In this document: piece by piece, positions 1 through 64,000 of the stretch
Layout: every line of letters begins with the position of its first letter
Position numbering within the stretch: the first letter of the stretch is position 1
Assembly: GCA_964017185.1 (NCBI GenBank)
Contig: OZ024869.1
Location: forward strand, 64,742,931 to 64,806,930
Source: Rugalucina vietnamica
Taxonomy: Eukaryota > Mollusca > Bivalvia > Lucinida > Lucinidae
Direction: 5' to 3'
DNA: 64,000 nucleotides
Notes under the pieces: model-generated
The model's database searches: none
What the model was told of the DNA's origin: nothing
The model's input: the letters and a program-made list of their open reading frames with translations, nothing else
Made by a program: the position numbers and the translations under genes

Positions 1-1042
1 TCCTTTAAGAGCAGTGAGCATATTAATGAGAAAGGGATGGGCCATACCGTGGTTTCGGCTACTTAAGCCTTTTCAGTGACCCTTTAGATTTGGCAAAATG
101 GTGCCAAAGAGAAATACTGTAATTTTGCAACTTTCAACAGGATAGTCGATACAAAGTCTAGTATTATCCAAACAGAGCAAAATATATAAAATGTTGGTTA
201 GAAAATGAATCTAAACCGATAATGAATTTCTGATTGCTCAGAATATCCTCGCTGATCTCAAAGGACCAAAAGGAAAATATGTTCTGCACTATGGACGAAG
301 TTGAAAAATTAACTAAAAGTTCTCGATCGAAGGATGAATGATGGGGGTAAAGATTCAATTTCTGCTACAATATGACAGTTAGTGTGTTTAATCGAACATT
401 TATACGCCTATTTGTTTCTACCAGAATTACTTGCTACAAAATACAATTCTCAGATTAAATATTTCGTTGCCTAGCAACCAAAATCTATGGAAAATGCATA
501 AAACTGAAATTGCATAGGTTTTGGCGTTAGCAACAGTTAACACATATGAGGCTGTTTGAACATTGCAGTTGCCTAGAAAGTTCTGGCTAAGGTGACATTA
601 CACAAATGGATAGTTATTTAAACACCATCAAAGAAATATCGAAGCTTTATGTTTATTTATTTGATTTTTGAAAAGTGGTTTTCGCGCCCACGACATTCTG
701 TGGTTGCTATGCAACATAAAGTGTATGGTCCGATTTAGTTGATGTGTATACTCCTGAATTCAAATTGAATCACACTTTCAGAAATCAAAAACATTACCTC
801 TGTCAGATAAATACTCACAAAAAAACGCTACATATTGCATTACTTTTTGAATAACCTTCGTATTTCAGATGATTTTACTTTTGATAATGTATGTCGCTTG
901 TCTTTTCAAGTGTTCGAAATTATTCTCTACAGAATCCGCTTATATGTAGAAATTGTTTGCTGTATTTTAAATTCTTGATGATTCTGTACTGTATAGACTA
1001 TTTTTCTCACATGTATCTTGATATATAATTTTACACATGTAG
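1..1042. repeat. Left-edge non-coding DNA with a dispersed repeat
   Basis: No exon is supported here. Bases 1 to about 170 are an inverted copy of 50826-50990; both share the GCTACTTAAGC / GCTTAAGTAGC core and the block about a 'gatagtcgata' segment. A shorter piece recurs at 12430-12475. The rest, to the acceptor at 1041-1042, is AT-rich with nothing recognised. If the gene begins upstream of 1043, its signal-peptide exon is outside the window or too short to see. Confidence 0.6.
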
Positions 1043-1212
1043 ATTCTGAAAGATGTCATCAAAGTATGGGTATAGAGGATGGCTTCATCGAAGATTTCCA
1101 GTTCAACCAGATTAACACACAAGCAGAGTGGGTATTGGTCCCTGACGCAACAGGGGGCAAAGGGAATTATGGTTGGTGTACTTCGGGAAGAAACAATTCT
1201 TTATTTATTTCT
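1043..1212 (+). CDS. Putative exon: N-terminal part of a discoidin (F5/8 type C) domain
   Basis: An acceptor (ACACATGTAG) precedes an open exon that ends at a strong GTAAGT donor after 1212. It starts with two bases of a split codon and ends in phase 0. The translation has CHQSMGIEDGFIEDFQF, which fits the start of F5/8 type C domains (Cys, then GMExGxIxDxQI), followed by a Trp and a second Cys. This domain usually binds glycans, phospholipids or matrix on the cell surface. It is phase-compatible with the exon at 2599. I infer, but cannot prove, that both belong to the large receptor gene downstream, because the link to 8840 is not resolved. No start codon or signal peptide is seen. Confidence 0.6.
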
Positions 1213-1663
1213 GTAAGTGTAATTTTATCATGAAAAAACGAGTCACATTTCACTGACACACTCGAATCCCACCACGAATTGAAATTTCCCCTTTTGTCTT
1301 TTCATGGTTGAAAAATCAAGGAAACATGTATGGCAATATATAACCCCGTAAACCCCACTTTTATATAGAAAAACTGGGGTATGCAGGGGTATGTATATTT
1401 TTCTTATTTGTGCTCCAAAACATAGATTGTGGGTACTCGTTAGAACTGTTCTTATTTTAAATGAAAGGGGGGTTGTCTCAAAATAGTAAATATTTGATAA
1501 ATAGTGAATATTTGATATGTTTTTTATCTCGAGACTGCAGCTGAATTTTTCAAAGATATTTTTCGGATGTTTGTCACTGGCAAAGTACAGATTTTATCTT
1601 TTTACTAGGTAAATACAAAAATGGCGTTTTGACAAAAAGGTCAATAACTCATGCGCAACTGAT

Positions 1664-1711
<48 letters not shown>

Positions 1712-2598
1712 TAAGAAAGAAACTGACTTTGTATATTTAATAAAGAGTAACGTCTAAGGGAAGCAGCAAGGTATAATGTTTGTTGGGCTTAGGTCAATTT
1801 GAAAGTTACTGACTAATTTTTATCTATGAGAACAATAAATAATGGTTTCTGGATAGTGGAATTTCTTGTCTAATGTTGTTGTTTAGCGAAGTGCAGTAAA
1901 TAACTGTTTTTCTCGTGCAAAAGGGAGAGTAACGTCTAAGGCAAGCAGCAAGGTATAATGTTAATTGGGCTTAGGTCAATTTGAAAGTTACTGACTAATT
2001 TTTATCTCTGAGAACAATAAATAATGGTTTCTGTATAGTGGAATTTCTTGTCTAATGTTGTTGTTTAGCGAAGTGCAGTAAATAACTGTTTTTCTCGTGC
2101 AAAAGGAATGCGTGGCGGTAAGTGCACCTAATATCGTATTTTTTTGTTACTTTTTCAGGAACTGTCATGCCATACTTGTGCTTTGAATGATTAGAAGTTT
2201 AAAGTCTGGCAACCAAAAATGAATATTCATAATAGCAATGCTAAATGCAAAATCAGTTCATGTTTTCTCTCAAATCAGATTGTCAAATCTGGTTAAAAAT
2301 AAGAACACGTTTGGCTTACAAATTTTGATATTTTTCTTATTTTTGCTCAAAACATAGATTGTGGGTTCGCGTTTGAACCGCCTAGGCTAGGCGATTCTAA
2401 TGAGTACCCAATCATATGTTTTGGATCAAAAAGAAAATAATAAGAAAAATAGGTATACCCCTGCATACCCCTATATAAAAGTGGGGTTTAAGGGGGTATA
2501 CATTACACGAACATGTTTTCGTGATGACGTGTTCGAAATAGCCGAAACATGCCAGTGTATCGAAGCAATACCTTAAATTTGTATTATTATGTCCATAG
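1213..2598. repeat. Intron with a half MITE, poly-T and a 182-bp tandem duplication
   Basis: The intron holds a half-copy of the palindromic MITE at about 1322-1465, a poly-T run at 1665-1707, and a clean two-copy tandem repeat at 1744-2107. The tandem copies begin AGAGTAACGTC at 1744 and at 1926, a period of 182 bp, with very few differences. A fuller MITE copy lies at 2325-2527, close to the next acceptor. Confidence 0.75.
2325..2527. mobile_element. Palindromic MITE, copy B
   Basis: One of seven copies of a family whose centre is a long imperfect palindrome. An AAAACATAGATTGTGGG arm, a short GC-rich hinge (GAACCGCCT...AGGCG) and the inverted arm ending in ATGTTTT are followed by a block of GGGGTATAC / CCCCTGCATACCCC type. 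The end has ACACGAACATGTTTTCGTGAT. There is no coding capacity. Confidence 0.75.
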
Positions 2599-2712
2599 AT
2601 CAGCCTACTTATAGAAACGGTGATAGAGGGCGTAACCATTCAGCGTCTAACACCAGGAAACCCAAATGCAGATATTGCAGTTACTGTCGAAGCCGAACCT
2701 AGTGCGAGCAAG
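2599..2712 (+). CDS. Putative exon: second part of the discoidin-like domain
   Basis: A 114-bp exon (38 codons) in phase 0 at both ends, between CCATAG and GTATGT. Joined to the exon ending at 1212 it continues without a break: ...SLFIS then ISLLIETVIEGVTIQRLTPG. The pattern of alternating hydrophobics followed by 'V-T-I-Q-R-L' matches the F5/8 strand in which a surface loop is followed by VxxVxTQG. The rest of the domain, about 70 residues, should lie further downstream but I could not place it confidently. The exon sits just after a palindromic MITE copy (2325-2527). Confidence 0.55.
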
Positions 2713-4354
2713 GTATGTATTGTAGGTATCAAGGAAACTTAATCGTAGGCACCCATTGTATATTTTTAATCTCTGTATATTTCATGCAACCTACGTCAAC
2801 AATAAGCGAAGGAAACAGCCCCGCTAGATGATGAGTAAATTACAATTTTCAACACTCTCATCACTCGATCACAATCACATCGTACTTATGCGTCTTGATC
2901 ACGTGATTTTCGGTTATGTTTTATAGGATTTTTATTAAGTTTTCTTACGAAAGACGTATTATTTCTTTAACACTGCTGAGTTACCTCAGGCATAGAGATG
3001 ACTGTTTCAAAATGCATATTTTTTTAATAATTTTTGATTCTTTAACGGAAAGCAATACATACCCACTAGCCTCTAATGACACTGGACACTATATGTGCGT
3101 ACCTGTACCGGTTTTGTCACTCAAACATAAGAAAACTTATTTAATTTAAATAAGTACCTTAAGTTATACATATGTACATGTACACAACAATCCTCATATT
3201 GTTTCAAACAGGCCCCGATTGCATTGGAAAAACTACAAGTACATGTAAGTCACTTTTAATATTTAAATATAAACAAAAAAATAATATACACATGTAGCCT
3301 TCAACGTAGTACAACTCAATTATACGATATTTTCCATGTGTGTATTACGCTCTAAATATGAGAAAAAATATACAACGTTAAAATACTTTTAGAAAACAGT
3401 ATGCTATATTTTTCTAATTCTAGAGTACGAACTTCCTGTCTTTCATTGCATAAACAATTAATATTGCAACACAAATAAAAAATATGTGCAGGGTTGTTGT
3501 TTTTTTTCTTGGAAAACAAGATGTTTAATATATTAATGGAATGTGTTTTAAATATTTATTTGCAAAATATACCGAGACACCTTAGAAACGCACCACTTAC
3601 CAAAATGTTTGTAAGTTCTCAATATTTTAATTACTTTTGACAAAAGTTAAATAGTCCAATCATTTACCTGCTATTTAACGCACAATTCAAAACGCTGTGA
3701 CTTGTGATTGCAGAGATATTTTGAAAAATCACAAGCGACAAAATTGAAAAAGTCACATAGTTATTATACATTGCATTGCCTCCTTTTAATGATATGCATT
3801 TTGAAATGCTAGAGACAATTCCAACGTTTATGGTGTCAGAAGACAGGCTACTGCATGCGTCACTGCTGGCTAAAGTATGACGACACGACCGCGTCATGTT
3901 CCCGTTGCGAATGAACATTTATGCATGGTTTAAATCTAACGTAAACAGCGAAAAGTTGCATCTGTAAGCGTAAATTTACGATGACTGCTGAGATTGTTTT
4001 GGTATTTCCGTTATGTAGGACCATTGGCAACAAGCCTGTACCACATTATTTTTCAAATCAAAACTAACATGTACCTCCGTAAATAAGGCGCAATTTACCA
4101 AAAATCACTAACGTCACGATAACGTCAAAGCGAACATCGTGATGAAAACCATATTTATGGAAACCATTAGTCACGTACTATGCTATAAAAACAAAACAAT
4201 ACGGGGTAACCCTTAAATCTAGCATTTAAAAAGATGTTTTTCTAAAGTGTTTCAGTATTATATTTGAAATTGTGGACGGAGGACGCAGATGATGACGGAC
4301 TTTGGATGCCTGCCTATCCTAGGCTCAGTCAAGTTCTCAGAAAATTTGCTGCAT

Positions 4355-4407
<53 letters not shown>

Positions 4408-4454
4408 GGTCAAGTTAGCAGAAAATTTGCTGCATCAAAAAAAAAAAAAAAAAC

Positions 4455-4521
<67 letters not shown>

Positions 4522-4735
4522 GGTCAAGTTAGCAGAAAATTTGCTGCAGCAAAAAACGGATCCTATAAGCTCGCCTGTGAGCATTCGGCTTAGGTGAGCT
4601 AAAGTGTAACGCTATAATGTAATGCTTAAGTTGTATTTCACAGTTAAAAATCAAATCAAAGACAAAACACTTTGAAGATGAAGCAAGTAACCCTGATTGT
4701 GTCAAGTTGCATTCAGTAACTGTTAATTTTGATTG

Positions 4736-4980
4736 CGGGCCCCCGCCCATTTGGACCTAGGAGAAATAGATTGGCTGCTTCTGCCGCCTGGAAAAGCTTC
4801 TAATGTTCTGACCGACCATCTGATTACTGGTTAACCGCTCATGGCTGAGCCTTCCCAGGAAATGTGGTTTAGTCAAACCATCCATGCATATAGAATGGAG
4901 GCAACGTCCCGACATGACCATTGCTGTTGACTGGGACGTAAAGCGTCAATTCAAACAAACAAACAAACAAACAAACAATT
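4736..4980 (+). mobile_element. SINE-like repeat ending in a (CAAA)n tail
   Basis: The block starts GGGCCCCCGCCCATTTGG, contains CCGACCATCTGATTACTGG and GTTGACTGGGACGTAAAG, and ends in (CAAA)n. Related blocks occur at 21280-21600, 33407-33560 and 47505-48085, with partial pieces at 8020-8130 and 36940-37020. The simple-repeat tail and the dispersed copies indicate a non-autonomous retroposon. I do not recognise the exact family. Confidence 0.65.
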
Positions 4981-5539
4981 TTGATGGCACCACCTGATGA
5001 CCCTCGCCGAGAACCCCATTGTGCCTCCTACACAATTATGAAACGTCTTTGAAGTCTCATGTCCGGACAACATTTTAAAGCTAACGGCCCTGAGTATACA
5101 TATACTGCAGCAAAATTAAAGAAAGCAAAACAAAGTAGCCCATATTAACATTGCTACTGAATTCCTACAGAATAACAATTGAACATATTTTTCGACTGGA
5201 AATAAACTACATATCAGTGCTTGGAACTTTAGATTTTGAAAATTTCAGGGGCATCTTAGATAAAGCAATTTTCCAAAATCCTTTAAAAGCATTTACTGAA
5301 TACAAATAGTTTTGATTGTACGGCATCAGGTCGCTTACAACTTATGCGTTTGAAATAGTATGGAATTAGGTGGCCTATTAGTGTGTCAATTTCATTTTCA
5401 TCATATTTTTCGATGCAAAGGTCAATATCATTGATCATCATATTGCATTGTTTTCCATTAATGTAACAATTACATACTGGAGATAAACCTTAGAAACCGA
5501 GCGTATTTGTCAAGAAATTCTGTAACCTTTTCTAAGAGC

Positions 5540-6035
5540 TAGATGCAGTCATTATGGGACATACTAGAACAAAATGTGTCTCATGTAGAAGACTGTAATT
5601 TCAAAAACTCTAAAAACTGGATCAGTGAAATACAAAAGATCCTACATAACACGGGTATGTCCGATGTATGGTTGTATCAGTATGTATCAGACGAAAAAGC
5701 ATTTCATTTTAGTTTGAAACAACCGTTCTTACAGATATTGCTTTTCAGAATATTGACCATGATATAAATGTATCTAGTAAAATAAAATGTTCACTTTATA
5801 AATATTTCACTAATGTGAGAGGTTTACAGCCGTATCTTAGTAAACCAATTTTACCAAGTATGAGAATAATTATTTCAAAATTACGTCTTTCGTCGCATAA
5901 ATTAGGCATAGAGACTGGTCGTTACATAGATTCAAGAAGAGAAGATAGACCTCGCATAATTGCAATCTTGGAAAGATTGAAGACGAATATCATTTTATCT
6001 TACAGTGTCCTTTATATACAAATATAAGGAATTGA
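5540..6035 (+). pseudogene. 5'-truncated non-LTR retrotransposon (LINE), C-terminal ORF2 remnant
   Basis: Two successive reading frames (5543-5767 and 5815-6027, + strand), then a shifted frame, encode the far C-terminus of a LINE polyprotein. Seen directly: ISKLRLSSHKLGIETGRY, then after a frameshift EDEYHFILQCP followed by LYTNIRN. These match the zinc-knuckle-like tail after the reverse transcriptase in many animal LINEs, although the first CxxC pair is damaged here. There is no reverse transcriptase or endonuclease, so the copy is dead on arrival. It lies in a non-coding stretch between putative receptor exons. Confidence 0.75.
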
Positions 6036-6115
6036 ATGTGCAAAATAACATGTTATGAACTATTCTACACATAGTTTGGATCAATTTAAATTCATGAAAC
6101 AAACTTTTTCATTCC

Positions 6116-6335
6116 GAAAACACGCCCATGCAAAATACAGAGGTTTTTTACGTTGTAAAAATAGAACATTTTCATCATTTTTTTCCTATTTTTTGTTCAA
6201 AACATAGATTGTTGTTCAGGCCTCAGGTTCTAACGAGTACCCTCAATCTATGTTTTGGAGCAAAAATAAGAAAAACAGGCATACCCCAGTTTTGCTATAT
6301 AAAAGCGGTGTATCTAACACGGACATGATTCTAGC
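6116..6335. mobile_element. Palindromic MITE, copy C
   Basis: Starts CGAAAACACGCCCATGCAA and carries the AAAACATAGATTG arm, a shortened hinge, the inverted arm CAATCTATGTTTTGG, the AAAAATAAG block and the CATACCCCAGTTTTGC block. It ends near ACACGGACATG. Same family as 2325, 47213, 49562, 50097 and 53956. Confidence 0.75.
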
Positions 6336-6486
6336 CAATTTCATGTATTTTTATTACCCGAATTTTTGACACAATCCCAACAAAAAGATAACTAAAAAGT
6401 AACAGAAACCAAAAATACCCTTTCATTTGATACATTTTCTACTCATATTCAGTTGACAACTCTTAGACTGTCTTTACTTAACATAA

Positions 6487-6716
6487 AAGTCAACTGGCTG
6501 CAGCATTTTTAATAATGATAAAATTGTCATAACCAGTTGACTGGCAGCAGCGATGTATCGTAAAAATGGCTGGTGACAGTCAACTGGCAGCAGCCAATTT
6601 AATGTAAAATCGCTATTACCAGTCAACTGGCAGCAGCCAATTTAACGTAAAATCGCTATTGCCAGTCAACTGGCAGCAGCGATTTCAACGTAAAATCGCT
6701 GCTGCCAGTCAACTGG
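6487..6716. repeat. 43-bp minisatellite containing CAGTCAACTGG
   Basis: About five units. CAGTCAACTGGCAGCAGC (or its first-unit variants) begins at about 6487, 6534, 6577, 6620, 6663 and 6706. The later units have an exact 43-bp period. Each unit contains the inverted repeat CCAGTCAACTGG-like core followed by GCAGCAGC and TAAAATCGCT. It is not coding. Confidence 0.85.
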
Positions 6717-8249
6717 TACTAGACCTTTCCATATTAAATAAATAAGAATAATTTATCATTGACTTATCGCAAAAAACTCAAGTAAGTAAACTACAACGAA
6801 TATCTTCATCTTTAGCACAGCACACTGCAGCATACAGGAGTTGGGGAGTACAGTTTTGTCCGGCCCATAACAACCCATCTATTAACAATCTCGATTAGTA
6901 CCGATGTTGGGCTTTGGACTTATGGCATGTGCTTCAAGATAGAACTGATAGGATGCCGGAATATTAGTAAGCGCTTGATTATTGTCGGCTGCGGTGATCT
7001 AGTGGATGAATTATTCGCTTCAAAGCCAAGGAGTTGTGAGTTTTCCCCCGGCTGGTTCATAATTTCGTGTTAATGGCTAATGTTCATCTGATTAAAGACA
7101 GACCAACCAGTTTTGTCTTCTACACATGCTTACTTTTTTTGGGGCAATCATGGAGGGGGTGGGGATAATTGCTCACTGATAAAAACAAACCAACAAATTA
7201 TGGTGGACATAAAACCAGGAATAGTACATGCATCGTAACGACTATAATGTTGATTTTGTAGCATATAAAAGGTCTCCCTACCATATCTCAAATGTATCTG
7301 TAGTTCAACCTTTACATTTCATTTACAGGGTGTTCCAAAAACCGCAACCGCTGCTTACCGGTGCATACCTTTTTAATAATACAGATATAAGTAAGATGCT
7401 TAATGCAATAGTAGTTCTATTATGTTTGATCCTTAAACTGACACCCGTATTGCTAGGCGGTTCTTCAACATGAATTGGCGTCTTTGGTATGGGATACACA
7501 TTCTTTACGTACTTTATCGGGTCTAAAAGACAGTGCCCGAATCACTGGCGAGTATTTATTATACTGCGCCTAGCCCTTTAATCTATGCACATCATAAAGT
7601 TCAACGCCAGGTGAATATTTATGAACAGTATGTTTCCATGTACACTTTGGGTGTCATGACAACCTAATGGTGATTAGGTCAATTGAAATGGAGCCAGCCA
7701 TCCCCCCCCCCCCCCCCCCCCCGACTTGACCAAAGCGGTTCAGTGTGACGCTAAGACACAAAAATTTCTTGCTCTTCGTTCGTGTTGTATAATATTATTT
7801 CTGACCAAGCGTCCAAACATTTAGTATTTTCCGACAATCCCGGTATGAAAGAACAAACGCATGTGGCGGAGACCAATGTCCAAAGAGCATAATTAGGCGC
7901 TCTCCCAGAGTGGAATACTACATGGGTTGTTTGCAATTCATTTGGATTTATTTATCAAGTGATGTACATACTTAGTGTTCTGAAATGAAATTACATGTCC
8001 CTTAGGCTATTGTGTCACTGAGCAAGACACATTATAATTAACTCCCCACACGGCTGAGCGGTGGCTCCGTCCTGACATGGCCGCAAAACTAGTTGTCGAC
8101 TGGGACGTCAAACCTCAATACAAACAAACAAAGCCAGATGTCAAACTGGTTTTCGTCCTTCTGACAGTTACATGCTGTAAAACAAACTGCCATAAAATAT
8201 GAATGTTATCAAAAGTTATATATCCTATTTAGTTTGTTTGTATTTCAAG

Positions 8250-8330
8250 GTAAGCGTGTCTTATATAAAATGAACCGGCGGCGAGGAAAGTTTGCTGGTC
8301 CGAACACGCTTCTCTTCGTGTCATTTACAG
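8250..8330 (+). CDS. Possible 81-bp receptor exon, weakly supported
   Basis: Between TATTTCAAG and ACAG|GTATGA lies an 81-bp segment with one open frame, phase 1 at both ends (27 codons). The frame reads KRVLYKMNRRRGKF then AGPNTLLFVSFT. The phase matches the start of the next exon at 8840. It could be part of the discoidin-like domain, but I cannot align it convincingly. A SINE-like block follows at 8331, so the donor-like GT could also be the repeat junction. Confidence 0.35.
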
Positions 8331-8440
8331 GTATGACATTAAAACAGTGCGCCGTCCTTCGGATCGGGACGTTAATTGCGCAGGGACAATCATCCCCTGT
8401 GCAGGTTAAAGATCCTTACACAGGTTCAATCCTCATGCAT
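8331..8440 (+). mobile_element. SINE-type fragment
   Basis: Contains the block 'GTATGACATTAAAACAGTGC', then CCGTCCTTCGGATCGGGAC, and 'GTTAAAGATCC', a combination I associate with dispersed tRNA-derived SINEs of marine invertebrates. A separate piece with a box-B-like CGTTCGAATCC lies at about 8628. Not coding. Confidence 0.5.
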
Positions 8441-8839
8441 GTAGGCTCATCCTATAAACACACCAGAGTGTACAATGTACACCTCCCAAGAATAATCAGA
8501 AATTGATTGAAAACAAAACGCATGTGCATCATAACAACGTTTCCAAATATGAACATCTTAAATTAGTCCTCGTTGATTTATGACCTTGTCAACTAATCAT
8601 TTGTTACTGCAGCCGCTTGTCATATCTGCGGTCCACGTTCGAATCCGGACCCGGACATATTTAGAAGCCGTCCGTCAGAGGTCGATGACTTTACTCAATT
8701 CATACTATTTCACTCACCGCGTAATGCCATAGAACACCAACAACTGCGCCTTCAAGAATTATAATTAGTTTCATGAGCTTTCTGTGAACTTTAAGTAAAA
8801 TAAAGTTGGTTTAAACTAACCAATACTGTTTATTTACAG

Positions 8840-9091
8840 ATGTAAAGCATATACAGCGAAGAAGGAACCGAACCTGTATTCCTGGTACCGTGAGTGGCAC
8901 CCGGTTCCTGGTTGACTACATGTATAGCATGCTTGACGAACCTTCCACTAACACGCGACACTGTTCACCTGATATGATAGCTGCTGGTTATCATTGTGGC
9001 TGGCGGTCATCATCTCCGTCCTTAAGCTATGGGTATTTAAAACGTGAATCGGATATCGTATATTCCATAAACATAGAAATATGCCCACCCA
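8840..9091 (+). CDS. Receptor exon: Cys-containing region upstream of the first CUB domain
   Basis: Bounded by TATTTACAG and A|GTAAGT, phase 1 in and out, 84 codons (residues 1-84). It contains four cysteines in the settings RTCIPG, RHCSPD, YHCGWR and EICPP. I do not recognise the family; it may be the tail of the discoidin-like module or a linker. The joining codon to the next exon (A + GA) gives Arg, so EICPP runs into R-T-A-H-K. Because its phase and the next exon's phase agree, it is included in the receptor. Confidence 0.65.
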
Positions 9092-12000
9092 GTAAGTTTT
9101 GTTCGTCATTAACTTTCTGACCCGTTGTATGATCATGATGATTGTTAATGTTCGTATTGCAATGCTGAGAAAATTCTAAATACTACATGTATTGCTACTT
9201 AAAGCAATATGTTGAGCTATACTTAGGGCCTAGCAATACAGCTTCTTGACTAGAATATTTTGGGAAATGCAAAGACAAAATTTATGTTTGCTTTTTGGGC
9301 CCCTACTATGGGCTTGGGGAGAAATGCAAACTATTTTAGGGAAGCAAGCCAAAAAATTTGGGGTTTATGTAGCGGGGAGCGGAAAGGTTTGAATTTTGGG
9401 GAGAATTGCCTTTTGTTTTCAGGGAACAGGCTGCTAAGTGATTGGGCCTCTTTTTCATATATTATTTATATATTATTTACGAATAAGATATTTGAAAAAG
9501 GTAGTTTGACACTCGGCGGCTGATAAATTTGAATTCCGTAATTACAGTGCAACTTCTAAATAAAACGATATCTATCACTAGTTGATTAGCAGACCGTGAA
9601 AGATGTTCAAGGTGCGATCGTCTGTGTCACACAGATGCTTTTTGTTCAAAGGAATTAATCTACGTTTTATTACATCAGCCAAGTAGTTGGCACATAATAG
9701 TATTTGACTCTGTAGTGCAAATGAGGTAGTTTTAAAAATTAAAAAAAAAATGAGGTGAAACAGTAAACTTGGGGGGATAATTGACATTGACCGTCAGTAT
9801 GACCTTGACCTTGATGTTGTTGCTCATGACTACATGCTTGATTTTAAAGCCTTATTCGTTTGGAACATATTCAAACATGTTGCTAAATCAGAAATGTCCA
9901 TATTACAAAAGTTAATATAGTTTAAAAAAGTGACCCCTAATAATTTTAAAGGCCGCCATCTTAGACGCCATCTTGGATTTTTCATCCTGCACAAAAATCG
10001 GACACTTTAGCCCAGCTATTTCAGGTGCTTCAAGATATGACAAACATTTTGGCATATACAATTTAATGTGGTTCTTTTGTGGTGATCACAACCCACAAAT
10101 GGGTCTTGAAAGTCTCCCTACTATTTGTTTAAAGGAACCGCGCATAAAGCAGAGTTGTACCCCAAAGTGGATACTGAGCTGACAAAAATAACAACTGTCG
10201 TCAGAAAGCCAGGAATAATAACCAACCTGGACTACCCATTCCACTACAGCAGCGGAGAAATATGGTGTTGGAAAATATTCTTCAATTCTTCAGTAACAAT
10301 CGATCTGATTCTGTATAACGTGTCAGTGAACCGGAATCAGGTATTGTAACACATACTCACCTTTTGAGTGAAAACCAGAACATGGCCAAAGTTCCAAGCC
10401 GCAATTTTGCACAACTAAGTTGAAATTTTAGAATAAATAAAAATGTCTCTTGTCAGCGGTATTCAAAAAACTTTGTTACGTAGAACAGCGATATATAATA
10501 TATTTATCATATATAGTAACGAGTTTTCATTCATCTCGATACTCCTCTAGATTCGCCACCATGTCGGTATATTCTCTTTTTATTTTTGACCTGTTTATCC
10601 TTTTGTCTATGTAATAATGTATGATAATGGCGGAAAAAACGTCAAAAAAGTCACTAAGTTTTGTGATTTATAAAGTATCTAAGTAAATGGAAGATAAAGA
10701 CGTTACGCATATGATTGGTGACCCCTAAAGCGAGAAAGCGTAAACGACGTTGGAATAATGCTTTTGTCTTCGTAATACCGGCAAGCATGCCGAATCTAAC
10801 ATGAGCAGTATATTCATTAAATGGATTATTTTGTTTCATTAAAGATTAAGATAGCAACAGCTGACAATCTAATAATTAATAAACACAGGGTGTCCCAAAA
10901 ACGTAGCTGCTACAATACATCTAGTATAATATGTTTTAATTATTATTTATATCATTTTTACACAAACTCAATCAAACTTAGCAAGAGTATGCTTCAAAAC
11001 AACGGTTTTCGATACATATAAATTGCAATTATGTACTACGCCCAATATCCGAAATGACCACTTTTAAACATGCGCGGATCCAGAAATTTTCATGAGACGG
11101 GGTCCAACGAAAATGGTAATTTTTGGTCACAGACGAGGGGGGGGGGGGGTCCAACCCCCAAAAAATCCCGAAATTACCTTTTTTAGGTAAAATTTTCAAA
11201 TTCAAGGGGGTTCCGGACCCCCGGTCCCCCCCTCTGGATCCGCGCATGTTTAAATGTAAATGGAGTAACACAAAGGACCTCTGACGGTGGTAATGGGAGT
11301 TATAATGTATAGCTGCCTCAGATTTTGACAAAAATAAATTTTGGTCAAACGCTTTTGCTTTTGTATACATGTTTGCTGGTAGTCCATAGTTTATGATATT
11401 GGTTTGAGGTATTTGTTTCAATAGATGTACTGCTTTATTTTTGGTTAAAATGGGCATATTTTGTATTAAACATATAGGAAAATAGAAAAGTATTTTTTTA
11501 ATATTGTTCCCCCCCCCCCCCCCGAGTCCCAAGAAATCCCTTTGCATGTGAATGTATTGTCATATTTTACATAATATATGTGAATGGCGTTTTGGGACTC
11601 GGGGGGGGGGGGAACACTACCCTACAGCCAAAAATGTTATCTCAGTACTGGAGCCCAAGTATGTGAAATTGTTCTAAACTTAAAATTAAAAAGAAAACAA
11701 AACAGCTGTTACATTGTAAGCCATATATAGAGTACAAAAAATGGATATATACATGTGTTTCCAAAATAAACCCAAATCTGCATGATTTATAACCACCTTT
11801 TATGTTCCATTCCCCCAAAAAATGAGGGCACCGTACATTCTGTGGAACAAACTTTTGTAATCATTCTATACTAATATTGTCCACTTGTTTACACGGCCAA
11901 TAACCTCTTGCACCACAAAAAGTAACATTGGTGGAATGTTTTCTTTTCTTTTCTTTTAAATGTATTAACTTCAAAATCAACAACTTTTTAGTCACGTCGG

Positions 12001-15000
12001 TACGACGCCACTACTATTGGAACTTAAAATGTCTTTGTCATTGGTACAGTGCAGCAACGTAAAGTTTCAAATCACTACGACATATTGGGATGTTTACACA
12101 GTTTACCTTTCATTCTCATAAAACTATTTGCTTATTATATCAAGTTAGGCATCTCGGTTCTTTAATGCAACAGTATCTAAATAGAGGCCCTGTGTTTGAT
12201 CCAATCGTGGGGAGCCGTGCTGTGCCTGAGACACATTAACTCCCCAGAGTACTGGGTACAAGAAGCAATACGTGGCTCAATCCCAAAATGACTGATTAGT
12301 GATGTTCAACCATAATCTAACCGAACCAAAAAAATAATGTTTATGATGCTAAATCACAGCGACAAAACCATTACATTGAAACGAGACACATATAAGACAA
12401 GCCAAGTTCTGTTTGCAAGTGTGCAAGGTGGCCCATCCCCTTTCTCATTAATATGTTTACTGCTCTTAAAAGGATCTCAGTTTTAATTTTTATTTCTCTG
12501 GATTCTCGTGTTTTCGCCCACTTACTGATTGGTCCATCTCATATGAGCTGAAATAATCTTGAAAGGGACATTAAACTGAATCAGAAAATAAATACACTGC
12601 AGGCCGTGTTGTAACAGGTTTATACAGGTAAATAAATATTCATGCAAGGTTGCTCAGTGTGACCAAGTTTTGTCACAATGGGTCGTGTCTGGAGAAAATG
12701 TTTTGATTAAGATCAAACTCTAATCAAGCTGTGCAACACAAAGAAGATGGTCCTGATGGATTGGAGTTTTGTTAATTAAGGAAACGATTCTGAGTAGCTG
12801 GCTGGTCATCGCTGATCTGGGTATATGGTTTTGCATATAATAGATAGCAGGTTTTCTCATAAGGTAACAGTGTCTTGTATTATGTTTGATACTATTGAGA
12901 CAATAATATTATACAGGTAACTGCTAAAGGTTTGTACCCAAAATGTTGACATTGTAATATTTCAATTTTATTTCAATGGCATTATGCATGTTTATCGCAC
13001 TGTTAAAATATAGTGTTGCATGCACAAAATATGATACAGTAGTGGCATTAAGGGACTACAAGCAAGGAAAAGCGAAAAAATTAATTTTTCTCACATTTGA
13101 AATTTTGACCCCCACCCCCGCTAAAATCACCTTTTTTACACTATATGGAGGAAATAGTCAAAACTTTCAATAGTTATAGGTTCAGAATACATTGGGCTTT
13201 TGCCCTAATCATCAAATACCACCACCAGAGCCTTTGAGACATTGTTATGGTCTTTTGAAAACGAGGCATAAAACCTCCAAGACCGTCACCGATTCTTTTA
13301 CACAACACATTTGATGGTCGTTCACTCCCCATTTCGGAATAAAATTTCCATTTTTTCACCACATTTTGTCCAGTTTTTAATACACGCTTTTAGTTTCTAA
13401 TAATTATCTTCACTTTATCCTCTTAATAACCTTTTAAAGGGAATAAAGGCTTAAAATGCTTGGATATTGCATTTGGTTACTACTTTTCATTTCCAGTAAT
13501 GCTAGTTGTATCAGATAATAGGAAGTGACATCACAGATTCGTTACGACGTCACTTGCCAATGAAGCACCACTTAGCAAATTGGATGTCATATTATGAATC
13601 AAATTTAATAGCACTACCACTGTGTAAAACATCTTGCTTATACCTGTTTTATTTACAAAGCTAGAGCACTTTATTGTAACGGCTACGTTTTTGGGACACC
13701 CTATATGCTCTCACATTTAGCATAAAAATGAATACAAATATAAGACAAAAAAGCAAATAAGAATACAATAAAACGTAAACAAGCTTATTTTCTTACAGGG
13801 TAGGCCAGCTATTCCTTATCCAAGGTTCAGCGACAATTTCGACAGGCTGATTATAGCAAACTCTGAGTTCGACCCGACCAAAATATTTTCTGATAACAAG
13901 CTGAGGAACGAGAATGGCTTACTGGCAACTATTAACAGCACTATGAACAGTCGAATGGGATACTACATGACACAGTCAAACACGGTGTGGCTACTCTGGA
14001 GAACAGTGTCACGATTTGATACACCGGCAACCGACAGGACAGCAGCTGGGTTCAGGCTTTTGGCTTACCCAGCATCAGGTATAGTACATGTTTGCCGTAA
14101 AGGCGATGCAAATTTTTAATATCTGGACGTCCAACGTCTCTAGGAGCACGATCGTGAATAAACCGAAAGCAGTTAACGCAGACCCACGTCAAAGATTTCA
14201 TCGTTTAAAATATTAGTGCCGTCGATCATCTCTGGCATATGTGAAGTGAAACACACACATAAGCCTACAAAGTCATGGAAAAATCAATGTGCATAAACTC
14301 TATAGACAATAATACTGAGGGCGTGTATATGTCTATTTTAGGTAAAAATATATGCAAATCAGGGGAAACATGTACTTGGGACGATGGCCTTGTAATATCA
14401 AAAACTGTCACAATAGACGTTGAAATGGACACAGAATCTACCGAGATCTGGAATATTCATGTTAAAGAAAAACATTACATATATCTTAGTTTCACATTGT
14501 TTGACATCGGCTGTCAGTCAGGTTCGATACTGGAACTTGTCATTTCAACTACCGAAAAGCATACTTTGTGCAATACGAACAAACCAGTGGTTGGTGGTAT
14601 TAACTCCACATACCATATAATGAAGATTACTTTCAAATATCAAAAGAGAGCTAACAGATTAACTGAAGGATTCAAGGCTGAATATGCAACAAGAAAGATT
14701 CCAAGGTTGGATAGAAGGCACATAACGCAAGAGGACACAGGTAAGCCATGCGTAAATCCCTCATTATTAAAGAACAGCATTTGCAAAATATTAAACGATA
14801 AGCTTCTTCGGCATTACGCAACTCAACATTGCCTATATTGCTTCTTCCTGTTTGATAAAACAAAGACATGCGTTTAATTTGCTATAACTTTTGCGAAGTA
14901 TATACGCGTAATAACGTGTATTTGCCGAATATTCATACACGTACATGTACATGTATGAATGGAACCTTTTTATTATACTCGGGGTAATTTACTTATGTAA

Positions 15001-18000
15001 TAGGGCACAACCTGTATCGCAGCAGCATATTTCATCTTCGATAGTACGACCTATGGTATTTTTCTATTTACAGTGTCTGTTTTCTACGGAGGGTCTAACA
15101 ATCAGACTGCTATTAAAGGTAAGGCGATTTCTTTTGTGGAAAAAATAATTATTTTTTATTCCGACGAATTGTGAACCTTTATATACAAAAGAAACGCGAA
15201 AAAAATAATTCACTTGTTTTATCTTCTTTCTATTATATCAAAATTTATTTTAGTGATATAAATGTCGATATTCCCGCCTTTAATTCTCTATCACACAATT
15301 TGAAAATCATGACGTTAAGACTTACGCTTGTCGCGTTACTGCGAAATATTTTAGTTACCCCCCTTTTCCATAGTCGAAGGATTATGATACCTTTAATAAT
15401 CTTGCAAAAAGTTTCCAAACTGACACCGGTATTCAAAAGTGATCGGGGAGACAAAATCAAACTAGAAAAATGTATTCCTCCTTCGACGCTTATTTCTTGT
15501 ACGTGACGTCTTTTTTGATATTTGACTTAAATTGCCATTTCTATCAAGTGAATAGACGTACCCGAAATCTTTTAGTGCCATAAGATAGCTGTTGGCACAT
15601 TGAACTGACATCTAAAGAATCGCGATATGAAAAGACAATAATGTGTCTGCAGTGAACAATTATGACGAGTTGAAAACAATAGACTGAGGTCAACAGATAA
15701 ACGCAACCACTGGGAGCGTTGACGACTTGTATTTTTCAAATCTTTTGTTTTTTACGATTTCTTATTTTAGATATCCTGCCACTACATCATGCCATCTGTG
15801 TTCAAATCGCATTAATCACGAATGTTTTAGATGCAAATTTGTAATACACAAACTCGTACACGAACGTCATCGCAATGTCATAATTAAACATGGTACAAAA
15901 CTTTAATTTTGGTCGACTGTTATTTACCGTAATTACACATTTAATTTAGCCATATTACTTAAAATTCCATCAAAACGATCATTTTCAAGAAAACAGGTTT
16001 CAAATTTTTTCACGTTTCTTTTGCGGATAATTTACTGAAACACTTCAGAAACTCACCTCTTTATTTCTAGGGATCTCTTTTCAAACGCTAGATTGTATGA
16101 GATTTTCTTCAATGTACATGTATATCATACCTGACGCAACTAATTTAAACCATCATTTGCTGTAAACATAGCTTACACCGCGCTGTTTGTTTTGATATAA
16201 TCGTGACGTTAGTGATTTTCGGTAAAGTGTACCTAAATAAGTATGTAAAACTAATGTATCGGCTTGTAGTCGTAGGTCCTTACTCACGGAAAAACAAAAC
16301 AATACCAGCAGTTATCGTTAAGTAACACCCGTGGATGCAGCATTTCTTTGTTAACGTTAGGCTTATTACATCAGATGTAAATAATCAGCCAAACGTTACG
16401 GTTATATGTCTTACGTTCGTGTCGAGAAACCTTTGGTTACAATTACACATATTGTAGTCTGTCACCAAAAATATTTGGTTTTTAAGGCATTTTGTTGGCG
16501 AGGAACGGCACATTAACTTAACAAAATAAAGACGTCGTTTTCTACAATAATATCGTACCCGATGGCAAAATAACTCTAGATTTGGGTTTGTCCTTTCTCA
16601 AGCATTCGAAAACGTATATATTATTCGTTTAGATTGGGGGGTTAAATGCGCTTTTCATTCAACATCCAGAATTTTTCATTTGAATTTGGCATTAAATCGA
16701 CGCCATATGATATGACATTTTACTTGCATCACCATTGATTGAAAATATGAAGACTTTACAAAGATAATAACATTTTAGTACATGTAAGTGGTGCGTTTCT
16801 AAAATGTCTCAGTATAATAAAAGGTGCAGATCTGCATAAAATCAATCGGTATTGTTTTAATATAAATCTTTTATCAACTTCTTGTGCACATATAGACTAA
16901 GATTGCACAAGATGGACAGAATCATTGCGTTCAACGTCGACTTCACAGCGGTTTACCCATATTTTTTGTGTGTGGGCAACCTAGCCTTATTGAATGAATT
17001 GTATCGCGGGTATAGGAAATTCGCTTTCACTGTGTTGAATGTTTTATACTACATGAAAAAAAGGAGAACGACGTCATAAGTTTGCAAGGAAATCACCATA
17101 AATGCGGTTTTCTTTCATTTTCAAAAATGAACCCTTCGTCAGTTTTAAAGCAATAATTATTGTATGCGAGCAAAAAATATATGGCCTCTGAGAATGGTTG
17201 TGCTATATTTACAATGAATCGACTGAATCCACAAAAATAATCAAGTTTAAATGCGTAAGCTGTAGAACTTAATAATAAAGCACTAGGAGAAACCGGAAAT
17301 ATTTACGTACATATAAGGATTGTTTTGTAATCATCGTCATAAGAGGCGCCATTCTGCTTTCTTAATTTCAGTCTGCTCCAAACCATTCAAGAAATGTTAT
17401 ATACTGCTCGACATGCGTCATTTGATTCATGACATCAAAGCCACCTGGGCGTTTGTGTACACTCAGATTTGTAGCTACTATAACTGGAGTCTGATCAGTT
17501 TGCGAAATGAACTGGAACAAGATCTTGTTGGCCAACTTATACAGGATAATTTCAATATTGATGGAATCGTCTACGTTTATATCGGTAATCATTATGTCCC
17601 CAAAAATAAGGGTCCTCTTTCATTGAGCTAATAATAAGGTATTTTAGCACAACAAATGTGTACCCGAAATGTTGTTATTGTTCTGTCAAGACGCACTAAT
17701 TGAATTACATGCATATTAAACATTTCATTAAGCCTCTTAAATATGTGTCTTTTCATTACAAATAATGTTTATTAGATCATTTTGGTAGAAACTGTTTATT
17801 GCTTAAAAATAAAACCATTAAATGCAACGTACGCGGCACATTACATATATTAAAATTATATTTCGTTTACTATTGATTTCTTTCATATCTCATCAACCCT
17901 TCTTTGAATATGCAACTACACAATGCAATGAATATGTTTTCATGATGTTTCGCTTCTCAATAAATCTATGTGTATTTCTGATAATTCAAATTAGGGCTGC

Positions 18001-21000
18001 GGAAAGGTGTGCACAGGCAGTCGCAATATCACTGGATAAATGGAAGTCCAGTTACCTATACATCTTGGTAAATGTTAATAATAATTATTATACTAATGGT
18101 AACAAATTAATCAATAATCAGATGTCAGTTTTGTATTTATTGTTGCGCAAAATTACAATTTGACAACACCAATTATAACAATATGTATGATACACATCTT
18201 TCAATGTAATAATTTAGATGCTTGAGCCCTTTCATACTCAAACAAATATTAACCCAAATGTTACTAAGTGGGTCATTTTACGCACACTGGCGACAGAAAC
18301 GAAAACAATTTAATATACATGTACATGTATTGTATTGTTTTTTTTTTATTATGATACTGTATAAGCATACGTTTTGCAGGTCTTTAACCGGTTTGGTCCA
18401 ATGAGATTTGTATGTGTCTTTTCAGATATCTGTGAAAAAAACCTGGCTTAGTTACATTAAATATTTATTCTAGATACATGGCAAAGGGTCAACCCCGGTC
18501 CCGACCAAGGCAGATGCAGTATTGTCTATGCCTATGAAATAGACCTGGCTGAGATACGTTTAAAAATGACTGATATTTCCTATTTTATTTGGACACAGGG
18601 CAAAGAGCCACCCTGCTACCGACCTAGGCAGATGCAGTATGCTGCGCTATCGATTGTTAGTGCCTAGCATATGGGAGTCAATATCTTGCTACGACCCAAT
18701 GCCTACTCTGGTTGTTTGTGAGCATGAATGGAAGGAAAGTGTCATGGATGGTGTGTCTGAACGGAATGGTACGTCATTTAAAATATACAATAAATATACT
18801 TTTTGTAGATATAGTACATTTGTTTTTCTGTCCCCATTACGCTTTATGTTAGGCCTGACCCCACTATTACAGTATAATTTCAATGATCTTCAAGCGGGTT
18901 TACCAATTCTCCTTGCATTTTATTTTTGTTTATAAAAGCAAATCGTCTCACCAATTGATGCTTATGTTAGTATTTTTAGCTCACCTGAGCCGAAGGCTCA
19001 TAGGTGAGCTTATAGTATACCCATCCTCCGGCGTCCGTCCGTCCGTCCGTCCGTCCGTCGTTCACAATTTCAAAGATCTTCTTCTCTGAAACCGCTGGGC
19101 CGATTGTTCTCATATTACACATACACCATCTACAGGTAGGGGGAAAGAATAATTGTGTTTTTTTTTTGGATCGGATAAGGACTCTGGTTGCTATGGCAAC
19201 TTATGCTTCCCATAGACTTATAATGGAAAAAAGTGAAAATTGCCAGTTTTTGCTGTCTTGTTGGAGATATTTGAATTTTGTTTTTGCAGAAATGTTTATT
19301 GAGTAGTCCTCTACGTTTCATGTGACTTTTGTCCTAATCCTTCATTTTGATTGGTTGCAGGGGCCCCATATAGGGCAAAATTTCGAAAAACATTCAAAAA
19401 TCTTCTTCTCAGAAACTGTCAAGGGGATGAAGCCTATACTTTGTATACATGTTCCTGACAGTGACCTCTACATAATTTGTGTTTTTTATTCCAGGCGGAT
19501 AAGAACTCTGGTTGCTATGGCAACTTAAAATTTCCATAGACTTATAATGGGAAAAGTGGAAATCGGCTATTTTTCCGCTAAAATTGCAGACATTTGAATT
19601 TTGTTTTTGCAGAAATGTTTATTGAGTAGTCCTCTACGTTTCATGTGACTTTTGTCCTAATCCTTCATTTTGATTGGTTGCAGGGGCCCCATAAAGGGCA
19701 AAATTTCGAAAAACATTCAAAAGTCTTCTTCTCAGAAACTGTCAAGGGGATGAAGCCTATACTTTGTATACATGTTCCTGACAGTGACCTCTACATAATT
19801 TGTGTTTTTTATTCCAGGCGGATAAGAACTCTGGTTGCTATGGCAACTTAAAATTTCCATAGACTTATAATGGGAAAAGTGGAAATCGGCTATTTTTCCG
19901 CTAAAATTGCAGACATTTGAATTTTGTTTTTGCAGAAATGTTTATTGGGTAGTGTTTGACGTTTCTTGCGAGTTTTGTCCTAATCCTTTTTTTTATTGGT
20001 TGCTGGGGCCCCATAAAGGGCAAAATTTTGAAAAAAACATTCAAAAATCTTCTCCTCAGAAACTGTCAAGTGGATGAATCCTGTACTTTGTATACATGTT
20101 CCTGACAGTAGCCTCTACATAATTTGTGTTTTTTATTCCAGTCGGATAAGAACTCTGGTTGCTATGGTAACTTTAAGTTTCAATAGACTTATAATGGGAA
20201 AAGTGGAAATTGGCTTTTTTTTTTAAAACTTATGCAGCCTGAGATCTGAAAAGTGGTAGATGCAAACAACTAATGGATTAGATGAAGGTATATGATTAAT
20301 TTAGGTCAAGGTCATCTCTTGACCTTGGCCGGTCTGTCGTCCATACACACTTTTCAAAGATTTTTTTCTCTGAAACCACTTGGCCAATCAAAGCCAAATT
20401 TTATGTGAAGCATCTATAGGAAGTGGGAACCAATGTGCATATAAATAATCCAGGTCACATGACCAAGATGGCCGCCATGCCTATACATGTATATGGTAAA
20501 AACCCTTAAAATACTAGTATCTTCTTCTCCAGAACCGGTGAACCGATTTCAACGAAACTTTGCATGAAGTATGGATGACTCAAGTACTACAATGTATATA
20601 TAAAACATGACCCTGTGGTGACCTTGACCTATTTTATGGCAAGGTCAACATAGGTTGTCAATGCATTTGAATGGGGAAAACTTTTAAAATGTCATTTTAA
20701 GTGAAAGTCTTGCAGGAAAAGGGCAGTAGGACTGAAATTTAATGATTCTGAAAAAAAATGGACCCCAGGGGCTCATCTGCTTTTAAAATGTTATTTGAAG
20801 GGGAAAATCAGCAGGAAATTGGCAAATGGACAGAATATTGATTATTCTGAAAAAAGAAAATGGCCCAAGGGCTTCATCTGCCCCTGTACTGGGGTCAAAT
20901 ACCATAATATTCAAATATGTTTATTGGTATATGAAGCAGATCTCAGGTGAGCGTTTACAGGACCATTGGTCCTCTGGTTTATAATATCACATTGTTTTCC

Positions 21001-24000
21001 ATGTTTAGGTTTCGTGTATTAAATTATTCGTGAACACTTTTCATTATACCTTTTACTACTAAGATATACATGTCTATCAGAAGATTGATCACTCGATGCC
21101 GAGCTATGCTTTGTTTTGCAAATAAGCAAAATTAGCGTGATGCACCCATACTAATGACAACAGACTTAAGCTCTCAGTAATTTAGTGCGTCTTTTTTGAT
21201 GTCACCTTACGCACCGGCATCTTTGTCTAAATGCAATGTCCAATGTACACCGTATTGCAAGGGAGGTCGAGTGGGAATATGGGCCCCCGCGAAATGGGGC
21301 CAAAATAAATAGATGGACTGCTTGTGCTTTCAGACAAAATTTATTCGCTACTGACTGATCATCTGTTTACTGATTAACTGCTCAGGCCTTAGTCTGCCCT
21401 GGAAAAGTGGTCCACTTGAATTTCAAGTAAAACAATTCATAGATAAAAGCCTTTTTGGCTTACATGTAGTTGGGTAGTTATATTTGAAGCACGTTTTGTA
21501 TGACATCCTAGTTCCGGGTACAAGTCCCATAAAATGAAGGCAACGTCCCGACATGGCCATAGCTGTTGACAGGGGCGTTAAGCATCAATTCAAAAATTCA
21601 AAAACTATTGCGGGCTATCTTCAGGCATTTGAAGATGTTTGATCAGCATTGCGTTGTAGTTAAACGACAAATTGCGTCAAAACGTAAATATATCACGTAG
21701 CCAATAATAACGTTACCGGAGTTAAAATTCCTCCTGATTCGATTTTGAAGTCTGTTAAACTACAGGTATCAAAAAGGTAAAAAATGTTTCGATCATATCG
21801 TGAGGTATGAAAAGGCTTTGAATTATTTCATAAATCTGATTTGCCTTAGAATCTGTGTAATGTCCCGGTATTCAAATGACGCTATTCACGGTACATGAAG
21901 TCTGTATGTTTTTATGTGTTATGTCATTTTTTTTTCGAAACACCATACAAATAAAAATGTGTAAATGTCAAGTAATTGCGCACAGCACGTTTTATGTCAT
22001 GTGATTGCGTGCAGCACTTTTTTTTTAACAGAAATATTGACAGAAATATTGCGACATTACCACGCGTAATATACATGCACCTGTGATAATTCTTTTAAAG
22101 GTTGTACGTTGTACACCTTTGAAAACAATATCGAACAAATATTATGATCGTTTTTTTTTTCTTTTTCAAATAATCAAATACTGTAGTATATTTTGAAACG
22201 TATATTGCATTTTCTTCTGTCAATTATTTAAAGAAACCAAACTTTTACCCTTGTTAACAATGTTTCATCAAATTATGAAATTGAAATCAATAAATTAAAT
22301 TATAAATAGTTGGGTCACGTGATGTTTTGATATCGAGACTTCGGAAGAATTAACAGCCAGGTAAGAAAGCTGTGACGATGACGTTTTTGCCGCACCCGGT
22401 TTGCTGGACCAATATCATAGTTTCGTTTACACTTTTTTAAAGATTGAATAATAATATAGCTTAATCTATGTATAGCAAACGGGTATTCATATTTGTTGAA
22501 ACACATAAAACTTTGTCAAAATGCTCTTTTTCACGAAACATGCATGTATAACAAAATGTAAAGCACGGCTATGACTACGGATCAATACCGCATGGCTATG
22601 ACATTTTCCACAGTAACAATATCCAGTTAGCATGAAATGTATTGAGTTTGAATATATAATTTCGTTTCGTAGTTATGGTGTCAAATATCTTGACTAACAA
22701 GGAGTCACGTGAATACAAAATTCGAACAAAAATCACCGCCAGAAATAGAGGAAGTTATGCTAAATGTAGAATATTTAAAGGCCATATCTAAAGGTTTTGA
22801 ATTTGTAGAGATGACGTAGATATTGATGAAAGGAACTGATTGCCGAAAACCTCACCAAATTATCATGATTGGTTCTAAAGATAGCTTGATTTGTAATTTG
22901 GCATTTAATCTCATGAATATTCATTAGTTCCACTATGACGTCATAGAAGCACTTAGGAAACTTTGAATATCATTCAAACAAACCACCGAAACAAACAACT
23001 TATCATTTAAAAATAATTTGAAACCATTTATATAGCTTATTGTTTCAGTTTCAAAACTTTTGATCATCATTTCAGTGAATTATTTCTTTTTTATTTTTTT
23101 CACCAAGGGAGACTACTGTCACATGAATAAAATGTTATTATTCCTATTCGGTCCCATATCTTTTGAGCCGATGGGTATATTTGGGTGTAGTTTTCGATAA
23201 ACACGACCCATGAACAAATGAGCCGCCTCATGGGAAAACCAACAATCTGCATATGCGAAAACAAAGGCGCAGATCAGCTTCGCGGTAACCGCGAAGCTGA
23301 TCAGCGCCCTTTTTCACTACTCGGATAGTACAATTCCTCCTCTACTTAACTCCGAAATTTCAAGATTCTAGCTCTTTTCTGTGCTTGTACAGCCCGGTTT
23401 GTGTCGGACCTGTTCGGAAACCACATTGTTGGTTTTTCCACGAGACGGCTTAAATGTGATCAGCAGATAAAGAATAAAGAGGTTCCAAAAGAACATTTGT
23501 ATAACCACTTTAATGCTACGAGGCAAGAATTGAAATACCCTTCCGAAAAATATCAAACCAAACTAAAACGACTTTCACACTGAACACAACGTTTGGGAAT
23601 TTCATAATTTTATCGATTTATGTAATTACCTGCAATTATAGTGTTTTTTTTTTTCTAGAAATCAGAAAAATCCAAACAGTTAGCAGCTCAACGTTTAAAA
23701 TAGGGAACTGGCGTCCCCAAAGAAACGTTTCATATTGGAGCACAAAGTAACGCAGATTGCGGAATTTTATAATTAATTGTTTGGGGACATGGCTACATGT
23801 TTACCATCTTTGTTTTCAAGTTAAGCAAATATTTAAGAGGCAATTTCCTGATATTAAATTCTAACGTCGCGGTATGCTTAACTGGACAAAAATTGGAATA
23901 CCATCCCCAAATCGAAATTTTGGGGTAAACACCACATTTTTACTTTAAAAGTTTTGGTTAATTATGTTTCATATATTTTGTTATTTTGAGATAATTTAGC

Positions 24001-27000
24001 GCCAAAGTGTATTCTGCATATTTGTTTTTATTTCAAAATACAATTGAAGATGTTGGGAACAAAACACAAGTCCGGGCAGATAATACGATCCCAGTTGGCA
24101 ACTACTCACTAGATGTGTACAAGTGTAGAAATGCTGAAGTAATTTCCCTTCTCGGAAGGTGTGATAATGTCAATGACTGTTTCGATCAAAGCGATGAAGA
24201 GAATTGCAAGGATACTGCAGGTATATTAGAAAAATAAATGCCTCGTATGGTAAAGAAAGCTATGAAAATAGAAGAAGAAAAAGAAATAAAATAAAATATA
24301 AACAAAGCGAATAAAACAGAATAACATACCTCAATACTTGAGAAAGATGACTGATCTAAGAAAATATGCAAACGGCACAAACACGCAATGCACCTGAAAG
24401 AGTAGCAAATTAATGTTAATTTAAAGCGTCTGAAAGATAAAATGGTAGGGTTCTTATATGGTCCATGTTGTAACGTACTTTTGGATTGCTGAGCATATCT
24501 CAAGCAATGTCAAGACAATCGAAAGTCAGTAGTTCAACCACTGTCATGAAGCAAATTGGATATACACATAACATGTAAATGGGATTTTTACAAGCTCAAT
24601 AACACTAAATGTGAGCACTGATCAGGATATTTCAAATAAAAAACACATATGTTTTAATTTTCATTCAGAATAATTATACCTGAGGAATAAAATATGATAC
24701 ATAATGCACCTTGCATCTGTAATGCACCTAGCATAAGGATTGTTTGAAAATGTGCAATATTTATGTTATATCATTTGTATCCCGGGTATCTCACATTTTC
24801 TTAACTCGCGACTTATGGTTTTCTGAAAAGTTGCAGACTATGGAATAAAGCACTAGCGCTGATGTATTGAATAGACGTGTTAGCGTTTCCTCCCATTGAT
24901 TGATATATTTCAGATTCATGTGGCGTCGATCAGTTCAGGTGAGTCATCAGTCAATGTAGGAAATAAAATATAAAGGTTTGATCCCTAGGAAGCAGTGAAG
25001 ACGTTCAAAGGGAGGTAGTATGGGCCATAATGCGAAATTTCGGGTGATGATCTCTCATCAGTGATCCTTTACAAGTTGGCTTCTTTAAAAAGAAACCAAT
25101 GAAAAGGTCAGCAGCCGTTTGTTATAAGAGATTCCTTTTGCTCTAGATTTCAGTGTTGTTGATTCTCTGGTTCGTCATTTATTTCGATTCTCATACATTT
25201 CAGTTTCGTTTCCTATACATGAATGTCGTTTCTTGTAATTAACATTGACCAGTGTGTGTATCTGTTGCTCAAGGCAATGACCAAAAGTTTTTATGTTATG
25301 GAATGAAAGCCAATACTAAAGGGAACACGATTACAATCAATATGTCGATTTGTAGAAAACCAATTTGCAGTGAAGTCAATTTGTGACAGAGTTTTGACCT
25401 GCAGCCACACTACCAGAAATAGACCTATAGTGCGATGTGATGGACTTAAAGTCAGCCGTATAGAGTTTCTATAGTTTCTGTACCCCTCATCAGGGTATAT
25501 ACGATGTAAACCTAGATGCGCTATGATAAGCAGTCACCACGATCGAGACTGCTTGCTAGATATTTACTGCTATTTGACGGGGAGTGTCAACATTTGATAA
25601 ATTAAATTGATTGCGGTGAACTGTCTAGTCACTATTGACGGGTTCACTAGTTTTTAGTAAGCGCTTTATGTGACAAAACGCGTAATTGAGGGAGAGCAGT
25701 CGATCATGGGTACAATTTTCTTCATATTCAAAGTAAACACTGTGGAAAAGGTCCTGAGGGACCTTTTCCAATAAACCGGCGACGATAGCCAGATAAATAT
25801 ACCGCAATTTCAAAAATTTACCCAAGGTAAGTCTAAATCAAAGAAACATGCCTAAACGGGATCAAATGATTAAAACATTGTTTATAAGATGGCACTAAAC
25901 GTAAAATTTTGATACCCTGAATTTTCTAACTGATCTTAAAGGACCGAAAGAAATAATATAATCTGCACTATGGTTGATGTACGGGGAGACCTTTTACGGC
26001 CTCCACACGGCACAACGCCAGCTGCAGTAATAGCAAAAAATAAAATATAAATGTTTGATCTTTTGGAAGTAGTGAAACCGTTCAAAGGGAGATAGTATCG
26101 GGCCATATCGCGCAATTTCAGGTACTGAAATCAGGCAAATTGTTTCTAAGTATTCTATCGAAAGAAAATATATTTGATTGTACGTAATTTATGGACACCG
26201 TACTAACGAATTAATGGCAATTATGCCTTTTATGTAAAACATCAGAATATTGAATGTCCTTGAAAAGAAGATACTACTGAGACGTCTTTGGTTTTGCCTG
26301 TCCACCGGCTGTAGTCTCATGATGGAGATACTATCCGTAATTAACAGTGACTGTAAGAGGGGCAAACGTTTGAAAAACACTATGAAACTTACATGCCTCA
26401 AAAATGTTAGAGAGCCTTTTAAAATTACGTTTGCCTTGTAATTGATAGATGCGGAGATGGGAGTTGTGTGTCAATTAGTGTCATGTGTGATCATATACCA
26501 GACTGTGTAAATGCTGACGACGAACATTGCGGTTTGTATTCTAAAGAAAAGACGGATATGACAACATTTTCAATATTATAAGCTCAATATATTGCAAATA
26601 TTATGTAACACGGGTTTTAATAGAGCTTCATCTTGCCTGACTACACCTGCAGCTCTTGAAAGTTGCAGTTTAAAAACGAAAATTCAACTAGCTCCAGAGC
26701 TAAGGTGACTGTTATCACTGTGTGAGTGAACTGATTATGTGATAAGAACAGAAATTGTATCAGTATATAAATATTATATCAGTATATGTCTTCAGATGTC
26801 AGCTGTGTGTATCAGATACTGTAACAGTTTGTATATGACGTCAAGAATTGTTTGTCTGTCTATAAAAGCTGTGACAGGAAACTTTACATTTCTTATATCA
26901 AGCAGACAAAAATTGTTCCCTGTTGGTTAAAGTTGTGCCGGAAAACCAGAGTTACCTTATTTCATATGTGGTTATAGAATTTACATGTCAAGAAGACAAG

Positions 27001-29506
27001 TCATTCTATATGTTATAAAGGTAAAGTAAAATCTAAATCTAAACTGTATTGTTTCAGACTTCCCGCAAAGTGACCTGAATATATAGAAAGACGATTTAAT
27101 AATTATCTGTTCTAGGTGAAAGTAAGATTTCATTTTGTTTCAGATTTCCCGCTATGTGACACGAATACAGAATTTACATGTCAATCCGATCAGAATTGTG
27201 TACCTGTTAGTGAAAGGTGTGACGGAAAACCGGACTGTTTTGATGACACGGATGAAGCTAATTGTGGTAACAAAATAGGTCGATAGGTCATTTAAGTCGG
27301 GTAGCAAGATATAACATGTTTAGCTGCAGTGATGCAATATAAATATAATTATATATAAAAACTATCAATTTCGTTTCGCATTTAGTATATTCTAACTTAT
27401 ATTGGGACAAATTTATTAATAAACATTAAGAAGATGCATAATTACGTAGTTCCCATCGGAATACCTACATTTTGTATTTTGCATAATATTGTTAACAGGT
27501 TTGGTCTTTGTCACAAAGTAAAAAGTTCGAAATAAGGTATTCTTCCGTCAATAAATTCTTCTAGATTCTATTATCTAAGGTTTACTTTCAGTTGCTGACC
27601 AATGCAACAATGGTAATTCCTTCCTGTGCGCGGACGCCTACTGTATCTCCAAAGTCTTTGTTTGTGATGGTATAAAGGACTGTATCTCCGGAGCCGATGA
27701 ATTGGATTGTTACTATCCCGACAGTTGCCAGGCTCTGTGGGACGCTGGGTACCAGACAAGTGGGATCTATGAAATAGGCTAGTTCCAATATTGTCTGTCG
27801 TTGCGTAGTCATATTAGCCAATTTCACTAAGAGTTTCCCCGCAATGTGTCGAGAGCATTCGGGCAATTTCCGAATAAAAGTTGACCAATTAAAATGGAGA
27901 CCGAAATAAAATGAAAATGAATGTGAAAGTACATGTTGGGAGCCTGATTATGATAATTTATTCAAGTGATCCCGGGACTTTGGTCAACTAGTTAACTATA
28001 TTTTCATTTGGAAATAAATGGAAACGGAAATGATATTGTAAATGAATGGTATAATAAAGGGATAAGGAATGTTATTGATTTAGTTGACGAGAACGGGTTA
28101 ATTCATGATTTCCTGACATTAAACGACTTGTATAATAAACATGGTACCTATTTGGATTATGCTCATTTAATAAATCGAATACCTAGATTATGGAGAGAAA
28201 TGATCAGCGAAAATAGTAGAAAAAATAGCATGTACTGATATAACGTCCAAACAAATTCATACATCTTCTGTCTTTTACGTAAAAGGCGAGGTTGTCGCGA
28301 TGTATATGATAAAATAGTTCCCGTAAACAAAACGATTGCACCAAATAAGTGGTTAAATGAAGTTGGTGATATATCAGTTGAAGAGTGGAGAAGAATCAAA
28401 TCTTCATAATATAAAAGAAATAAAATTAAGAGACTTCCAGTTTAAAATAAACAATCGAATTTTAGTCGCAAATACTTTCCTATTTGAAATTAAAAAGAAG
28501 GAAACAAGTTTATGTTCATACTGTAATCAGGAAGCAGAAACTATTACTCATCTTCTATTTTCATCTGAGATAGCTTCAAATTTTTGGAAGAATTTAAAAC
28601 AATGGTTTGAAAGAAAAGCCAATATTAATTTGCAAATTGATTTGAAGAATATTATTTTTTCTTCACCTTCACAAGTATTGTTAAGTTATATTTTAACTGT
28701 TGCGAAATATTACATTTATAAGAGTAAGTTTTATAAGGAAGAAGTAAGTTTAAAAGGTTTAGAGTCGTTCTTAAAATTTAAATTTCTAAACGAAATGTAT
28801 ATTGCGAAAATAAATAATAGACTAGATAGATTCTTAGGAAATTGGTCGAGTCTCTACAAATACATGATAACCATAAACTAAGAGGAGATAAAAAACGTAA
28901 AAGGTTATTGTTACATAATATTCAGTTTTTCTTGATTTGTGCTGTGTTTTGGCAAAACCTTTGTATATAGTAGGAAAAAATAATATCAAAGATGTAAGTT
29001 TACTGATAAGAGTTCAGTTTCTTAATTAAGCCCAGTGCCCAATAAAATAGATTAGCAACGGAAACATATTAATTAGTATATGCTTATGAACACACACATA
29101 CGATCAGTGAGTTTTTGTCCCAATCTATATGTAAACGTTAATGGAGTGTTACAGCTCAGTGGTGTTTGTGGGAAGCCTTGATGGTTTATAGTTTTGGGCT
29201 GTTGTTTTTGTTTTTTTTTTCAAGCTTCCAAGATGATGACCAAGAGCATATATTTTAGGCATTATTAACACTTTTATGGAATGCATAGTTATTACGGTAA
29301 TTATATGATATGCATGTGAACACCAACTGTCATACTCTCGTATATGTACAATTTTTGTAAATGTTCTCTATACATGTTCATTGTTGTTGCGTAAAAGAAC
29401 AAATGTCAAATAAAATTGAAAAAAAGAAAGAAAAAAAAAAGAATTAAATTAGAAGTATGTTTTAAATTGTCAATTTGAAATAAAATTATAAAACTTGAAA
29501 AAAATA

Positions 29507-29556
<50 letters not shown>

Positions 29557-30164
29557 AGATTTTATCATCAACAGTGCAAAATTCTATTTGTACTCATAAC
29601 ATTGTAAAACCTTATATAACTACATAAGAAATAAACACACCGCTACAAACTTGAAAAATGTAAATACAGCAAAATGGCTACGGAATTTTGAAAATGAAGA
29701 AATTTGGAAAATTAAACAGAAATTTAACAAAATTATGATTTTTGTGGGCTAAAACATCTTTGAGAGGTTGGAAACAGTGTTAGAACTGTCAAAGTTGAAA
29801 ATAAAAAGTACTAAATGGCGTAAAATCGTATAACTGAAACTGAACTGAACTGAAATTTATTTCTTATGTAGTTATATAAGGTTTTACAATGTTATGAGTA
29901 GTATGTAGAATTTTTAGATTACATTTTGTCTCCTAGTTTTGGACTGCCTATGACAGGCAGATGTAGATATCACACTCTTATTATGTAGTATTTAGTAAGC
30001 CTCTGAAGAAGCCGAAAGGCGAAAGCGCGCTCAGGCACAAATAGAATTTTGCACTGTTGATGATAAAATTTCCATATATACTTACCGTATATCATTTTAG
30101 CATCCAAATTGGATCCAGTGCTACCGACAGGGTTTGATTGTTTGATGTATATTACCTAAATCTC

Positions 30165-30262
<98 letters not shown>

Positions 30263-33200
30263 TTTCATTTTGTCCAGCTATATCTGATTTGTACATTTTT
30301 TCTACGACATCATTTTGGTCGTTTTGTTGATGTTTTTAGCTATTTTGTTATGATATCATGTGATCCCGAATGACGTTATTATGACAAAGTACGACCCTGA
30401 AATCTGCAAAACGCTCTGAATTTGTCAAAAGTAGACACGTATAAGTTCTTCAATATTGTACATTAATGAATAACTGCGACGACGAATCATGAGTTCGGCT
30501 GAACGAACAATTATTCGCAAGGTACAGGTCATCAAATCTTGTTGACAGCTGTGCAATGCGAAATAGTGTAGCAATAGTTGTGTTTGGTTAAATTAATCAC
30601 ATGATAAAGTGATTACGATCGAAATACGGAAAAAGCACGGAAGTGCCATGAAATGGACTATTTTATTAAGGCATAGAAACTCGTAGTTAGTTGTAAAGCT
30701 CGCCGAGAATTAAGATTCAGCTTAACGTTTTGAGAGGAACCACATATATTCAACACTCTATACAGAATACTTAGAATGATATTTTTGCTGGTGCAAACTA
30801 AGATATGGTAAACGCTATGAGTAATTGAACCATGTACCGTATTTAAATGGTGAATGTGAAAACAAACGTCAAACAAACGTCAAAACGCAATCGCTGAAAC
30901 AAAAACTTCTTTTAAAAACCTATTTCCATGTCTATTGAGGGTCATTAGATAAGGGACAGGGCATTAGAAAACCTAGTTCCTTGACATTGACTCAGAATAC
31001 AGGTAAGGGCCAAAACAGGAAAAAATCAATATTGATTGCAGAGGGAGGCAGTTTTTTTGCATATGTTATCAGGGACAATAAAATTAATAAACAGTGGAAA
31101 TACAGGTATTCTCCTTTAGGGGCCTCTTTATGACCCCCTGCAGAGATGTGATAATCACCTCATTATGACAGTCCTTTGATCTATGGACCATATTGCACCA
31201 TTACGGGTCAGTAACCGAATAAACAGGGGTACCCCTTTTAGCTTCTTCAGAAGTAGGTCTTTAACGACCGGATACGTAACAAAATCAATTAAAACAGTCT
31301 CCATTTTAAACCCCATGTATTTTTGCAGTAGCATAGGCTATTGTAAGTCAAAACTTTTAATCATACATTGTTAATAATGAGACTATTTCTTTAATAAATT
31401 GTAGAAGGCGGGGAGGTGGAATGTGACTTTTCACATATTATCACAGACAACAACATAATCACCCGATTCCACAATATCGACCACGACAGAGTTATATCGA
31501 CAGAAGTCAAAAGTTTGTTCATATACCCTGACAATGAAGCCCTTCGCCATATTACTCAGAACGAGTCTTGCTATCAGACCGTTCATCAGCTTTGTCAGCC
31601 CTGGGCTCACCGCTTGTATGAGATCGACAGGAAACATGAACAAGAATGGAAGGCGAGATCAAACATCCATGCATGTCACTGCTTATTGTACCACCAGTTG
31701 TTGACGACAAATCAAACAGCTTTCAGTTTCATGTTAGTATTCTATATAATGCAAAAATTCAGAATTTATATACCCATTACACACACTAACTTCTTTCTGA
31801 TAGCGCCATCGCCTGATTATTGTCTATTCTTACCTCTTGATCATGTCATGTTAATACGGCATATGATCTGATTTTGAAATAAGTAGTAAATTCTATTTGC
31901 TACATGTACGTGACTACACATACACATGTACGTGTGTGATATAAGTTTGAATCAAGATTACAAGTGGCTTTAACACACCATATGTCGCCTTTTGGTACGC
32001 CAAGTTACAGCATAAAAATCTTATTGATTGAAAAGTTGAACTCAATTTGCAGGGCGGCCCTCGAGTGGCAGTGTGGTCCAAAGCGCTGATAGTTCATAAC
32101 GGTACCATGCTTAATCGGTCGATCATTTCACTGCGGTGTCTGATTGGGTTCGAGCCCGCAACGGGGCACATGTGCGACAAGCCAAGTTTTGCTTGCAGGT
32201 GTTTGTTTCTCGGGGTTTTCTCGTTTTCGCCTCACCTACTGATTGACCCGACTCAAATAATCTGAAATAATCTTAAAAGGGACTTTAAACTGACTACAAA
32301 GCAAATCTCCAGTCTGGTCTACAATATATTGTAGACGATCAACGACAGCATGTCCGTGTAAATTATTCCCCACTTTATCCCATTTTATACAGTAAGGCCA
32401 ACATGTCCAATATCAAATCTTTTCAAATTGTGAATATTTTCTTTGTTTGGGTTGTAAGAAACAATTTGTGTATTCTGTGTCCGACATGTTTTGTTTTTAT
32501 GAATATACATGTTACAGTCACGATGAAGTTCAAGACTGTGAAGAGTCCCGACATTTTCCAAACAAGACGTTTCATCTTGCGTTCGAGCACAACACGGATG
32601 GCACGATACAATCAATGACCTTGAAGGAAAATCACATGGTCCATGTCAGCCAATATAAATTAGACGTCTTGCCCATCACCTGTCATGCAGGTACACATAT
32701 GATAACCTACCGGTAATAATTAAAATGAATAAGATGAAACCGATTGCATCACTTTTAACACGTGTACATGTACATCATACTTTATTATTTTGTAGAACGT
32801 ATTAAAAAGTACAGTATAAATTTATATTATTCTCAAAATAATCTAAGGTCAAAATATTTAGGTTTATTGTATAATGTATAATAAATGTTTAAGATGTATA
32901 CTAAATGTTCATTATATCCCCTGACCAATAAGCCAAAACAAAAATTGTTTAAAATCAATGGACAAACAAGTTGACAATGAACATGCAATACACTAGTACG
33001 TAAAATATCGCTTTTACACACATTGTTGGTTGGGTAGAAAAAATTAAGAATATTGTCTTGTTTTCACAACATCATGGTCGTAGACGTCAGCTTGATAATG
33101 GATAAGTCCATTAGGCCTGTACAACTTCCATTACAATGTGACCAACATCCGGGTGTCGGCAAAGGTTCATGGTGAATACATCCGTTACTGGATTGACGTT

Positions 33201-36200
33201 TACAATAAATTTTTGACAAGGCATATCTTTTTCTAAAATTTACAAACCATGTGTAAAATAGCCATTTTTGGAGTATATCGTTGTGTCTTGATTGGCAAGT
33301 ATATTGTCGATTGATTTGAAGCTTTGGGGGACAGGGTGCCAATCGAGCAGTTATAGATGATAAGATAATTTATGAGACATTTATTTGACATTCACGGATC
33401 TGCAAGGCCCCCCGCCCATTTGGGCCTAGGAGAAATAGATGGGCTGCTTGTGTCTCCAGGCAAAGCTTCTTAACCACTGACCGACCATCTGACTACTGGT
33501 TAACCGCTCAAGTCCAGGAAAAGTGGTTTAATCAAACCATCGGCCATACATATAAGCCCTATAGGTTTTCCTGGATAGTTATCAGTCCAATTACCATATT
33601 TAATTCACTTTTTACCAAAGGGCATACAATTGAAGTTAAATTAAGTACGTCTACGGTTTGCATTATGATAGGGTTCATAGACAAATTCAATCAACGTACA
33701 TCTACGTAAAACGTTGCATATCATGTATCAAATGCGTTTCGAAAACATTTATTCAGTCCTACGACGAAAGCGGGCGCTCGTTGCGTACTAAAATTATTTT
33801 CACAGGCCGTTTATTGTTGCAGAATTCCGACACAGTAAAGCAGGCATCGCGTGCGGATATGGTGCTACAACGGCCGCTGAGAGCAGATGCCTGTATAAAC
33901 TGGACGTCTTTGGTCATATAGTTGGTTGTCGCTCTCTAAGACACCTACAGAATTGTGGTATTTTGTATCAGCGCATTATAAAAATGTTGATCGTTATTTT
34001 CAAAAAGAGAGGAGAGTATTTAACGAAATCGCGGATGATTTGTAGTGAACTTGAATGTTTTTATCGCTTAGTACTACACAAAGCCTCTGAAAGGCAGAGA
34101 ATAGCTGCATGCGAGAGTGCTTACGATATCAAGTTGTGAACAATATCGCTCAGGCCTCATACTCATGATCATGCATGGTAATTTGGAATGTCATTGCTCT
34201 TAGTATTTTCTTGCAGTCGATGTCTTGTTATTAATACACGAGTAAATCAAGCACTGTCTAATGCATCTGTGTTCTTTGTAGAGCATTTCGTTTGTCCAGA
34301 CGACTACTTCAAGTGCCCGGAAAGTTTCTGTGTGGAGAAACAATATGTTTGTGACGGTACACCACAGTGCGAGTCTGGAGAAGACGAGACCTACTGCGGT
34401 TAGTGTTGAACTTTTTGAGTCAATGGAAATATTGACATGGAGAATTTTTCAGGTGTTTCAATTAAACGTTTATATACACTTTTTGTTAGCTCTTGTGCGT
34501 GCAAGGGGTCGCTCCGGTCTGCCCAGAGTATGGAATCTGGTCAAACCAGTCATGATATATATTAAGCTATTTTAGTTGTTTACTTGTTTGGCTATATTTA
34601 GGCGCATTCCATGTCATGACATATCATGACGTCTCAGTACATGACGGAAACATCCCGATATGACCATAGCTTTTGACTGTGACGTAAAGCATTATATCAA
34701 TTAATAATATTTGGATCAAAGGGCTTTGCATTTCACACATATCTGATGACGATTAATGACTTTCATCTGACAAATAAAAATATGATCAAATATATTTTGT
34801 TGTACATCCACAGTAGTTCTCTTAAGACTTTGTTATAATGCTTTTACTGTTTATGAAAGATGCTGCGTAGTTGACACTAATTTTGCGTTGAATAACTGTA
34901 AATCCGGTAGTTTTCGCGAGAACTTAATTTTCGCGAATAATCGCGAATTCTATGCCTCGCGAATTCAAGGTTCTCGCGAATACAGAATTTATATAGGCCA
35001 TCAAAACTGCAAGAGCACACGTTCGCGAATTCAAAGCCTCGCGAATAATTCGGAAATAGAAAATTCGCAAAATAAAAGTCATGCGCAAATTTCCGAATTT
35101 ACAGTATTGATAAGGATTTGACACTGAAATCATGTTTGGGACGACATGGGAAAATCACATAAAGTGTTTATGAAATGGATCCAGGAATTTTTGTAAGTGT
35201 TTAATGTACATGTATAGATAAAAGAAAACAAACTGCAGTAACTAGTACTATTTTTAAGTTTTTTCGAACGGCACACGGACTGGTGCCAAAATTTTCACCA
35301 TCATATTTTCAGATACAAGGACCTGCACGTCGGAATTTAGATGTTTAGATTCATACGTTTGTCTGCCGAGACATTATATTTGCGATGGTCATCCACAGTG
35401 TGCACACGGAGATGACGAAAGATTATGTAATTTCACGTGAGTCCACAATTTTATGGCACCCTGATATCACATAATGATTCAATGCCTCGGTCATCAAGCT
35501 TTGCACATTTCCGCCATTCTGTATTCATCACTTAGAACTGAATGTTAGAAGAAATTTCATTGCGTTCTCAAATTATGTATGATGTAAGATCTCTTATTTG
35601 TACTAATGCAAAAATGAGGTAATTTAAGTATAGCTCGATTTTGAACTATGGCGCGTCAAAAGTCAGGGAGACCAAGAAGTAGCGCATTGAAAGAAACATT
35701 AGGACAAATACTGCAAGTTTATCATTCCATTTCATTTGCACGCACATACACACAGCTGTACAACTTTTACAATCTGAGGCTGATCACGTGCTATTACGTG
35801 AACTCGCCGGAATTTTGACGCACCAGAGGTCGAAATTGAGCTATAGATGATGAATTATTAAAAGCTTTACCAAGATCATGCGGTTGGTAAAACTCAAGTT
35901 TGACCTGAAACGCGTCAAAACTAAATAGCACGTGAAATTAAAATCAGTTTGAAATGACACACTCAGGTTTTCCGTTACACTTCGGATGCACGCACAGTAA
36001 GTATTTGTACTGTAACAATTTGAATATTCTTTCACGTGCTACTAAGTAGACTCGCCAATCTTTTGATGCGTCAGATGTCAAATCGAGATATACACTAAAC
36101 AAAAAACAATAGGTCACCGAGGATCTTCGAGTGTAAGGGTAAAACGATGATAATTTCAGATTCGTGCTGTATGATTCTTATTCCTGTGACATAAGGGTAT

Positions 36201-38641
36201 AACATGCACAAACTGTTTTCTTTTCGAATAAAACTGAATGAGAAATTTTGTTAACTTGAATAATGCAAATCAGGAAAGATTTGCTCTGCGCATGCGCACA
36301 CTTTTTAACTTCCAAATGATCTAGAAACAATGTCAGCTGCTCCCTCTCTAATATTCATGAAAAAAGAACAAGCTCATAATTAGAAACATCAAATCCCTAT
36401 AATTTAAATTAAAAGGGAAGCGGGGAATTTTAATTTTATTCATTTTATTTCTTTAACATGTGAGTTATCTGCTTAACCTATTGTGATTTTGAATGGGGGT
36501 TTATAGCCAATTTGAATCGTGCAATTATCTTAATGCGTGTGCATGCGCACTGTATGAGTTACTACTTTCAGCAATGCCTGTGGTCGGCATCCAATAACTC
36601 CGGAAATAATCATTTAAATGAAAATCGGTTTCTTGCATTTGGAAGTCTGGTATCTAGTGCAGAACTAGAAAATATATTGTTTTCTGATTATGTCATAGTA
36701 TGCTCAAAATTTAGTGCAACATAATTGTGACAATTCTTTTTTGTTCAGTATTGTAAATGAAAAACGAGTTTATCTTATCGTGATACGCAGCATGTTTTGA
36801 GTTTAATAAAAACATGGAAACTATTTAAAACGTACTTTTTTATTCTAAGTTTGAGAGTTTCTCTTTTTACCTTTTACACAAACAATTATCGGGCATGTAC
36901 GTAGTAACATTTGACCAGGCACTTTAGCGCCCCCATAGTACCCATAACACACAGGAAAGGAAGCACTGGCTCCACCTCGACATGACTGCATAATGTTGAC
37001 TGGGTCATTCAGCCCTAATAACCAAACAGAAATTACCTTATTTCCGATCATTTAAGTGGCATTGAGTTCTACCAAGTTGAACGTGATCATATATCAGATT
37101 AAGCCTTGAAGGCCAACCGTGGGAGTCTACTCTTAAATCAACATATTTTTGTCAACATTTCTGTGAGTGGAAGCGACGAAGGCTGTATCTTTCAACGAGT
37201 TTAAACGTATTATTAATCAGTTTTATAGACCATGTGGAAGTACGAGGGATGTTCTTTAATTCTTGTCATCGACTCAATTTTTCATTAACCAGCATCTGTA
37301 CCAGAGCAGAAAGGCTTGGTAATTATAGAGGGGTTCTTTGCGATATTGAAATCACCAAACAATTTTAGGGCGGTGCAATTTATCGTAGCAAACTGAGACT
37401 CTAAAGAGGGGCACCCTAGTGACACTGCAAATACCTTCTTCATCTTGTTCCAATAAACAGTATAATGTTTGAATGAATTAAAAGGGTTAGAATCACGATT
37501 TTATACCTGTGGGATCTCCATAACCTTGAAAACGCATTGGTCGAAAGTTATTTTCCTAAAACAGAAATTACAAGTTTTACGAGTACTATGCCAGTTTTTA
37601 CGTGTTGATAAATTGAATGAACGTCGGAATAAAAGTTTCAGAGCCTAATAATTTCCTGTCCAGTTATTACTCATCCAAAATGTTAATGCTGCTTTGTGTC
37701 AGATCTTTGCTGATTCCATTGATATAAGTTTTGGATTATTTATCCACTTAAATCTTGGTTTATGAGTAATAACATTTTGAAAGATAACACAAAATGTCAA
37801 TGGAAGAGCTGCCCATACCACAATAATAGCATGTACAAATACTACTACAACTTCAAAAAATCTATTTACTTGATACGTTAACGTTCTAGAAGCGTTTTGG
37901 TTGGCGTTGTCAATCATGAAATTTGACAGTGTTTCTAATATGATAGAGACGGACAGCTCTCTTAGAAATTAAGCACCTGCTCTACCTTACATGTGAAGGA
38001 AATGTTAAATTGCCTGTATAGTAACTTACAGCGAATGTCCATTTAGACCGTTTTAGACAAACTTGAGATAACAATCAATTTGAGATATTCACCAGACAAT
38101 CCAATTGACAAAATTTAAAACTACGAAAAGGTGTAACCTGTGCGGTGATTTCGAATGACGTATATTAAAAATATTATGACGTCATAAAGCAGGAGCAATA
38201 ACTAACTCTATAAAGTCATAATAAAAATATTCTACAAAAGTGTTTTCTGTTGCTCATATGAATGACAACATAATGTGTAAAATAAAAGTGGATCTGTATA
38301 TACTCTTGCGAAAGTTACTAGGGATCGAAATAACATATTGTAAATTAAATGAAAATTAACGCAGTGCGATTGCTGTACCCTGATTTAAAATGCGATTACT
38401 ATATGACCGTGCGTCGGACAGCAATAATTTTGATACCAATCTGATCAGAAAAGATCGGGCTTTCACCACATATGAACAACATTCTCATTGATTGTCCACA
38501 GAACAAATAATCAAGCAAGTGACAAGTATTAAAGAACATCCCTCGTACGGTAGAAAGTGCGAATCATTTTAAACGATGGTCGAGACTGAATTTCCCATAT
38601 GGGAATATTTTACAGCAGTATAAATTTGTTTCTTGTTTGCA

Positions 38642-38680
<39 letters not shown>

Positions 38681-41600
38681 ATTAGTACTGATATGTAGAT
38701 ATTGTCTAATACGATATGGATCTTATTTCAGGTGCCCGACTGGTTGTTCATGTAGTGGATTCACTGTTAATTGTCAATCGTCAGATAGTAACTTCTATGA
38801 ACAAATCACTTTACCCACTGCTACAAGAATGATAGATATAAGCGGAAACAATGATATCTACAATCGCATTCCTTGGAATATGACATTCAGTTATTTGATA
38901 CATTTGAATATGTCTTCGTGTGGGATACGTAACATATCTCCTTCCACATTCCTTAACTTGAAAAATCTTATGGTGCTTGACCTCACCTTGAACCACTTGA
39001 AAAATCTACCTTCGCATCTCTTTGTGTCTCAGAGCCGGTTGAAAGTGTTGAGACTGTCACACAACTGGGAGTTCCTAACTATTCAAGCAAATGCGTTTGT
39101 TGGATTGACGAGTGTAAGATTCCTGAGTATCAACCACATTAACATTGAACGTATTTCACAAAACGCGTTTGCCTCCCTTGATCTGGTTTCTCTTGACATG
39201 TCGGCTGCATCTATTGAGCAGATTGAAAATAACGCGTTTGCAACTTTAAAAGCGGACAACATTTTATTGAATAACTCGAAGATAAGCACGTTTTCGTCTG
39301 GACTATTCGAAGGCATTGAGGGTGTCAGTTTGTTGGTAACAGATTCTGTCAAGTTTTGTTGCATCAAGCCGTACTTTCTACCAGCGGATCGTTGTTTTCC
39401 ACCTGAAAACACGATTTCGTCATGTGACGATCTTCTTCGACATGAAGTCATAAGGCCATTTGCTTGGGCGATAGGACTGACGTCTTTAGTCAGCAATGCA
39501 CTTGCATTTGGTTACCGACTGTACGACAAAGAACGATTGAAACTTGGGTACGGAATTTTTGTGTCAAATCTTGCCATCTCTGATTTCCTCATGGGCGTTT
39601 ATCTTATTATCATTGCTGGCGCCGATGTCTATTATAGAGGTAATTACATGATGAATGATGATATATGGAGGAATGGATGGCTTTGTAACGTTGCTGGCGT
39701 GATATCCACATTGTCATGCGAAGCTTCGGTTTTCTTTATATGTCTGATAACCATAGATAGACTTCTGGTAGTCAAGTATCCGTTTGGAGAAGTTCGAATG
39801 CGACCGGGACCTTCCTGGGCCATTTCGATTACTGCATGGGTCATTTCCTTTTTTCTATCACTATTTCCGCTTTTTTACACTACATTTTTCAAGGGAGAGT
39901 TTTATTCTCGATCCAGTGTTTGTTTGGCGCTACCTCTCACCAGCGATAAGCCTGCAGGATGGTTGTATTCGGTCATAATCTTCATTTGCATTAACTTTAT
40001 TCTGTTCCTCCTCATTGCTGTTGGCCAGTGGATGATTTTCCGAGAAGTCACGAAATCATCGGAGAAGGTTGTGTCGAAAGATCGGGGAAGTCGACAGAAA
40101 GAGCTACGAGTCGCTCGAAATCTTCTTTTAGTTGCCATGACGGACTTTTTGTGTTGGTTTCCGGTGGGAATTCTAGGTATATGTTTAATCAGTATGTGTT
40201 GTTAGAAACTGTCCTGAAGCTATATAAATCGACATTGCAAATGGTCAAACGAGCCTTTAGCGAGTTTAATAAATTTCCTATGAAATGACCACGAGTATGA
40301 AATTCGTTGTATCATCATTTTGATATTTAAATTGGAAAGCGTTATCGCCTTTACAGTGGACATGTTTTCACTGAAAATCAGCTTTGTTTCTGCGAACGTC
40401 GTCACAAGACTCCTGATCAAATACAGATATTGGTACCAGCATGCTTTAAAATAGCGGGACTTGCGCCATTTGCAGAACGCTCTAGCATTTGTCTTATTAG
40501 TGTCGACGCTGTCATGTTTGTCGATCATTTCAGGCGCACTGGCTTTGGGAGAAGTATGGATATCTGGAGAGGTGTACTCGTGGGTAACTGTGTTTGTTCT
40601 GCCGATAAACAGCGCTCTCAACCCATTTCTCTATACGCTTATGGCGACTGTTAAGAAAGAGGTAAGGATTACGACCAAATTTTGACATCGAACTACTTTC
40701 ATGGGAATGAGACCATTATAAAAAGTTAAATATTTCCCTGCCTGAAAATCTGAAATCTCATTCGGTACAAATAAATAAGGATAATGAAATACTAGCTCGG
40801 GAACTGATTCAAAAATAACACCAAAGGCGCCATCCTAAACCGAGATGGGAAAAGGCAAACTGACAATAAGGTTCTGATACAAACAAAACATTATGCTGAT
40901 TAAGTAGTAATTGTCTTACGCCTTCTACTCGGTTACCACGATGATTACTTTATTTGAACGAGTGAAATAAGATTGCATATATATATACCAAGGGAGAATC
41001 CAGTATTTCTAAAACGGGATTCATACATATCATGGGTGTGGTTTCATTACCTTTGTTTCGTAAACCCATGGAAATGAAGATGTCTGGTTGGAATGGTAGG
41101 TTATGTACTAGCAGAACCCCCGAATACGTCCTCTAAACACAACACTGAATTAATCGCAAAGGATAGCACCTAAAGCACAGAATTTTAAAACAATTATACC
41201 AAATGACTTTGATAAAGCCTCGCTTGCTTTACTGATTCAATCCTTATAGTACATGATATATCGGCAAAACAATTTCTGAACTGAAAAGTGCAATCAGTCT
41301 ACTGCTTAAGCTCAATACCAAAGCCGTCACGTCAATGGCAGTTATTAATGTCATACACAATGATTTCAAGCGTTTACAAAAATGCAACAAAATAAATTGT
41401 GTGGACAAAACATATTCACCAGGACCAACGTGACTTCTGGAGACATACACCCAAATCCAAGCAAATGCAATTTGTTGGCTTTCATTTGCACTAAAATGTG
41501 TTAATTACGTCACTCGAACGTTTATCATTAAGAAAACTTGATTTTATTTGCGTGTAAAATGAACATAATTCAACAGCTTTTGAACGTAATACATACATGT

Positions 41601-43959
41601 AGGCACGGACCCACGTAAAATACCATAACTGTTGACGCTGAAATCCAATACCTTTTTAATTTGACCACTTTACGAGTATTATTGACGTCAGCAAAGACCG
41701 CTGGCGCCTTAAAATACATTGAAATTATTATATTTTGCTTTTTCTTGTGCGTAACTGTCACCAGAGACGATTTATTTATAGAAAACCCCTATATTGAAGC
41801 CGTTGTTAACCTTTCTTACGTCTCGATGACGTCTGTGAAAACACCGATGTAGCAAACAAATCAGCGAATTAATGTTTTATAGCGACATATTGTTCATGGT
41901 GTTAAGATACTATGATACTATGATTTCTTGTATTTTCAACTTCTAAGACGTTTCAAGCAAATGATAACCGACGTAAAGTGAGGCGTTGTCAAAAGTCCCT
42001 TAGTTTAATATCTCAAAAAAAAAAAATATTTGTATATTACACAAAAAGCAAACCGTATTACTGTCACAGTTGAAACGATGTCGAATGTTTGCTTGCAAAT
42101 ATTGACAAACATTAGTTAAGCGATGAGCATACCAAAATGGCGACAAAGTTGTGAATTATTTTAGGCAATGATGCCAGAAGCTGACGAACAAGTTCAAACA
42201 CTAACATTCCCGAAAGGTTAGTATGTTTATAAAATGAAATAAATCAAGTACACCTTTGTGTCGATTCGCCTTGTATCCCTACTGAGAATCACGTAGTATT
42301 GTGTACATACAAACCGATAAATGCTCAGTGACACACATTGCAATTGAGGCCGAAGTTGATGTTAGATTTTCGAGTTTTCTCCTAAAGCGTTTACTCGATT
42401 GATATGTAGATATGTTTAGGTAATGCAGAAATTGAACATTTATTGACAGACAGTAACATATTAGGAATCCCGTTTATTTCGTTTTTGCAAACACTTCAAT
42501 GTTGTTGTGATAGAAGTTCTGAAAAAAAAAGCTTTCCCGAAGTGTTTGCGAAAACGAAATAACTTTGATTTCTTATGCTTCTTTCATTCAATAAATGTTC
42601 AATTTCTGCACTACCTGCACCTATTCATCAGTCAATAGAGATAAGTCAATAGAGTAAACGCTTTAAGAGAAAACTCGAATATCTCACCTCAGCTTCCGAC
42701 ATAATTGTAATGTGCGTCACCGATCATTTTATCGGTTTGACCACGTGTTTCTCTGCTGTGTTGTGTATGCTATTGCAATACTCGCTTGTACATGTACATG
42801 TATAACACAGAAATACTGATATGCAATTTTCGAATAAGAGTATAGATCCATCGTCGCTTCGAGTCTTGTAAAATCATTTATTCTTTTGTTGTTTATTCTT
42901 TGTTCTTTTTATTTGCTTATACACTAGCTTATCATAGTGAAGAAAATAAGATACGGTTCCGATCAACTTTGACTCAAAATCATTATTTTATCAATTTTGC
43001 TTGCAGCGAAAATCGAAGAACTATCAACCCTTTGGAAAGATAGATGTTTGGTTCTAAATTCAAAAGAGTATGGAATACCAGTTGGATACCAAACACTGGC
43101 CGGCCTTGTTGATAGGAAGGCACTGACCCTTCGCCAGTCTATAACGATTGGGAAAGAACTATTGGCTATAATGTGTAACCTCCACAACCATGAGCTTGTC
43201 CAGAAAGACTTGATGATCGATGATGTGTTTGTCAAGCTATCTACGTCTGTAAGTATCGTTTCCTGATAACAGTCTCTTACCTTAAAGTTAACAAGTTAGT
43301 TTGAGACGATTGACTTATATGTACATATGTACATGTATACATGCAAATTTTATTGAGATTGGCGAATGTATGGACGACTGGGAACGGATCAAAAGGTACA
43401 CTGCGGAATACATTACTTATGCATACTTCTAATACTTGCACCCAGGGCCCAGAATTAAAATTCTTCCTTAAAGTAAAGGAAGACTTTAGTCAACGTGGCG
43501 AATTTCATCATCTGAAATGATGCATCTGAAACATACTGAAATCATAATTATATGTTTGATTATGCATATGACAATTATTTAAGACATTGTTTTTATTTTC
43601 GTAAAAAGCAGTTATTGATTTTTTCATGAATATGTATAGCGTGGTAGCAATCGGCACAGTCAAAGTATATACATGTATATTTACCTATACCTCATGATGG
43701 ATATATGGATACACTGAGTATAATATTAATAATAGACGAACAGATTGGTGTTTTAGCCCACAGGAATAAAACTGATTTTATTATAGATTCTATTTTTCAA
43801 TTACCATTCCAGGCTACTGACAGAAACAAGGTACGGGTGGTGCTGGACGCTCGTACGCAACTTGGTTATATGGCTAAATCAAAGGCGGAAAATGTCAAAA
43901 GCTTTGGTGACATTTTACACCAGTTTTTGGAATCAAAAACTCATGAAAGACGTACTTGA
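8840..43959 (+). CDS. Mosaic CUB/CTLD/LDLa/FReD/LRR seven-transmembrane receptor (GRL101-like), 23 chained exons
   Basis: Exons: 8840-9091, 10135-10340, 13799-14078, 14342-14740, 15074-15118, 17372-17584, 17995-18067, 18599-18768, 24050-24220, 24914-24938, 26449-26531, 27144-27266, 27592-27777, 31405-31732, 32518-32690, 33823-33957, 34282-34398, 35313-35436, 38732-40176, 40534-40661, 42165-42216, 43007-43248, 43813-43959. All junction phases agree, giving about 1,705 codons (numbered here from the codon split at 8840) and a TGA stop. The product should be a plasma-membrane receptor with a very large secreted-side part and a rhodopsin-like 7TM domain related to Lymnaea GRL101 and the RXFP/LGR group. 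Most ectodomain introns are phase 1, as in exon-shuffled proteins. Ligand and G-protein partner are not inferable. The N-terminus is incomplete: exons at 1043, 2599 and 8250 may belong to it. The donor at 27778 is GC, not GT. No AATAAA was found close after the stop. Confidence 0.88.
9092..10134. other. Intron, mostly unremarkable
   Basis: AT-rich intron. At about 9945-9985 it contains a GGCCGCCATCTTAGACGCC / ATCTTGG block related to the repeats at 60195-60240, 60750-60780 and 63735-63760. An open frame at 9260-9523 has no recognisable protein character. Nothing else is supported. Confidence 0.6.
10135..10340 (+). CDS. Receptor exon: first half of CUB domain 1
   Basis: Acceptor GTTTAAAG, donor CAG|GTATTG, residues 85-153, entering in phase 1 and leaving in phase 0. 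The translation shows the CUB hallmark KPGIITNLDYPFHYSSGE followed by IWCWKI, corresponding to the conserved 'G.I.SP.YP..Y......C.W.I' of CUB domains, then a strand ending VSVNRNQ. The first of the usual four CUB cysteines seems to be absent. CUB domains bind protein partners, often with calcium. The domain is completed by the exon at 13799. Confidence 0.88.
10887..13702. mobile_element. TIR-bounded non-autonomous DNA element, about 2.8 kb
   Basis: The ends are inverted copies of about 30 bp with two mismatches. The left end begins AGGGTGTCCCAAAAACG; the right end is its reverse complement, finishing CGTTTTTGGGACACCCT at 13702. They continue to pair through GTAGC..TACAAT. Such ends are typical of Tc1/mariner-like elements, although a clear TA duplication is not visible. 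No transposase frame was found inside, and other repeats are nested in it. A similar solo end occurs at 7328. Confidence 0.65.
11062..11254. mobile_element. Foldback MITE with CATGCGCGGATCCAG ends
   Basis: TTTAAACATGCGCGGATC at the left is mirrored by GATCCGCGCATGTTTAAA at the right, with about 190 bp between the outer ends. The inside contains G- and C-runs with TCCAACCCCC and GGACCCCCGG. It is nested in the 2.8-kb TIR element. Confidence 0.8.
13799..14078 (+). CDS. Receptor exon: second half of CUB domain 1
   Basis: Acceptor TTCTTACAG, donor CATCAG|GTATAG, residues 154-246, phase 0 in and phase 1 out. The frame is open throughout. It ends in the CUB core strands NTVWLLWRTVSRFDTPATD and AAGFRLLAYPAS; the final 'G-F-x-L-x-Y' is the standard last CUB strand. 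The exon lies 96 bp after the end of the TIR element, so the insertion left the splice site intact. This part of the domain has no cysteines, so the usual second CUB disulphide may be absent. Confidence 0.85.
14342..14740 (+). CDS. Receptor exon: CUB domain 2
   Basis: Acceptor CTATTTTAG, donor ACACAG|GTAAGC, 399 bp, residues 247-379, phase 1 both sides. A whole CUB-like module lies in one exon. It has ICKSGETCTW near the start, then IWNIHVKEKHYIYLSFTLFD, a Cys in DIGCQSG, a second in HTLCN, and the closing strand LTEGFKAEY. The WNI and F-x-A-x-Y motifs are CUB-like; the entry 'SP.YP' motif is degenerate. The 5' part of the surrounding reading frame (14275-14341) is intronic. Confidence 0.85.
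15074..15118 (+). CDS. Receptor micro-exon: linker between CUB 2 and the lectin-like domain
   Basis: A 45-bp exon (15 codons, residues 380-394) between TATTTACAG and AAAG|GTAAGG, phase 1 at both ends. It reads VSVFYGGSNNQTAIK. It keeps the frame between CUB 2 and the CTLD exon at 17372 but is optional for phase, so it could be alternatively included. Confidence 0.65.
15119..17371. other. Intron with an inverted copy of a dispersed repeat
   Basis: Blocks at 16140-16340 and 16780-16830 are collinear inverted copies of 3960-4190 and 3560-3620; shared words include CGTGACGTTAGTGATTTT and AGTGGTGCGTTTCTAA. A good-looking acceptor at 15761-15770 opens a short frame without a matching donor and was not accepted. 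The rest is AT-rich with nothing seen. Confidence 0.55.
17372..17584 (+). CDS. Receptor exon: C-type lectin-like domain, first part
   Basis: Acceptor TTAATTTCAG, donor TATCG|GTAATC, 213 bp, residues 395-465, phase 1 both sides. It reads VCSKPFKKCYILL, then W-A near TWAFVYTQICSYYNWSL and the helix ISLRNELEQDLVGQL, ending GIVYVYIG. This is the CTLD order: N-terminal Cys pair of the long form, W, first canonical Cys, 'L..i....E' helix 2 region and the start of the WIGL motif (here VYIGL). Confidence 0.88.
17995..18067 (+). CDS. Receptor exon: C-type lectin-like domain, WIGL part
   Basis: A 73-bp exon, phase 1 in and phase 2 out, donor TCTTG|GTAAAT, residues 466-489. Joined to the previous exon it gives YIGLRKGVHRQSQYHWINGS then PVTYTSW. 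This is the central CTLD strand ('iGl......W.dG....y..W'), and the last Trp codon is split across the next intron. A degraded copy of the following exon is found within that intron. Confidence 0.9.
18425..18535 (+). pseudogene. Relic duplicate of the last CTLD exon
   Basis: The block CTAGATACATGGCAAAGGG ... GACCAAGGCAGATGCAGTA closely parallels the live exon start and its upstream intron (GGACACAGGGCAAAGAG ... GACCTAGGCAGATGCAGTA), offset by about 110-125 bp. The flanking intron 'ACCTGGCT.AG.TAC' is also duplicated. Using its CTAG acceptor would create a TGA at the split Trp codon, so it is a dead tandem copy. Confidence 0.75.
18599..18768 (+). CDS. Receptor exon: C-type lectin-like domain, C-terminal part
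   Basis: Acceptor GGACACAG, donor AATG|GTACGT, 170 bp, residues 490-546, phase 2 in and phase 1 out. It shows W-AKSHPATDLGRC, then IWESISCYDPM and LVVCEHEW. The three remaining CTLD cysteines are present. The calcium/sugar motifs are not canonical: the EPN/QPD position reads S-H-P-A (cis-Pro kept, acid lost) and WND reads W-E-S. Classical calcium-dependent sugar binding is therefore doubtful; protein binding is more likely. Confidence 0.88.
18974..20985. mobile_element. AGCTCACC-bounded composite repeat with internal 323-bp monomers
   Basis: Begins TTTTAGCTCACCTGAGCCG followed by the partial inverted repeat GGTGAGCTTA, a (GTCC)n run at 19026-19058, and ends CAGGTGAGCG...GGACCATTGGTCC TCTGG at about 20980. 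Inside, a unit with GATTGGTTGCAGGGGCCCC recurs at 19349, 19672 and, more diverged, about 19992, a period of 323 bp. Repeated small frames (19322 and 19645) are only a consequence of this duplication. Related copies: 44040-45225 and, inverted and partial, 46161-46450. Confidence 0.75.
21280..21600 (+). mobile_element. SINE-like repeat copy
   Basis: Shares GGGCCCCCGC, CTGCTTGTG, GATCATCTGTTTACTG and the end block GTCCCGACATGGCCAT...GTTGACAGGGGCGTTAAGC with the copy at 4736-4980. It differs by an inserted segment (about 21440-21530). The tail is degenerate rather than (CAAA)n. Confidence 0.55.
23218..23458. mobile_element. Hairpin MITE with a long GCTGATC stem, copy 1
   Basis: The outer ends GAGCCGCCTCATGGGAAAA and TTTTCCACGAGACGGCTT are inverted. 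Inside, GGCGCAGATCAGCTTCGCGG faces CCGCGAAGCTGATCAGCGCC to make an almost perfect hairpin at about 23268-23311. A second copy lies at 53184-53425. No coding frame. Confidence 0.8.
24050..24220 (+). CDS. Receptor exon: LDLa module 1 (degenerate)
   Basis: Acceptor AATTGAAG, donor CTGCAG|GTATAT, residues 547-603, phase 1 both sides. After a Cys-free spacer with IPVGNYSLDVYKC, the module reads RCDNVNDCFDQSDEENC, the C-terminal LDLa calcium-cage motif (D..x..D...SDE) being intact. The first and third LDLa cysteines are absent, which are the I-III disulphide partners, so the loss is coordinated. The acceptor lacks a strong pyrimidine tract, but the joined frame (N-D-V-G-N) and phase fit. Confidence 0.82.
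24221..26448. other. Introns around the split LDLa 2 module
   Basis: 24221-24913 and 24939-26448 are introns flanking the 25-bp exon 24914-24938. The segments near 25860-25980 and 26085-26110 resemble pieces of the repeat at window bases 1-330 (for example TCTTAAAGGACC and CTGCACTATGG). No other feature is supported. Confidence 0.55.
24914..24938 (+). CDS. Receptor micro-exon: start of LDLa module 2
   Basis: A 25-bp exon between ATATTTCAG and TTCAG|GTGAGT, phase 1 in, phase 2 out, residues 604-611 plus two bases. It encodes DSCGVDQF and the first two bases of Arg, giving 'C...F.C', the first LDLa strand, once spliced to 26449. Splitting an LDLa between its first and second cysteines, with an exon this small, is unusual beside the one-exon LDLa modules that follow. 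Confidence 0.8.
26449..26531 (+). CDS. Receptor exon: remainder of LDLa module 2
   Basis: Acceptor TTGATAG, donor TTGCG|GTTTGT, 83 bp, residues 612-639, phase 2 in and phase 1 out. Reads RCGDGSCVSISVMCDHIPDC then VNADDEHC, completing a six-cysteine LDLa with D..x..D...DDE calcium ligands. The frame closes only when joined to the 25-bp exon. Confidence 0.85.
26860..27095 (+). pseudogene. Three decayed copies of an LDLa exon
   Basis: Upstream of the live LDLa 3 exon are three fragments resembling it. At about 26867-26952, AATTGTTCCCTGTTGG and GTGCCGGAAAACCAG parallel the live AATTGTGTACCTGTTAG and GTGACGGAAAACCGG. At about 26968-27005, AGAATTTACATGTCAAGAAG parallels AGAATTTACATGTCAATCCG. At 27051-27090, TTTCAGACTTCCCGC...GTGACCTGAATA parallels TTTCAGATTTCCCGC...GTGACACGAATA. 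All have stops or lost cysteines. Confidence 0.75.
27144..27266 (+). CDS. Receptor exon: LDLa module 3
   Basis: Acceptor TTTGTTTCAG, donor TTGTG|GTAACA, 123 bp, residues 640-680, phase 1 symmetric. Contains all six LDLa cysteines: LCDTNTEFTCQSDQNC, then RCDGKPDCFDDTDEANC. The calcium-cage acids (D..x..D...TDE) are present. One module in one symmetric phase-1 exon is the classic shuffling unit, and relic copies lie just upstream. Confidence 0.92.
27592..27777 (+). CDS. Receptor exon: LDLa module 4 and start of the FReD-like module
   Basis: Acceptor TTACTTTCAG, residues 681-742, phase 1 in and out. The LDLa reads QCNNGNSFLCADAYC, then VCDGIKDCISGADELDC, with six cysteines. It is followed by YYPDSCQALWDAGY and TSGIYEI, the conserved opening of fibrinogen-related domains (C....L..G...SG.Y.I). 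The end is set by a GC donor: ATAG|GCTAGT after 27777. This gives Glu at the junction and runs straight into GGEVECDF of exon 31405. A GTGGGA donor after 27763 would also keep the frame but would delete the conserved SGIYEI. Without splicing, translation stops two codons on (GGC TAG). Confidence 0.85.
27965..29442 (+). mobile_element. 5'-truncated LINE with 3' UTR and A-rich tail
   Basis: The reading frame at 28008-28238 and, after a shift, 28357-28881 encode the C-terminal part of a LINE ORF2: KLRDFQFKINNRILVANTFL, then LCSYCNQEAETITHLLFS and SNFWKNLKQWF. This C..C....ET..HL.F pattern with the following W is characteristic of L1/Tx1-type elements in aquatic animals. A stop at 28879 is followed by a 3' UTR of about 530 bp, AATAAA at 29410-29416 and an A-rich tail ending near 29442. 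The reverse transcriptase core is missing. The left boundary is approximate. Confidence 0.8.
29513..30253. mobile_element. Foldback, Penelope-like terminal element between TA microsatellites
   Basis: A (AT)n run at 29513-29553 is followed by GGAGATTTTATCATCAACAG and, further on, a block ending ACTACATAAGAAATAAA. Their inverted copies lie at 30037-30078 (CTGTTGATGATAAAATTTCC) and about 29853-29897 (TTATTTCTTATGTAGT). Between the right arms is a hammerhead-ribozyme-like core (29999-30036). A second (TA)n block occupies 30166-30253. The arrangement resembles the terminal repeats of Penelope-like retroelements. No reverse transcriptase is present. Confidence 0.6.
29999..30036 (+). ncRNA. Hammerhead-ribozyme-like motif
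   Basis: GCCT-CTGAAGA, then A-GCC-GAAA-GGC, then GAAA-GCGCGC-TC-AGGC. This has the conserved CUGANGA and GAAA boxes, a stem II hairpin (GCC/GGC with a GAAA loop), a minimal GCGCGC stem III, UC before the expected cleavage site, and AGGC pairing with GCCT as stem I. One extra A follows CUGAAGA compared with the strict consensus, so activity is uncertain. Type I hammerheads with tiny stem III are known in Penelope-like elements. Confidence 0.5.
31405..31732 (+). CDS. Receptor exon: core of the fibrinogen/CNTNAP-like module
   Basis: Acceptor AAATTGTAG, 328 bp, residues 743-851, phase 1 in, phase 2 out. It begins GGEVECDFSHIITDNNIITR, the 'F.V.CD' of FReD modules, followed by a His-Asn-Ile segment and IYPDNEALRHITQNESCYQT, then HQLC and an acidic/aromatic stretch. 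The order C-D, 'y....eaL..l...S..C.Q.....C', and later C-x-C (HACHC) is closest to the FReD-like region of contactin-associated (neurexin IV) proteins rather than to true fibrinogen. I chose GTTAGT after 31732 as donor because the next exon needs phase 2. Confidence 0.78.
31733..32517. mobile_element. Intron with a tRNA-derived SINE
   Basis: At about 32049-32292 is a SINE whose head starts GGCGGCCCTCGAGTGGC and has a box-B-like GGGTTCGAGCCC at about 32147. The body has CGACAAGCCAAGTTTTGC and TTTCGCCTCACCTACTG, and ends AAAGGGACTTTAAACTGA. A diverged 3' half is repeated at 12500-12585. Nothing else is seen in this intron. Confidence 0.7.
32518..32690 (+). CDS. Receptor exon: end of the fibrinogen/CNTNAP-like module
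   Basis: Acceptor CATGTTACAG, donor ATGCAG|GTACAC, 173 bp, residues 852-909, phase 2 in and phase 1 out. Reads HDEVQDCEESRHFPNKTFH, then LAFEHNTDGTIQSMTL and YKLDVLPITCHA. A tail with 'L....LP.....C' is as expected at the end of CNTNAP-type FReD modules. It joins to EFRHSK of the next exon. Confidence 0.8.
32691..33822. other. Intron with a SINE-like fragment
   Basis: 33407-33560 is a partial copy of the GCCCCCCGCCCATTTGGGC... repeat (compare 4736-4980). The remaining AT-rich sequence, including the minus-strand frame at 33064-33342, has no recognisable coding character. Confidence 0.55.
33823..33957 (+). CDS. Receptor exon: conserved Cys-rich linker before LDLa 5
   Basis: Acceptor TATTGTTGCAG, donor TTGTG|GTATTT, 135 bp, residues 910-954, phase 1 symmetric. 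Reads FRHSKAGIACGYG, then ESRCLYKLDVFGHIVGC and RSLRHLQNC. This is not an LDLa by consensus, but a block of the form 'RC.y.lD..G...GCR.L.HL.nCe.f.C' preceding an LDLa is, as I recall, a recurring feature of molluscan GRL101-like receptors. It is probably a structural unit with the following LDLa. Confidence 0.8.
34282..34398 (+). CDS. Receptor exon: LDLa module 5
   Basis: Acceptor TTCTTTGTAG, donor CTGCG|GTTAGT, 117 bp, residues 955-993, phase 1 symmetric. Six cysteines: FVCPDDYFKCPESFC then YVCDGTPQCESGEDETYC, with a complete calcium-cage motif (D..x..C.SGEDE). It directly follows the Cys-rich linker. Confidence 0.92.
34895..35105. mobile_element. Foldback MITE with ACTGTAAAT ends and TTCGCGA repeats
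   Basis: The left end ACTGTAAATCCGG is mirrored by CCGAATTTACAGT at the right. The interior is full of TTCGCGAATTC-type inverted words. It lies between LDLa exons 34282 and 35313. A TA dinucleotide is found next to each end. Confidence 0.8.
35313..35436 (+). CDS. Receptor exon: LDLa module 6
   Basis: Acceptor ATATTTTCAG, donor TTCAC|GTGAGT, 124 bp, residues 994-1034, phase 1 in and phase 2 out. Reads RTCTSEFRCLDSYVC then YICDGHPQCAHGDDERLC, with all six cysteines. The change to a phase 2 donor marks the end of the shuffled-module series and the join to the large LRR/7TM exon. Confidence 0.92.
35437..38731. other. Intron with a 1.3-kb TIR element and a CT microsatellite
   Basis: Holds the TIR element at 37241-38550 and a (CT)n tract at 38646-38674, just upstream of the LRR exon acceptor. 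A partial SINE-like block is near 36940-37020. 35440-36900 shows no recognised feature. Confidence 0.6.
37241..38550. mobile_element. TIR element with TACGAGGGATG ends, non-autonomous
   Basis: The left end TACGAGGGATGTTCTTTAAT is repeated inverted at the right (ATTAAAGAACATCCCTCGTA at about 38529-38548); the match continues, imperfectly, for about 30 bp. TACGAGGG-type ends are typical of mariner-like elements. No transposase was found; the one notable frame (37699-37917, minus) is only hydrophobic. Confidence 0.7.
38732..40176 (+). CDS. Receptor exon: LRRs, hinge and TM1-TM6
   Basis: A 1,445-bp exon between CTTATTTCAG and TTCTAG|GTATAT, phase 2 in, phase 1 out, residues 1035-1516. It starts with an LRR N-cap (CPTGCSCSGFTVNC), then about six or seven LRRs of 23-24 residues (for example LMVLDLTLNHLKNLPSHLF), a hinge with KFCC and two further Cys, and the 7TM core. 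TM1 1276-1299 (N in SLVSNALAF); TM2 1310-1332 (LAISD); TM3 about 1351-1378 (DRL in place of DRY); TM4 1396-1417 (W in ITAWV); TM5 1444-1471 (no proline); TM6 1494-1516 (CWFP). The FCC hinge and LRR-7TM fusion place it with GRL101 and RXFP/LGR-type receptors. The LRR and six helices in one exon look retroposed or intron-poor compared with the ectodomain. Confidence 0.95.
40177..40533. other. Short intron inside the 7TM coding region
   Basis: A 357-bp phase 1 intron between TM6 and the third extracellular loop. No repeat or regulatory element is apparent. Confidence 0.7.
40534..40661 (+). CDS. Receptor exon: extracellular loop 3 and TM7
   Basis: Acceptor GATCATTTCAG, donor AAGAG|GTAAGG, 128 bp, residues 1517-1559, phase 1 in and phase 0 out. 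Reads GALALGEVWISGEVYSW, then VFVLPINSALNPFLY followed by TLMATVKKE. NPFLY is the NPxxY motif of rhodopsin-like receptors; ISGE and LP.NSALNPF are characteristic of the LGR/RXFP/GRL101 group. The upstream part of this frame (from 40461) is intron. Confidence 0.95.
40662..42164. other. Intron, little structure
   Basis: A diverged copy of the 'GATGGGAAAAGGCAAACTGACAAT' type repeat (see 52575, 58105, 62195) occurs near 40785-40880. The rest, including several short frames around 41244-41852, shows nothing recognisable. Confidence 0.5.
42165..42216 (+). CDS. Receptor exon: juxtamembrane tail
   Basis: A 52-bp exon between TTATTTTAG and CGAAAG|GTTAGT, phase 0 in and phase 1 out, residues 1560-1576. 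It encodes AMMPEADEQVQTLTFPK. It is the only small exon in this intron that converts phase 0 after TM7 to phase 1 before the kinase-like exon, which is the main support for it. Confidence 0.75.
42217..43006. other. Intron with an inverted repeat
   Basis: 42355-42500 and 42530-42680 form a long imperfect inverted repeat: TTTTCTCCTAAAGCGTTTAC is answered by GTAAACGCTTTAAGAGAAAA, and GAAATTGAACATTTATTG by CAATAAATGTTCAATTTC. This is a foldback MITE of roughly 0.4 kb centred near 42510 (GAAGTTCTGAAAAAAAAAGC). Confidence 0.7.
43007..43248 (+). CDS. Receptor exon: kinase-like tail, helix E and catalytic-loop equivalent
   Basis: Acceptor TTTTGCTTGCAG, donor CGTCT|GTAAGT, 242 bp, residues 1577-1657, phase 1 in and phase 0 out. 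The frame has a helix like kinase helix D/E (ALTLRQSITIGKELLAIM), then LHNHELVQKDLMIDDVFV. This aligns with the protein-kinase signature LH...lvHRDLK..NvLv: His-Arg become Gln-Lys, Asp is kept, the metal-binding Asn is Asp. No glycine-rich loop or VAIK lysine precedes it. Catalysis is therefore unlikely; a scaffold or pseudokinase role is an inference. Confidence 0.78.
43249..43812. other. Last intron
   Basis: AT-rich intron of 564 bp. It contains ACATGTACATGTATAC-like alternating words and nothing else recognisable. The start of the reading frame that reaches the last exon (43705-43812) is intronic. Confidence 0.65.
43813..43959 (+). CDS. Terminal receptor exon: kinase-like DFG and helix F region, stop
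   Basis: Acceptor TACCATTCCAG, phase 0, residues 1658-1705, TGA at 43957-43959. Reads NKVRVVLDARTQLGY, then ENVKSFGDILHQFLES. VVLDAR is at the place of the kinase VKI.DFG.A (F-G replaced) and VKSFGDILHQFL is at that of helix F (DVWSFGVLLWEL). Helices G-I are missing because the protein ends soon after. The combination supports a truncated kinase C-lobe. No AATAAA was found in the 80 bp before the next repeat. Confidence 0.8.
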   Translation, partial: ATDRNKVRVVLDARTQLGYMAKSKAENVKSFGDILHQFLESKTHERRT

Positions 43960-44039
43960 AACGATTTATGTTATAAATGAGCATGCTTCAGTCTCCTCAA
44001 ATTGTTGAGCTTCTGACATGTATAATGAGTTGAAAATAT

Positions 44040-45225
44040 TTTTAGCTCACCTGAGCCGTAGGCTCAAAGATGAGCTTATCGTATAGGGAGGCATCCGGCG
44101 TCCGTCCGTCGTCGTCTGTCGTCGTCGTCGTCCATCGTCCGTCGTCGTCAACATTTTCAAACGACTTCTCCTCTGAAGCTGCCAGGCCGTTTTTTTCATA
44201 TTTCACATATAGCATCTACAGGTGGGGGGAACGAATATTTGTGTTTTTTTATTTCGATCGGATAAGAACTCTGGTTGCTATGGCAACTTGAAGTTTCCAT
44301 TGACTTGTATGGAGAAAAGTGGAAATTGGCATTTTCCGTTGTCAGGCTGGGGATATTTGAATTTTGTTTTTTACATAAATGTTTATTGAGTAGTCCTTCA
44401 CGTTTAAGGCAACTTTTGTAAAAAATCACTTTATTCGTTTGGCTGCTATAGCAACATAAAGGGTAAATTTTCGAAAAAAATATTCAAAAATCTTCTTCTC
44501 AGAAGCCGTATGGGGGATGAAGCTGAAATTTAGCATGCATGCTTATGACATTAGCCTGTACAAAGTTTGTGTTTTTTATTTTCTTTGTCCAACTACTTTG
44601 GTTGCTATGGTAACTTGAAGTTTCCATTGACTTATAAGGCAAAAAGTGGAAATGTGCAATTTCTGCCGTTTCATTGAGGATATTGAAATTTTGTTTTACA
44701 TAAATGTTCATTGAGTACTCAGAGTAGTCCTCCCTTTTTAGGCAACTTTTGTCAAAATCGCTTTATTCGTTTGGTTGCTATAGTAACGTAAAGGGTAAAT
44801 TTTCGAAAAATATTAAAAAATTTTCTTCTCAGAAGCTGTAAGGCGGATGAAGCTGAAACTTTGCATACATGCTTATGATATTAGCCTCTACAAAGTTTGT
44901 GTTTTTATTGTCCTTGTCCGACTATTTTGGTTGCTATGGCAACTTAAAGTTTCCATTGACTTACAAGACGAAAAGCGGAAAATTGCCATTTCTGCCATTT
45001 CGCTTGAAATATTTGAGTTTTGTTTTACGTAAATGTTTGTTGACTAGTCCTCCAGGATTCAGCGCATGACTTTGGACCCCAGGGGCCATGCCCGGGGGTG
45101 GGGCTAGAGGTCAAGATCTAGGACACCTTTGACTTTTTTTATGTCGAATATTGCAAATATCTACAAACGCAGCGTTTCTGCATTACTCAGGTGAGCTACG
45201 TGGCCGATAGGCCTCTGGTCTTTGA
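44040..45225. mobile_element. AGCTCACC-bounded composite repeat, copy 2
   Basis: Begins TTTTAGCTCACCTGAGCCG with the inverted GATGAGCTTATCG, has a degenerate (GTCC/GTCGTC) run at 44096-44150, and ends CTCAGGTGAGCTAC...CCTCTGGTC at about 45222. Internal monomers carrying TTGGTTGCTATGG.AACTT recur at about 44270, 44600 and 44930, a period near 330 bp. It sits about 80 bp after the receptor stop codon, so it may fall in or near the 3' UTR. Confidence 0.75.
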
Positions 45226-45555
45226 ATGTGCTTGACAAAACCGGGAAAGATTCATGGCGCGCGAGATACAGTTTTCATAATTTCTGTCATTGGTATTGTC
45301 TCCAGTATTAATTCAGTGTTGGAAGTTGCATTTAGGTTTGTATAGAACAAATGATTTGACAATAAGTGACATTGTATACACGAACACCATTAAAATCATG
45401 CACATTTTCGTTATCAAATATTCAAGACTATAGGTCGTCCCATATAAATTGATAGCCGTGTAAAGATACTATTATAACGAATGAGTTTAATATCCTTAAA
45501 ATGAGAACGATAGTTTAAGCAAACCTTTCGCCTTAAAAGTGTAGTTTATTTACTT

Positions 45556-45801
45556 ATTATATATTGATTCAAATACATGATAAAATTGGTACAGTATAAT
45601 TGTATATTGATTCAAATACATGATAAAATTGGTACAGTATTGTATATTGATTCAAATACATGATAAGATTGGTACAGTATTGTATATTGATTCAAATACA
45701 TGATAAGATTGGTACAGTATTGTATATTGATTCAAATACATGATAAGATTGGTACAGTATTGTATATTGATTCAAATACATGATAAGATTGGTACAGTAT
45801 T
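45556..45801. repeat. 40-bp minisatellite
   Basis: Six units of TGTATATTGATTCAAATACA plus TGATAARATTGGTACAGTAT. They start at about 45558, 45601, 45641, 45681, 45721 and 45761. The last five have exactly 40 bp, and only the A/G in AAAATT/AAGATT distinguishes early from late units. A long T tract follows at 45830-45877. Confidence 0.9.
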
Positions 45802-46160
45802 GACAGCACAGTCGGTAGCATGCACGATCTTTTTTTTTTTTTTTTTTTTTTATTATTATTATTTTTTTTTTTTTTTGATATAAGCATTGACGGTTTGGTC
45901 CCGGGTATGATTTTTTATTTATTTTTTAACATTTTCTTTATGCATCTAGTTTCTTTTGACGATAATATTTTATTTGTTATGTACAACAACTTTCAAATTC
46001 CAGCTCATTCAAATCCCATTATCAATCAGCCAAGCTACAAACAGAACTCCATTTCACTGGGAATTTCAGGTGTGATATGATAATTGTGAGTCTATGCCTC
46101 ATATTTTCATCAATTTGTCGTTCTTGTATAGCGCGGTAAATTATAATTGTCAATTTATAT

Positions 46161-46450
46161 AACCAGAGGACCAATGGTCATGCAAATGTTCACCTGAGAT
46201 TTGTTCTTTTACTAATGACCTTTGGCCAAATTGAATGTCCTCTTGGCTTTTCCAAGGTCATGTTGACAAAGGTTAAACATACAATCATGTAATCTTGACC
46301 TTGAGTACTGACATAATTTACACAATAGACTGACTTTATCTACCAGTTTTCAGATCAAAGGCTAAAAACCCAGTGCTTACACATTTTTCCCATGTCACCA
46401 AATTTGACCATGCCATAAAAGGTTACCCAAAGGACGTAATACCGAGAATT
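46161..46450 (-). mobile_element. Inverted partial AGCTCACC-type repeat
   Basis: Begins CCAGAGGACCAATGGTC and GTTCACCTGAGATTTG, the reverse complement of the right end of the element at 18974-20985, and continues with GACCTTTGGCC, AAGGTCATG and GACCTTGAG blocks. Only the end portion is retained. Confidence 0.7.
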
Positions 46451-47212
46451 AAAGGGCTTGTCTATCTATGTAGCGAAAACACGGGCAATGCTAGTATCAA
46501 TCGGACCTAAGCTTAAATTTTCACGACAGAACTCATATAAGCCTGTAGCTCGTTTCACGAAGCTCTCTTATGACATATCTTATCTTATGATCGAGACTAC
46601 TCTGAGAGTGACTTGTGATCTATCTTAACGGTAAGACTTGTCTTATGATTGAAAATGTGACTTGCTCATAAGATTTATCTCAATTCGAGGTCAAACACAA
46701 CAAACAGTTAGTTTCAAGTAAGTTAAATAATAGAATTGATTTAATATTGGTGATAGCTCAGTGGATTTATGCAAGTAATTTAATTAGTATTTTTGCCATA
46801 ATATGAACCGGGCTATCCGAGATCGAATCCGTTTTTCTCTCTTTTTTCTTTTTTTTCTTTCTATTTCAATAAAAATACATGCACTTAGATCTACCAACTG
46901 TTTCATTGTAATGCTATAGGCTATTTCGTCTGCAAATCGAAACCAAATCTCTTTAACTCGAGTGTTTGCCTTATACACTGTATGATAAACCTGATGCATC
47001 TGGCGGCCTATCTGTTTATCATTTGGGGAATTTGCCATATTGCACTTAGGTCTAGTTATACTAGCAATTATGTATACAGTTCATGATGTTTGCAGTTAAA
47101 ATAAAAAATTGACCCATTGGGGCCCTGAGAAATAATACATGGGCTGCTTGTACCGCTCCAAGCAAAGTTTATACGCTACTGACGTGCTATCTGATTAGGC
47201 TACTGGTTACCT

Positions 47213-47490
47213 TACGAAAACACGCCCATGCAATATACAAGGATTTTTTTAAGTTGTAAAAATTGAAAGATTTCAGTAGAAAATCTGTGATTTTTTTTCT
47301 TATTTTTGCTCAAAACATAGATTGTGGGTACACGTTAGAACCGCCTCGCCGAGGCGGTTCTAACGAGTACCCACAATCTATGTTTTGGAGCAAAAATAAG
47401 AAAAAAAGGTTTACCCCTGCAAACCCCAGTTTTGCTATAAAAAAGTGGGGTTCAAGGGGGTAAAAATTACACGGACACGTTTTCCTGATG
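47213..47490. mobile_element. Palindromic MITE, copy D (most complete)
   Basis: Starts CGAAAACACGCCCATGCAA. The central palindrome runs from AAAACATAGATTGTGGG through GAACCGCCTCG / CGAGGCGGTTC to CCCACAATCTATGTTTT, nearly perfect over about 75 bp. Then come AAAAATAAG, GGGGTTCAAGGGGG and the end ACACGGACACGTTTTCC. It shows the family layout best. Confidence 0.85.
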
Positions 47491-48125
47491 AACCGTTCAT
47501 GTCTGAGCCTGCCTAGAAACCAGGGTTAGGTAACACCATCCATACACATAAGCCTTACTTTGGTATTTTATACTGAGCCAAACACAACGCATCACGATTA
47601 TGGCATGTTTTCGCTTTTCAATGAAATGTAATACAGTCTACCATATATATGCTGTTCAGCAATCGCCTATGATTTAATAGGGTACAATTTGGCTTTCAGT
47701 GTATGGACCATTGAGCTCGAATGAGATTGGCCAAAGCGGTTATTTTGGTGGCATGCGACTCCTGAGAGATTCTGGAAGTCAGTCTTCCTTTTGGATCGTG
47801 AAAAATGATTAATTTCTCGAGACGCATAATACAGAATGTTACAACCAGATGTTGTTGGATGTGTCAACCGCACGGCAATCTAATCCAGTGGAAATAAAGT
47901 TTATTTGTATTACATAGCAAATAAATCGTTGTTGCGTTATAAGTTTGACTGAGTATATTTGAAGCACGTTTTGGATGCCATGGCATCCTAATTTTGTATG
48001 AACGCCTCATGAATAGGAGGCAACGTTTCGGCTTGAACATAGCTGTTGAATGGGGCGTTAAGCATTAACTCAAACAAACAAAAATAAAAATTTGGCCTTT
48101 ATCAGTACTGAACCAATTTAAAATA

Positions 48126-48200
48126 AATATGACTCGGTGGCTCAGTGGTAAGCTATGTTGTCTTCTGTCCAGGCGATCCGAGTTCGAATCCGGTCTTGGT
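48126..48200 (+). mobile_element. tRNA-like SINE head
   Basis: GGTGGCTCAGTGGTAAGC matches the tRNA box A consensus and GAGTTCGAATCC matches box B, at the normal distance of about 40 bp. No convincing acceptor or anticodon stem forms, so this is a tRNA-derived SINE promoter, not a tRNA gene. Confidence 0.6.
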
Positions 48201-49561
48201 AATATTTTGTCATGTTTTCCCTTTACATAAAAACGTCCGCCATTTTGAGTTTACTATAAAATAAGTTCAATCATAAGTTGTGTCCTTTGTTAGGACTAAA
48301 GTTAGGACATCTTAAGGATGAGACATATCTTATACTGAAATTAGTTCTAAGTTCAAACTTAGGATAAAATTTGTCTTAAAACGCTTTGTGAAACGAGCCC
48401 CTGGTACATAGGCAAACAGTATAGCCGCAGATGTGACACAGCAGAACGCGGCGTCCCATCTGGGGCTATTCTGTTCCCATAGAGAAATTGAATCGGATAA
48501 TGCGATAAAAAAAATAAAAATCACTCCTTACAGCCCTAAAATTGAAAGTGGACTCACCCAATTGATAACGATGGGAGAATCCATCCGTCAAATATGGGTG
48601 AAGTAAACAATGGCAAACAAATGAGCAAAAACATCTTTCATGAAAGAGGCGCGATAATCAGGATTATTTAAGAAGAGAATGTAATTATCATGTAGCTGTG
48701 CTAAAATCCTTAAAAGCTAAAAGCCAATGTTTCCGTTGTTGTATAATTGAATGCAATTATTGCAAGGTTAGAAGAAATTCATGGAGCTCGTATGAATCTA
48801 TGTATGGGGTTGTTGCACGTGAATGAATTTAAATAACGTGTCCGAGGAGATACGATTTTACACCTTTAGTATTAATGTAAGTGTTATAGGTATATCAGAG
48901 ACGCACCGAGTGAGGCAATGGTATAATTAAAAGAGACCCAACGCGTAGTAGCAATGCAAGTATTTTCAAGTATTACATGTAAAAGACAATATAGGCCTAG
49001 CCTATTTTCCCTTAAGCATGATAAATTAAGAAAATGGTTGTATTTCCTGTGAATAGTATTACATTATGTATCACATACTTAGACTTATATTTCCAGCGAT
49101 AAGCTCAGCGTGGGCGGGCGGGCTAATAACCGGAAACCATGTTTGTTTGTTTTTTGAACGGAGAGTGGTTATCATGCCCGCTTGCGCCGTTGTCACGCCA
49201 CGGGATATGTGACGTCAGGTTTAATTAAAATACGTAATTGTTACGTAATTTTATGATGTCATGAAGTTCAAAGAGTTCAAAGGCTCACGGTATTTTTGAT
49301 ACGCTTATATATAAGGTTAGTTCTTCGGCCCCATTGCTAATTTCTAAACGATGATCACCTACGTGAAACAAACAAATCACGCAGCGACACAGCAAGCTAC
49401 ATGTCAGCTTGAGATCACTGTTTTAATTGAATTTGACCGGTGCTCGTATACCACATGAAGAGTTGAGATATATATTGGACATGAGTTTTCCAAATCTAAG
49501 CACCTTCCCCCAAAAAGTATTGTAACCTCTGTTAGTCAGTAGGGTACATATTCAGATCCAT

Positions 49562-49795
49562 CACGAAAACACGTCTGTATAATGTTTACCCCTTTGAACC
49601 CCATTTTATAAAGCAAAACTGGGGTGTGTAGGGGTATACATATTTTTCTTATTTTGAGGCGGTTCTAACGAGTACCCACAATCTATGTTTTGGAGCAAAA
49701 ATAAGAAAACTATAAAAAAAAAAAATAATAAGAAATTTCAATCTTTAAAGCTCAAACAATCTCTGTTTATTACATGGGCAAGTTTTCATAATGCT
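49562..49795. mobile_element. Palindromic MITE, copy E (one arm deleted)
   Basis: Starts CGAAAACACGTCTGT, has the GGGGTGTGTAGGGGTATAC block, then jumps to GAGGCGGTTCTAACGAG and ACCCACAATCTATGTTTTGG. The left arm of the central palindrome is missing. It ends in ATGGGCAAGTTTTC near 49785. Confidence 0.75.
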
Positions 49796-50096
49796 TAGAT
49801 AGGTTTCGTGTTCTTGTCTGCTTTGATTTCCTATTGAGAGCGCCCTTAACTCTTTAAACTCAATACGTGGGTTTCGTAATCTAAAAAGTATAGGTTTACT
49901 TGTAAATTATTATCGTCGAACGACAATCAATTGAACCATAATGAGCATTTAGTCGCGAATATTCCGACCTTTATTGGATTGGTTAGAAACCTTGAGATCA
50001 GACAGACACTAATATTTATCTTTGTGTCTGGTGATGTCAGATAAAACTACGGAATCTTAGAAAATAACACTCATCCATACGAAAAACAGAAAGTAC

Positions 50097-50360
50097 ATCA
50101 GGAAAACATGTCCGTGAAATGTATACCCCATTCTACCCCATTTTTATCTAGCAAAACTGGGGTATGCGGGGGTATTCCTTTTTTTCTTATTTTTGCTCCA
50201 TAACATATAGATTGCAGGTACTCGTTAGAACCGCCTCTCCGAAGCGGTTCTAACGTGTACCAACAATCTATGTTTTGAGCAAAAATAAGAAAAAGATCCA
50301 GTGAAAATTTTTACAACCAAACATTTTTCTCTATGTTGCATGGGAGTGTTTTCGTAATGA
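50097..50360. mobile_element. Palindromic MITE, copy F
   Basis: ATCAGGAAAACATGTCCGTG at the left, a full central palindrome with GAACCGCCTCTCCGAAGCGG as hinge, and CATGGGAGTGTTTTCGTAAT at the right end. The orientation is opposite to copy D. Confidence 0.8.
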
Positions 50361-52383
50361 AATCAGTCAGAGCAACAATTCCTTTCTCAAAACCAAGAAG
50401 AAAAATCACATAACAACTACAGATATAATTTGTTCCCAAATAGACGATAAATTAAAGAGTATATACTTATACTAATCGGAAATAGCTCATTGAAACTTTG
50501 AGTGATTTTCAAGAAATCCATAATAATTATTTGCAAAATATAACGTGTCATGAAAATATCCATGGTTTTCACAACTTCAACACGGATACAGTGAGCTGTA
50601 TGTCGACTAGAGATCCCAGGTTTTACGAAATTTGAATGGTAGTCGTATACCATTTGACGAGCGGAAGACAAATATTTGACAACAGATTCACTTGTTTTCA
50701 AATGTAACAATCTCCCTATACATGTACATTATCGTTACCACTTTGAGTCAGTGGGGCTCAAATTGTGGTTAAGTTCGTAAATAGGTCATTTCTAACATTT
50801 GGCCCCATTAGGATTATACTAGTACTCGTATTTTATCGACTATCCTGTTGAAAGATGCAAAATTACAATAATTCTGTTTGGCTCTATGTTGCCAAATCTA
50901 TAAGGTCACTGAAGATGCTTAAGTAGCCGAAACCACGGTATAACCAATCGCCTTCCTAATTTATATGTTTAATGCTCTTAAAAGAATACAGTTTTATTTT
51001 TATTCGTGTTCTTGTCTGCTTTGATTTATTCAGTGTCTCATACTCGTCAAAACGCATTGCGTTACCTTGACAACGCTTGGTTCGATACCACCCTTTACAC
51101 CGGTCCCGATCTTTTATCCTATATCATCATTTTCTTTATATACAACAACGCATAATTCGATGTAAGGCCAAATCGACAAAACGGGTAAATCGAAACAAGT
51201 TTTATGCTCCGTTATTCAAAGTTAAATTCATCTTACGACGCTTAACCCTTTTGTCCTTCATACGAGTAGGTCGGCAGACATTCATGTGCATTTTGTTTGG
51301 AATTTGTACAGAAAGAACATAAACGAATTAACCTGATTTCGCATTGTCATTTTTAATTATCCCAATTACCTTAATTTCTAAAAAAAAACTTCTTTGCAAT
51401 TGGCTGTTTTTAAAATTGCACAGGCGTAAAGTAATTATCGGTTCATTAAATGCTGATTGTTTGCTGTCCTTCATTGCTCGGAATTAATAATTAGTGACCA
51501 TAAATGCATCCATTTACGAGTGAGTATTCCTAAGGTGTAGCGACTGTCGTACATACTAAACTTATACCGCTTTAATTTATATTTCACACCTATATACCTA
51601 TACTTTTCTAAAAACAATTATTTTAATGGTAAATGTGTCGCCTTGACTAATGTGGACCTTTAATTTAACCTAAAGGTAGTTTTGGGCCCTGGAAAGTCAA
51701 TCAAAACGTGGCCTACTGACAGGCTGGGATTATATATATTCCCCTAACACTTGTGTCCGTATAGGCAAGAATAGTCTGTGATGAATGCAATAAAGAGAAA
51801 TATCCGCGAGAGCGTATGGCATAATAGTTTCTAGGTAGATTATGATGATATTTTTACAATTATAGAACAAGTTTTCTTTAATGTTCTTAAAATCTCTATT
51901 TATGAAACATGCAAAAGTGAGTTTAAAACGTATTATTTCTTCATCGAAGGTAGTTGCGTATGAAACCCCCCGAACACCTATGTCCCTGGATTCTGTTTTC
52001 AAATGAAGCTCTAGAACATGCAGTGGGAGAGTTGTTATTATACATGTAACTATCTGAAAATAGCAGTTTTGTTTTTAAAAAAATGCATCATTCGACGGAA
52101 CAACATAAATGGACGCTTAGCTACAAGTCAAGGCTAGCCAAGCAAATTAAATTAACGATTTGATGTGATTTAAATCGCGTGACATGAAATAGTGTTAACC
52201 TATTTGATCCTTGTGTCATTCATGAAATTCTACGTAAAAATTGCTGATTCTATTATTATACATGCTGAGTGTTTGGGTTTAAATTAATGCTCAATTTATG
52301 CCTTTCACCATAAAGATAGTAATGCTGTTTGTTTGGCGGCGATCAACCATCATTTATTTGACATGGATTTTTTATAACAGTTC

Positions 52384-53700
52384 CCATGCCCTCGTGCGAG
52401 TCAAGTCTCGATGGATAAATCTTTGCAGACAATGACATAAGACCTAATGTTATATATCTCATATTCAGTGATTGATCAACCAATTGCATGGACAGGAGAT
52501 CAGGCCCTTTGGGCATTATTAACAGGCAGCAGCAACACGAACATCACTCGAGTATGCCTAGTCAGAATAGGTAAATGGAAGTAATGATCAGGAAATGGAG
52601 CAATTAAAATCCCACTTAACAAATCGAGGTGGGAAAAACTAAATTGACAATCAGGTACACATACAAAGAGAACATATTGTAAGCCGATTCAGCAGTTATT
52701 TCCCAACAGGTGCCCACTCAGTTAACTGGACTTAATTAAATTTAACATATAAAAACGTAAAAGAGATGTGCAAACAGATAAAAAAAATTCAATACTTAAC
52801 TTAAAACAACTAGAACCTCAACATAAGTATCGTCGTGGAACAGTACAATAAATTACTAAGGGCTTAACCCGGTTAATGACGCCTAATCTCACACTCATCT
52901 TCTGCAGTGGTTCACAATAAGTGATTTGTTCGGTCCTCGAGGTGAGTGTTTAACAAGTCAGTGAATCATTAATGACAAATACATTAATTATAATAGACAC
53001 CATGATGAAGCAAAAGTGAAGACTCACATGAACAATATGCTGCCCGGCGACTGGAGTTATCTGGAAAGTCACACACCATCACTGAAAATCTGGATCAAAC
53101 GAAACACCACCAGTTGTACCTTCTGGCCTCGAGTAACCTTTCGACGGTTTCGGGCAAAGTGGAAGCCTATTATGGGTCTTAAATGAGCTGCCTCGTGGGA
53201 AAACCAACAATGTGGTTTCCGACCAGGTCTGACAAAAAACAGGTGTGTGCAGCTACAGAGGAGAGCTAGATGCTTGAAATTTCGAAATATGGAAGAAGAG
53301 AAAATTTTCTATCCGTGTAGCGAAAACAAAGGCGCTGATCAGCTTCGGAGTTACTGCGAAGCTGATCAGCGCCTTTCTTTTCGCATAGACAAAATCTGGT
53401 TTTCTCACTTTGCGGCTCAAATAATAAGATGTGTGTAGTACTACGCTATGATAGATCAAGCTGAAATCATTATCAAGCTTATTCTGACGCTATGGTCAGG
53501 TCACAGCTTCTTAACGCCCTTATGTGAATGTGAGTCTCGATGGATTAATTTTTGCAGACAATGACATAAGACCTAATGGTATATCTCATATTCAGTGATT
53601 GATCAGCTAATCGCATCGACAGAAGATCAAACCCTTTGGGCTTTATTATCAGACAGCAGCAGCACGACCATCACTCGAGTATGCTTAGTTCGAAGCTACC
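52384..53700. repeat. 170-bp direct repeat pair flanking other repeats
   Basis: 52400-52565 and 53530-53700 are similar direct copies: both contain GACAATGACATAAGACCTAA, CATATTCAGTGATTGATCA and CATCACTCGAGTATGC, 1,135 bp apart. Between them are the GATCAGGAAATGG-type dispersed repeat (52575-53040) and the hairpin MITE. An LTR-like origin is possible, but no coding sequence is present. Confidence 0.7.
53184..53425. mobile_element. Hairpin MITE, copy 2
   Basis: GAGCTGCCTCGTGGGAAAA at the left and TTTTCTCACTTTGCGGCTC at the right are inverted. The internal stem GGCGCTGATCAGCTTCG / CGAAGCTGATCAGCGCC at about 53331-53373 is the counterpart of the one at 23268-23311. Confidence 0.8.
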
Positions 53701-53955
53701 TCAAGTTTTCTTAAATCACACATGTAGCGTAAAGTGCCTGGAAAATTGCCGTCCAATGGTTTATTAAAACCAGCAATCTTCATTTTATTTGGACAAAGCC
53801 TCATTTGAAAAAATGTTTTACGATTCACTTAACCTAGTTTTTCTACGAGTTTTTTAACTAAATTTTAGTATGACGGAACAGCAGTTGGTAAATTTGTACT
53901 GTATCTTCGAATATGAGGGAGTTACAGTACTGTTTTCTTCCGCCTCTTTCCCATC

Positions 53956-54250
53956 AGGAAAACATGTCCGTGCAATGAGTACCCCCTTAAACCCCTTTTC
54001 TATATAGTAAATTGGGGTATGCAGAGGTATACCTATTTTTCTTATTTTGGTCAAAACATAGATTGTGGGTACTCGTTTGTGGTACACTGCATACGGGTTA
54101 TTTTCCCCGAGGCGGTTCTAAAGTGTACCAACAAACTATGTTTTGAGCAAAAGTATTAAAAAATATCAAAATTGTTCTGAAGACATTTTCAATTTTTACA
54201 GCTGAAAAAAAAAAATCTGTATATTGCATGGGCAAGTTTTCGTAATGCTA
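53956..54250. mobile_element. Palindromic MITE, copy G
   Basis: Begins ATCAGGAAAACATGTCCGTG, has AAAACATAGATTGTGGG, a shortened left part with a foreign TGGTACACTGCATACGGG insertion in the hinge, then GAGGCGGTTCTAA and ACTATGTTTTGAGC. It ends GCATGGGCAAGTTTTCG. A long poly-A tract at 54339-54375 follows. Confidence 0.75.
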
Positions 54251-54334
54251 AGTATTTTAAGTAGGTCCGTCTTTTGATATTCATTTCATTGGATTTGATG
54301 TTGCAAAACCTTCAAAGGGAAAGTAGAAGTCATA

Positions 54335-54376
<42 letters not shown>

Positions 54377-55248
54377 ATTTACACTTTGATATTGTCAATA
54401 GGTTGTGTTGAACTTGAATATTTTGTATACTTAAAGTTGTAACAACAGCTGTAGACCCTGATTTTACTACGAATGTTGAAAAATTCTGTTCAGAACCTTC
54501 AGTTAATACATAAATCAACCAGATCGTGTTATCACATATTACTTAACTTTTTGTTAGCGAATCGGAACCATGGAGATGTTTACCGACAACGAGGAATTTG
54601 CAGTGCGAACGATTCTTGGAAATAATGATAATGAAGGAAAATATCATTTTGTGTCTAATTGTCAATGTGTTATGAGGATGGTCAAGCTCAAGAAACGGGA
54701 TATTTTTCTGCAGAAATCTTTGTTCGAAAATGTAACATTAACTGACTTCTCTAATTAGTGATGTTGAAACATTATACTACCAAAGCCGTATACGTTTGGC
54801 GTCTCATGTCATTCTGTCTATTTAACAAACATTTCTTTTTCACCATTATATTCTGTTTCCCAATTATGGCAGTAATCTTAAATTCATCGTCTGTTTGATA
54901 GCCATCGACACTGGAGCAAACCTGACCACCTTTAACTGAATGTCAAAAACATTTTACATCTATTGCTTTCAAATGAACTTGTTTTTGATTACGTTTAACG
55001 CACCACTCAATAATACTTTATTCATTTAGAGCCGACGCTTCTATGTCGTTCCAATGCTATGAAGAATGTAGCTTGTTCTAGGAGGATTCCACATCCTCTA
55101 CAACTATAATGCTGTAAGGTATTAACAGGTTTTGCCATAAATTAAATGGCATACTTAACAGAGTTTAATGATAAGGCGTTTAAAGCCTTGAAGGCAAATC
55201 GACTCGGTATCTTTAATGCTTCGTCCGAGCACATTATGGAATATATAC
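54251..55248. other. Intergenic DNA, small frame of unknown status
   Basis: Contains the poly-A tract at 54339-54375 and an open frame at 54570-54758 (62 codons, starting MEMFTDNEEF) with no recognisable domain; no splice context makes it convincing. Nothing else seen. Confidence 0.5.
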
Positions 55249-56839
55249 TGCGCAAAAAATCTAAGGGCCAGAGATTTGATTCGCGTTTTTGACCAACATT
55301 AATTTTTTTCCTAACCAAACACATTATGATTTTGTGTTACATGTACATGTATCATGTCTCTGCTACACACTCATCATCGTTTCGATGCCCTCTCTGCTCG
55401 GGAAAAGAAGATATTTATGCTTTAAACCGCTATACCCATGAAATTGCGTGATTTGCATGTATGCATTGTGATTTTGATTTTGCTGTGGATTTTGAGGCTT
55501 AATGTGGTCTGTGTTACACTATGGAACTGTAAAATGCCTAATCGAAGACATTTACCGTCAGGTGAAATGGATCGGATATTGGATTACTCTTGGCAGGAGA
55601 AACCCAACATTACGTCGGACGTCGTTTCAACGTCAGTCATTCGGTCGTCTGACGAATCTGGCAACGCTACTTGGATACCGGATCTGTTCAAAAACGTTCA
55701 GGAAGAGGTCGTAAAAGGAAAACTACGGCTCAAGACGACCGCTATATTGTCAACTTAATAGCCGAGCGACGCCGGTTCGACTCTGCAAAAACGCTTAATT
55801 CACAGGTCCAGAATGTCATTGGAACTCGTGTTTGTGATCAGACCATCAGAAACCGTCTACTTGATGCTGAATTGAATGCGCACAGGCCTGCTGTACGCCC
55901 AGTTTTTACCCCACGGCACAGACTACTTCGGCTGGACTTTGCACGTCAGCATCAAAACTTTCGAGTGGCCCAATTGAGGCCTATTTTGTGGGCAGTCTTA
56001 ATTCTGTGTAGACTTCCAGGACGGAAGGCGTCGTGTGTGGCGACAGAAAACCCAGCGTTTCAAAGATTGTTGTCTTGTCGAACACGATCGGTTTGGTGGA
56101 CCATCTGTGCTAGTGTGGGGTGAGGTATGTTACGATGGCTCTACAGAGCTGTACATTATTCGTAATGGATCGCTTACCGGTGTGAAATGTAGAGATAAAA
56201 TTCTCGAAAGAATTATCCGTTCGTTTGCTGGCGCAGTAACCCGAGTTCGTGTTAATGGACGATAATGCTTGACCACATAGAGATAAAGTAGTGAATGAAT
56301 TTCTCGAACGGGAGACAATACAACGTAAAGATTGGCCAGCACGCTCCCCCAACATTAATTCTATAGAGCATGTATGGGACTGTCTTCAGAGACGAATTGC
56401 TGCCCGTAACGTGCAGCAAGGGATGCGAGCGGTACTGGAATTTGCGTTGATAGAAGAATGGGGCAGAATTCCCTTGGCGGACATCCGGAAGCTCATTAGA
56501 GAAGCTTCTGCTCAAGTTGTATTGAGGTGATACAGGCCCGTGGGGGACATACCCATTATTAACCTGACAGTTGTGAGCATGTTGTTGTAAAGACAAAACA
56601 AATTAACAAATTTACTACCCCACCCACCAATCTAAATTCATCCCATTTTGGACGGTAGTGAGATGTTCTGTTAATTTCCAACTTAATTATCGATTACTTT
56701 AAAATGTTGTTCTTTTTTTATTTATTTTTTTATTTATTTATTTATTTATTGGTAACAAAACATAAGAAAATAAAGTAATATATTAAGCATTCACAATGTA
56801 TGCTTGTTTCAATATCTGGCCCTTAGATTTTTTGAGGCG
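55249..56839 (+). mobile_element. Tc1-type DNA transposon, complete ends, about 1.6 kb
   Basis: The terminal inverted repeats contain CAAAAAATCTAAGGGCCAGA at 55253 on and its reverse complement at 56815-56833, about 26 bp matching with a few outer mismatches. Both ends are flanked by TA, the expected target duplication. The length, ends and enclosed DD34E transposase are all typical of Tc1. It lies in the intergenic region downstream of the receptor. Confidence 0.85.
55533..56530 (+). pseudogene. Broken Tc1 DD34E transposase
   Basis: The frame starts at an ATG near 55533 (MPNRRHLPSGEMDRIL, HTH region), shifts before 55671 (GSVQKRSGRGRKRKTTAQDD, the hinge between the DNA-binding helices), continues to about 55985 and is then frameshifted around the first catalytic Asp. 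The next block (VWRQKTQRFKD, GPSVLVWGEVCYDG) is in another frame. The second Asp sits in MDDNA followed by an in-frame TGA. The last part has SPNINSIEHVWD with the Glu 34 residues on. Catalytic-domain order is clear, but at least two frameshifts and one stop make it inactive. Confidence 0.85.
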
Positions 56840-59310
56840 TATACATATTCTATAGTCTAGTATATCCTACTACCCCAATGTACTTTAGAGTAAACGTATG
56901 GAGTCAACCACGTGAAATCTCTTAATCCGCATGAGTGACGCATCCTATAGTATGATACTAAATAAAGCTCCGGATTTTCAGTAAGTTATTTGGCGCCCAG
57001 GGATCTCCATCGTCGGGCAGCTTACTGAACCTGTGAGTCCTCGTTTTTGATACATCATCATGGTGGTTTTCATGATTTATTTGTTTGTCCTTGATGATTA
57101 GTTGACTTGTTAGAGATTCACCACGAGGGCCGAACAATAAACTTATGGCGTGAACCACTGCAGAAGATGAGGGTGAATTTTGGGCTTTGAAAAAGAGGTT
57201 CAAATAGGCAACGATCAGGAAAAGGCGCAGTCAGAAAAACTGGTTTAAGCCCGTCCCCCCTCCCCCCAAAGTTATCTATAACTGACAGTTCCAAGGCGGT
57301 ACTTCTGTTGTGGTCCACATTTATATAAATTATTCCAATTACGAATTTCATGTTGCATGGGTTTGTGGCCACCCAAGTATAATTTTGCTGTTCACTTAAA
57401 TCTCTGCATTTTACGTGTTCTGTCCCAGCTAGCACTGTGACCAGCTTACCTATATACGTTTGTGCCTATGTATAATATTTTCTCAATATGATTTGTTTTC
57501 TTGTTTATATTTGTATACAACTGAACCACTGCAGAAGCTGAGGGCGAGGTTAGGGTCCTGTAAAGCTGGTTTAAGACCCAGTAATTTTATAATACAAATC
57601 GTTTCAATGCGATACTTCTGTTATTGTTCTATTTGTTTATGTTTTGAAGTCGAATTTGTGTGCTATTTGAACCTTATGTACGTTTTATATTTTAGTCTTG
57701 GGAAATTAGGTGCTCCCACTCGGCTTACTATGTGTTTTCTTAGTATAAGTACATAATTATCAATTTAGCTTTTTTTCCCCATCTCGACTTTGTAGTGGAA
57801 ATTTCTTTCTGAGTAAACGAGACAGGAATATCAGACTTGGCGACTTGATGAAATATCATTTCCAGGCAAGAAATGTTTTTTTATTCGTTTCATTAATAAT
57901 TTGTTAAAGTACCTTTCTTCATTGCTGCCATTGTATCATTTATGTGACAATAAGATGCAAACGCTACGACATTCAGAATGCATGCCTGTCAAATATTAAA
58001 TTTAAAGTGTTTGATCCAAAACATGCAAGTTTAATACAATGCTTCTTGTAATGCGTTCTCGGTGGAATAGAAACCTTGCATCTATAGGAAATATAAAAGT
58101 AGTCAATGATCAGGAAATGGCTCAGTCATAAAGATATTCCCATTCCAAAAACAGAGTTGGGTAAAAACTAAACTGACAATTATGAATTTACGAGGATTTC
58201 TCAAAACGTTCTGTTCACTCCCTTTATTTCTCAGTAACCTTCATTGACAAATAGTTAAAGAACCATATCTGAAATACCATTTTTCTGGCTATTACATGTG
58301 GCAAACATTTTGTGTGGCTCTTCGTCAACAGAATCAAATATATCACTCAAAAAGACGTGACTCTCTCATACTGACATAGTTTAAAGAAAACTATGCAATA
58401 CTTTACAGAAAAGCGACTTCGAAAAAATATAATTAATGCCTTTTTTTAAATATATACATGAATGTATCCTGCAAGAATCGAAATCATTCAACTGAATTTA
58501 ATTGAGTTATTGCATAATGAAATATTGAAATGGCTTGTACATACATTGAAATTAAGGGCATTTATTGACATCTACACGTAGACTAGGGAGCTTAAAATGC
58601 ATTTGGCCATTTTATTGTTTCATTCTAGTGTGCTCTATAAAAAGCGAGCACATATAATGAATGGTTCAGCGGTACCAGAAATGATATAGGGGCACGGTAT
58701 TTTAATGAGAAAATTTGACCGGTGGTTATATACACAATGTAGATACAACATAACAACATTCACAATTTCAAAAAAGCGTGCCTGTGGGTTTACCTCAGGT
58801 ATCTTGCAAGGCGTCTATTTTGAACTATTTAATTTCTTTCGTGCATTATTTTGGCATCATTATAAAGGAGACATGTTGCCCTTTCAATCAAGGTATGATA
58901 CAGCAAATTATCATGTCTGTTAACAAATTTAAAACGACTATGACAGAACTTTCTGACCCATCCTCGTATACTAAGAAACATATGGTAAGCCGTAAGCAGC
59001 TATTTCCCAATAGGCGGCCAATCAGTTACCCGAACTTAACTTAGAATATAAAAAAGTACAAATTATCTCACTTGCCAATACAGATTCCGTATTCAAAAGT
59101 CATTAAATTAAAAAATTCAACACCGAAAGATAAAACATTTAGATCCACAATAGAAATATCGCCTTGGAACTATACGTCATATAAAATAATTAGGCGATTA
59201 AACCCGTTTTATAAGCCCCTAACCTCACTCTCATCAATGGATTACAATATATAGGTAGTTGTTCGGTCTCTAACTAGTCAATGAATCATCAAGGACAACT
59301 AAATATATCG
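56840..59310. repeat. Intergenic DNA with short direct duplications
   Basis: 57150-57330 and 57520-57640 share GAACCACTGCAGAAG, CTGGTTTAAG and CGGTACTTCTGTT-like words, a direct duplication about 370 bp apart. The GATCAGGAAATGGCTCAG repeat begins at about 58105. Its continuation at 58980-59310 (CAGCTATTTCCCAA, GTTGTTCGGTCTC) parallels 52690-53000. Confidence 0.55.
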
Positions 59311-59311
59311 G

Positions 59312-59490
59312 CCATGATGAATAAAAAACGAGGACTCACTGATACAATAATGTACCTGGTTATTATGATATCGACCATGATGAATAAAAAACGAGGACCC
59401 ATAGGTACAATAAGCTGCCCGTAAAATTATGATAACGACAGTGATGAATGAACAACGAAAACTATCATATACAACTAACTGCCCGCAAAT
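59312..59490. repeat. Tandem repeat of about 63-66 bp, three units
   Basis: Units begin CATGATGAATAAAAAACGAG at about 59314 and 59376 and, more diverged, GTGATGAATGAACAACGA at about 59441. Each continues through ACAATAA.GTACC or ATAAGCTGCCCG. Confidence 0.75.
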
Positions 59491-62400
59491 TAACACCGTT
59501 CATAAATGGTATTCCAAATGTTGATTGGGCATTTGTTAATAATTATTGCCGTTTTGCTTCAGGCACTCATGGAGTAATTAAGCATTGATTCTAGATTAAT
59601 TGGAATTTGTATGAATATTAAGAGACGTGACCTATTTTGGTTGACCGCTATTTTTGTAGCTTTAGCATCCAGGTTACATATAATTTTAGCATTTCATGTG
59701 TTATTATCCTACATGTACGTTTTTCTAGTATTTGGTGATTAGGGCTTCATTTTTGGCACTGTATATGGTTGTTCCTGACATTTGAGAAACTATTAGTTTA
59801 CTGCGTAGCAAGTAAGACATAAAATCTGTAGCTATATTTAGTGAACAGCAAAGGAATCCATTCGATGTGACACTAGCAATAACAAGGACCATAGCAACCT
59901 GTCTGACTAAATAATCGGGAAGATGGAATATAATTCAATAAGCCTCGAATATGACTGCCTTTCTTATAAAGACATAATGGTAATGGTGCACATAACATAC
60001 CATTATATAATTCGGATCGTTGATTATGTCAGTGAGCTCTTAATAGTGGAGCAAATATGGTTCAAAAAGTAGCTTAGAAATAGGAGTAGGTGGTCTACGG
60101 AGTACCACATTTGTTTCTATATACCAAAATGTTCGTATTGGTCTGTAGTTTTCAAATCCAGCGTTTGCCACCTTGGCAAACCTTGCATAACTCCAGTATT
60201 CAAGATGGCGTCCAAGATGGCTGCCGTTTCCTAAAACCTACCCCTACTCCAAAAATGCATCATGTTTTTCATGTGTTTGCATTTTAATGGTATTTTAATG
60301 CCCCATTTCATGTAAGAATGATATATTTGTATATTTCAAGTAAAAAAACCTGACAATTTAGGTAAAACAGTTGTAAAAATCATGTTTAAATTGACAAATG
60401 CACGTGCAAGGTTTTTCACCTAGGAATGTTTGTTTAATGGCTCATTATTTATGATCAGATAGTTATGGCTGCTTTTTTACTTCTTTTCTATCAAATATAA
60501 TATCTGTAAAGATTTTAGAGAAAACGAAATTGTATCTATATATAAGCTTCATGCTTAAAAACAGATTTTAGACATCCAACCCAACACGACAAAAACAACA
60601 AAAAGTACATATTTTCTATATATATAACATATGCTCTTCAATCTTATTTGTTTTTTGATTCTATATACCATAGTGTTTGTCTCAGTCTTAGTTTGTAGCA
60701 TAAAATCCAGTGTTTGCCACCTCAGCAAGGCACAGGATAGGTCCAGTATTGAAGATGGCATCCAAGAAGGCCGCCAAAATATAGAATTTTGAAAAATGAG
60801 CCAAATATGTCCCTTGACTTTCATGAAGTAATAAAAAGCTAAAATCAAGTTGTAGAACGCTTAGAACATTTTCTTAATGTTATCTTTATGTGTGTTTTTC
60901 CTTGTTAAAACAAAATTATTCAGACACCATAACCTTTTTATAACACTATTGTTGGGGTTCAAACCAATCTCTGTGTTAGCTATATTCAACTGGTGTTATA
61001 ACGAGAGTAAAGTATATAGACATATACCAAAGGTAGTATGAAATGACCATTTGGAGTCCAGCTATGATCAGTGGTATATACAAAACTATGTTTCTTGAAC
61101 TGAGTTATAGGAAGGTCCATATGCATTTAATCTAGAAATGAGTGGAATTTTCTTGCCCGGCTAGAAAAAGAGCAACAAAGAAAACTTATTTTCTTGTACA
61201 TCATAAGCTCCGCAATCTTATTACAAATGTAATTCACAAATTCTTGTTCTGCAATTAATATAACTTTGGTGCAGTATTAATCTAACAATTAATACAACTT
61301 TGGTGCAGACATGGATGTACGATATGGCACTATAAAAAACAAAATAATATCAGACCATGTTTTGTTTCGACACTATAATCATATGTAGGTTCTAATTCCT
61401 CATTAACTGATTATGCTTTTGGTATTTATGTACAAGATTTTTGCAAACTGTGGTGCAATAAGAACTGTTAATCCACTTATCAGAGCATTAAAGTAAAAAC
61501 AGTAGAGAGGTAAGGCAAACATAAGAAATGATTAGACTAACTTTAGAAGTACCATATCATCTACAAAGTATTTTGATTGGAAGAATAATTGCTTATTTGT
61601 GGCGAAATTTGTGACCTGTTAGAAATGAAAGTAAAGTAAGTGGAAGCTGGTCGATGTTAGCATGCGCAATTGGTGATTGTAACATTGATGTATTTATAAG
61701 AGTTGTTGAAGCAACAGGGAAAGGCAATGACTTCAAAGTACATACATGTACTAATGTACCTTCCAAATGGTGACTTAGTTGCTGCTGGAGCAATATATTG
61801 TGCAGTAAATAGAGCTGTTTGCTCAATGACACATTAGAATATAACATTCAGCTATGACACTGAGCATGCTAAGGATAATTCTGTTTCATTTAAAATGCAG
61901 ATACAGGTTCAAAGCTAAAAGCTGTGTATGAAAGTTCAATAATGAACGAAAATCAAGTTGTAGAGTTATCCAATTAATAGAAAAATTTAAACACCTGGAG
62001 TTAGAAAGCTGGGTTATATAACAAAGAAAGGTAATAAAACAATCCATATAAAGAGCCTTTTTATTTAATTATGGTCAGAATTATCATTTACGTAGTTATC
62101 CACTTAATAGACAAACTTAAATACCTGGAGTTGGAAAGCTGGGTTATATGACATAGAATGTTATAAAACAAACAATATAGAGAAGGTACAAGTAGGCAAT
62201 GATCGGGAAAATGCGCAATCAGAAAGAAATTTCCACTCCGAAAGCCGAGGTGGGAAAAACTAAATTGACAATTGGGTACTTATAAAAAGAGTTTTTTTTA
62301 TTTAGTTATGGTCCAAATTATCATTTCGTATTGAGATTGGTTTGGTACGAATCAGTGTGGCTGAAGCGCTGAATGTTTGATCAATTATGAAAATTAAACC

Positions 62401-64000
62401 AAAGCATTTCAGCTGATGATACACACAGTAAATAATAGAAATAATAGCAGAAGATACGATAAATCATAAAACTATCAGTATGTTTATAAATGGTATTCTT
62501 AGAAACGTTGAAATTGTAATGGATCAATCTGCCACCATTGCAAGCCTTTCAAGATATGCTACTGTACTAGACAAATGGTCGGTTTCAAGTGTGAGCAATG
62601 AAAGATTTGCTAATGCTTCAGACATATCGGCTGAGCTTCAGTAGACTTGCACTGTCTTTAAGTTGCTTGTAATATTACAAAAGCAGCGATTTCTATTGCA
62701 TACCCAAAACATGTAGGTCTTGTTGTACATGATCAAATCTGGAGTAGACTCTTTGATTTAACAAATAGCTTATCTTCGATATACGATTACATACCCTGAA
62801 ATGAGGCGAGTTTTATCATCAGCACCCTCAGTGGAACCGTCCCCTCAGAAATTACGTCAGAAATCAGGGCGTTTGCTTATACTGGGAGTTACCGATAAAT
62901 TTGACAATAACGAAAAGGCAGTAGATGTAAACTAACCAAACATGCAATGACCTCTATCGTTCTGATTGCGCCATTTCCTGATTGTTATTTTCATTTAGCT
63001 TTGTTATCACATTATGCAGGGTCCTGCAACGAATATAGATCTGCACCATCAGATCACTCGGAGGATCATAGGTGGTCTAAGTTCGTAACAAAAACAGTTT
63101 GTCTTTAAACTCACTGTGCGCAGAGAAGGCAATATTGTTGATGGCTAAAAAGCTACCTCGACAGATAATAGTTTCGGGTGTCATTGCCAGAAGTGTGTCT
63201 ATCAACTGCATATTTGGCGGAATTGGTTGCACTATGTTCAAGAACTGAAATCATCATCAGACTTTAGATTTGAATTTGGCAATGAATAATGAAATAAAAT
63301 GCTTAGTATTATTGGTAACACTATCAGTTGCAGCTCCAGAGCTATTGAATGACACTGTATGCTAACGTAAAGAAATGAGTGATGAATACTGCACAAGCTC
63401 TATGTGTCGACAACAATACACTGTGATATATAAATGTCAGAAATTAATGTACATGTACATGTAGTTATATACACAAATTTGCATACTATATTTTCAGGCA
63501 TGATGACAGAGGAAAATCACAGTGATTCAGATAATTAAAAGGAATTTAATTTGCATCTGTTCAAACATACTCCAGCCCTTACCCCATGCATTTCTAGATT
63601 TGTATGCATAATGTAATATTTACAAAGAAATATATACACGAAAATATTTTAAAAAGATAGATCTAAGTGTTTTAGCTTGATTTTTTAAACAAAGGATTCA
63701 TGCGGCTTATTTTTCGAAATGTTATATTTTGACGGCCTTCTTGGATGCCCTTTTGAAAACCGGAGTTATGCTGGGTTTGCAGAGGCGGCCAACGCTGGAT
63801 TTAAAAGCTTCAAACCTTCAAAAAGCTTGCAAGACAAAATATTTGTTATATAGAATCAATAACAATCACGATTCGAGAACCTATAATGTATAGGAAAATA
63901 TGTATTTTTGTTTTTTTTTGCCTTGTCAGTGAGACCTTACTCCATTCATATCTAGAATATATATGCATAATGTAGTTTTAACAATGGAAAACACATGAAA
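59491..64000. repeat. Right-edge intergenic DNA with dispersed repeats
   Basis: Three related blocks with CCAGYGTTTGCCACCT and AAGATGGC.TCCAAGA lie at 60100-60240, 60660-60790 and, inverted, 63700-63830. 61962-62085 is tandemly duplicated at 62095-62330, the second copy being interrupted by a GATCAGGAAATGG-family insertion (about 62180-62283). 62479-62643 is a short open frame with no recognisable domain. No host gene is supported. Confidence 0.6.

Follow-up and report, generated by a model that had tools for sequence, protein, structure and literature searches.

A predicted leucine-rich-repeat GPCR with an inner tail of apparent protein kinase C-lobe origin

Within the window, a stretch of 64,000 nucleotides from Rugalucina vietnamica, we find on the forward strand a predicted GPCR gene whose product carries an inner tail apparently descended from a protein kinase's lower half. 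A partial pseudokinase in this position had been proposed in the initial annotation, and profile searches now support that proposal, with kinase matches reaching 7.8e-5 for B-Raf, the best PDB match of a profile built from 26 paralogous tails. On the evidence of its sequence, from which the residues that catalysis requires appear to be lost, we read the tail as a conserved C-lobe module that is almost certainly non-catalytic.

Results

Gene model and receptor type

The gene at 38732-43959 (+) is a predicted leucine-rich-repeat GPCR of the GRL101 type. Its model is based on splice borders and on paralogs, and comprises the following elements, all on the forward strand:

38732..40176 (+), exon with the leucine-rich repeats and TM1-TM6 (splice borders, frame; Pfam 7tm_1 2.3e-34, LRR_8 1.7e-19)
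40534..40661 (+), exon with TM7 (splice borders, frame; Pfam scan)
42165..42216 (+), 52-base exon linking TM7 to the kinase-like part (splice borders, frame)
43007..43248 (+), kinase-like exon, approximately beta5/hinge, alphaD, alphaE, catalytic loop and beta7 (profile searches)
43180..43236 (+), counterpart of the catalytic loop, LHNHELVQKDLMIDDVFVK (sequence; column counts over 39 tails)
43813..43959 (+), last exon, with the stop (splice borders, frame; homologous exons after other tails)

All five exons are separated by GT..AG introns, and a single open frame runs through them from the leucine-rich repeats to a TGA stop at 43957-43959; the splice borders indicate that the final three, which make up the tail, join in frame. 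A small linker exon similar to 42165-42216 recurs in three paralogs (L009, L011 and L013). The tail lies after TM7 where it had been placed from the letters alone, and the three segments on which the kinase reading was built (LHNHELVQKDLMIDDVFVK, VVLDAR and NVKSFGDILHQFL) are all present.

Kinase homology of the tail

In profile searches, exon 43007-43248 shows homology to protein kinases, approximately from beta5/alphaD through the catalytic loop. With the window tail as sole query, four PDB entries matched at E<=10 and all four were kinases (best 0.053), while a query of six tails returned 28 matches, 27 of them kinases (best 0.01). The profile of 26 paralogous tails matched 488 PDB sequences at E<=1, and all of the 60 matches listed among these 488 were kinases. 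Comparison of the tails with five kinases of the same genome and ten PrkC sequences gave P=1.4e-6, a score equalled by none of 300 column shuffles. Scanned against Pfam, the window tail gave no kinase, and the one structure model, at a pLDDT of 49.5, was too low in confidence for use. No N-lobe was seen, as the initial annotation had stated.

The significance of this homology applies to exon 43007-43248 and not to exon 43813-43959. In the latter, VVLDAR ends at 43854, with DAR (43846-43854) occupying the DFG place, and is followed by the helix-F-like NVKSFGDILHQFL at 43891-43929. The order and register of these elements are compatible with a kinase origin of the exon, whose kinase likeness was not significant when it was tested alone. 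The kinase order claimed for the whole tail is borne out by profile searches in the first of these two exons, and in the second, covering the DFG place and helix F, it stands as a compatible reading.

Substituted residues and conservation among paralogs

In LHNHELVQKDLMIDDVFVK, Gln replaces the His of HRD and Asp replaces the catalytic-loop Asn, in agreement with the changes first reported at these two positions. Both substitutions are shared by the paralogous tails: the HRD His position is Gln in 38 of 39 aligned tails and the Asn position is Asp in all 39, with the same residues found at both positions in eight further tails (8/8 each). On the question of whether some paralogs retain HRD, the motif is kept in none of the 47 tails read (39 + 8).

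The kinase-like tail is common to many sister receptors of the same genome: a search recovered 65 GRL101-like receptor exons, 52 of which are followed, on the same strand, by such a tail exon. A Hox-like homeobox cluster was also observed, which is indicative of a bilaterian.

Open frames upstream of the gene

Several open frames upstream of the gene encode domains recognised by Pfam:

14263..14874 (+), CUB-like (CUB, E 0.00041, 21.1 bits, slightly below the curated cut-off of 21.4)
26423..26578 (+), LDLa repeat (Ldl_recept_a, 8e-05, 23.2 bits, slightly below the cut-off of 24.1)
27116..27283 (+), LDLa repeat (3.6e-09)
27579..27779 (+), LDLa repeat (1.2e-08)
34182..34400 (+), LDLa repeat (2.9e-08)
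35258..35437 (+), LDLa repeat (3.4e-08)

The CUB-like frame may belong to the extracellular portion of this receptor.

Discussion

For the tail module we infer a role in docking or gating. Our literature search found no report of a GPCR with such a kinase C-lobe tail; the arrangement supported here by profile searches would be that of a GPCR whose tail is a partial, degenerate kinase C-lobe.

A GRL101-type receptor gene continues into a kinase-like tail

The window belongs to contig C1 of a 1.09-Gb assembly (G000). The gene lies on its forward strand, where five exons separated by GT..AG introns form a single open frame ending in TGA. The exons and the tail motifs discussed below are, in window positions:

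38732-40176, + strand: exon with leucine-rich repeats (LRRs) and transmembrane helices TM1-TM6
40534-40661, + strand: exon with TM7
42165-42216, + strand: linker exon
43007-43248, + strand: kinase-like exon
43813-43959, + strand: last exon
43846-43854, + strand: DAR, at the place of the kinase DFG motif
43891-43929, + strand: helix-F-like stretch

The first part of the gene has Pfam matches to LRRs and 7tm_1. Upstream of the LRR exon lie five LDLa frames and a CUB-like frame; the CUB-like frame and one of the LDLa frames score just below the Pfam threshold. All six are open frames identified by Pfam and connected to the LRR exon by position only. Judged from the sequence, this architecture, with a seven-helix part of class A, is that of GRL101-type LGRs. 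Two further frames occur on the forward strand of the window: a zf-RVT frame (zinc-binding, reverse-transcriptase-associated; 28357-28878, Pfam E = 1.8e-06), located between LDLa frames, and a Tc3-like transposase frame (55653-56120, HTH_Tnp_Tc3_2, E = 1.2e-17).

Behind TM7 the gene continues with the linker exon of 52 bases and then the kinase-like stretch. The initial annotation, made from the sequence alone, had described this cytoplasmic tail as a partial pseudokinase, and the tail motifs it quoted are present where it placed them.

The tail exon is related to the C-lobe of protein kinases

Scanned alone against Pfam (E ≤ 10), the window tail retrieves no kinase family and three weak unrelated matches; against PDB sequences at the same threshold it retrieves four matches, all of them protein kinases in the expected register (best STK33, E = 0.053). 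Adding paralogous tails from the same genome strengthens the kinase signal. Six tails together give 28 PDB matches, 27 of them kinases (best E = 0.01), and 26 tails give 488 matches at E ≤ 1, the best 60 of which are all kinases, headed by B-Raf (7.8e-5) and followed by RAF, KSR, STK40, GCN2 and others. A profile search of paralogous tails thus finds kinases, in agreement with the initial reading of a partial, degenerate kinase C-lobe as the tail of a GPCR. An ordinary domain scan misses this relationship in the window gene: when the 26 tails are scanned singly against Pfam (E ≤ 1), Pkinase catches only 4 (best 0.0017), PK_Tyr_Ser-Thr 2 and Kdo 2 (best 0.0096), and the window member is found by none of the three.

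Profile-profile comparison gives P = 1.8e-5 against 80 relatives of PrkC (from Bacillus and its kin) and P = 1.4e-6 against a set of ten PrkC sequences and five kinases encoded in the genome itself, the five being drawn from its 158 matches to PF07714 (PK_Tyr_Ser-Thr); in either comparison none of 300 column shuffles scored as well. The latter alignment matches 68 columns without a gap, starting near beta5 and running through the catalytic loop. Seven whole tails, each comprising the kinase-like and the last exon, give P = 0.003 and P = 2.3e-4 against the same two sets (0/300 shuffles in both); their alignments extend no further than the catalytic loop and the strands that follow. By these comparisons, the tail exon is homologous to the C-lobe of the protein kinase superfamily over alphaD, alphaE and the catalytic loop, and in PDB searches it is nearest to TKL kinases (RAF/KSR). 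AlphaFold, run on exon 43009-43248 as a single sequence, gave a model with pLDDT 49.5 and pTM 0.33, which was set aside as unusable.

The last exon is compatible with helix F

The initial annotation had followed kinase order beyond the catalytic loop, into a DFG place and helix F. The catalytic-loop exon bears this out with significant scores, but the last part does not reach significance alone and is only compatible in order and register. Three PDB searches with the last exon returned kinases in 0/1, 0/8 and 0/17 matches. Its best place in kinase profiles is helix F, in an identical register every time; column shuffles score as high in 256/300, 275/400 and 227/300 trials, and still in 107/400 against a target reduced to the region beyond beta7, while a profile of eight last exons (A6) scores higher reversed than in its true direction (11.4 vs 9.3). 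The placement itself is somewhat unusual, as 13/400 and 7/300 shuffles fall on the helix F diagonal; with the eight-row set, 32/300 land in the helix F region.

Kinases carry a conserved Asp in helix F. The corresponding position is Asn in all 19 last exons of an alignment in which some rows are weak matches (E 0.2-2.5) or were found by profile, and were accepted by appearance and place. We regard the helix F assignment as likely, yet unproven. Between DAR and this Asn lie 12 residues in the window; if the assignment is right, no activation segment would be left. The frames of the window gene and of three further loci (L009, L011 and L013) end soon after the helix-F-like stretch.

Catalytic residues are changed in the tails examined

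The kinase-like exon could be aligned for 39 tails, representing 37 distinct sequences, some of them near-copies, and excluding one frame-split copy on contig C8 (L053). The His of the LH motif is present in all 39. The HRD His is replaced by Gln in 38 and by Pro in one, and the catalytic-loop Asn by Asp in all 39; the HRD Asp is more variable (Asp 28, Asn 6, Glu 2, other 3). Eight further tails, compared by eye, all have both the Gln and the Asp, and three lack the LH His. The initial annotation had noted changed catalytic positions in the window and asked whether some paralogs retain HRD or DFG. The changes are as described (HRD His to Gln, Asn to Asp, DAR at the DFG place), and no paralog was found to be intact: HRD occurs in 0/47 tails and, provided that its place is rightly assigned, DFG in 0/19 aligned last exons, where DAR, D-x-R or LRP-like residues are seen in those examined.

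No N-lobe was seen either, in line with the initial annotation. Between TM7 and the kinase-like exon no N-lobe-like frame was seen by eye, either in the window (frames of at least 30 residues) or in a paralog on contig C12 (at least 18 residues), a search which an N-lobe split over smaller exons would escape. In the window model, the single 52-base exon at this place leaves no room for the glycine loop, the VAIK Lys or the alphaC Glu. Lacking an N-lobe, HRD and DFG, the tail should not function as a kinase, and we consider it very probable that it is both kinase-derived and non-catalytic.

Most GRL101-like receptors of the genome carry the tail

A genome search with the seven-helix part (E ≤ 1e-10) gave at least 71 matches: 65 TM1-TM6 exons of GRL101-like receptors, the most distant of which may be other receptors, and six TM7 exons. 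The 65 exons are spread over 15 contigs (C1-C15; for example L020-L049), some close together. A distant paralog's tail exon of 78 residues, used as query, gave 41 matches at E ≤ 10, of which 40 (two being halves of one exon) lie 1.6-43.5 kb downstream of a receptor exon on the same strand; the chance of a random place falling so near a receptor exon is about 0.2%. Two additional queries brought the receptor exons followed by a tail exon at a distance of up to 60 kb from 38 to 52 out of 65, so that paralogous receptors, as the initial annotation had suggested checking, do keep the tail. Six of the 52 are based on search matches alone (C7:14576808, C7:19259764, C3:36325285, C14:30887133, C14:30554230 and C14:30919050); a fourth tail query matched these six places again, together with three unpaired matches (E 1.2-6.4). 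For the remaining 13 receptor exons, which include the most distant ones, no tail match was found; their tails may be too diverged for detection.

Three tail matches remained unpaired in the 52/65 count. The first, C10:9151114, has its own TM7 exon; its locus (L015, G000:C10:9143001-9153000 of the assembly, G000) contains TM7 and tail exons, yet no TM1-TM6 exon within 10 kb upstream (L017) or nearby in the genome search. C5:1272700 (L193) was dropped as noise, its sequence reading as something else, and C12:24397440 as a fragment with a stop. The C8 copy (L053, G000:C8:29781188-29781807) has its tail exon in two frames, as by a small indel, which reflects either decay of the copy or a fault in the assembly.

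In the same assembly, five homeobox exons, each 86-93% identical to an Antennapedia-class homeodomain, share a strand and a stretch of 0.55 Mb (G000:C12:40836597-41384931). We take this group to be a Hox-like cluster; to our knowledge such clusters are absent from sponges, which speaks for a bilaterian genome. Molluscan haemocyanin (PF14830) returned no match, a result without diagnostic value.

Constraint and alternative explanations

The explanation that we favour, with good probability, is that a piece of a protein kinase C-lobe, closest to TKL, was domesticated as the tail; it would be non-catalytic and may serve in docking or gating.

A first alternative is that the tail is a kinase-derived relic, a mere spacer heading for loss. 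Nei-Gojobori estimates from three close paralog pairs, made without significance test, gave dN/dS of 0.46-0.51 for the kinase-like exon (80 codons), 0.17-0.29 for the last exon (39 codons) and 0.11-0.13 for the seven-helix part (212 codons). In this test for selection, which the initial annotation had proposed, dN/dS is below 1 in 9/9 comparisons; the tail looks constrained, though less so than the membrane part. The kinase-like exon's value, roughly fourfold the one for the seven helices, would suit a decaying spacer, as would the 13/65 receptor exons with no tail match, the C8 exon split over two frames and the stop-bearing fragment at C12:24397440. Against it, besides the nine values below 1, stands the conservation of the changed residues. 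Identity to the window tail is only 14-33% in 23 of 25 compared tails (67% in the two closest), and at this divergence both replacements in the catalytic loop persist in open frames, the Gln being absent from a single tail. Since these two positions are nearly fixed across such divergence, the module seems to be kept for a non-catalytic use, and we regard the spacer as unlikely.

Descent from another kinase-like family, such as Kdo/WaaP or APH, appears slightly less likely still: Pfam Kdo does match two of the 26 tails, but Pkinase matches four with a better best E-value, and the top PDB matches are RAF/KSR and other protein kinases. Marginally less probable again is convergence, in which a helical tail would resemble the alphaE-catalytic-loop stretch by accident. 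The single-sequence evidence is weak and the last exon shows no significant likeness, as convergence would have it; however, significance grows with alignment depth (0.053, 0.01, 7.8e-5), nearly all of the matches listed belong to one superfamily in one register, and the 68 gap-free columns, aligned to a kinase set with five members from this genome, reach a score that no shuffle out of 300 attains. Activity by an unusual mechanism, perhaps with an N-lobe supplied by another protein, is very improbable: the HRD Asp is retained in 28/39 tails, but it is lost in the other 11, no N-lobe was seen and DFG is found in none of the 19 last exons.

A possible role for the tail

Under the domesticated C-lobe explanation, Gln and Asp would form a family signature in place of the HRD His and the catalytic-loop Asn. 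Phosphate transfer by the tail would be impossible; the fragment would instead fold into a small helical platform beneath the membrane, offering a docking or gating surface that may, for example, bind a kinase or adaptor, or regulate how G protein, GRK or arrestin reach the receptor. Among non-catalytic uses this would be the likeliest, with a precedent in other receptor pseudokinases; we hold such a docking or gating role about as probable as its opposite. In kinases, contact between the HRD His and the helix F Asp holds the catalytic loop. The paired change of the former to Gln and of the latter to Asn suggests that this internal contact was kept in another chemistry.

If the tail recruits partners, the receptors would have an output additional to the G protein, and the conserved Gln and Asp provide a direct handle on it. 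There is an even chance, in our estimate, that these tens of genes form a receptor family with a half-kinase tail and a fixed Gln/Asp pair, signalling through the tail in addition to G proteins or in their place.

Comparison with known receptors and pseudokinases

With its LDLa repeats, LRRs and class A seven-helix part, the window gene resembles the GRL101 family (Lymnaea GRL101 and arthropod LGR5; type C LGRs) as presented in the part of PMC8286064 consulted. The parts of PMC12297450 consulted place snail GRL101-like receptors in a schistosome-resistance region. The window tail is kinase-related, and this sets the gene apart from literature descriptions of GRL101 receptors of other species: PMC12297450 and PMC6267866 do not use the word kinase in their main text, and in the consulted part of PMC8286064 the only kinase mentioned is that of the insulin receptor. 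Among titles and opening lines of abstracts in the open-licence literature, we found no report of an LGR, GRL101 included, with a tail resembling a kinase, an absence which is no proof.

GPCR-kinase fusions are known from oomycetes, amoebozoans, choanoflagellates and sponges (PMC12716839, in part). Within the excerpt, section 26 of that paper places GPCR-TKs in sponges and in no other metazoan lineage, and its discussion counts GPCR TKL/Ks among families new to metazoans; the excerpt of PMC5784254 calls GPCR-bigrams in metazoans rare or even nonexistent. Like the GPCR-TKL/K and GPCR-TK fusions, the window gene joins a seven-helix receptor to a kinase-related C terminus; unlike them, with their recognizable kinase domains, it has only a broken kinase part, carried on an LGR in a probably bilaterian genome. 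If the half-kinase receptor family outlined above is real, bilaterian animals would possess a class of GPCR-pseudokinase receptors.

The kinase-homology domain of receptor guanylyl cyclases, JAK2 JH2 and KSR are kinase-derived domains with a non-catalytic use in signalling, and all of them keep both lobes. The window tail differs from these pseudokinases in showing no N-lobe and in ending soon after the helix-F-like stretch. What we propose that it shares with them, including KSR, which is also among its PDB matches, is a kinase-derived and non-catalytic nature; if so, half a kinase has been retained here for a use other than catalysis.
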